34,071 nucleotides of DNA from Motilimonas eburnea (GTDB taxonomy: Bacteria; Pseudomonadota; Gammaproteobacteria; Enterobacterales; CBDFNC01): positions 1 to 34,071 of the forward strand of contig NZ_JAIMJB010000033.1 in the NCBI RefSeq assembly GCF_021295345.1, given 5' to 3'. A program made the translations under genes and the position numbers. The notes beneath the pieces were generated by a model, which searched no databases, was not told the DNA's origin, and was given only the letters and a program-made list of their open reading frames with translations. Numbering within the stretch: position 1 is the stretch's first letter; each line of letters opens with the position of its first letter. This document shows, one piece after another, positions 1 to 34,071 of this stretch.

Positions 1-2
1 CA

Positions 3-203
3 ATAGAGGAGCCATCATTTAATCGAACTACGACAAGGAAAGCGTTAGTTGCAGCTAACGCCTGGGTCTCACATTACCCGAAACTGGGTGTAAAGGGTCA
101 ATTAGGTGGGTTAATTATCCATACAAGCAATTTAAGAGGGATTCACAACGCTTGGCATTTTTGCTTTTACTGCAAATTTAGTGTTTATGGCAGAATGCTT
201 TAG
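3..203 (+). CDS. possible 3' end of an integron cassette gene (partial)
   Basis: This is the only open frame crossing the left edge. It runs without a stop from base 3 to a TAG at 201-203 and has no start in the window. The first 35 or so residues have a protein-like composition (for example TTTRKALVAANAWVSHYPKL). The rest reads into the attC site at 119-246, as often happens when a cassette gene ends inside its recombination site. I do not recognise the product. It may equally be a chance frame, because only about 115 bases lie outside the attC. Confidence 0.3.
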   Translation: MEEPSFNRTTTRKALVAANAWVSHYPKLGVKGQLGGLIIHTSNLRGIHNAWHFCFYCKFSVYGRML

Positions 204-246
204 GTTTGGGTGGAGGCGTTGTTCACCCCTTAATTGGGCGTTATGT
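119..246 (+). mobile_element. VCR-like integron attC site
   Basis: The two ends are imperfect inverted repeats. The left arm contains AATTTAAGAGGGATTCACAA and CGCTTGGC. The right arm contains GGCGTTGTTCACC, then CCTTAATTGGGCGTTATG, and pairs with the left arm when folded. The length of about 125 bp, the GAGGGATTCACAACGC block and the terminal GGGCGTTA are typical of the long Vibrio-type repeats (VCR and relatives). The R'' box reads CCATACA rather than the usual RYYYAAC, so this copy may be worn at that end. Cleavage would be expected after the G of GTTATG at about 240, placing the array and its integrase to the left of the window. Confidence 0.75.
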
Positions 247-581
247 TTAAATTTATGAAGTGTATTCGAGCAAAGATTTGTTTTCTCAAAGAGTCTGAAA
301 GTGGAAGAGCATGTATGCCAGTTGGTGCTGGTTACTCTCCTGATATTGTCGTCTTAGGCACTAAAGACTATCTAGCCGTCCGTTTTTTAGAAGTGCCAGG
401 GGATTCTCAACAAGGGCAGGAATTTATCGGATCTATCGAGTTGATGCACCCAGAGGACGTTGATTATTCGGCGTTAAGCTGTGGCGTTAAGTTTGAACTG
501 TTGGAGGGGACTAGAACAGTAGGTACTGGAAAAGTTGAAGCGGCAATGAATGGACAGCCAACAATTTTAGGCCAAACATAG
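243..581 (+). CDS. EF-Tu domain III-like small protein (cassette gene)
   Basis: This 112-residue soluble protein is chosen to start at the ATG of GTTATG, exactly at the integron recombination point; an in-frame TTG at 234 lies inside the attC and is unlikely. The sequence follows the C-terminal beta-barrel (domain III) of elongation factor Tu: an N-terminal strand with IRAKICFLKESESGR, a central PGD turn, a MHPE segment where EF-Tu has LIHPI, and the closing EGTRTVGTGKV, which matches the EGGRTVGAGVV region of EF-Tu. There is no GTPase domain, so it cannot be a translation factor itself. Small stand-alone proteins with this fold occur in bacterial accessory DNA; their role is not known to me. 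No attC is evident directly downstream, so if this is a cassette it has lost its own recombination site or is the terminal one. Confidence 0.65.
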   Translation: MFKFMKCIRAKICFLKESESGRACMPVGAGYSPDIVVLGTKDYLAVRFLEVPGDSQQGQEFIGSIELMHPEDVDYSALSCGVKFELLEGTRTVGTGKVEAAMNGQPTILGQT

Positions 582-626
582 GGGCAGCTCGCACAGCCTC
601 AAACGGCGGAGTGATGTATCATTATT

Positions 627-980
627 ATGAAGTTAATATTTAAGCTGTTCTTATCTGTTTTCTTATATATCTACAGTTTTGGGCTTGGGTGGCTCATCAG
701 CTTGAGTCCATTAGATCAACACCTTAGTGGTATGTCTGGTTTGCTATTTATGACGTCGGCAGTTACAGCGCTAACCACTCTTTGGTTAATGACTTGGAGT
801 AAGCTCATAAGACATCACTTAGGCTCAAGTGTATCTTTGATCGTCTCTTTAGTTTTGCTAGCTATTTACGCTTACCTTGGTTATCCAAAATCTATTGGCA
901 TGCTGGCTTTAACCTCTCCAGTTATTCTTGTTAGTTGCGGGTTCTTTTATTTCAATATCCGATCCAACCAAACACATTAA
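627..980 (+). CDS. small integral membrane protein, unknown function
   Basis: This 117-residue, strongly hydrophobic protein has about four predicted membrane segments (roughly residues 4-26, 36-56, 67-85 and 90-111) and short charged loops such as WSKLIRHHLG. It lies 45 bases after the EF-Tu-like gene on the same strand. I cannot assign a family. The hydrophobic pattern and protein-like composition support a real gene; no strong ribosome binding site is obvious before the ATG. An inner-membrane location is inferred from hydropathy only. Confidence 0.6.
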   Translation: MKLIFKLFLSVFLYIYSFGLGWLISLSPLDQHLSGMSGLLFMTSAVTALTTLWLMTWSKLIRHHLGSSVSLIVSLVLLAIYAYLGYPKSIGMLALTSPVILVSCGFFYFNIRSNQTH

Positions 981-1085
981 AATGAGGTAATACCCGCAAA
1001 TTTGAGAGAACTTACACCCTAGCATAGCGAATCGAACACAGTCCGATAGGTCAGGAGCGCACTAAGCAACCACCAAGGTTAATTT

Positions 1086-1520
1086 ATGTACGAAATATCA
1101 CTAACCAATGGCTTTGGCCCTATCAAGTTTGGCTTTACGCCGAGTGAAGTTAAAGCTGTGTGGGGATCTCAGCTTGTTTATGAAGATTGGATGGGCGGTA
1201 ATTTAGAAAACTTTCTCTTTTTCAGAGGGTTGCTAATTGGGTTTCGAGGAGAAGTCGAAGATCATCCATCAGAAAATGCTTATGTGTGTATGTTTCAAGT
1301 GAAAACCATACATCCACTGCTGCTTTGGGGGAAAGAAATAACGTCAGCGACGACGCAAGATATTCAAGATTTACTTAACGCCAATGACCTAAGCTTCAAG
1401 ATACTTCCAAACGGTATCGTTCAGTGTATCGGACAAGAGCTGCAATTTCATTTTAATCAATTGGGGTGCTTAGATGAGGTTTATTTTGCAAACAACCTGT
1501 TAACTGAAACCAACGAATAA
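1086..1520 (+). CDS. hypothetical soluble protein
   Basis: This 144-residue protein has no signal peptide and no membrane segment. It opens with a pattern GFGPIKFGFTPSEVKAVWG, which resembles the G-x-IKxG-x-(T/S)xxEV...G opening seen in several small bacterial domains including some immunity-type proteins, but I cannot tie it to a named family. The C-terminal half alternates hydrophobic and polar residues, consistent with beta strands. Its setting, a run of small unrelated plus-strand genes next to an integron site, is typical of accessory DNA. Function unknown; that it is a gene is fairly secure from length and composition. Confidence 0.65.
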   Translation: MYEISLTNGFGPIKFGFTPSEVKAVWGSQLVYEDWMGGNLENFLFFRGLLIGFRGEVEDHPSENAYVCMFQVKTIHPLLLWGKEITSATTQDIQDLLNANDLSFKILPNGIVQCIGQELQFHFNQLGCLDEVYFANNLLTETNE

Positions 1521-1820
1521 GACTTAGAATGCAGAAAATTTCGATGCCAGATGTTGTTGATAACGAAAATATCGTTTACTTAACATAAAGACATTATTTT
1601 ATAACATATAATCACAAGCGTTTCTCTGCTCAACGAAGTACCGAGCTCGGAATAACCTCGGGAATCTGACGTTTTGTTCTTGTTTCACGGATTATGCTTT
1701 ACCCATGTAATTGATAATGATTTACTTTTACAGAGTTATCCTGAGCCGAGGTGAGATCACTTCCCAAGAAATACGGGTAATACGCCGTTAACTTTTTTTG
1801 AACTCATAACAGGAGTAACC
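1521..1820. other. non-coding gap with palindrome and a motif repeated at the far end
   Basis: No gene is seen here. It holds a perfect 10-bp palindrome, CCGAGCTCGG (1641-1650). The segment CTCGGGAATCTGACGTTTTG (1657-1676) matches 18 of 20 bases at 32953-32972. An AGGAG ribosome binding site (about 1811-1815) serves the next gene. Confidence 0.5.
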
Positions 1821-2162
1821 ATGTACGTTGCCGTTGAAATATTTTCTTTTTTATTAGTACTTTGTGCCGTCATTATGGCTTGTTTTGCTTGGAAGCGGCT
1901 CTATACGCATTTAGATGCCCCCGGCGTCAAAATGACCTATTTTTCAATCATTAGTATTGTCGCTTTGATTTTGTTCAGCTTGTTTGGCAGCAGTCTATTG
2001 GGAATGATGTTTCTTTGGTATTTGAAACCCTTAATGACTATTGCAACGGCAATCCTATTCCTAACCGGTGCTTATGGTTTACTGAAGTTAAGCAAACACT
2101 TCATGACCCTAAACCTCAGCAAGGAAAGCCAAAGTGAAAAATTGGCCGAGCCTATGTCTTAA
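1821..2162 (+). CDS. small membrane protein, three predicted helices
   Basis: This 113-residue protein has hydrophobic segments at about residues 3-24, 40-62 and 68-90, followed by a polar C-terminal tail (SKESQSEKLAEPMS). The start ATG is preceded by a good AGGAG ribosome binding site six bases upstream, which makes this start and the gene convincing. No family is recognised. It has a long gap on each side (300 and 486 bases), so it is probably transcribed alone. Confidence 0.65.
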   Translation: MYVAVEIFSFLLVLCAVIMACFAWKRLYTHLDAPGVKMTYFSIISIVALILFSLFGSSLLGMMFLWYLKPLMTIATAILFLTGAYGLLKLSKHFMTLNLSKESQSEKLAEPMS

Positions 2163-2648
2163 GCGTTAGAGTTTCTGGTGATGTAATAAAATTTGGCGCA
2201 ACTGTTTTTCTATTCGCTGTCATGTCCACTTTTTTATTGGTGGAGCATAGAGCACGACTGGTTGCGCTCAATGATATATTGTGAAGGTTTTGGCTGTTTA
2301 AGCCTAGGTATTCCCTACCGAATAATCAGTTTGTAAATTGTTGTTTTTTATTTATTTTAGTCTATTTATTGGCCCTCAGCCAAAATTCATTGCGACTCTC
2401 TATGCTGGCAGTATCTCTTCATTCGCGATGCTTTTAATGATTAAAACGCTCGCTAACATATAAACCTAAAGTGATTCCATTAAGGCTGATCTGGTCAACT
2501 CATCGGCGATAATGGCGCCATTGAGTGGAACAGTAACAATCACAATAAAACCCAATCAATATCAAATAAAAATATATGCGAGGTTGCTGACAAACACCTG
2601 CATTGATTACTATTGAGCAACGAGTCATTTAATAAAGAGTTATAGCGT
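2163..2648. other. non-coding gap, no gene seen
   Basis: There are stops in all frames apart from shadow ORFs. The only structure noticed is a perfect 12-bp palindrome, AATGGCGCCATT, at 2511-2522, roughly 125 bases upstream of the next gene, where it could be an operator. That is a guess from position alone. Confidence 0.4.
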
Positions 2649-2936
2649 ATGAAAAAATTCAGTTTAATATTATTTTGCGTGTCTGCTGTGTTGTTCGCCA
2701 TTGCGACGCTTTTTGGGTTGATTGGTCTCGGCGGAATCGCTGTCAATGTAACAGGTGGAGGTGGGTCAACGGCTGCGGCAGATTGGTACTTGGACATGAG
2801 CGTTTACCCTTTCTGGACGTCCGTCGTATTATTTATCTTGAGTATGCTAATTCGCCTTTCGCATCGCGCGCAAACCAAGGCAACGCCCCCTGACAGCAAC
2901 AGTGAGGAAGTGTCTAAAGAAGTAGGATCCGCGTGA
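2649..2936 (+). CDS. small membrane protein, two predicted helices
   Basis: This 95-residue protein has an N-terminal hydrophobic segment (about residues 5-33) that could be a signal anchor, a short Gly-rich loop (NVTGGGGSTAAADWY), a second helix (about 53-68) and a charged, Ser/Glu-rich tail. A weak AAAGAG ribosome binding site precedes the ATG. Both termini are predicted on the same side, probably cytoplasmic. No family is recognised. An 85-residue minus-strand frame overlaps it but lacks credible features. Confidence 0.6.
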   Translation: MKKFSLILFCVSAVLFAIATLFGLIGLGGIAVNVTGGGGSTAAADWYLDMSVYPFWTSVVLFILSMLIRLSHRAQTKATPPDSNSEEVSKEVGSA

Positions 2937-3254
2937 TGATTTGAGGGGCCCTTCGCTTTTAGTTGTCCATTTCTCAACCTGTTTCAGAGTGACGCTGTAA
3001 CCCTTCACATAGCGAGTAGTCTATTAAATGAGCAGGTGGTGCTCTTCGTTTAATAAACTGGGACGGAATATAGCATCGCGAGTTGAGGGATTTCCTCGCT
3101 TATCTTTATACTAGCTAGATCAGCTCAAATCTATGCTGGCCACTTAATGTGTAGCCTCCATGGATCCTCATACTGTTTCTCTAGGTTATCAAAGATACTA
3201 CTGCACGCTCATCACGTTAGCGCGAATGCGGCCCTAACAACTCGAGTTGTTCTG
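2937..3254. other. non-coding gap between convergent genes, with two inverted repeats
   Basis: This gap separates the plus-strand gene ending at 2936 from the minus-strand Sel1 gene. It holds an imperfect stem-loop at 3023-3054 (ATTAAA and GAGCA pairing with TGCTC and TTTAAT) and a perfect 16-bp palindrome, AACAACTCGAGTTGTT, at 3236-3251, just beyond the Sel1 stop codon. Neither is followed by a T-run, so they are not classical terminators. Confidence 0.45.
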
Positions 3255-4667
3255 CTAAAATGCATCTAGCTCTTGATCCGTGTGTTTTTCCTTCAAATAC
3301 AGCGCTTGTTCCAGTTTCAACTGCAATACTTCGAGGCGATCAGTTAATTGAGTACTCAGCTGGATGTCGCCGTTTTCCAATGTGATTAAACTGATTTGGG
3401 TGCCGTCTTCTTTTTGCCAAATGCTGGCATCTTCTTGCTTTTCAACTGGGGAGCCGTGTTTCTTGCTGATCTTAATAGCCAGTTTTTCATAGCTCGCTTT
3501 ATTTGAAAATGTATAGTGCGAGTTGATAAAGCGGTTGTTACTGTCAAAAACAAATTCCATGTATTTTGCATTAGGGAAAAACCGCGTTACATCAAATGTC
3601 ACGATGGAGTATTCATCGGCGGCTTTATCACTTGTTAGTTTTGCGCCTTTGCTGGAAAGCGCCGCGATAAATTCCGATTTTTTACCACAGCGAAGCACCA
3701 CACCAAATAAGGTTTCATCGCCTAACAAGCAGCCCAAGGTATTTCTATTTGGTAAGGTATCAGCTGGCGCTATCTCAGCAAGGGTGTAACCGTTAAAAAA
3801 CCTAGGAAGTGGCTGCCCCTTTTTATGAACACCTGAGCGTTTGTATAGAGCCCGTGCATACGCTTTGTCTTGTTTCACCCCATCGCCATATGAATAAAGA
3901 TAAGCCAGGTTTGAAAAGCCATATTCCTCACCTAAATATGCCGCTTCTAAGTAGTATTGATAGGCTTTGTTGTAGTCTTGCTTTACGCCTCGGCCCTTTT
4001 CGTATAAATAGCCCATGGCATTGATGGCAATTGCGTCATTTTTTTCCGCTGCCATTCGATAAAACGCCATCGCGTTAATGTATAAATCCTTAGACGTTGG
4101 ATATAGTTGAGTGTGATAAGGGAACTCATCTGGGTGTTCGACGGCGCGTTCAAGTAATGCACCCGCTAGAACTTGCGACTGGGTGTGATCTAACACTGCG
4201 GCTTGAGAATAAAACCGAAAGGCGTAGTCCATATCCACCTTGTCATCTCCATAACCAAAATGGTAAATACGCGCAATGCGATAGTAGGCAACAGCATACT
4301 TTTGTTGGGCCGCCTCTGTATACCACTTCTTGGCTTGCAACCAGCTTTGTTCTACTCCCCTACCATACTGATAAGCATCCCCCAGATTAAACTGCCCTCG
4401 TCGGTCACCCAAGTCTGCTGATTGTCGATATAAATCAGCTGCGAGGTTGACGTCTTTTTTAACACCCAAGCCATTGGCGTAAAGATAACCTAAAAGGCTC
4501 ATTGCTTTGGGATGTTTGGTTTTGCTTAACTCGTCAAGAACCGAAAAGGCTTGTTGATATTCTTTGTTATTCACTGCCTCATACGCCTGCTGGTAGCGTG
4601 AATCAGACTCTGACGAGAGGGTAATAGAGCTGAAAACAAGAGCAAAAAAAATTACGATCCATTTCAT
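3255..4667 (-). CDS. secreted Sel1-repeat (SLR) protein
   Basis: This 470-residue protein has a signal peptide (about residues 1-18, hydrophobic core WIVIFFALVFSSITL). After it come at least five Sel1-like repeats: about residues 54-88 (GYLYANGLGVKKD), 91-122 (GDAYQYGRGVEQS), 126-158 (ARIYHFGYGDD), 214-247 (GYLYEKGRGVKQD) and 250-278 (AYLYSYGDGVKQD). Each repeat shows the family pattern of a Gly-x-Gly turn followed by A-x-x-(Y/L)-Y-x-x-A. A non-repeat C-terminal domain (about 300-470) with two Cys follows. SLR proteins are periplasmic or outer-membrane-linked scaffolds for protein contacts. The neighbours give no partner, and it is separated from the biosynthetic operon by the small membrane gene at 4982-5416. 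Confidence 0.85.
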   Translation of the reverse strand: MKWIVIFFALVFSSITLSSESDSRYQQAYEAVNNKEYQQAFSVLDELSKTKHPKAMSLLGYLYANGLGVKKDVNLAADLYRQSADLGDRRGQFNLGDAYQYGRGVEQSWLQAKKWYTEAAQQKYAVAYYRIARIYHFGYGDDKVDMDYAFRFYSQAAVLDHTQSQVLAGALLERAVEHPDEFPYHTQLYPTSKDLYINAMAFYRMAAEKNDAIAINAMGYLYEKGRGVKQDYNKAYQYYLEAAYLGEEYGFSNLAYLYSYGDGVKQDKAYARALYKRSGVHKKGQPLPRFFNGYTLAEIAPADTLPNRNTLGCLLGDETLFGVVLRCGKKSEFIAALSSKGAKLTSDKAADEYSIVTFDVTRFFPNAKYMEFVFDSNNRFINSHYTFSNKASYEKLAIKISKKHGSPVEKQEDASIWQKEDGTQISLITLENGDIQLSTQLTDRLEVLQLKLEQALYLKEKHTDQELDAF

Positions 4668-4981
4668 AAAGTTGTCTCAGGCGTGGTAAAACCAAAACGA
4701 TAGGATAACCGTTTTTGGCATGATTGTTAAATTCAACACACACCCATAACAAGGTGGTTACAAGCATGCTGTTCGAGCTTGCCTGTTAACCTTGCATGGA
4801 ACTAACACAAGAGGGGCTGGGGATGAGCAAAATGAATGGGCAAAAAACTTGTTTGAAAACAGGCCGGACTCAACCATCATCGTACGTTGTCAAAGGCGCG
4901 GCCCTCCTGAACTAATACACCTGAGCCATGGTTTTGCTAATGCAGGGATTTCAACGCGCCTCATTCACTTGGCGGGTTGGC
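4668..4981. other. non-coding gap with an attC-like inverted repeat
   Basis: No convincing gene. A plus-strand frame here (from a TTG at 4792) has poor composition and no ribosome binding site. An imperfect inverted repeat at 4750-4794 (CAAGGT...CAAGC pairing with GCTTG...ACCTTG), preceded by CATAAC, has some resemblance to a short integron attC but lacks a proper R' box. Confidence 0.4.
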
Positions 4982-5416
4982 TTACTCTTTAAAATTGTAT
5001 CTAGTTTCATGAAACACTTTAATCAATTGCTCAAATTGCTCTTTTGAATTTGAGTAATCAATAATGCCTTTATTACCGGTCGATTTTTCTATTTCGAGGG
5101 CATAGTTCTTCGTTTTTAAGAAGTTAAACATAAAACCAAGGGCCCCCATCAATACAGGGATGCCCCATTTATATATCAGGCCAGCTATCGGGTTGGGCTC
5201 TGCCAAGACAAAAAACATGCCTAAAATGGGGTAAAACAGCAAGGTAATGAACAACACAATCAAGGCACCGATGGATCCATTAATCACTTTCCTTTTGGTG
5301 TCATTTTCAATCAGGTACAGGCGGGAAACCTTATCGATAGGCTCTTTGTTGCCTTTGTAGGTAAACTCAGCGGCGGTTAGCTGGTAGCCTTTATCTTGAT
5401 AAATTACGTCACTCAT
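4982..5416 (-). CDS. small membrane protein, DUF6232-like architecture
   Basis: This 144-residue protein has a soluble N-terminal strand-rich part (about residues 1-45, with IYQDKGYQLTAAEFTYKG), two adjacent membrane helices (about 48-72 and 80-98) and a short basic/acidic C-terminal part. This arrangement, with a short beta-rich start followed by a helical hairpin, recalls the DUF6232-type family, but the assignment is from memory of architecture and is tentative. The gene lies 170 bases downstream of the thioesterase gene on the same strand, beyond a strong hairpin, so it is probably not part of the biosynthetic operon. Function unknown. Confidence 0.65.
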   Translation of the reverse strand: MSDVIYQDKGYQLTAAEFTYKGNKEPIDKVSRLYLIENDTKRKVINGSIGALIVLFITLLFYPILGMFFVLAEPNPIAGLIYKWGIPVLMGALGFMFNFLKTKNYALEIEKSTGNKGIIDYSNSKEQFEQLIKVFHETRYNFKE

Positions 5417-5548
5417 TTCATTTCCTTATTTTTATAAACTCTGCATCGACCAACTGAGCTAAATATCAACTAAACCATTGAATTTAAATAAGTCTACAGA
5501 CTTTCATTATTTATAGAAATGAATATCACCATTTTTTATGACCTAAGC

Positions 5549-5571
5549 GGCGCAAGCGCCCTGCTTGCGCC
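5549..5571 (-). terminator. strong hairpin downstream of the biosynthetic operon
   Basis: Perfect 9-bp inverted repeat, GGCGCAAGC and GCTTGCGCC with a 5-base loop, 15 bases past the thioesterase stop codon. There is no clear T-run on the minus strand after the stem, so it may act as a weak terminator or as an mRNA 3'-end stabiliser. Its place at the end of the last operon gene supports an end-of-transcript role. Confidence 0.5.
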
Positions 5572-5586
5572 CAAAGGGGGTGTCCA

Positions 5587-6354
5587 TCAGCAAGTAGCCA
5601 GCTCTGCTGTTAAAATCGAAGCCAACTTAGTTGCCACCGCTTTTATCACCAGCGATTTATGGGTTTCAATAAAGAAATGGCCACCATCAAAGATGACGTG
5701 GCTGACTGCACCGTCAAAATGCAGCTGCCAGTCGTGTAAGTCCTCTAACGGCACACCGCCGTCGTGCTGCCCACCTAAGATGGTTAAGTCACATGATAGT
5801 GCGGGTTTCATTTCACTTTGGTGGTTTTCAACCATGGTGAAATCTGCCCTCAGCATAGGCAGTAACATTTCCATAAAATCTTCATTATTCAGCACTTCTT
5901 CTGGGGTGCCGCCAAACGAGCGCAGCTTTTCAATAAAGGCGGCTTGCGGCAACTGGTGGATGGGAGAGTCTGTATTCTTGTAATGGGGCGCGCGCGAGCC
6001 AGAGGCAAAAAAATGTACCGGCAAAGGCCACTGCTGATGGCGAAAATACTGAACTAATTCAAAGCCTAATCGGCTGCCAAAACTATGTCCTAAAATGGCA
6101 TAAGGCAGATTTAGATGAGGCTTCATTTGCGCCGCCAAATCTTCTACCAATTGGGTTAAATCCGTATAAGGCGACTCGGCTAAGCGCATCCCCCTGCCCG
6201 GCAATTGTACCGCCACCAGCTCAACCTCATTAGGGAGATGTTCGGCAAATGGTAAATAGGTGGCACTGCTGCCCCCAGCGTATGAAAGACAAAATAATCT
6301 TAAACGCGCCTTGGCGTTAGGTTTAGGGACATGAAACCAAGGTTGGTTCATCAT
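5587..6354 (-). CDS. type II (editing) thioesterase of the PKS/NRPS pathway
   Basis: This 255-residue alpha/beta hydrolase is of the length usual for external type II thioesterases. These enzymes free stalled or mis-primed carrier proteins by hydrolysing wrong acyl groups. Visible signatures are LSYAGGSSATY near the N-terminus, PGRGMRL (residues 52-58), the nucleophile motif GHSFG with Ser91, the Asp198 region (GGQHDGGVP) and GGHFF with catalytic His226. The start ATG has an AAGGAAAT ribosome binding site upstream; a second Met follows directly. It is the last gene of the operon, 60 bases after the MFS gene. Because the last NRPS has no integrated thioesterase, this enzyme could also take part in product release, but its sequence looks like the editing class. 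Confidence 0.92.
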   Translation of the reverse strand: MMNQPWFHVPKPNAKARLRLFCLSYAGGSSATYLPFAEHLPNEVELVAVQLPGRGMRLAESPYTDLTQLVEDLAAQMKPHLNLPYAILGHSFGSRLGFELVQYFRHQQWPLPVHFFASGSRAPHYKNTDSPIHQLPQAAFIEKLRSFGGTPEEVLNNEDFMEMLLPMLRADFTMVENHQSEMKPALSCDLTILGGQHDGGVPLEDLHDWQLHFDGAVSHVIFDGGHFFIETHKSLVIKAVATKLASILTAELATC

Positions 6355-6414
6355 TCAACATTTCCTTATTTTCAATAATCATCTTCAGTCAATTAAGGCT
6401 CTGATCTCAATGAG

Positions 6415-7722
6415 TTATACGTATGACGCTTGGCGTTCGCTCAATCCTTGCTCGTCATTAGCGAGTTCGATGGCAGGAATCGCCCCCATTCTTCTCACTG
6501 TGGGCAAACATAAACCAATAAAAGCGCAAGCCATAATGAAACTGCCTGCGACCATAACGACCCTTTCAACGCCATAGCCTTGGTTAAAATACCCTGCAAT
6601 CACGCCCGATAGTGGCATCAAGCCTAAAATACAAAACATCAACACCGACATCACCCGCCCCATGTATTCACTGGGAGTACGCAATTGGAACCAAGTGGTG
6701 CCGGCTATCATAATAAAGCCGGTGGCAACGCCAATCAGGCAGAGACAAAGGCCAACTAAACTAGACGTAGAGCTGATCACTCCTAGAGAGAGCAAGCAGC
6801 CGCCCGACACTAAATCGCCGAGCAAGACATAAACTCCTAATTGTGCCGGCTGTGGCCGCAGCCAAATAGCAATGCCTGCGCCGATTAAGGTGCCAACCCC
6901 AATCAAGGCGTATAAGGTGCCATAGCCCGCCTCGGTAAGTCCTAAATGCAATTTGGCAATTAAAGGCAGCGCCGCCAGTAGCGGCCCGTGCATAAAAAAC
7001 GAAATCAAAATTAAGTAGGCCAGAACTAATCTGATGCCCTTATCTAGCCAACAAAATTGAATACCTTGAAACACCAGCGTAAATACCCCTGCCGGTTTAC
7101 TGATGACAGGCTTTATCTTGATCCAATAAAGCAGCGAAATAGACACCAAAACCAGCAAGGCATCGACTAAAAAAGCCAGCGCCAAACTACTGGCGTCATA
7201 TTGCGTCACATCCACTTGATTTAAGTAGCGCATCAACCAAATCAGCCAGCCGGCTACTAAGGGGCCAGCAATTTGCGCCAATTGCGATGTGCCCATCACG
7301 ATGCCGTTGGCTAACCCTAGCTCTTCCTCTTTACATATTGATGGCAAGATCGACTGGCTAGCCGGAATGCCAAAAGCACCGAGCGTGCCCAGTACAGAGC
7401 CAAATAAACACAACAGTGCGATAGGCGTAAACTGAAAATACACGCAACTGGCTAAGGCGAGCATCACCAGCATCGCCACTTGCCTTGAGCGTAATAACAC
7501 CCGAAGCGGTGACCAGCGGTCGGCTAACGCCCCGCCAAACAGAATAAAAAAGCCGTGAGGCAGGCTAAAACTTGCCATCACCACCGACATTAAAAATGCG
7601 TCATCTTGGGTTTGATTGAGTACCAACCAAGGCAGAGCGACCAAGGTAAAATAGGCGCCCAATTGCGCCGTTGAGGTACTGGCCCAATGCAGCATAAAGT
7701 TTTTGTTTTGCAGTAACGACAT
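6415..7722 (-). CDS. MFS exporter, probable product efflux and self-protection
   Basis: This 12-helix major facilitator resembles the drug/siderophore exporters of the EntS-type branch (MFS_3). MFS motif A is visible as GGALADRWSPLRVL between helices 2 and 3, and the rest is alternating hydrophobic helices with a long central cytoplasmic loop. I chose the ATG at 7722 (435 residues). An in-frame TTG at 7758 would add 12 residues but lies inside the perfect hairpin at 7748-7768 and is spaced badly from any ribosome binding site. It sits within the operon between the secreted CxxCH protein and the thioesterase, so export of the lipopeptide is the natural inference; substrate and energy coupling (proton antiport) are inferred from the family. 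Confidence 0.9.
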   Translation of the reverse strand: MSLLQNKNFMLHWASTSTAQLGAYFTLVALPWLVLNQTQDDAFLMSVVMASFSLPHGFFILFGGALADRWSPLRVLLRSRQVAMLVMLALASCVYFQFTPIALLCLFGSVLGTLGAFGIPASQSILPSICKEEELGLANGIVMGTSQLAQIAGPLVAGWLIWLMRYLNQVDVTQYDASSLALAFLVDALLVLVSISLLYWIKIKPVISKPAGVFTLVFQGIQFCWLDKGIRLVLAYLILISFFMHGPLLAALPLIAKLHLGLTEAGYGTLYALIGVGTLIGAGIAIWLRPQPAQLGVYVLLGDLVSGGCLLSLGVISSTSSLVGLCLCLIGVATGFIMIAGTTWFQLRTPSEYMGRVMSVLMFCILGLMPLSGVIAGYFNQGYGVERVVMVAGSFIMACAFIGLCLPTVRRMGAIPAIELANDEQGLSERQASYV

Positions 7723-7747
7723 CACAGTCCCATTAGCTAATAAATCA

Positions 7748-7768
7748 GCAAGGGGCAAAGCCCCTTGC
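7748..7768 (-). other. intercistronic hairpin
   Basis: Perfect 9-bp stem, GCAAGGGGC and GCCCCTTGC with a 3-base loop, between the CxxCH protein gene and the exporter gene. The bases after it on the minus strand (TGATTTATTAG) are not a good T-run, so it could attenuate or stabilise the message within the operon rather than end it. Confidence 0.45.
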
Positions 7769-7792
7769 TTTCAGACCAAGTTTGACTTGATG

Positions 7793-9478
7793 TTAGTTCG
7801 TCACGTTACACGCAGCGATGGGCGTCCATACATCCCATTCACCCGAATTAAGTGGCCACTGAGCATTGGTCCACCATTTCGCTTGGTATTGCTGACCATT
7901 GATCTGCACCACATCACCAGCGTTATAGACGGTGCCGTATTCCCACGTTGGCGCGCCGCCACAAACAGTTTTGTTCATGCCGTACCAAGAGGTTGAAATC
8001 TCAGGCCAAGTACCTATGGTTAAGATGTCATCGGGATGCTGAATGATTTGTGCTTTATCTTCCTCACTCCAATATCTATTTTGCGCTTGGTGACAGCTTT
8101 GACAGGTCGAGGTTTTGGTTCCCCATTTGCGATCAGCCAAGAAAAAGAAGTTAGGATCGTCACTTGGATCGTCGTTATGGTAACGCGCCGCAATCGCCTC
8201 TAAGTTATTTTCTCGGTGCAGCCAAGCCTCTTTGCCTATGGTCCAATCATCAAAGGCCAACATGGGGTTGTAGCGGTAAGTCAGTAACGAACGTGCATCA
8301 TCAATAGCACCTAACTTGGTTAGGTAATCAACATAACCCACTATCATGCCTAAGATATTGAAAGAAAAGCGCGGTCTGTCAATACAGGTTCTGATTTCTG
8401 GGCACACGGTAGTCAAGGCGCGCGTCCAAGCAAAGAAGCCTTCCATAAAGAGGTCTTTGTCGTCAAAGAACGTGATACCAACAGTGAATGAATGGAATAA
8501 CGGATGTAGCTCTAACCATTGTCTATGCTCATCATTTAAAGCCAGCTTAGCGCTTTGGTCTTGGTGCAGCTCGGCCAACCAACCGCGCTCCATCACAGAT
8601 AAACCGCCTAAAATGGGCGCTAAGCGAAATCGGTCGTTGTTGCTATCTTGTTGCCAGGCCTGCTCCATGCGCTTCGCCATTTTTAAGGTATGGTTAGAAA
8701 AATAACTCGCAATCAAGATGTTATGTAGCGCACTGGGATCATCGTAATCCGCTTCACCACCAATCCAAATATTGACGGCTTTGTTTAAAAAGCCCGTGAA
8801 TACGTTAGTTGGATCTTGGGCAAAGTCTTCTAGCAAAGCCGCAGCAGTTTCATAGCGCTGCGCTTCATTGTAGTTAAATGTTTCATAAAACTGGCTATGA
8901 ACTGGCCTGTCTTCGTTATAGGTCAGTGTGCTTGGGCTAAAAAAGGGCGCCAGTTTGTCGCTATTGGCTTTCTTTAGTCGCTTGGTCCACAGCTCACTGC
9001 CTGCTAAATCATCCACGCGATTTAAAAAGTAATCGACATAAATACTGTTTTTAAGTGCAACCCCTTTGCTTTGGGCTAGCCATTCATTCAACAAGGATTG
9101 ATTGGCGTAATACAAGGCTAAAAATTTAGCCAGTACGGCATCGGTTGGGTTATCTAAATAAGCGCTGAGTACCTTTTTCTCAAATACCGGTAATTCAATC
9201 TGGCTACCACGGGGCACGGGCGTGGTGTAATCAGAAATAGGGTCGCCGATATGGTTAAGCTTACCCGATGTAAGCTCAGCTAAATCAGCGCCCTGCAACA
9301 CAGGATGGGCGGCAAATAACCCTAAGGTGGCTTCAGACACTTCAATGCCTAAGCCATTTTGCTGCAATTGGCTAACAACCTCTTGGGTTGTGTCTGATGA
9401 AGTTGCCAGCACTTGACCAGAGGCCAGTGCACTGGTTATCAATAGCGATAACGCCAATGGTTTAACGAGTATGTTCAC
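7793..9478 (-). CDS. secreted protein with a CxxCH haem-type motif and C-terminal chitin-binding domain
   Basis: I chose the GTG at 9478 (561 residues) because AAGGA lies seven bases before it. The ATG at 9493, five codons upstream, has no ribosome binding site. The protein begins with a clear signal peptide (residues 1-25, ending SGQVLA). A large helical region follows (about 30-450) that I cannot assign. A single CQSCH motif at 459-463 is a standard c-type haem attachment sequence. The last 50 residues (about 509-557) match carbohydrate-binding module 5/12, with WEYGTVYNAGDVV, then YQAKWWT and a closing W and C. So it is exported and may bind haem and chitin-like polymers. It is the fourth gene of the operon, 60 bases after NRPS2. 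A role in redox tailoring, immunity or placing the product on chitin surfaces is possible, but nothing in the sequence decides between them. The CxxCH could also bind a metal. Confidence 0.75.
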   Translation of the reverse strand: MNILVKPLALSLLITSALASGQVLATSSDTTQEVVSQLQQNGLGIEVSEATLGLFAAHPVLQGADLAELTSGKLNHIGDPISDYTTPVPRGSQIELPVFEKKVLSAYLDNPTDAVLAKFLALYYANQSLLNEWLAQSKGVALKNSIYVDYFLNRVDDLAGSELWTKRLKKANSDKLAPFFSPSTLTYNEDRPVHSQFYETFNYNEAQRYETAAALLEDFAQDPTNVFTGFLNKAVNIWIGGEADYDDPSALHNILIASYFSNHTLKMAKRMEQAWQQDSNNDRFRLAPILGGLSVMERGWLAELHQDQSAKLALNDEHRQWLELHPLFHSFTVGITFFDDKDLFMEGFFAWTRALTTVCPEIRTCIDRPRFSFNILGMIVGYVDYLTKLGAIDDARSLLTYRYNPMLAFDDWTIGKEAWLHRENNLEAIAARYHNDDPSDDPNFFFLADRKWGTKTSTCQSCHQAQNRYWSEEDKAQIIQHPDDILTIGTWPEISTSWYGMNKTVCGGAPTWEYGTVYNAGDVVQINGQQYQAKWWTNAQWPLNSGEWDVWTPIAACNVTN

Positions 9479-9503
9479 ATTTTTGTCCTTCATAATTAAT
9501 CAG

Positions 9504-9528
9504 GGTTACTGGCGAGGCGCCAATAACC
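9504..9528 (-). other. intercistronic stem-loop
   Basis: Imperfect inverted repeat, GGTTA-C-TGGCG and CGCCA-A-TAACC around a 3-base loop, in the 60-base gap between NRPS2 and the secreted protein gene. It may shape expression between the megasynthase and accessory parts of the operon. No T-run follows on the coding strand. Confidence 0.35.
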
Positions 9529-9553
9529 TTTCTTTGCTTCCATGGGACTATTA

Positions 9554-12500
9554 CTAGTCTTTGCTCAATCGAGTCAGTTCATTTAGGAAATGATCTGCCA
9601 ACGTCACGATTGTTTCTTTTTTATACAGGGTATCACTGTATGAAAATGTCACTTTTAGCTCGCCCGCAACCACATGAGCTAACACATAAAGTTTCCACTT
9701 ACGGCTCAATCTGTTATCGCGCCAAATGGCGTGATGATTGACCTCGTCGTAATCCACTAGCCTGACTAAACCGGTTTCTGCTGGCTCTAGCGAGTCAACG
9801 TCATCTAACAAGTTAAGGGCAATATCAGCACGGGGAATATTGGCCATCACTTGTTTAGCCTGTGCCGTTTGGTTTAAGTAACGCAGCAGTGGCAAAGACT
9901 TAAACTGGACAGACGCATTGGTAAATTGCGCCGATAAGGCTTGCATGCTGGCTGCGTCGCTCAGCTCAGCTTGGCAATGAAATGGCGTGGTATAAACATC
10001 AGAAAAATACCCCACCAAACGGCTTAAGTTTTTGCCTAACTCTTGGTCGCGTCGGCCATGGCGCTGAATATCTAAGTTCACATATGGGCTTTGGCTAAAG
10101 TGTGCAACGGTTTTAACCAAGGCGCTGGCAATGGCACTGCGCAGGCTGACATTATCCAGCTGCGCCAGTGCTTGCTGTAGCCCTTGGGTTTGCGCCACCG
10201 ATAAGCTGATCTCTAGGCCTTGGTTGCTGGCGACCAAGTTGGCCCCATCAAAGTCCGTTGGCAGTGGCTTAGCCTGTTGCCAATTAGCCTGAGCGATGGC
10301 GTTAAGCTCAGCTTGCAGCGCAGGTGAGTTGGCATAGGCGAGTAAAGCGTTGGCATATTGTGTGTAGCTGATATCGGCAGCGGGCAAACGCGGCGTTTCG
10401 CCTTGTGTCAACTGCTGGTAAACCGCAAAGAAGTCGTTTCTTAACACCTCACAGGAAAACCCATCAATCAAGCTGTGATGTATGGTGATCACCAGATAGC
10501 TATGATCGCCCTCACCAAAGTTTAATAGCGCCACCTGAAATGGATTATTGGCTAAATTAATGGTCAGCTGTAACTGCGCCACCAACTGTTTTAACTTATC
10601 GGCCTTGCTGGCTTGGAACCCAGCTAAATCATATTCCGTTAACCCATAGGCTTGGTGCTCGCTGATAGTTAGCTGCGCCGTTGCTTGAGCCTTGCTCATT
10701 CTGGCGCGCAAAATACTGTGGTATTTCAGCAATAAGTTAATGGTTTGATTCACCCGCGGGATATCTAACGCGCCGGTCTTAAATTCAAGAATGATGTTAC
10801 CGTTCCAATGGTTGATATCCCCGTTTGCGCCTTCCCCTTCGGCAAACTCAAACATCTCATGAATACTTGGCAATAATGGGATCGCCGCTTCGGCTTCGCC
10901 TGATAACTGTGTTAAATCAACTAAGTTATTCTGCTTGATCACGGTTTCAAGTTTGGCAATGGTTTGCTGGCGATGAATATCTTGAGCCTTAACGCTAAAA
11001 CCCAGATTTGAGAGTTTCGCCGCCAGTTTAATCAAGGTGAGCGAGTCTCCCCCCAGCGCGAAGAAGTTATCTTCTATGCCGATGGATTCAACGCCCAAAA
11101 CGTCTTGCCACACTTGACATAACTGGGTTTGCAGCTCGTTCGTTGGCGCCACTTGCTGCGTGGATGAGCCGACCAGCTCAACCTCAGGCAAGGCTTGACG
11201 GTCAATCTTACCATTGGGGTTTAATGGCAAGGCGGGCAGCACTATAAAGCCCGCTGGCATCATGTAATCCGGTAAGTGGGTTGCCACTAACTGCTTGGCT
11301 TGCTCGATTAGTTCACCGTGTTGCGCAGTGTCACCTTGCGCCGACACTAAGTAAGCAAGGATGCGGTCGGGGTCAGTTTTGGTAATGACATGAACCTGCG
11401 TCACTTGTGGGTGCAGCAATAAGGTTTCTTCAATTTCACCTAACTCGATACGACAACCGCGAATTTTGACTTGGTGATCATTGCGGCCAATAAACTCTAA
11501 GCTACCATCGGCGCGCCAGCGCATTTGGTCACCGGTTTTATACAGGCGCTGGTTAGGATCAAAGGGGCTAGTGATAAAGGCCTTGGCCGTCATTTCAGGT
11601 TGATCTAAGTAATCAATGGCCAAACAATCACCGCTCACGTAAAGCTCACCTGTGACCCCCACGGGCAATAATTTAAGCTGTTCATCGAGCAGGTAAACTT
11701 GCGCATTGGCTAGGGGCTTACCCACTGGAATTAACCATTTATCCAGTCCCTTTTGATCTGGACTGGCTAGCTGAGTAAAGCCATTAACCCCTTGAAGATG
11801 CTCAGGCTCGAAGCATTCTTGAGCAATGCGCATTTGATCCTGCAATACCGCTTGTAGGCTATTAAATTCGGTAAGCGGGTTACTCAGCACCACACGAAAT
11901 ACACGGCTGCCGTTCACGCCATGTTTATCTAAGAACAAGGTGGTTTTAGAGACAAAGCTGCGCCCTGCTCTAAACTGCTCTTGTTGGATCACTTCCACCG
12001 CATCGTTTAATCGCTCTAGCTCGGCCAAGGTATAAGGCTGCTCGCTGCGATCTATACCGCGCAGGTCACTTGGCACATAACGGTAGTTAATGATATTGAG
12101 ATCCGGTATTGCCCCAACGATTTCAAAGCAATTAGAGGCTTGGATCAGTTTCACAAAGTAAGCCGTTTTTTCCATACTTTGCTCGACCAAACGGCCATAA
12201 CCCGGCTTAGAAATCAAATGTAAGCTGGCATGCAGCAATAGCGCATTGGCCGGCCTTGAGCCTTCTAAGGTGTATTGTCCCATGTCAAAACTACCCGGCT
12301 GAGCTTGGTAATTGGCATGAGTCGCAATGGCTTGCAAACTGGCCGTGTCTTTAAACAAACATAAGCTAATGCCTTGAGGCAAATAAAGCTGCTTATGGGG
12401 GCATAAGGTTATGGAATCGGCCTGCTCTATGCCTCTGAGTTTATATTGATACTTATTAGAAAATTGGAACGCCCCGCCCCACGCCGCATCAACGTGGAAA

Positions 12501-15500
12501 TGCAGTTTATGGCGGCGAGTGACCTCAGCGATTTCCTCAAGGGGATCCAAGGTACCGGTTTCCGTTGCCCCCGCGATCCCTATCACAGCCGCAATATAGA
12601 TATTGTTGTCTTGGCAATACTTAATGGTTTGCTCAAGGTGCTTGATAGACATGCGCTGCTCTTCATCTTGCTCGATAGCCAGCAAATTGGCTTGGCCGAT
12701 ACCAAACAAAGAGACGGTCTTTTTCATCGAGTAATGCAATAAGCGGCTGCCCAAGATCACCATGCGCTGGTAACCTTTTTGCTGCAGCGCCCAGTTCAAG
12801 CCGTGTTTATCTAGGTCTTGCTTGGCGATGCCGGCCTTGATCAAGCCATTGTTGCGTGCATACAGCAGCGCCGTCACATTAGACAAACTGCCGCCGCTGG
12901 TGACTAAACCAAATACATGGTGAGGATCTTGGCTAAAGGCGTCGTAGTATTGGTTATCAAAGTTGTAAAACAGCTTATGCATGGTTGAGATCACTTGGCG
13001 CTCAATCAAGCTCATGCTGCCCGAGGTTTCTATCTTCACCAAGTTTTGGTTTAACTGGGCAATCAATTTACTGATTTCGGGCATAAAGTTAGGCAGCTTA
13101 GATGTCATGTGGCCGACAAAGGTATCGGCGGTGACATCCACAGTGCCAGGCAACACACTGGTTTTTAACTCATGCAAATAATCAGAAAAACGCGCCGCGA
13201 CCAGGGGCATATCTGTGCTGCTAAATTGCTTACTCAAGCCTTTCACATCGGCGCCCAGACGCGGTGCGACGCTGCTTGCATCCAAGCTTGCGGCCGAGTT
13301 AGTCGGCCCATTGAGGGGCGCATCTTGGTCGAGAAAGTGCTGTAATAAACTTAAATCTAAATCGCCGTGGCGCAGCTCATAAGCCAGCACGTCCGCGCCC
13401 ACTTCCGTTGAGCCGTATATGTTATACAAGGTGACATCGGGCAGCTTTTGTTGAAACGCTTTTGCCACATCCATGGTTAAGGCTTCACCGCTGGAAATAA
13501 CGCAGCGCAGCGACGGTAAGGCATTAGGGTCACTCAAGCTTTCTAATAACACCCGCAGCAATGACGGCACTAAGGTAATGCGTGAAATCCCGTGTTGGTC
13601 GACCGCCTCGAGTAAACTTGGCAAGTCGCCCACTTGCTGATCGCTTAGCACCACTAAATGTTTGCCAAGGGAAAAAGGCTGAAACACTTCCGCGACATGG
13701 TCTACAAAAGCCAAAGAGGTTTTATGACAAAACACATCTTGCGCCACTGGGGGAATATATTGGTTCATCCACTCAACGCGGTTAACCATGGCGCGATGAC
13801 TGCCGCGCACCCCTTTGGGTTTACCCGTTGAGCCCGAGGTGTAAATCACATAGGCCACTTGTTCGGCATTCACCGTGCTACTTGCAACGTAATCTTCTGA
13901 GCATTTTGCTAGCTCAGATTGCACCTGTTTGTCATCTAAACACACCCCTTGCGCGGCGCTCACTGGCGTCGTTTGCAGCAGTTCAAGGTGAGTTAACACT
14001 GTGGTTAACTTGGCGTCAGTTAGCATATAGGCCAAGCGCTTAGCTGGGTTATTGGCCGCCAGTGGCACATAAGCCGCCCCCAGCTTTAAGATAGCCAGCA
14101 TACTGACTAAAGAATCTAGACTGCGCGGCAGGCAAATACCCACTAAATCGCCCGCTTTCACTTGGCGATTCTGGCATAAATACTGGGCTAACTGGTTGGC
14201 CTTCGCGTTTAATTGGCCATAGCTGGTATGCGCTTCGCCCACCACCACGGCGAGTTTTTCCGGTGTCGCCAGCGCATGTTGCTCAACCAGTTGGTGCAGC
14301 AATAAATCGCGAGAATAAGGCGCTTGAGTTTGGTTCCATTCAACCAATTGCTGGCGGCGCTCGGCCTCGGTTAAATAATCCAGCTGATAAACACTGACGT
14401 CAGGTTGAGCCGTTAACTGTTTCAGCAAGTTTTCAAAATGCTGCCCCATGCGCGCGATGCTTTCCGGCTCGAATAAATCCGCGTTGTACTCCCAATGCAG
14501 GGCTAAACCGGCTTGGTTTTCGCTGACATACAAGGTGAGATCAAACTTGGCGTCTTGGCTGCTTAGAGTCATCGGCTCTAGGGTTAAGCCATCAAGGGCA
14601 AAGGCCGCTTGTTCATTGTTTTGCAGCACCAGCATAACTTGGAATAGTGGCGTGTAATTGGCGCTGCGCTCAGGGTTTAAACGCTCCACCACTTGCTCAA
14701 ACGGTGCTTGCTGATGCGCATAAGCTTGATACAAGTTATCGCGACTTTGCTGCAGTAAGGTCGCAAAATTTGGCCGCTGTGACAGGTCAGCTCTGAGCAC
14801 TAAGGTGTTCGCAAAAAAACCAATGATGTCGGCAACTTGCTCTTGCTCCCTATTTGCAATCGGGGTGCCAATCACTATGTCGCTTTCATGGCTGTAGCGC
14901 GCCATTAACACGGCGAGTGTGGCGTGAAGCCCCATAAACAAGGTGGCGTCGTGTTGCTGACAAACGCGATTTAGTTGATCCTTTAACGGCGAGCTTAACT
15001 GCTGTTGGTGCACGCCGCCCGTAAAGGTTTGCATCGCACTGCGCGGATGGTCTAGGGGTAAGTTGTGCACTAATGGCAAGTCTTCAAGCTGGTGTTGCCA
15101 ATAGCTGAGTAACTTTTCTAATCGCTCACCTTGTAGCCACTGACGCTGCCACGCCGCATAGTCGGCATATTGAATAGGCAGTGGCGGCAAGGGATTTGAC
15201 TCCCCTTTAACTAAAGCCGAATAGACACTGAGAAACTCTTTCACCAGCACCGTCATCGACCAACCATCACTGGCGATATGATGCAAGGTCACGTACAAGA
15301 TATGCTGCTGCGGCCCTAATTTAACTAAAGCGCTGCGCAACATAAAGTCACGCTGTAAATCAAACGTCCCTTGGACTTGCTCGGTTTCAATTTGGCGCAG
15401 CCCTTGATCTTGGTGCGTCTCCTCGCTCAAATCATAGTGAGCAAGACAAAACTCCTCTACCGGGCGTAAATAAAGGCGCGGGTTGCCATTTTCGTCGCTA

Positions 15501-15898
15501 AAAAAGCTGGTGCGCAGGCTATGTTGACGCTCAAGCAAGATACTAAAGGCTTGATTGAGTAACTCTGTCTGTAACGGGCCGTCTATTTTAAGCCCCTGTG
15601 CCATGTTGTAATGAGAGCCTGGCCCCTCAAGCTGATCCAGTAGCCACAACCTTTGCTGGCTAAACGACAAGGGTAAATTGTCTCGCTCTGCCACCGGCTT
15701 TATCTGCGCGTTGGGCTCAGCCTTTTCATTATTTTTCAAATAGCTCACTAATTCGCTTTTTGCCGACTTTAACGCCGCCACTAGCTCAGGCGTCAGCGCC
15801 TCCTTGTTGCCACGAATTATCAAATCTTGTTTGCTATCAAGACCTAATCTAATACCGCTTGCCTTTAATTGGCTTAGTAAATCCATTACCGCATTCAT
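9554..15898 (-). CDS. NRPS module with PLP decarboxylase inserted in its A domain (predicted beta-alanine module) and terminal E-like domain
   Basis: This 2114-residue protein contains, in order: TubC-type docking domain (1-56); condensation domain (about 76-505, HHIASDG at 206-212); first part of an adenylation domain (about 535-840, with A3 YTSGSTGKPKG and A5 YNIYGSTE); an inserted group II PLP decarboxylase (about 841-1387, PLP lysine Lys1169); the rest of the A domain (about 1388-1570, A7 YKTGD, A8 GRNDHQVKIRG, A10 Lys1564); carrier protein (LGGDS, Ser1619); and a terminal condensation/epimerisation-like domain (about 1673-2114, HHSLIDG at 1807-1813). The ten pocket residues read VDATISIADK (V732, D733, A736, T775, I801, S803, I827, A835, D836, K1564). 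Val-Asp in place of Asp-x is the beta-amino-acid pattern and resembles the beta-alanine code VDWVISLADK as I recall it. The start overlaps the NRPS1 stop by ATGA. There is no thioesterase domain. Confidence 0.93.
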   Translation of the reverse strand: MNAVMDLLSQLKASGIRLGLDSKQDLIIRGNKEALTPELVAALKSAKSELVSYLKNNEKAEPNAQIKPVAERDNLPLSFSQQRLWLLDQLEGPGSHYNMAQGLKIDGPLQTELLNQAFSILLERQHSLRTSFFSDENGNPRLYLRPVEEFCLAHYDLSEETHQDQGLRQIETEQVQGTFDLQRDFMLRSALVKLGPQQHILYVTLHHIASDGWSMTVLVKEFLSVYSALVKGESNPLPPLPIQYADYAAWQRQWLQGERLEKLLSYWQHQLEDLPLVHNLPLDHPRSAMQTFTGGVHQQQLSSPLKDQLNRVCQQHDATLFMGLHATLAVLMARYSHESDIVIGTPIANREQEQVADIIGFFANTLVLRADLSQRPNFATLLQQSRDNLYQAYAHQQAPFEQVVERLNPERSANYTPLFQVMLVLQNNEQAAFALDGLTLEPMTLSSQDAKFDLTLYVSENQAGLALHWEYNADLFEPESIARMGQHFENLLKQLTAQPDVSVYQLDYLTEAERRQQLVEWNQTQAPYSRDLLLHQLVEQHALATPEKLAVVVGEAHTSYGQLNAKANQLAQYLCQNRQVKAGDLVGICLPRSLDSLVSMLAILKLGAAYVPLAANNPAKRLAYMLTDAKLTTVLTHLELLQTTPVSAAQGVCLDDKQVQSELAKCSEDYVASSTVNAEQVAYVIYTSGSTGKPKGVRGSHRAMVNRVEWMNQYIPPVAQDVFCHKTSLAFVDHVAEVFQPFSLGKHLVVLSDQQVGDLPSLLEAVDQHGISRITLVPSLLRVLLESLSDPNALPSLRCVISSGEALTMDVAKAFQQKLPDVTLYNIYGSTEVGADVLAYELRHGDLDLSLLQHFLDQDAPLNGPTNSAASLDASSVAPRLGADVKGLSKQFSSTDMPLVAARFSDYLHELKTSVLPGTVDVTADTFVGHMTSKLPNFMPEISKLIAQLNQNLVKIETSGSMSLIERQVISTMHKLFYNFDNQYYDAFSQDPHHVFGLVTSGGSLSNVTALLYARNNGLIKAGIAKQDLDKHGLNWALQQKGYQRMVILGSRLLHYSMKKTVSLFGIGQANLLAIEQDEEQRMSIKHLEQTIKYCQDNNIYIAAVIGIAGATETGTLDPLEEIAEVTRRHKLHFHVDAAWGGAFQFSNKYQYKLRGIEQADSITLCPHKQLYLPQGISLCLFKDTASLQAIATHANYQAQPGSFDMGQYTLEGSRPANALLLHASLHLISKPGYGRLVEQSMEKTAYFVKLIQASNCFEIVGAIPDLNIINYRYVPSDLRGIDRSEQPYTLAELERLNDAVEVIQQEQFRAGRSFVSKTTLFLDKHGVNGSRVFRVVLSNPLTEFNSLQAVLQDQMRIAQECFEPEHLQGVNGFTQLASPDQKGLDKWLIPVGKPLANAQVYLLDEQLKLLPVGVTGELYVSGDCLAIDYLDQPEMTAKAFITSPFDPNQRLYKTGDQMRWRADGSLEFIGRNDHQVKIRGCRIELGEIEETLLLHPQVTQVHVITKTDPDRILAYLVSAQGDTAQHGELIEQAKQLVATHLPDYMMPAGFIVLPALPLNPNGKIDRQALPEVELVGSSTQQVAPTNELQTQLCQVWQDVLGVESIGIEDNFFALGGDSLTLIKLAAKLSNLGFSVKAQDIHRQQTIAKLETVIKQNNLVDLTQLSGEAEAAIPLLPSIHEMFEFAEGEGANGDINHWNGNIILEFKTGALDIPRVNQTINLLLKYHSILRARMSKAQATAQLTISEHQAYGLTEYDLAGFQASKADKLKQLVAQLQLTINLANNPFQVALLNFGEGDHSYLVITIHHSLIDGFSCEVLRNDFFAVYQQLTQGETPRLPAADISYTQYANALLAYANSPALQAELNAIAQANWQQAKPLPTDFDGANLVASNQGLEISLSVAQTQGLQQALAQLDNVSLRSAIASALVKTVAHFSQSPYVNLDIQRHGRRDQELGKNLSRLVGYFSDVYTTPFHCQAELSDAASMQALSAQFTNASVQFKSLPLLRYLNQTAQAKQVMANIPRADIALNLLDDVDSLEPAETGLVRLVDYDEVNHHAIWRDNRLSRKWKLYVLAHVVAGELKVTFSYSDTLYKKETIVTLADHFLNELTRLSKD
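11738..13378 (-). other. inserted PanP-like aspartate 1-decarboxylase domain within the A domain
   Basis: Residues about 841-1387 of NRPS2 make a full-length group II pyridoxal-phosphate decarboxylase. Visible marks are FVGHMTSKLPNFMPEISKL, KIETSGSMSLIERQV, TSGGSLSN (1000-1007), the cofactor Asp1137 in HVDAAWGG, the Schiff-base lysine Lys1169 in CPHKQLYLPQG, YTLEGSRP, and the C-terminal GRSFVSKT with VFRVVLSNPLTEF. This matches the Vibrio/Shewanella PanP-type aspartate decarboxylases (TIGR03799 group), which make beta-alanine from L-aspartate, more than glutamate or diaminobutyrate decarboxylases. The family's usual length of roughly 540 residues fits the insertion. The left joint lies just after A5 and the right joint just before the PVGKPLANAQVYLLDE segment that leads into A6. 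Confidence 0.88.
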
Positions 15899-18800
15899 AT
15901 TGTTAATTCCACTTCGTCTGATAACAAATTATCGTCTTGCTCTAACTGGACACTCGATAAGGTTTCCAGCTTGTCTACGGCTTGCGCCAAGTGCGCTAAG
16001 GTCTCGATAGCAAAGAAATCCTTTAACGCGAGGTTAATGTTGAAACGGCTGTTGATCTTAGTGACCAACTTAGTGGCCGCTAATGAATGGCCGCCCAACT
16101 GAAAGAAGTTGTCGTCACGTCCCACTTGAGTCACGCCTAAGGTCTGCTGCCAAAGCTCTGCAAGGGCTTGCTCTGTGGCAGAAACTGGCGCGACATACTC
16201 ACCACGCACTTGGCTTAAGTCCGGTGCCGGTAAGGCTTTTCTATCTATTTTGCCGTTGGCCGTTAATGGCATAGCCGCCAGTAACATCAAACTATTTGGC
16301 AGCATATAGTCAGGCAGTTGCTCACTTAAAAAGCTGCGCAATTGCTGGCTAAATGCCCCTTGGTCGACAACCGGCGCGGCGGTAACCACATAAGCGGCGA
16401 TCAGATCGGGATCGTTTTGCGCCATCACCACACATTGAGCAACATCAGGGTGCTGAATAAGGCGAGACTCGATTTCGCCCAGCTCTATCCTAAAGCCGCG
16501 AATTTTCACTTGATGATCTAAGCGGCCCAAGTATTCAAGCTCGCCACTGGGTAAGTAACGCACCAAGTCACCGGTGCGATAAACGCGCCCTAGCGCCTTG
16601 TTTTCTGATGTAAATTTCTCTGCCGTTAAGGCTGGGCGATTAAAGTAACCCTTGGCTAAGCCCGCACCGCCAATTAACAGCTCACCGGCGACGCCTTTCG
16701 GCACCGGTTGCAATTGCTGATCAACCACATAGAACTGGGTATTGGCAATCGGCCGGCCAAGAGAAATACGCGATTCATGACTCAGTTGTTGCACCGATGA
16801 CCAAACACAGGTTTCCGTCGGGCCATACATGTTCCATAAATCGATATGGCTTTGCTGAGTTAAGGCTTGTTTTAACTTAAGGCTCAAAGCCTCACCGCCA
16901 CACAAGACTTTAAGTGGCGCGCTGGCTTGCCAACCATCATCCAGCAGCATATTCCAGGTCGCGGGCGTAGCTTGCATTACCGACACCTGATGCTGCGCTA
17001 TTAATGCGCGCAGCGCACTTGGATTGATGGCATCATCGCGACTTGCTATTACCACTTTAGCACCGGTGATCAACGGCAAGTAAAGCTCTAAGGTGTGAAT
17101 ATCAAAGGACAATGACGTCACCGCCAGCAAGCTATCTTTTGCTGTTAATCCCGGTTGTTGTTGCATCGACAGTAAAAAGTTACTCAAGGCGCCATGTTGG
17201 ATCATCACCCCTTTGGGCTGACCGGTAGAGCCCGACGTGTAAATAACATATGCCAAATCTTGGTCTGTTACCGTCACCTCGCTGACGTCAGCCGAGCTAT
17301 ATGCCGACACATCGGTATTGTCTAGATCCACCACCAATTGTTCATTAAGCGCTAACACCTCAAGCAAGTGGCTTTGGCTTATCACCACTTTAGCGCCGCT
17401 ATCGGCCAACATGTAAGCCAAGCGCGCAGGCGGGTAACTTGGGTCTAATGCCACATAAGCCCCGCCCGCTTTAAAGATGGCAAGCAAGGCCACCAGCATG
17501 TGCTCGCTGCGCTCAACACTGATAGCAACCAAGTCGTTACGACCCACCCCTTGCGCTATCAAATGACGCGCCAGTTGATTGGCTTGCTGATTGAGGGCTT
17601 GATAGCTCAAGCTGCTATTGCCAAAACACACAGCCGTTTTGTTTGGCTGTAACTGAGCTTGCTGTAAAAACAGCTGTGGCAAAGGCAATTGCCCTAAGCA
17701 CACCGAGGTATCATTAAGCTCACTAACGAGGTAATGCGATTCCTGCGCAGACAAAATGGGCGCGGCAAACACACTTTGCTCAGGGGCGGCCAGTAGACCA
17801 TTGAGTAAAGTGGCAAAACTTGCCGCGAGCTGCTCTATGGTTTGACGATAGAAGAGATCTTGACTGTATTCCCAATTAAGGGCGAGTCCTTGCTCGGTTT
17901 CACGCACATATAGGGTTAAATCGTACTTAGCCTTACATTGGTTAAATGGCACTTCGGTCACTTCAAGCTCAGGCAAATCAATTTGCCCTTGCTGATTATT
18001 TTGCAGCACTAGCATCACTTGAAATAAAGGGGTGTGACTCACGCTGCGCTCGGGTTGCAGCATGTCAACGAGCTGTTCAAATGGCACCTGCTGATGATCA
18101 TAGGCATCCAAACAAGTTTGTTTACTTTGCGCTAGTAAGTCGCTAAAGCTAGGGTTGGCCGAGAGATCACTGCGCAGCACTAAATTGTTTACAAAAAAGC
18201 CTAATAACGGCGCAACTTCACCTTGCTCACGGTTAGCGATGGCGGAGCCAATCACTATGTCTTTTTCGTTGCTGTAGCGAGATAGCAGCGCAGCAAACGC
18301 CGCGTTAAGTCCCATAAACAAGGTGGCTTGATGTTGCTGACAAACTTGTTGCAGCTTTATCACAGTGTCTTTTGCGATGACTTGGCTAACCATAGCGCCA
18401 TTAAAGCTCGGCATGTTTGGCCTTGCTCTGTCCAGCGGTAAACTGTGTACCCTAGGTAAATCAGCCAATTGCTGCTGCCAATAGCCAAGCTGCTGGTCGA
18501 GATATTCCCCTTGCAACCATTGTCTTTGCCAAATCGCATAATCAGAATATTGCACCGCTAATGGCGCAAGTGGATTGGCTAAGCCCTGAGCAAACGCGCT
18601 ATAGAGCTGACTGAATTCTTGCATCAGTAAGCTCACCGACCAACCGTCTGACGCGATATGATGCTGCGTCACCAATAACACATGCTCATTATCCCCAAGT
18701 GCCACTAAGGTCGCGCGAAGCATCAGGTCAGTGACCAGATCAAAACCGGTTTCCAGCTCCTGTTGCATTAACTGGGTCAATTGCTGCTCTTGTTCATCCT

Positions 18801-21800
18801 GGCTAATGCCTTTTAGATCAAGCTGATGAACCTTAACCTGCACTTGCTGCTTGATGACTTGCTTAGGTTCAATGGCGTCATAACCCGTGCGCAAAATGGC
18901 ATGGCGCTCAACCAAGGCTTGCATGGCTTGCTCCAGCGCATTCACATTCATCTGCCCCGTCAGGCGAATGGCCGTGGGCATATTGTAATGGGCATTAGCG
19001 CCCTCGATTTGGCTTAAAAGCCATAGACGCTGCTGAGCAAAAGAAAGCGGCGCCTCGGTTAGGGGTCCATGGGCGGTGATCTTTAAGTGAGTCTGGGTTG
19101 TTTCACTTTCGATGGCGGCGACCAGCTCGGCAACGGTTTGCACTTGGAATAGGGTTTTCACCGGCATGGCTAAATCAAACCATTGATTGATCTTGGCCAT
19201 GACCTGAGTCGCCGTTAACGAGTGTCCGCCAAGCTGGAAGAAGTTGTCTTGTAAACCCACTTGCTCTTGATTGAGCACGCCTTGCCAAATCTCACAGACT
19301 TGCTTTTCTAGCTCTGTGGTTGGGGCGACATAAGTGCGGCTCAGCTCAAGTTGAGGCGACGGTAAGGCGCTGCGATCTAACTTGCCATTGCGGCTTAGAG
19401 GCAGCTCAGGGAGCACCATGATCACACTGGGCACCATGTAGTCAGGCAATTGCGCGGCCAATTGCGTGCGCACACTGGCGATAAGCTGATCGTTTGATAC
19501 GGAATCACCCGATTGAGCGACCATGGTTTTTGCAACAAGATAAGCAACCAAAGAGGATTGACCTAACTTGTCTTGATGGGCCAAGACAACGCCCTGTTTA
19601 ACTCCCTCACAAGCAAGCAGGCTTTGCTCTATTTCACCTAGCTCAATACGAAAACCACGAATTTTAACCTGATGATCCACTCGGCCTAAAAACAGCAGCT
19701 GGCCGTTTGGCAACCAGCGCACAAGATCGCCGGTTTTGTAAAGTCGCTGCACAGGCTCATTGGCATTAAAACTATGCTCAATAAAGCGCTGCGCCGTTAA
19801 ATCCTCACGATTCAGGTAACCGCGGCCCACTCCATCACCACCGATATAAAGTTCACCGATAGCGCCCACGGGCAATAAGCTCAAGTGGCTGTCCAGCACA
19901 TAAAGCTGGGTGTTGGCGATGGCGCGACCAATCGTTAACGGGGCACCGGGCTCAATAACCTGCATGCTGGCGCAAACGGTGGTTTCACTTGGGCCATAGG
20001 CATTAATTAACCGATAGCGCTGCGACCAACGCTCAGCTTGGCGCGGGTCGCACGCTTCACCGGCCACAATTAACGCCTCTAATGCGTAATGAGCGTCAAT
20101 ATCTAAATGGGGCAACAAGGATGGCGGCAAGGTAGCATGGGTGATTTTTTGCTCCACCAAAAGCTGTTGTAACAAGTCGGGGTTAGTGCGGCTTTCCTCG
20201 CTGCAAATGTGCAACGACGCCCCTTGCATTAACGCCATTAACCATTCAAAGGTGGCGGCATCAAAGCTTAATGACGCAAATTGCAGCACTTTGCTTTGCG
20301 GTGTGACAAAAAAGCGTTGGCCTTGGTCATAGGCCAAATTCACCGCGCCGCGATGCTCCAGCAAGGTGCCTTTAGGTTTGCCCGTGGTGCCCGAGGTATA
20401 AATCACATAGGCCAAATTACGGTTGTTTTGCTCTGGCAGTAATACCGGCTCTTGGCTTGATTGCCCGTCGATTTCGTCTTGCACTTGATCTAGCACTAAA
20501 CGAGCCGTGCGCACCTGTAGGCCCGCCAGCATGTCGTTGTAAGGAGCTTGCGTGATTACTAAGGGCGCTTGGCTATCTGCTAACATATAGGCCAAGCGCT
20601 CGGCGGGATAATTGGGATCAAGTGGCAGATAAGCGCCGCCGGCTTTTAATATCGCCAGTAAGGTCACTAAGGTGTCCACCGAGCGTGACAAACACACACC
20701 AATAATTTGCTCAGGCCCAACTTGATAGGTTTGGCGTAAATAATGGGCAAGCTGATTCGCTTTGGCGTCCAGCTGGCGATAACTTAACGCTCCTTGCCCA
20801 TCGGTAACCGCCAATTGCTCAGCAAAGGTTTGCGACGTTTGGGCAAATAATTGCTGCACACATAAGGTATCGGGATAAGCTTGTTGGCTTTGGTTCCACT
20901 CGATTAATTGCTGCTGCTCCGACGCTGAAATCCAGTTTAAGCGAGCGATAGGCTGCTCTGGCGTTTGGGTGACTGCGCTGACCAAGTGATTAAAGTTTTG
21001 CGCCATGGCCGCTATGGTTTGCGCCTTAAACAAATCCGCGTTGTATTCCCAGCTTAGGGATAAGCCTTGCTCGGTTTCATTGACGCTGATGGTCAGATCG
21101 TATTTGGCCACTTGATTTGCTTGCTCTACCTCAGTGATTTGCAATGACGGCAAGCTGACCTTAGGCATTTCATTGTTTTGCAATACCAAAAGGATCTGAA
21201 ACAGTGGGCTATGACTCGCGCTGCGCTCAGGTTGTAAACGCTCTATCACTTGTTCAAACGGCGTTTGTTGATGGCTGTACGCCTCCAGCAAGGTCGTCTT
21301 ACTTTGCGCCAGTAATTGCGCAAAGCTAGGCAAGCCCGAAACATCGGCGCGCAACACTAAGTTATTAATAAAAAAACCAATCATGGGCGCGACTTCGGCT
21401 TGCTCACGGTTCGCGATGGGGGTGCCGATAACGATGTCGGTGCTGTGACTGTAACTGGCCATCAAATACGCTAATGCGCTATGTAAGCCCATAAACAAGG
21501 TGGCGCCATGCTCTTGACACAAGGCGTTAAAACTTGCGCGGGTGGTTGGTGGCAAGACAGATTGCACCTGTGCGCCGCGATAGGTTTGGATGTCAGGTCT
21601 TGGATAATCCAAGGGCAAACTGTGCAGCGCAGGTAACTCGGCTAACTGCTGCTGCCAATAATCCAGCTCTTGGTTTAATCGTTCAGGCGTAAACCAGCGC
21701 TGTTGCCAATGGCTGTAATCGGCATATTGATAGGCTAATGGCGCTAAGGCCAGCGCCTCCCCCTTAACCAAATGGGTGTAAATTTGACTGAGCTCTTGCA

Positions 21801-24800
21801 TCAGAAGGCCAACGGACCAACCATCGGCGGCGATATGGTGTAAGGTCACCAGCAATTGGTGCTGATTGCTTGCCAACTTAATCAGCTGAGCCCTGAGCAT
21901 CAGATCCGATGCTAAATCAAACTCACCTTTCGCCTCTTGTTCAATCAAGGCTTCGCAGGCCTTGGCTTTTTCCTCACCGGCTAAGTCAGATATATCGGTG
22001 AACGCTAAGCTAAACGCACGCGGATCTTGGATCACTTGATAGACTTGGCCTTGCTCTCCCGAAGCAAAACAAGTGCGCAAGCTTTCATGGCGCTCAATGA
22101 CAGCAGTAAACGCCCGCTGCAATGCGCCAACGTCAAGGTCGCCTTCGAGCAAGAGGGTTTGGTGCATATTGTAATGTGCGCTGCTGCCTTGAATATGATC
22201 AACCAGCCATAACCGCTGCTGAGCAAATGAAGCGAGTATCGGCTCGCTGCGATCAACGCGGTTAAATGGTAGTGACTCGTTGGCCGTTTCTTGTTCAACT
22301 TCTTGCTCAACTTCTTGTTCAATCACTTTCGCCAATTGGGCTAAGGTTTGATGTTCAAACAGCTGTTTCACCGCCAGATTGATAGCAAATTCATGATTGA
22401 CCTTAGCGATCACTCGGGTTGCCGATAAGGAGTGGCCCCCCAGCTGGAAAAAGTTATCTTGCAAGCCAATTGGGTCTTGCTTGAGCACTTGTTGCCAGAT
22501 TTGACCTAGCTTGATTTGAGTCGAGGTGGTTGGTGCTTGATAGGTTTGACGTTGGCCTTGCCAATCTGGCTCAGGCAGCGCGTGGCGATCCACTTTACCA
22601 TTGCGATTTAACGGCCAAGTGTCCATCACTATCAGCTGGCTTGGCTGCATGTAATCAGGTAACTGGGCTTGAAGCTGCGCGCTGATTTGCTGTGCACTGA
22701 TTTGCTCATTGGCCACTTTAACGTAAGCCACCAAGTGTTTTTGTTGCTGCTCGTCTTGCTTGAGTAGCACCACGGCATTGAGTACGCCGTCACAGCTGGA
22801 CAGTTTAGCTTCCACCTCGCCAAGCTCAATTCTAAAACCGCGTAACTTCACTTGGTTATCACGTCGCCCGATATATTGGAGCTGACCATCTGGCGTGCGC
22901 TTTACTAGATCCCCGGTTTGATACAACTTGGCATTGTCGCGATAAGGGTGCTCAATAAATTTCTCGGCCGTTAATTGACCTTGATTTAAATAGCCTTGTG
23001 CTAGACCAAGACCGCCCACATACAGCTCGCCAACACAAGCCGCGGGCAGCAGCTCTAGCTTGGGCCCTAAAATCAAGGTATCAAGATTATCAATGGCTTG
23101 CCCTATAGCAGGCCAAGAATCGGCAGGAGCCGAGGTAGCATTAAATGTTGTAGCCACATGGGTTTCGGTTGGGCCATAGTGGTTCCACAATTGGCACTGG
23201 CTGTGGGCATCGAAAAACTGACGTAATTCTTTGCTCATATACAAGGCTTCACCGGCCACGATCACTTCGCGCAAACAGCTAAGCTGAGTTTGGCTAAAGT
23301 GTGTTTGCTCGGCAATCAATTGCAGCACCGCGGGTGGCACAAACAAACGCGCAATTTGCTGTTCGTTAATCAACTGAGGCAGCAATTGCAGCTGCGCTTT
23401 TTGCTCCACCGTCATCAGCACTAACTCACTGCCCGTGTGCCAAGCGGTGGCGAGCTCTTGGATCGACACGTCAAAGGTAAGGGGCGTAAATTGCAAGGTG
23501 CGAAGTGGCTGAGTTAAACCGTCTTTTTGCGCCGTTGAGACCACCAAGTTGGTAATGGTTTGATGGGTTTGTAGCACCCCTTTTGGCTGGCCTGTGGAGC
23601 CAGAGGTATAAATCACATAAGCCACCTGCTCTGCGCTAATGGCAAGATCAAGATCTTCGCCACTTAAACTCGCCCAAGGCGCCGTGGCGTTTGGCTCATC
23701 AAGTATCACTGTGGTGATGCCAGTTTGGTGAATGGCTGCCAAATTGGACTGGGTGAGCACTAAAGCGGTGCCACTGTCTTCAAGCATGTGCTTTAGACGC
23801 GCAGACGGCGCGTTAGGATCAAGCGGCAAATAGGCCGCGCCCAGTTTTAATATCGCCAAGATAGCAACTAAGCTGGCTGCCGAGCGCTCAACTAACAAGG
23901 CAACATAGTCAGCTTGGTTAACCTTGCAATTTTGTTGTAAATAGCGCGCTAGCTGGTTTGCTTGTCGGTTTAGATCACCATAGCTTAAGCTTAAATATTC
24001 AGCGCTAAGCTGCGGGGCGTGGATGGCGATGGCATCGGGATTGAGTTTGGCTTGACGCTCCAGCAATTGATGAATACATAATAGCGATGATAAATCGACT
24101 CTCGGCTCAGCTAAACTCGGCGCTAAGGACAAGGCCAATTGCTGCTGTTGCTGCGCATCACTAAGCATTGGCAGTGCAAAAATGGCTTGCTCTGGTGTGG
24201 CCATGGCCTTGGCCATTAACAGCTCAAAGTGCTCGGCCATGTTTGCCACGGTTGCATCAGTAAAGATGTCGCAAGCGTATTCCCAGGTTAGCTCAAGGCC
24301 GTTATTGGTTTCGACCACGTCGAGACTTAAATCAAATTTCGCGTGCTGGGTTTGCTGCGCCAGTGGCGTGATGTCCACGCCCGCTAGGCGCGGGATCCCC
24401 GCGGCATTATTTTGCAGTGCCAGCATCACCTGAAATACTGGGCTGAGGTTAAGGTGGCGCTCAACCTGCATCTGCTCAACTATGTATTCAAAGGGTGCTT
24501 GCTGATGCTCAAAGGCTTCTAGCAAACAATCACGGCAAAGTTGCAGTAGATCCTTAAAGCTGGTGCAGGAGTTAAACTCGGTGCGAAGGGCTAAGCTGTT
24601 GACGAAAAAGCCCACCAAAGGCGCAAGTTGGTCATTATCTCGGTTTGCCGTTGGCGTGCCGATAACGATGTCGGTGTCATTGCTATAGCGCGCCATTAAG
24701 GCCACCAGCCCAGCATGGAGCAGCATAAACAAGGTTGCCCCCGACTGCTGAGCAAATTGTTGCCATCTGGCGCGAGTGTTGACATCCAAAGTTCGGGTTA

Positions 24801-25695
24801 AGGTTTTGCCCTTAAAAGAAGACGCCTTGGGGCGCGCCTTGTCTAACGGCAAGTTATGTTGCCCTGCGTGTCCCGCTAGCTTGTCTAACCAATAACGGCT
24901 GAGCTGCTCCAGCTTGTCGCCGGCCAGTTCACGTCGTTGCCACTGCGCATAGTCCAAATATTGAATGGGCAAAGGCGCAAGTGCGCTCTGGCGCTGGGCA
25001 CAAAAATCGTTATAAAGGGCGAACATCTCGTCACACAAAATACTGCGCGACCAACCATCTGAAGCGATATGGTGCATGGTAATAAGCAGCACATATTGCT
25101 GGCTTTGCTCCTTGATTAAGGTTGCGCGCAGCATAAGCTCCTGACTTAAATTAAATGAGCGAGCGCTGTCTTGTTCAATCAAGGCCTGAATTTGCTCGCC
25201 TCTTTGTTGTTCACTTAGCTCAGATAAATCAATTTGCGCCAGCTTAAACTGCCAATCTGTTTGCACCACCTGTTGCACTTGCTCGTCGGGATCCACTAAA
25301 TAGCAAGTGCGCAGGATTTGATGGCGCATACAAATGTGCGAAATGGCTTGCTCTAAGGCTGCCACATTAAGGGCACCCGTTAATTTAAGAGCCGTAGCCA
25401 GATTGTATTGACTGCTTTCACCATCAATTTGATCGATTAACCAAAGGCGCTGCTGAGCAAATGACAGGGGCCCATGCTGGGCGCCCGTTGCTGTTATTGT
25501 GCTAAGAGCCTGTGGCTGTTGTTTTTGCTGTTGCTGCTGCAAATAGCGGATCAGCTCGGCTTTGTTGGCCTTAAGCATGTCGATGGTTTGCGGCGAAATA
25601 TCTGTCTCTGCGTGTATGTCTATACCCCCTTCGCCATTTAACGACAGGGAAATAGACTCGCTCAAACAGTGCTGAATAAGCGCTTCCATACTCAT
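15895..25695 (-). CDS. three-module NRPS, predicted Pro-Phe-Gly
   Basis: This 3266-residue protein starts with a TubC-type docking domain (1-55), then three C-A-PCP modules. The C motifs HHIASDG/HHIAADG are at 208-214, 1286-1292 and 2345-2351; carrier serines are Ser1089, Ser2159 and Ser3204. Pocket residues read by alignment to GrsA are DVQFIAHVAK for module 1 (close to the Pro code DVQLIAHVVK), DAFTIAAVCK for module 2 (close to Phe, DAWTIAAVCK) and DILQLGMVWK for module 3 (close to Gly, DILQLGLIWK). All A domains have A3, A5, A7, A8 and the A10 lysine (1034, 2105, 3149), so all look active. No epimerisation or methylation domain is present, so L residues are expected. The C-terminus ends in SDEVELTI, a likely docking tail for NRPS2. 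The gene overlaps its neighbours by ATGA at both ends. Confidence 0.95.
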   Translation of the reverse strand: MSMEALIQHCLSESISLSLNGEGGIDIHAETDISPQTIDMLKANKAELIRYLQQQQQKQQPQALSTITATGAQHGPLSFAQQRLWLIDQIDGESSQYNLATALKLTGALNVAALEQAISHICMRHQILRTCYLVDPDEQVQQVVQTDWQFKLAQIDLSELSEQQRGEQIQALIEQDSARSFNLSQELMLRATLIKEQSQQYVLLITMHHIASDGWSRSILCDEMFALYNDFCAQRQSALAPLPIQYLDYAQWQRRELAGDKLEQLSRYWLDKLAGHAGQHNLPLDKARPKASSFKGKTLTRTLDVNTRARWQQFAQQSGATLFMLLHAGLVALMARYSNDTDIVIGTPTANRDNDQLAPLVGFFVNSLALRTEFNSCTSFKDLLQLCRDCLLEAFEHQQAPFEYIVEQMQVERHLNLSPVFQVMLALQNNAAGIPRLAGVDITPLAQQTQHAKFDLSLDVVETNNGLELTWEYACDIFTDATVANMAEHFELLMAKAMATPEQAIFALPMLSDAQQQQQLALSLAPSLAEPRVDLSSLLCIHQLLERQAKLNPDAIAIHAPQLSAEYLSLSYGDLNRQANQLARYLQQNCKVNQADYVALLVERSAASLVAILAILKLGAAYLPLDPNAPSARLKHMLEDSGTALVLTQSNLAAIHQTGITTVILDEPNATAPWASLSGEDLDLAISAEQVAYVIYTSGSTGQPKGVLQTHQTITNLVVSTAQKDGLTQPLRTLQFTPLTFDVSIQELATAWHTGSELVLMTVEQKAQLQLLPQLINEQQIARLFVPPAVLQLIAEQTHFSQTQLSCLREVIVAGEALYMSKELRQFFDAHSQCQLWNHYGPTETHVATTFNATSAPADSWPAIGQAIDNLDTLILGPKLELLPAACVGELYVGGLGLAQGYLNQGQLTAEKFIEHPYRDNAKLYQTGDLVKRTPDGQLQYIGRRDNQVKLRGFRIELGEVEAKLSSCDGVLNAVVLLKQDEQQQKHLVAYVKVANEQISAQQISAQLQAQLPDYMQPSQLIVMDTWPLNRNGKVDRHALPEPDWQGQRQTYQAPTTSTQIKLGQIWQQVLKQDPIGLQDNFFQLGGHSLSATRVIAKVNHEFAINLAVKQLFEHQTLAQLAKVIEQEVEQEVEQETANESLPFNRVDRSEPILASFAQQRLWLVDHIQGSSAHYNMHQTLLLEGDLDVGALQRAFTAVIERHESLRTCFASGEQGQVYQVIQDPRAFSLAFTDISDLAGEEKAKACEALIEQEAKGEFDLASDLMLRAQLIKLASNQHQLLVTLHHIAADGWSVGLLMQELSQIYTHLVKGEALALAPLAYQYADYSHWQQRWFTPERLNQELDYWQQQLAELPALHSLPLDYPRPDIQTYRGAQVQSVLPPTTRASFNALCQEHGATLFMGLHSALAYLMASYSHSTDIVIGTPIANREQAEVAPMIGFFINNLVLRADVSGLPSFAQLLAQSKTTLLEAYSHQQTPFEQVIERLQPERSASHSPLFQILLVLQNNEMPKVSLPSLQITEVEQANQVAKYDLTISVNETEQGLSLSWEYNADLFKAQTIAAMAQNFNHLVSAVTQTPEQPIARLNWISASEQQQLIEWNQSQQAYPDTLCVQQLFAQTSQTFAEQLAVTDGQGALSYRQLDAKANQLAHYLRQTYQVGPEQIIGVCLSRSVDTLVTLLAILKAGGAYLPLDPNYPAERLAYMLADSQAPLVITQAPYNDMLAGLQVRTARLVLDQVQDEIDGQSSQEPVLLPEQNNRNLAYVIYTSGTTGKPKGTLLEHRGAVNLAYDQGQRFFVTPQSKVLQFASLSFDAATFEWLMALMQGASLHICSEESRTNPDLLQQLLVEQKITHATLPPSLLPHLDIDAHYALEALIVAGEACDPRQAERWSQRYRLINAYGPSETTVCASMQVIEPGAPLTIGRAIANTQLYVLDSHLSLLPVGAIGELYIGGDGVGRGYLNREDLTAQRFIEHSFNANEPVQRLYKTGDLVRWLPNGQLLFLGRVDHQVKIRGFRIELGEIEQSLLACEGVKQGVVLAHQDKLGQSSLVAYLVAKTMVAQSGDSVSNDQLIASVRTQLAAQLPDYMVPSVIMVLPELPLSRNGKLDRSALPSPQLELSRTYVAPTTELEKQVCEIWQGVLNQEQVGLQDNFFQLGGHSLTATQVMAKINQWFDLAMPVKTLFQVQTVAELVAAIESETTQTHLKITAHGPLTEAPLSFAQQRLWLLSQIEGANAHYNMPTAIRLTGQMNVNALEQAMQALVERHAILRTGYDAIEPKQVIKQQVQVKVHQLDLKGISQDEQEQQLTQLMQQELETGFDLVTDLMLRATLVALGDNEHVLLVTQHHIASDGWSVSLLMQEFSQLYSAFAQGLANPLAPLAVQYSDYAIWQRQWLQGEYLDQQLGYWQQQLADLPRVHSLPLDRARPNMPSFNGAMVSQVIAKDTVIKLQQVCQQHQATLFMGLNAAFAALLSRYSNEKDIVIGSAIANREQGEVAPLLGFFVNNLVLRSDLSANPSFSDLLAQSKQTCLDAYDHQQVPFEQLVDMLQPERSVSHTPLFQVMLVLQNNQQGQIDLPELEVTEVPFNQCKAKYDLTLYVRETEQGLALNWEYSQDLFYRQTIEQLAASFATLLNGLLAAPEQSVFAAPILSAQESHYLVSELNDTSVCLGQLPLPQLFLQQAQLQPNKTAVCFGNSSLSYQALNQQANQLARHLIAQGVGRNDLVAISVERSEHMLVALLAIFKAGGAYVALDPSYPPARLAYMLADSGAKVVISQSHLLEVLALNEQLVVDLDNTDVSAYSSADVSEVTVTDQDLAYVIYTSGSTGQPKGVMIQHGALSNFLLSMQQQPGLTAKDSLLAVTSLSFDIHTLELYLPLITGAKVVIASRDDAINPSALRALIAQHQVSVMQATPATWNMLLDDGWQASAPLKVLCGGEALSLKLKQALTQQSHIDLWNMYGPTETCVWSSVQQLSHESRISLGRPIANTQFYVVDQQLQPVPKGVAGELLIGGAGLAKGYFNRPALTAEKFTSENKALGRVYRTGDLVRYLPSGELEYLGRLDHQVKIRGFRIELGEIESRLIQHPDVAQCVVMAQNDPDLIAAYVVTAAPVVDQGAFSQQLRSFLSEQLPDYMLPNSLMLLAAMPLTANGKIDRKALPAPDLSQVRGEYVAPVSATEQALAELWQQTLGVTQVGRDDNFFQLGGHSLAATKLVTKINSRFNINLALKDFFAIETLAHLAQAVDKLETLSSVQLEQDDNLLSDEVELTI

Positions 25696-28600
25696 ATGCT
25701 CACCTTCACTTTTTGTGACTCACGCACGACGGAAATCGCGGCATCGGTCGCTTTTTCAGCTGGCGTTGCGAGGGACAAAATAAAGTCGGTGATGGCGTCC
25801 ACACTGGGGTACTTTAAGATCAAGGTGGCCGGCAAAGATAAATCGACGCTGGCTTGTAAGCGGTTTTTAAGATCCATCCCCATCAAAGAGTTCAGTCCGT
25901 ATTCAAACACGTTCACATTGGGCTCTAGGTTTTCACTGGTGTCTAACCCCAGCACAGTAGCTAAGGTTTCGGTAACCTTGGCCAATAAGATCTGGCGTTT
26001 ATCATCGCCCGAGCTGGCGTTAAAACGCGCAAGAAAATCATCTTCCAAATTGGCATCTGCTAAATCAAAGAACTGACTAAATACCGTGGCTTGGGCCGGA
26101 TTCACTTGCTGGTTGAAGATCTTGGACCAATCCAGATCAAATACCCCAGCTTGCGCCATCGACGACTGCATCAGATGCGCCATGGCATGTAGACCGGCAT
26201 CGGGTGCCAGCGCAGCCATACCGGCATTGTTCATGCGCTTAATGTCTTCACTGGCCAAGTTAGCCGCCATCCCCGCTTCGGCCCAAGGCCCCCAGTTGAT
26301 GGAAAGACCCGATAGACCAAGGGCGCGGCGATACGCACATAAGCCATCCATGTAAGCGTTAGCGCTGGCATAGTTACTTTGCCCTGCCCAGCCCACGACC
26401 GCAGCGATAGATGAGAAACAAACAAAGAAGTCTAGGGTGATGTCTTGAGTTGCTAAATGCAGGTTCCAGCTGCCTTGCACCTTAGGCTGCAACACGCGCT
26501 GATACTTTTCTTCACTTTGTTGCATGATAGTGGCGTCATCTAACACACCCGCGGAGTGAATGATCCCCGCTAATGGGCGAAGCGGATCGTGCACCTCTGC
26601 CACCACACGTTTAACATCGTCAAGCACGCCCACATCCGCTTGTAAGGTTAATACCTCAACACCCGCCTCACGCACCAAATCGATAGCATGAAGGGCATCA
26701 GATTTAGGTGCGCTGCGACCAATAAGCACGATGGATTTCGCGCCATTTCGCGCAAGCCAAGCCATGATCTCAAGGCCTAAGCCGCCTAGGCCGCCGGTCA
26801 CTAAATAACGCTTATCGCCCGTGATAATTTGACTTGGCACCGGCGTTAGCAGCTTAGTGTGTCCTTGGGTAAAATCGAGCAACACTTGCGAAGCGCCCTG
26901 TTGCAACGCCGCGCTGGCTTGCTCTAGCTCAGCCAAGTTAAAACAGGTAAGTGGCTGTGTAGCTGGCGCGACACTATGATCGACTAATTGGGTCAAAGCT
27001 TGGCTAACTAGGCTTGGTCGATGCAAGGTTAAGGTCGCCAGATCTAGCTTGATATAGCTAATATCAGATTGATTTAACTGACTAAGCAGCGCTGTGTTTG
27101 TGGCTTTAGTGGTTTTAGCGGAGTTAGCAGCAAGATGAATAAACTGACCCGCAGGTTTAATTAACTTAGCTAGGCGCAGTGATGGCGCATTGGCAAAGTT
27201 AACCACTGCATCGACCATCGAATCAGTCGCGCCCTGATTTAAGCTTTGCAGTAGCGCCATCAGCTCTTCACTTTGCGCTGCTGTGAAAATGCCTGCCAAT
27301 GCTTCATTAACAAGTGGTAGCCCTGCAAACAACTCGGCTTGCTCGCTAGTTGACGCCGCCACTATCACCTTAGCGCCTTGTTGGCTTAGCTGCGCGGTCA
27401 ATTGCGCAGCGCTGATTAATGCCAAATCACCTTGTTGCTCACTATGTTGTTCATTTAGGTTAACCAGCACCACACCTTGTGGCTCGGCTAAAGAAGCTAA
27501 GGCAACCTGCGAAGTCAGGCTCGCTTTTAACTGCCCAAGGGACGGCACCGATGCTAGCTTAGCCACCAGCTTCGCCTTAATGCTCATATAAGCGGCGGGA
27601 ACTTGAGTTGACACAAACACCACGGGCTCATCCAGCTCAAGGCTCGCAACATCACAGCCCAGCGCGGTAACGCGACCTTGTAGGCTGTAAACTTGCGGCG
27701 AAGCTGAGTCTGACAAGCCATCAAGTTGCATAGATTCAAGTACCACTTGGTCAACCTTCACCAGCACTTCATCAGCGGCGAGATTAGCAGGTTGAGCCGC
27801 GGCAAATGGCATTAAGGTTTTGCCTTGCTTTCTAAAACCAAGCTCAAACTGGCTCGATGGCGCCATCGGCATCGCCATATATTGATGCTGGGCTAAGGTT
27901 TCATATTTAGTTTGGTTAAGGCGATGGACAAAGCGGCCGTGCTGGCGCAGTGATAGCTCTTGCTCAAAATGCGTATGGGTTAACTCAGCGGTTAATTGAG
28001 CAATCAAAGCATCATGTTGGCCTTGCTCCAGATCCACCAAGCTTACCTTGTATTCAGGGTGCTCAGAGGCTAATACGCGGGCAAATCCCCACAGCGCCTG
28101 CTGCTCCGGGCGCAATAGTGTTTCATCTTGCGCAAGCTGGAATGCCCCTTGAGTTGCAATGTAAATCGGTAACCCTTGCTGCCATGCCACGCCATTGATG
28201 CTTTGAAACGCTTGTAGCGGCGCCACCGTGGTGTGGAAACAATCCGGCGTTAATAGCTCGCCCTGATTTTCGGGCGCATTTAGCCCCCATAAATATACGA
28301 TGCCCGTCACTTGACCGGCTAAGGCTTCAAGCTGCGCGCTCAATTGTGCTTTCGATTGGCCTTGATATGCCAACAAACTCACCTGATGACCTTGGGCTTT
28401 TAATGAGCTTGCCAGCGCCGCAGCAACACCTTGTTCATCGGCCAATAACAACCAGTGCCCTGCTGGAGTTTGGCTTGACTCGGGCAGTGCTTGTGGTTGC
28501 CATTGGTAGTGATACGTAAGGGGCAAATCGGCTTGTTGATCTTGTAACTGTGAGGTGTTGGCTTTTAGCTCTACGCCAAGTAACTCAACTAATACCTCGC

Positions 28601-31600
28601 CTTGCTCGTTAACAATAAACAAGTCGCCCTTGATTTCACTGGCGTCTTTAAACTTGGTTTGTAAATAGCCGTAGCAGCTTGCCGTTGGCTTTTGTAAGTA
28701 GTTAATTTGGCCAATTTTAACCGGCAAATACGCGCTGTTGATGGTGGCAAACAGGCTTTGGAACGCCGCATCTAAGATAGCTGGATGCAGTAAATGAGTC
28801 GCCACCTGATCGCTCAGGGTACTTGGCAAGGTGATTTTGACTAGGCTGTCCATGTCGTTATGCCAAGCATGCTCCACCCCTTGGAAACTGGCCTGATAAT
28901 GAAGCCCTAAGTGATGACAGTGCTGATAGAAATCGGCTTGGTTTTGCACCGCGCCAAGGCGCGCTTTAATGGCCGCTAAATCAAATCCGGTTTGACGATA
29001 AGCCTGCACTTGCCCGCCAATGTTGCCTTTACTGTATAAGGACCACACGCCGCTATCTGGGTGCTGTGCACTAATAGTAAATTCGCCCGTTTGCGCCTGA
29101 TAAACCGTTTCTAGGGTTTGAGGCTGCTCTGGCGAGACAAAATACGCGCGTAAGAATTCAATGTTTTCAATCGAAAGACGTGGCAGCTCGGCTGCGTCGT
29201 CGGCAACGTCCTCGGCTAATTCCCCGACAATGTCTTGCTGCAATGATAAGGCCACATTTAGTGCGGTTTCAACATAAGCCGCCCCCGGATAGATCACCTC
29301 GTTGTCCACTTGGTGATCGTTGAGATAGCTAAGCTCTTGCAGATCCAGCTTGTTTTGCCAAAGCGCCGTGGTCGATGACAAGCGCCCCCCTAATAGCGGG
29401 TGTTGGCTACGCGCAAATGCGCCTTGAGGCTGGCTGTTGTAGAGGCGAGTTTGTTTTACATCCTCGTGCTCTTGCCAGTAACTTTCATGTTGCCAAGCAT
29501 AGTTAGGCAAGCTGATGGCCGACTCTGATACCTGATAGTGTTGACACCAATCTAGCTCAGCACCATGACAATGCAGCTGAGCTAAGGTGGCCGCTAACAT
29601 CAAATTATCGTCGGCGCCGCGCTTCATGGTTGGGATCACCACAGCATTGCTCTTCACTGCTTTTAAGTTGGCTTCTATCGAGCTGGCCAGCGCGGTATGA
29701 GGGGCAATTTCAATGTAATGGCTAAATCCGCCTTCACTCATGGTGTTAATAGCCGCTTTAAACAAAACCGGCTCACGGACATTGTCCGCCCAATAAGGGG
29801 CGTTCCAATCGCCCTCTTGCGTCAGCTCGCCTGACACAGTGGAATAAAGTGGCGTGTGCGGCGTGAGCACCTTAATGTCACTTAAGGCATCAATTAGTGG
29901 GGCTTTAAGCTGATCCATCACTGGGCTGTGATAAGGCACGCCCACTTTTAGAAAGCGAGCAAAAATGCCCTCTTTGTCTAATTGATTAAAGATGTCGGTT
30001 AAGCCATCTTCGTCTCCTGATAATGTGAGCGCGTTGTCGCTGTTAATGGCGGCAATGGACACCTTATCGCTGACATTAGCCAGATAAGGGATCACTTCTT
30101 GCTCGGTTAAGGCCACGGCTAACATCTTGCCTTGGCCTTCGGTGGTTTGTTGCAATTGGCTGCGGTAATAAATGACTTTAACCGCGTCGGCAAAGCTAAG
30201 TGCACCAGCGCAATAGGCCGCGGCTACCTCACCCGCACTGTGACCGGTAATGGCATCGGCCTTGATCCCCCAACTGTCCAACAAGGCCACCAAGGAAACT
30301 TGCACCGCAAAAATGCCCGGCTGCGCAATTTCCGTGTTGTAGATGGCATCGGGATTGGTGGTATCGGCTATCAGCTCAACCAAAGACCAACCGGTATAGG
30401 CTTGAATGGCGTCACTGCACTTATCCATCATGGCAGCAAAAACGGGCTCTTTTTGGTATAGCGCCATGCCCATTTGCGGCCAAGTGGTGCCCATACCAGA
30501 GAACACAAAGGCTTTCTTATCTGCGCCTTGCGCGCTGGCCGCTTGCTGCACATAGGCCGCCGACGGCGTGTCATTTAAATAATCCGTCAGGCCTGCAATC
30601 AATTGGGCCTTGTCTGCGCCGTTGATAACTAAGCGATGTTTAAAGTGCTCACGGCTCAGGGCAGCATGGGCACAAATTTGCTCAATGTCGCCGTCATCAC
30701 TTGATTGCAAAAATTCGAGGTAAACTTGCCCTTGGCTCTTTAGGGCTTTACTTGTTTTGGCGCTTAAACAAAGGCTGTGAATGACTTTTTCCTTTGGCAT
30801 TTGCGCTTTAACACTGGCCTTAGGCGCTTCTTCAATCACCACATTGGCATTGGTGCCACCGAAACCAAACGAGTTCACGATCGCCTTTTTGGTTTGCCCC
30901 TCAGCCACCGGCCAAGGCGTATTGTCACTGGCGATATCAACATTTAGCTCGGCTAGGTTAATGGCAGGATTGGTGTTGTGATAATGGATATTCTTTGGAA
31001 TAACGCCTGCGTTCATCGCCATCACGGTTTTAATCAGGCCTGCCACACCAGCCGCGGCTTCGGTGTGACCGATATTGCTTTTCACCGAGCCAATCACGCA
31101 CTTGCCTTGGCGCTGGGTATCACCACTTAAAGCATGACCGAGCGTGCGACCTAAGGCATTAACTTCAATGGGGTCGCCCACCGCGGTGCCCGTACCATGG
31201 GCTTCAGCGTATTGAATATCCGCGCCGGTAAAACCGGCTTTAGCCAATGATTGCTTTAATAATCTTTCTTGCGCATCGCCATTAGGCACAGTAATGCCGC
31301 TGGTTTGACCGTCTTGATTGACACCAGAGGCCTTGATCACGGCCAGAACATTATCGCCGTCGGCTAGGGCATTTTTTAGCTTTTTAACTATGACTAATCC
31401 GGCCCCTTCACTGCGCACATAGCCATTGGCCGAGGCATCAAAGCTTTTACATCGGCCATCGGGTGACAGCATGGACGCTTTACAGATCGACATGGTTAAT
31501 TCAGGGCGCAGCAAAATATTCACCCCGCCCGCGATAGCCATCTTACTATCGCCGCTAAGCAGGGATTTACACGCCATATCAAGGGCAACCAGCGAAGATG

Positions 31601-32150
31601 AACAAGCCGTGTCTAACGTCAGGCTTGGGCCAACAAAGTCAAAACAGTAGGAAATGCGGTTTGCCGTCAGGGTCATGGAAGGCCCGGTGGCCGAATGGCT
31701 GGCGATCATGCCATGAGCAGCGGAATCAAGCTGGATCTGCTCATAGTCATGCATAAATTGACCAATATAAACGCCAGTATCGCTGCCCTTAAGGTTTGAG
31801 GCTTTTAACCCTGCGTTTTCTAATGCTTCCTGAGTGAGTTCAAGTAACCAGCGGTGCTGTGGATCGATATGGGGGGCTTCGATGGGAGAGATACCAAAAA
31901 ACTGCGGGTCAAACTTGTCTATATCTGAAATAAAACCGCCGCGCTTCACATACATACGATTGGCTTTGTCTTTATCGCTATCGTAGTAGGCATTGCTGTC
32001 CCAGCGATCAGCAGGCACATCCACTATGCCATCCCCTCCCGCCAATAAAAAATCATAAAATTGGCGCGGTGAATTGACGCCGCCGGGATAGCGACAGGAC
32101 ATACCGATAATAGCGATATCGGAATCGTTTGTATTTTTATTTACAGTCAT
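25692..32150 (-). CDS. type I polyketide synthase, KS-AT-DH-(degenerate ER)-KR-ACP
   Basis: This 2152-residue one-module PKS has: KS (about 10-440) with Cys183 in DTACSSS, His318 in EAHGTGT and His362 in NIGHTEA; AT (about 545-845) with Ser638 in GHSAGE and VPYHS at 738-742, which argues against methylmalonyl (usually GHSQG/YASH) and leaves malonyl most likely; DH (about 915-1200) with His946 in HQVDNEVIYPG and Asp1127 in HPAILDAAFQ; structural KR half (about 1210-1410); an ER-like stretch (about 1436-1730) lacking the nucleotide-binding glycines; catalytic KR (about 1780-1960) with TGGLGGLG, Ser-Ser-Ile, Tyr1927 and a B-type LDD motif; ACP (about 2055-2120, Ser2088 in GLNSLMG). An enoyl product is expected, once or iteratively. 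No loading domain is seen. AAGAAGAG precedes the ATG. First gene of the operon; the C-terminus ends in SQKVKVSI. Confidence 0.95.
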   Translation of the reverse strand: MTVNKNTNDSDIAIIGMSCRYPGGVNSPRQFYDFLLAGGDGIVDVPADRWDSNAYYDSDKDKANRMYVKRGGFISDIDKFDPQFFGISPIEAPHIDPQHRWLLELTQEALENAGLKASNLKGSDTGVYIGQFMHDYEQIQLDSAAHGMIASHSATGPSMTLTANRISYCFDFVGPSLTLDTACSSSLVALDMACKSLLSGDSKMAIAGGVNILLRPELTMSICKASMLSPDGRCKSFDASANGYVRSEGAGLVIVKKLKNALADGDNVLAVIKASGVNQDGQTSGITVPNGDAQERLLKQSLAKAGFTGADIQYAEAHGTGTAVGDPIEVNALGRTLGHALSGDTQRQGKCVIGSVKSNIGHTEAAAGVAGLIKTVMAMNAGVIPKNIHYHNTNPAINLAELNVDIASDNTPWPVAEGQTKKAIVNSFGFGGTNANVVIEEAPKASVKAQMPKEKVIHSLCLSAKTSKALKSQGQVYLEFLQSSDDGDIEQICAHAALSREHFKHRLVINGADKAQLIAGLTDYLNDTPSAAYVQQAASAQGADKKAFVFSGMGTTWPQMGMALYQKEPVFAAMMDKCSDAIQAYTGWSLVELIADTTNPDAIYNTEIAQPGIFAVQVSLVALLDSWGIKADAITGHSAGEVAAAYCAGALSFADAVKVIYYRSQLQQTTEGQGKMLAVALTEQEVIPYLANVSDKVSIAAINSDNALTLSGDEDGLTDIFNQLDKEGIFARFLKVGVPYHSPVMDQLKAPLIDALSDIKVLTPHTPLYSTVSGELTQEGDWNAPYWADNVREPVLFKAAINTMSEGGFSHYIEIAPHTALASSIEANLKAVKSNAVVIPTMKRGADDNLMLAATLAQLHCHGAELDWCQHYQVSESAISLPNYAWQHESYWQEHEDVKQTRLYNSQPQGAFARSQHPLLGGRLSSTTALWQNKLDLQELSYLNDHQVDNEVIYPGAAYVETALNVALSLQQDIVGELAEDVADDAAELPRLSIENIEFLRAYFVSPEQPQTLETVYQAQTGEFTISAQHPDSGVWSLYSKGNIGGQVQAYRQTGFDLAAIKARLGAVQNQADFYQHCHHLGLHYQASFQGVEHAWHNDMDSLVKITLPSTLSDQVATHLLHPAILDAAFQSLFATINSAYLPVKIGQINYLQKPTASCYGYLQTKFKDASEIKGDLFIVNEQGEVLVELLGVELKANTSQLQDQQADLPLTYHYQWQPQALPESSQTPAGHWLLLADEQGVAAALASSLKAQGHQVSLLAYQGQSKAQLSAQLEALAGQVTGIVYLWGLNAPENQGELLTPDCFHTTVAPLQAFQSINGVAWQQGLPIYIATQGAFQLAQDETLLRPEQQALWGFARVLASEHPEYKVSLVDLEQGQHDALIAQLTAELTHTHFEQELSLRQHGRFVHRLNQTKYETLAQHQYMAMPMAPSSQFELGFRKQGKTLMPFAAAQPANLAADEVLVKVDQVVLESMQLDGLSDSASPQVYSLQGRVTALGCDVASLELDEPVVFVSTQVPAAYMSIKAKLVAKLASVPSLGQLKASLTSQVALASLAEPQGVVLVNLNEQHSEQQGDLALISAAQLTAQLSQQGAKVIVAASTSEQAELFAGLPLVNEALAGIFTAAQSEELMALLQSLNQGATDSMVDAVVNFANAPSLRLAKLIKPAGQFIHLAANSAKTTKATNTALLSQLNQSDISYIKLDLATLTLHRPSLVSQALTQLVDHSVAPATQPLTCFNLAELEQASAALQQGASQVLLDFTQGHTKLLTPVPSQIITGDKRYLVTGGLGGLGLEIMAWLARNGAKSIVLIGRSAPKSDALHAIDLVREAGVEVLTLQADVGVLDDVKRVVAEVHDPLRPLAGIIHSAGVLDDATIMQQSEEKYQRVLQPKVQGSWNLHLATQDITLDFFVCFSSIAAVVGWAGQSNYASANAYMDGLCAYRRALGLSGLSINWGPWAEAGMAANLASEDIKRMNNAGMAALAPDAGLHAMAHLMQSSMAQAGVFDLDWSKIFNQQVNPAQATVFSQFFDLADANLEDDFLARFNASSGDDKRQILLAKVTETLATVLGLDTSENLEPNVNVFEYGLNSLMGMDLKNRLQASVDLSLPATLILKYPSVDAITDFILSLATPAEKATDAAISVVRESQKVKVSI

Positions 32151-32201
32151 TAGGAAAACTCTTCTTTGCAGTCAAATAGATTCAAATAGGTAGATGTTAT
32201 G

Positions 32202-32225
32202 AGTAAGTCGTTAAGTAACTTACTT
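32202..32225 (-). promoter_or_regulatory. candidate operator or 5'-leader stem-loop of the PKS operon
   Basis: Two overlapping symmetries lie 52-75 bases upstream of the PKS start codon: AGTAAGT (32202-32208) pairing with ACTTACT (32218-32224), and the 13-bp palindrome AAGTAACTTACTT (32213-32225). Position and symmetry fit a regulator site or leader hairpin. No regulator gene is present in the window, and the assignment is inference. Confidence 0.3.
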
Positions 32226-32941
32226 TAGGTGAAGCCATTCCAATAAACCTTGGCAAGTTCACAGTGGAATGCCCCAAAGAATGCAGGCGGTGAAGTGGGA
32301 TTTTGGGTACCCTTTTGGTTATATTTAGATAGCTAATAAACAACAAAAACAAGCCCATAAAAACCAATTCAGAATCACAGTAAAATCAACAAAAGCCAGT
32401 CTAAACAACCCCAAAAAATCATTCAATATACATTTAAAGACAACTTAATTAACTAAATATTAACATTTAACCATTTCAATCTTGGCAACACAAAACACCA
32501 CTAAATCAAAATAAATCAGCAACCTAAACCACTTTTAATGACAAAATAACACAAATAAACCAAAGATCATTAATAACACAAAGATCAATATCAACAGTTA
32601 ATTAAGTTTAACAATAGGTTGCAAAAACGTTAAAACCTATCAAACCTTATTTTCATTTCGATTTATTCAATAAAATCAACATCAATAAAAATGGGCTTAA
32701 TTTAAGTCAAAAGTACGAGTAAAGGATTCATTATTTCTGCTGATTTCTCAGAGCGTCTAACACGATTTAGTACAAAAAATATCCTCCTAGCTAAGAGGCA
32801 AGGCGAAGGTGCTGTTCCGTTCCCTATACGGGGGGTAAGTACGCCAGCACATAAATAGCGAAACTATCGTTTTGTTCACGGTAAAGGGTTAACCTATTGA
32901 TATATCATTGCTTAAAACGTTCTAGCCCCTGCACTACTGGG

Positions 32942-32974
32942 GCCAAAATGATCTCGGTAATCTGACATTTTGGC
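32942..32974. other. stem-loop GCCAAAATG / CATTTTGGC
   Basis: Perfect 9-bp inverted repeat with a 15-base loop; the loop and right arm contain the 20-base motif also found at 1657-1676. Just before it is a second small hairpin, GCCCC (32925-32929) with GGGGC (32939-32943). It could mark the edge of a mobile or repeated segment, or be a terminator for something transcribed in either direction. Confidence 0.35.
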
Positions 32975-33081
32975 TTATGTTAAAGATGACTCGGTGGCTA
33001 TATGTTTGATAAATAATTGCTTTTTGGCGTTTGCCTTAGTCGTGGTGCGATGGCATATCACGAAAAGTGGGTAAAACACTG

Positions 33082-33791
33082 TTAGAGCTACAAGGAAATC
33101 ATGTACCAAACTCGATTAAAAGAAATTGTAGATTTATCCTTTAAGAGTCTTTATGAGAAGATCAATGGAGGTTTGATCGTTGTTGAAAGTGAAGCTTCGT
33201 TACAACTCCAGCTATCATCCATAATTAAAACGATAGGTGATCTATTCGTCTATCAAAGAGACGAAATTTTCTCTATCGAACTAGAAAAACCTGTACGCCT
33301 TTCAAGTGGTAGCTTTAAAAAAAGCAAATCATCTAAAGCTAAAATCAATATATTTCTATCCATAGAAAACATATCTTCTGATGAATGTCATAGCTGTGCT
33401 ATTGAATTGAAATTCTTTAAAAAGTCAAATCATAGAGAGCCCAACAACAGATATGATGTATTCAAAGATATAAGCAATCTCGAAAATTACGGTGAATTTA
33501 CTGATTACGGAATATTACTTGTTGCAACTGATCACGAGCACTACATCTCCCAAGAAAAGTATTCAAAAGACACAGCTGACTTTGATTTTCGAGCAGGGGC
33601 AAAATATGAGTCAGGGACTCAATTAAGTTATAGAACAGCCACCCCGTATGGTGAGCCAATCACACTAAATGGAAGCTATGACTTCAAGTGGCACGAGGCA
33701 ACCAAAGGAGTTAGCTTCATGTTCTTAGAAGTTGATAGCTCTAACAAGTCAAGCCGGCAGGACACGCTACCGCACGCCTCTGCTTGAGGTG
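33082..33791 (+). mobile_element. complete integron gene cassette (710 bp)
   Basis: The left boundary reads G|TTAGAGC (33081/33082). The right end holds an attC whose R'' box, GCTCTAAC (33738-33745), is the exact reverse complement of GTTAGAGC at the left boundary. This is expected because a circular cassette carries both halves of one attC. The right boundary is G|TTAGGT (33791/33792), a perfect GTTRRRY core. One gene with its own AAGGAAAT ribosome binding site fills the unit, as in typical promoterless cassettes. The sequence before the left boundary (GGGTAAAACACTG) is not a recognisable attC; it has some likeness to the end of class 1 attI (CTAAAACAAAG). Confidence 0.7.
33101..33787 (+). 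CDS. integron cassette protein, possible PD-(D/E)XK-like fold
   Basis: This 228-residue soluble protein without signal peptide has its ATG five bases after AAGGAAAT, 19 bases inside the cassette. The segment CAIELKFFKKSNHREPNNRYD (about residues 98-118) has the hydrophobic-E-x-K strand typical of PD-(D/E)XK nucleases, with acidic residues upstream (DEIFSIELEK) that might complete the site, followed by a helix with DVFKDISNLENYGE, as seen in several restriction-type enzymes. This is a fold-level guess from motif shape. The last 16 residues are encoded by the attC itself, and the stop lies in its right half. A role in defence would fit the cassette setting but is not shown. Confidence 0.65.
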   Translation: MYQTRLKEIVDLSFKSLYEKINGGLIVVESEASLQLQLSSIIKTIGDLFVYQRDEIFSIELEKPVRLSSGSFKKSKSSKAKINIFLSIENISSDECHSCAIELKFFKKSNHREPNNRYDVFKDISNLENYGEFTDYGILLVATDHEHYISQEKYSKDTADFDFRAGAKYESGTQLSYRTATPYGEPITLNGSYDFKWHEATKGVSFMFLEVDSSNKSSRQDTLPHASA

Positions 33792-33797
33792 TTAGGT
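33738..33797 (+). mobile_element. short integron attC site
   Basis: About 60 bp. The left arm CTAACA-AG-TCAAGC pairs with the right arm GCTTGA-GG-TGTTAG with only the two-base spacer unpaired, which gives the R''/L'' and L'/R' boxes. R' is GTTAGGT, a perfect GTTRRRY. The central 27 bases are GC-rich. It belongs to a different size class from the VCR-like site at 119-246, so the two come from different cassette lineages. Confidence 0.7.
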
Positions 33798-33986
33798 TTT
33801 AAAAATGAGAATATCGTGGAAGACGAAAAGAACTGGAAGTTAAAGCTCAGATACGGAAAAGAGACAACACAATATACTCACTTTACTGTCATAGGCAATG
33901 GAGTTGTAGGTGAACTAGTTGACGGTTTTGAGTGTCGCAAGGGGCAGGGCGGGATTCCACTTTGTTCAACTTTTAACCAAATATAA
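33789..33986 (+). CDS. small ORF after the attC, possibly a 5'-truncated gene
   Basis: This open frame of 65 codons starts from a GTG that overlaps the recombination point, and has no ribosome binding site and no internal ATG. The encoded segment (HFTVIGNGVVGELVDGFEC and the residues around it) looks like real protein and recalls a recurring C-terminal region of hypothetical Vibrio/Shewanella proteins; I know no function for it. The missing start suggests a fragment whose 5' part was lost when the cassette inserted. An attC of its own is not visible downstream. Confidence 0.35.
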   Translation: MLGFKNENIVEDEKNWKLKLRYGKETTQYTHFTVIGNGVVGELVDGFECRKGQGGIPLCSTFNQI

Positions 33987-34071
33987 TCTTTGAACGATAT
34001 TCGCCGGACCAACCTGACTTTCTACGCTTGGCTGCTAAGCTATCTTTTTCGCTAATATCCTGCTTTATCGC
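33973..34071 (-). CDS. 3' end of a minus-strand gene cut by the window edge
   Basis: Reading the minus strand from the right edge gives 32 uninterrupted residues ending in a TAA at 33973-33975. They are rich in Lys, Arg, Ser and Glu (for example DSLAAKRRKSGWSGEYR), as in a soluble protein tail. It converges with the small plus-strand ORF and overlaps it by 14 bases. It is too short to identify and may be a chance frame. Confidence 0.3.
   Translation of the reverse strand, partial: AIKQDISEKDSLAAKRRKSGWSGEYRSKIIFG

Follow-up and report, generated by a model that had tools for sequence, protein, structure and literature searches.

An adenylation domain of Motilimonas interrupted between A5 and A6 by a PanP-family decarboxylase that may make its substrate

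Adenylation (A) domains of nonribosomal peptide synthetases (NRPSs) can carry an enzyme between their core motifs. TioS, KtzH, SolF and others hold methyltransferase, oxidase, monooxygenase or ketoreductase inserts (PMC11355689, PMC8097286, PMC8949500, PMC10204066), and the interruption sites reported in the available text of these papers are A8-A9, A2-A3 and A4-A5 (PMC8097286). JamL, of the jamaicamide PKS-NRPS (UniProt Q6E7J8), has a PLP decarboxylase inside its A domain, whose function, in the available text of a 2013 survey, had 'not been so far clarified' (PMC3870968). In other systems the decarboxylase is a separate protein. CrpG, for instance, is a cluster-borne aspartate decarboxylase acting in trans. 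PleC and DtxS4, also separate and cluster-borne, are described as supplying beta-alanine to an NRPS A domain in trans (PMC12177691). VinN/VinO, BolO/BolN and AfcQ/AfcP likewise work as separate proteins, decarboxylating on the carrier, with Asp235 and Arg331 in the A pocket.

We analyzed a window of 34,071 nucleotides from Motilimonas eburnea. ORF checking revealed an NRPS gene of 2114 aa in a single open frame without internal stop, and the Pfam profile search gave the domain order TubC_N-C-A(N)-[PLP decarboxylase]-A(C)-PCP-C. TubC_N matched residues 5-55, Condensation two stretches (best 72-517) and AMP-binding two stretches (best 539-839), followed by Pyridoxal_deC (945-1264), AMP-binding_C (1488-1564) and PP-binding (1592-1652). 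In the PKS-NRPS line to which it belongs, the interrupted A domain sits in the final module that has an A domain; the features annotated are as follows.

5587..6354, minus: separate thioesterase (PF00975)
6415..7758, minus: MFS exporter (PF07690)
9554..15898, minus: NRPS gene, 2114 aa (single ORF; Pfam)
9557..10891, minus: terminal condensation-like domain (HHSLIDG), residues ~1670-2114 (second PF00668 stretch; motif)
10943..11125, minus: carrier domain (PCP), GGDS, residues 1592-1652 (PF00550)
11186..11731, minus: A domain C-terminal part (A6-A10, catalytic K1564), residues 1390-1571 (PF13193; second stretch of A-domain models; motifs)
11732..11824, minus: variable C-linker, residues 1359-1389 (orthologue comparison)
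11825..13249, minus: inserted PanP-family PLP decarboxylase, residues 884-1358 (TIGR03799, 495.8 bits; PF00282)
12392..12394, minus: predicted PLP-binding Lys1169 (CPHK), invariant in the alignment
13250..13369, minus: variable N-linker, residues 844-883 (poor conservation among orthologues)
13370..14284, minus: A domain N-terminal part, to just past A5, residues 539-843 (PF00501, TIGR01733; motifs A2-A5)
13700..13705, minus: pocket residues V732-D733 (positions 235/236), FVDH(V/L)AE in 5/5 Motilimonas loci
14348..15685, minus: Condensation domain, residues 72-517 (PF00668)
15734..15886, minus: TubC_N docking domain, residues 5-55 (PF18563, 30 bits)
15895..25695, minus: upstream three-module NRPS with uninterrupted A domains, used as internal control (Pfam; motifs)
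25692..32150, minus: PKS KS-AT-DH-KR-ACP (Pfam)

The A5-to-A6 spacing was 591 residues in the interrupted A domain, versus 49-51 in the 3 uninterrupted A domains of the neighbouring NRPS. About 540 of these residues are PanP-family PLP decarboxylase, matched by Pfam and NCBIfam models and placed in the loop that links the strand behind A5 to the PIGxPxxN segment ahead of A6. The motif search covered A2-A8 and A10, all of which were present in one chain and split by the catalytic domain, which makes this an interrupted A domain; the A5-A6 site matches none of the sites listed above, and a match to a described site was not taken as essential for that class. An earlier note had claimed a whole decarboxylase at this point with the A motifs and decarboxylase hallmarks, including Lys1169, retained, and these observations bear it out.

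The pocket, read again from V732, D733, A736, T775, I801, S803, I827, A835, D836 and K1564, was VDATISIADK with V-D at 235/236, as first reported. Position numbers follow what we take to be GrsA numbering, and the 235/236 shift was placed by aligning FVDHVAE with FDISVAE of LgrA. Two divergent Motilimonas loci, read by eye, gave VDATISLGDK. VDATISIADK presumably matches the beta-alanine code, and the A domain has both marks of the beta-alanine type, namely V/I/G-D at 235/236 and membership of the clade described below. The VinN-type pocket, with Asp at 235 and Arg at 331 in the available text (PMC7756342, PMC11253843), is ruled out by V235 and D331. In VinN the beta-amino group is bound by Asp235, and the same is said of IdnL1 and CmiS6 (available text of PMC11253843), so the idea that beta-amino-acid A domains generally shift this Asp from 235 to 236 was dropped. 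An AlphaFold2 model of residues 535-1571 from a six-row alignment was discarded (mean pLDDT 42.8, pTM 0.38; 755 of 1037 residues below 50).

The best model for the insert was TIGR03799 (PanP, aspartate 1-decarboxylase), at 495.8 bits over residues 884-1358 of the whole protein and 500.3 bits for the insert alone, versus 148.5 bits for the second-best decarboxylase model, NF052646. Because 500.3 bits lies under the equivalog cut-off of 606.1, we name the insert PanP-family and not PanP; the earlier PanP-type assignment stands at family level. The match covered profile positions 48-522 of 522, leaving the first 47 unmatched. The predicted catalytic residues are H1055, D1137, K1169 and R1335, and the PLP Lys, the Asp, the His and the carboxylate Arg were invariant in 5/5 Motilimonas loci. 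Of the 173 PanP-invariant columns, 94 were kept in all five Motilimonas inserts and the other 79 were not kept in every one of them; 118/173 were kept in the decarboxylase of G575, a relative described below. Changes from true PanP include DAHK to CPHK beside the catalytic Lys and HH..R..K to TH..Q..F in the presumed catalytic loop. Between the window and M. cestriensis, the dN of the decarboxylase was the lowest of all domains (0.066 vs 0.14-0.26); the dN/dS for E26 versus M. cestriensis was 0.036 in the insert and also 0.036 in the A C-terminal part, so that the insert was no lower.

The sequence itself shows the architecture, the unbroken motifs, the conservation and the clade to which each part belongs; from these we infer a reaction, its order before adenylation and a local supply. 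The insert, as a PLP-dependent alpha-decarboxylase of the PanP family, would turn free L-aspartate into beta-alanine. Asp733 (position 236) would be positioned to hold the beta-amino group, position 331 offers no positively charged residue to bind an alpha-carboxylate, and the surrounding A domain would adenylate beta-alanine and load the PCP with it. By chemical reasoning, the product of an alpha-decarboxylase could be adenylated only if the substrate bore a second carboxylate, which points to aspartate or a close relative. A self-supplying A domain, in which both steps take place within one polypeptide, is probably the right reading. The same proposal in the earlier note is favoured by a PanP-family insert in an Asp236-type A domain and by the clade-linked trans loci below; the predicted substrate is weakened by the insert's score under the equivalog cut-off and by the 79/173 PanP-invariant columns that are not kept in every insert. 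Fold-type-I PLP enzymes are described as dimeric, their active sites lying where the two subunits meet (available text of PMC3870968), so the NRPS subunit is probably dimeric as well.

Alternatively, the A domain might treat L-Asp as a beta-amino acid and activate its beta-carboxyl, and the insert would then strip the resulting isoaspartyl-S-PCP of its alpha-carboxyl, a route that VinN/VinO, BolO/BolN and AfcQ/AfcP follow in trans. AfcQ/AfcP decarboxylate carrier-bound Asp and beta-alanine is not activated (PMC12186527), BolO/BolN are proposed to decarboxylate carrier-bound Asp (PMC7756342), and inserted methyltransferases likewise act after loading (PMC11355689), each in the available text. 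The 2013 survey also speculates that embedded PF00282 domains, lacking the N-terminal segment, might decarboxylate on the carrier (PMC3870968, available text), and here, too, the match to the PanP profile lacks positions 1-47. Against this, VinN-type pockets use Arg331 for the alpha-carboxylate and Asp235 for the amine, whereas this pocket has Asp at 331 and Asp at 236. The insert is also PanP-family and not BtrK/VinO-type, a distinction that we take to be sound, and we consider this on-carrier route unlikely.

The A-dec-A architecture was present in 4/4 Motilimonas genomes examined (a 2026 paper lists seven), at 5 loci including the window, with the same insertion point and covering at least two kinds of assembly line. 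The other four loci showed 41-81% identity to the window across the A-dec-A region, each in one continuous frame. One more A-dec-A, a freestanding protein with the same insertion point, was found in G575, a distant gammaproteobacterium, so that further A5-A6 insertions of the same kind do exist. Viral-contig scans returned no A-dec-A relatives and plasmids no A-dec-A; the single plasmid record among 1041 to reach at least 80% cover was an NRPS with an adjacent panP. Because relatives in other genomes share the architecture, the insertion is neither chance nor assembly error; with five such loci in four genomes and no point in its favour, an assembly or annotation artefact is hardly conceivable.

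In G575 the A part is decayed, with Asp236 replaced by Gly, and the decarboxylase motifs are intact. Its genome holds PanC, and a search of it found neither a Condensation domain nor PanD. These features would suit an insert carried along as a passenger or left as a relic, or one serving the cell at large as a source of beta-alanine, unrelated to the module's own substrate. In Motilimonas, by contrast, the motifs persist in the A domain as well as in the decarboxylase, and the latter shows strong conservation. PanD is present in all 4 Motilimonas genomes and makes the insert dispensable for pantothenate, so we rejected pantothenate supply as its role there; the passenger or general-source explanation is very improbable. 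PanD also implies that free beta-alanine is already in the cell, which counts against a need for the fusion in the self-supplying reading.

In the decarboxylase trees, the inserts formed a clade separate from standalone PanP (monophyly support 97/93). A standalone decarboxylase of G1315, once added, grouped inside the inserts with Motilimonas and apart from G575 (99/96), the G575 and G1315 branches being long; a single insertion followed by excision and two insertions both fit this placement. These trees leave out a broken H12 decarboxylase (L076) and the second Cupriavidus P-10 copy (H9, L080), the second and third also omit 10 of the 21 full-length PanP rows of the order, and two partial matches from the order (L047, L048) are absent from every tree.

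In the A domain tree, the window A domain fell in a clade of 12 of the 43 rows (support 100/98), which includes the G575 row without the Asp. Its clade-mates from Mycetohabitans, Paenibacillus, Nostoc, Gloeocapsopsis and Halomonas have a PanP-like gene no more than 20 kb away. An Asp236-type A domain occurred at 6/9 assembly-line loci with a separate PanP-like gene, loci selected via their decarboxylase so that such domains were sampled through PanP, versus 0/5 control loci. The controls were six loci without a PanP-like gene, hand-picked from matches to the A-dec-A query and not random; the sixth (Nostoc ATCC 53789, Asp236-type A beside panD) was set aside before the counts, and its inclusion gives 1/6 loci. 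No FVD-type A domain was present at 3/9 PanP-linked assembly-line loci within the stretch read, and no assembly line was seen for 5 of the 14 nearest PanP-like genes. By A domain, the motif was found in 7/29 A-domain-like matches at PanP-linked loci (two identical, from Halomonas) versus 0/36 at the 5 controls, or 7/28 versus 0/31 by A3 pattern search. Fisher's test on 7/29 versus 0/32 gave p ~0.004, on an assumption of independence that A domains do not satisfy. Judged from sequence, an A domain of the window's clade tends to occur where an assembly line has a separate PanP-like gene beside it.

The same A clade holds the Nostoc ATCC 53789 A domain (FGDHVAE), from a cluster with a PanD-type aspartate decarboxylase. 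We take this cluster to be the cryptophycin line with a methyl-beta-alanine unit. This relative, together with the residues near the insert's active site that differ from true PanP, could suggest that the same in-cis logic serves a different acidic substrate, for example 3-methyl- or 3-hydroxy-aspartate, and yields a substituted beta-alanine. Neither a mutase nor a hydroxylase match was found among the window ORFs scanned, and position 235 is the smaller Gly in the Nostoc domain and Val in the window, which leaves less room in the window pocket. We regard a substituted substrate as slightly less likely than even the on-carrier route.

Beyond the self-supplying A domain, we tentatively propose a wider picture, which is somewhat less likely than not to be right. 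A decarboxylase dimer would form the core of a dimeric NRPS and make the monomer beside the A pocket, with the product captured in the same polypeptide, giving a class of interrupted A domains that is substrate-making and not substrate-decorating. In origin it would be a trans pairing of PanP-like enzymes and Asp236-type A domains, spread across phyla, that became fused in cis; one lineage would then have decayed to a freestanding decarboxylase that may have assumed the supply of beta-alanine. If self-supply is true, this is an interrupted A domain whose insert works upstream of adenylation. With at least two assembly-line kinds in one genus, plus uninterrupted relatives with a trans decarboxylase, Motilimonas offers a genetically simple, conserved system for asking whether the insert feeds its own A domain. 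The A5-A6 site, near the pocket loop (330/331) in sequence, may be of use in NRPS engineering. If an unbiased survey bears out that Asp236-type A domains are linked with aspartate decarboxylases, this linkage would be a genome-mining marker for beta-alanine modules.

Among known systems, PanP is the closest family, matched near full length with its catalytic residues kept; PanP is standalone, whereas the inserts form their own clade under the equivalog cut-off. As in TioS, KtzH and SolF, an enzyme lies between A core motifs; inserted methyltransferases act on the carrier-bound substrate (PMC11355689, available text), whereas this insert probably makes the substrate before adenylation. Separate PanP-like genes beside FVD-type A domains sit where they could supply beta-alanine, in contrast to the window fusion. 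VinN/VinO, BolO/BolN and AfcQ/AfcP share with the window the conversion of Asp to a beta-alanyl-type unit by an A enzyme and a PLP decarboxylase. Like JamL (...C-HxxPF-A-PLP4-A-CP), the window NRPS has a PF00282 domain embedded in its A domain; unlike it, JamL is cyanobacterial and, compared by description, its insert is classed as a diaminobutyrate decarboxylase in a table and as glutamate-decarboxylase-like in the discussion (PMC3870968, available text). JamL might become testable by analogy with the Motilimonas insert. Of the novelty suggested in the earlier note, the A5-A6 site lies outside those described (PMC8097286), and a decarboxylase inside an A domain has JamL as its precedent. What stands out here is the A5-A6 site, the subfamily of the decarboxylase, the comparison of trans with cis arrangements and a proposed chemistry that would precede adenylation.

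The window is contig C26, one of 71 contigs in an assembly of 4,591,594 bases. Loci in named Motilimonas records share 84-85% identity with it, which supports the genus. It carries a 2114-aa NRPS whose adenylation (A) domain is split; upstream of this gene lie a three-module NRPS and a PKS (KS-AT-DH-KR-ACP). The features were as follows:

15895-25695, minus strand: three-module NRPS, upstream of the split-A module
9554-15898, minus strand: NRPS with split A domain, 2114 aa
9557-10891, minus strand: terminal condensation-like domain with HHSLIDG, the end of the assembly line, with no thioesterase in cis
7793-9493, minus strand: 566-aa protein whose start resembles a signal peptide; it contains CQSCH, a haem-c-like motif, and has CBM5/12 at its tail (29.1 bits)
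5587-6354: thioesterase, a separate gene

In the 2114-aa NRPS, TubC_N was followed by condensation (C), A, carrier (PCP) and terminal C-like domains. The split in the A domain lay between A5 (NIYGSTE, residue 826) and A6 (GELYVSG, residue 1417), a spacing of 591 residues compared with 49-51 in three sibling A domains. Residues 43-518 of the 547-residue insert aligned to positions 48-522 of the 522-position PanP profile TIGR03799, with a score of 500.3 bits. This spacing and score, together with the retained motifs of both enzymes, bore out the earlier note, which had placed an aspartate-decarboxylase-family domain within the A domain at A5-A6. The product could be released through amide formation or cyclisation. 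The three upstream A domains, whose pockets were read by eye against known codes, were taken to be Pro-like, Phe-like and Gly-like; therefore, the line may build polyketide-Pro-Phe-Gly-beta-Ala. At the position of the 566-aa protein, E26 and M. cestriensis have ORFs comparable in length (565 and 575 aa, respectively), matched on length and place only.

Both the A domain and the decarboxylase appear intact. Every A core motif sought (A2-A8 and A10) was present, with the catalytic K1564, and the decarboxylase retained H1055, D1137, K1169 and R1335, which were invariant across five Motilimonas loci. Between the window and M. cestriensis, dN was 0.066 for the decarboxylase, 0.224 for C, 0.182 and 0.144 for the two A parts, 0.148 for PCP and 0.256 for the terminal C, and the two linkers were the most variable (0.33-0.37); dS was saturated except for PCP. 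The same pattern was observed against E26 (0.069 for the decarboxylase versus 0.142-0.266 elsewhere). In the closer pair, E26 and M. cestriensis, the insert and the A C-part each had a dN/dS of 0.036, with PCP at 0.039 and the remaining domains at 0.052-0.079. On these values, the insert ranks with the most conserved parts, and over the longer distance it is the most conserved.

In decarboxylase trees, PanP was the family nearest to the insert, yet the insert was placed outside the true PanP clade. Of the 173 columns that do not vary among 21 true PanPs, 94 were retained in all five inserts. Near the active site, DAHK was changed to CPHK and HH..R..K to TH..Q..F; because of these changes, the decarboxylase substrate is only predicted. 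Once an amino acid has lost its alpha-carboxylate, adenylation requires that it had a second carboxylate to begin with. Since this carboxylate is needed and the Asp236 pocket suits a beta-amino acid, chemical logic narrows the predicted substrate to Asp or a 3-substituted Asp. A separate PanP-like clade (family f25: L052, L053, L054; 465-472 bits, below the cut-off) was represented in three genomes by open frames 517-554 aa long; judged by ORF sizes and starts only, these loci showed no assembly line nearby.

The pocket code of the split A domain was VDATISIADK with Val235/Asp236, the reading made previously. It resembles the VDxVISxADK-like codes associated with beta-alanine; the literature search returned no A-domain code for beta-alanine, only that it belongs to a training set. 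A plasmid search with the decarboxylase as query matched 224 records, from which the 14 standalone PanP-like genes ranking highest (35-42% identity) were followed, with flanks of 9 kb each side for matches H1, H5 and H10 and 20 kb for the rest. NRPS or PKS genes lay within 20 kb of 9 of the 14. For the remaining five, of which four were Cupriavidus records and one was from Aeromonas, no assembly line was seen; two of the records carried annotation, and three, unannotated there, were judged by A-domain pattern alone. F(V/I)D at 234-236 was found in an A domain at six of the nine PanP-linked assembly-line loci. By a wide pattern, the motif was carried by 7/29 A-domain-like matches in these nine loci (two of the seven, from Halomonas, being identical) versus 0/36 in five control loci, where no PanP-like protein was found. 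In six plasmid-borne NRPS/PKS clusters from Mycetohabitans, Nostoc, Paenibacillus, Gloeocapsopsis and Halomonas (L062, L063, L066, L071, L073, L074), an Asp236-type A domain was accompanied in trans by a PanP-like gene, and some of these genes were annotated panP with a pantothenate role. In Mycetohabitans endofungorum B5 (L076), the NRPS-adjacent panP-like gene was annotated in pieces and is apparently broken.

The Asp236-type A domains of the PanP-linked loci, the four Motilimonas A domains in the tree, that of the distant gammaproteobacterium G575 and that of a Nostoc sp. ATCC 53789 plasmid formed one clade (12 of 43 rows, 100/98). The Nostoc locus, fetched as a control and then set aside from the control count, carried a PanD-type aspartate decarboxylase and no PanP-like protein. 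Of the rows without an insert that were compared, its A domain (FGDHVAE with LYGSSEVAAD) came nearest to the window A domain (43.3%). We take this locus to be the cryptophycin cluster, where CrpG makes the beta-alanine or methyl-beta-alanine unit. The motif counts, the A-domain clade and the Nostoc PanD locus suggest that, in the loci seen, which were mostly chosen via the decarboxylase, an Asp236-type A domain is accompanied by an aspartate decarboxylase, inside or nearby, from either of two families.

The inserted decarboxylase would convert free Asp to beta-alanine, which the surrounding A domain would then adenylate. Alternatively, the A domain may adenylate the beta-carboxyl of Asp, with decarboxylation following on the carrier. 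According to partial texts, such chemistry was shown in trans for AfcQ/AfcP (PMC12186527) and proposed in trans for BolO/BolN (PMC7756342), and a 2013 survey of embedded PLP domains speculates on carrier-bound decarboxylation (PMC3870968). In VinN-type pockets, Arg331 binds the alpha-carboxylate and Asp235 the amine (PMC7756342, PMC11253843, both in part), whereas the window A domain has Asp331 and Val235. Because these VinN-type features are missing, decarboxylation ahead of adenylation is preferred. The VinN-type Asp235 also contradicts the earlier claim that the shift of Asp from 235 to 236 is general for beta-amino-acid A domains; the shift marks the present clade. By inference, beta-alanine may be channelled within one fused polypeptide and the NRPS may dimerise through its inserted decarboxylase. 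PchE, an NRPS with an inserted domain that can be a dimer, is a loose parallel only, as its interface is formed by Cy and Acore, not by the insert (PMC8807600, in part). PanD was present in all four Motilimonas genomes examined, so free beta-alanine would be in the cells anyway. In the available part of a report on pleosporacin biosynthesis, the cluster decarboxylase was dispensable in a heterologous host (PMC12177691).

A search for further A5-A6 insertions, proposed in the earlier note, revealed five loci, the window included, in 4/4 Motilimonas genomes examined and a freestanding decarboxylase-split A domain (A-dec-A) in G575. G001:C89 and G003:C67 were window orthologues (insert identity 85-86%), and G002:C139 (54%) and G003:C7 (50%) represented at least one other kind of assembly line. 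G003:C7 had C-A[dec]A-PCP at the protein start and a TubC_N-C protein downstream; in G002:C139, the contig end truncated the upstream side and the next protein had a Condensation domain. Their inserts were sisters in the decarboxylase tree, and the two may belong to one single kind of line. Scans with a model built from five rows, at E limits between 1e-150 and 1e-170, were positive in 4/394 genomes of the order (the four Motilimonas), 2/369 of the class (own and G575), 1/398 of the phylum (own) and 1/3 of the order of G575, in partly overlapping sets; the large scans scored two candidates per genome, so absence there is not proof. Among 396 genomes of another order, no A-dec-A and one standalone decarboxylase were found.

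The G575 protein (1062 aa, L025:7259-10447; genome 2.0 Mb, 87% complete) was split at the same place as in Motilimonas. Its A3 motif and pocket were decayed (VVGH in place of FVDH) and its decarboxylase motifs retained. Neither a Condensation domain nor PanD was found in this 87%-complete genome, and PanC was present; PanD was likewise not found in its 96%-complete sister G435. The G575 protein may have been co-opted to supply the cell with beta-alanine. The likely starting point was a trans arrangement spanning phyla, in which a PanP-like enzyme is paired with an A domain of the Asp236 type, and in one lineage the decarboxylase would have relocated into the A domain. A standalone decarboxylase of genome G1315 nested, on a long branch, within the insert clade (99/96); thus, the decarboxylase may have left or entered an A domain on more than one occasion. 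Its region also encoded a separate AMP-binding protein and an NRPS whose first module apparently had no A domain, judged by motif spacing only. An amidohydrolase, an ABC transporter and a nicotianamine-synthase-like gene were present in the same region (L090, L091), and the NRPS had five PCPs.

In the accessible parts of the reports, A-domain inserts are methyltransferases, oxidases, monooxygenases and ketoreductases, at A8-A9, A2-A3 and A4-A5 (PMC11355689, PMC8949500, PMC8097286, PMC10204066), and inserted methyltransferases work after loading (PMC11355689). The main text of the Motilimonas genome paper (PMC13182010) gave no match for NRPS, decarboxylase or antiSMASH. The openly licensed literature searched, in partial texts, yielded no description of the Motilimonas protein or of a decarboxylase at A5-A6. 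Jamaicamide contains beta-alanine. According to part of the 2013 survey, its JamL has a PF00282 decarboxylase embedded within an A domain, with its function not clarified (PMC3870968). As described, JamL and the window NRPS are alike in this arrangement, and the precedent weakens the claim of novelty for a decarboxylase inside an A domain.
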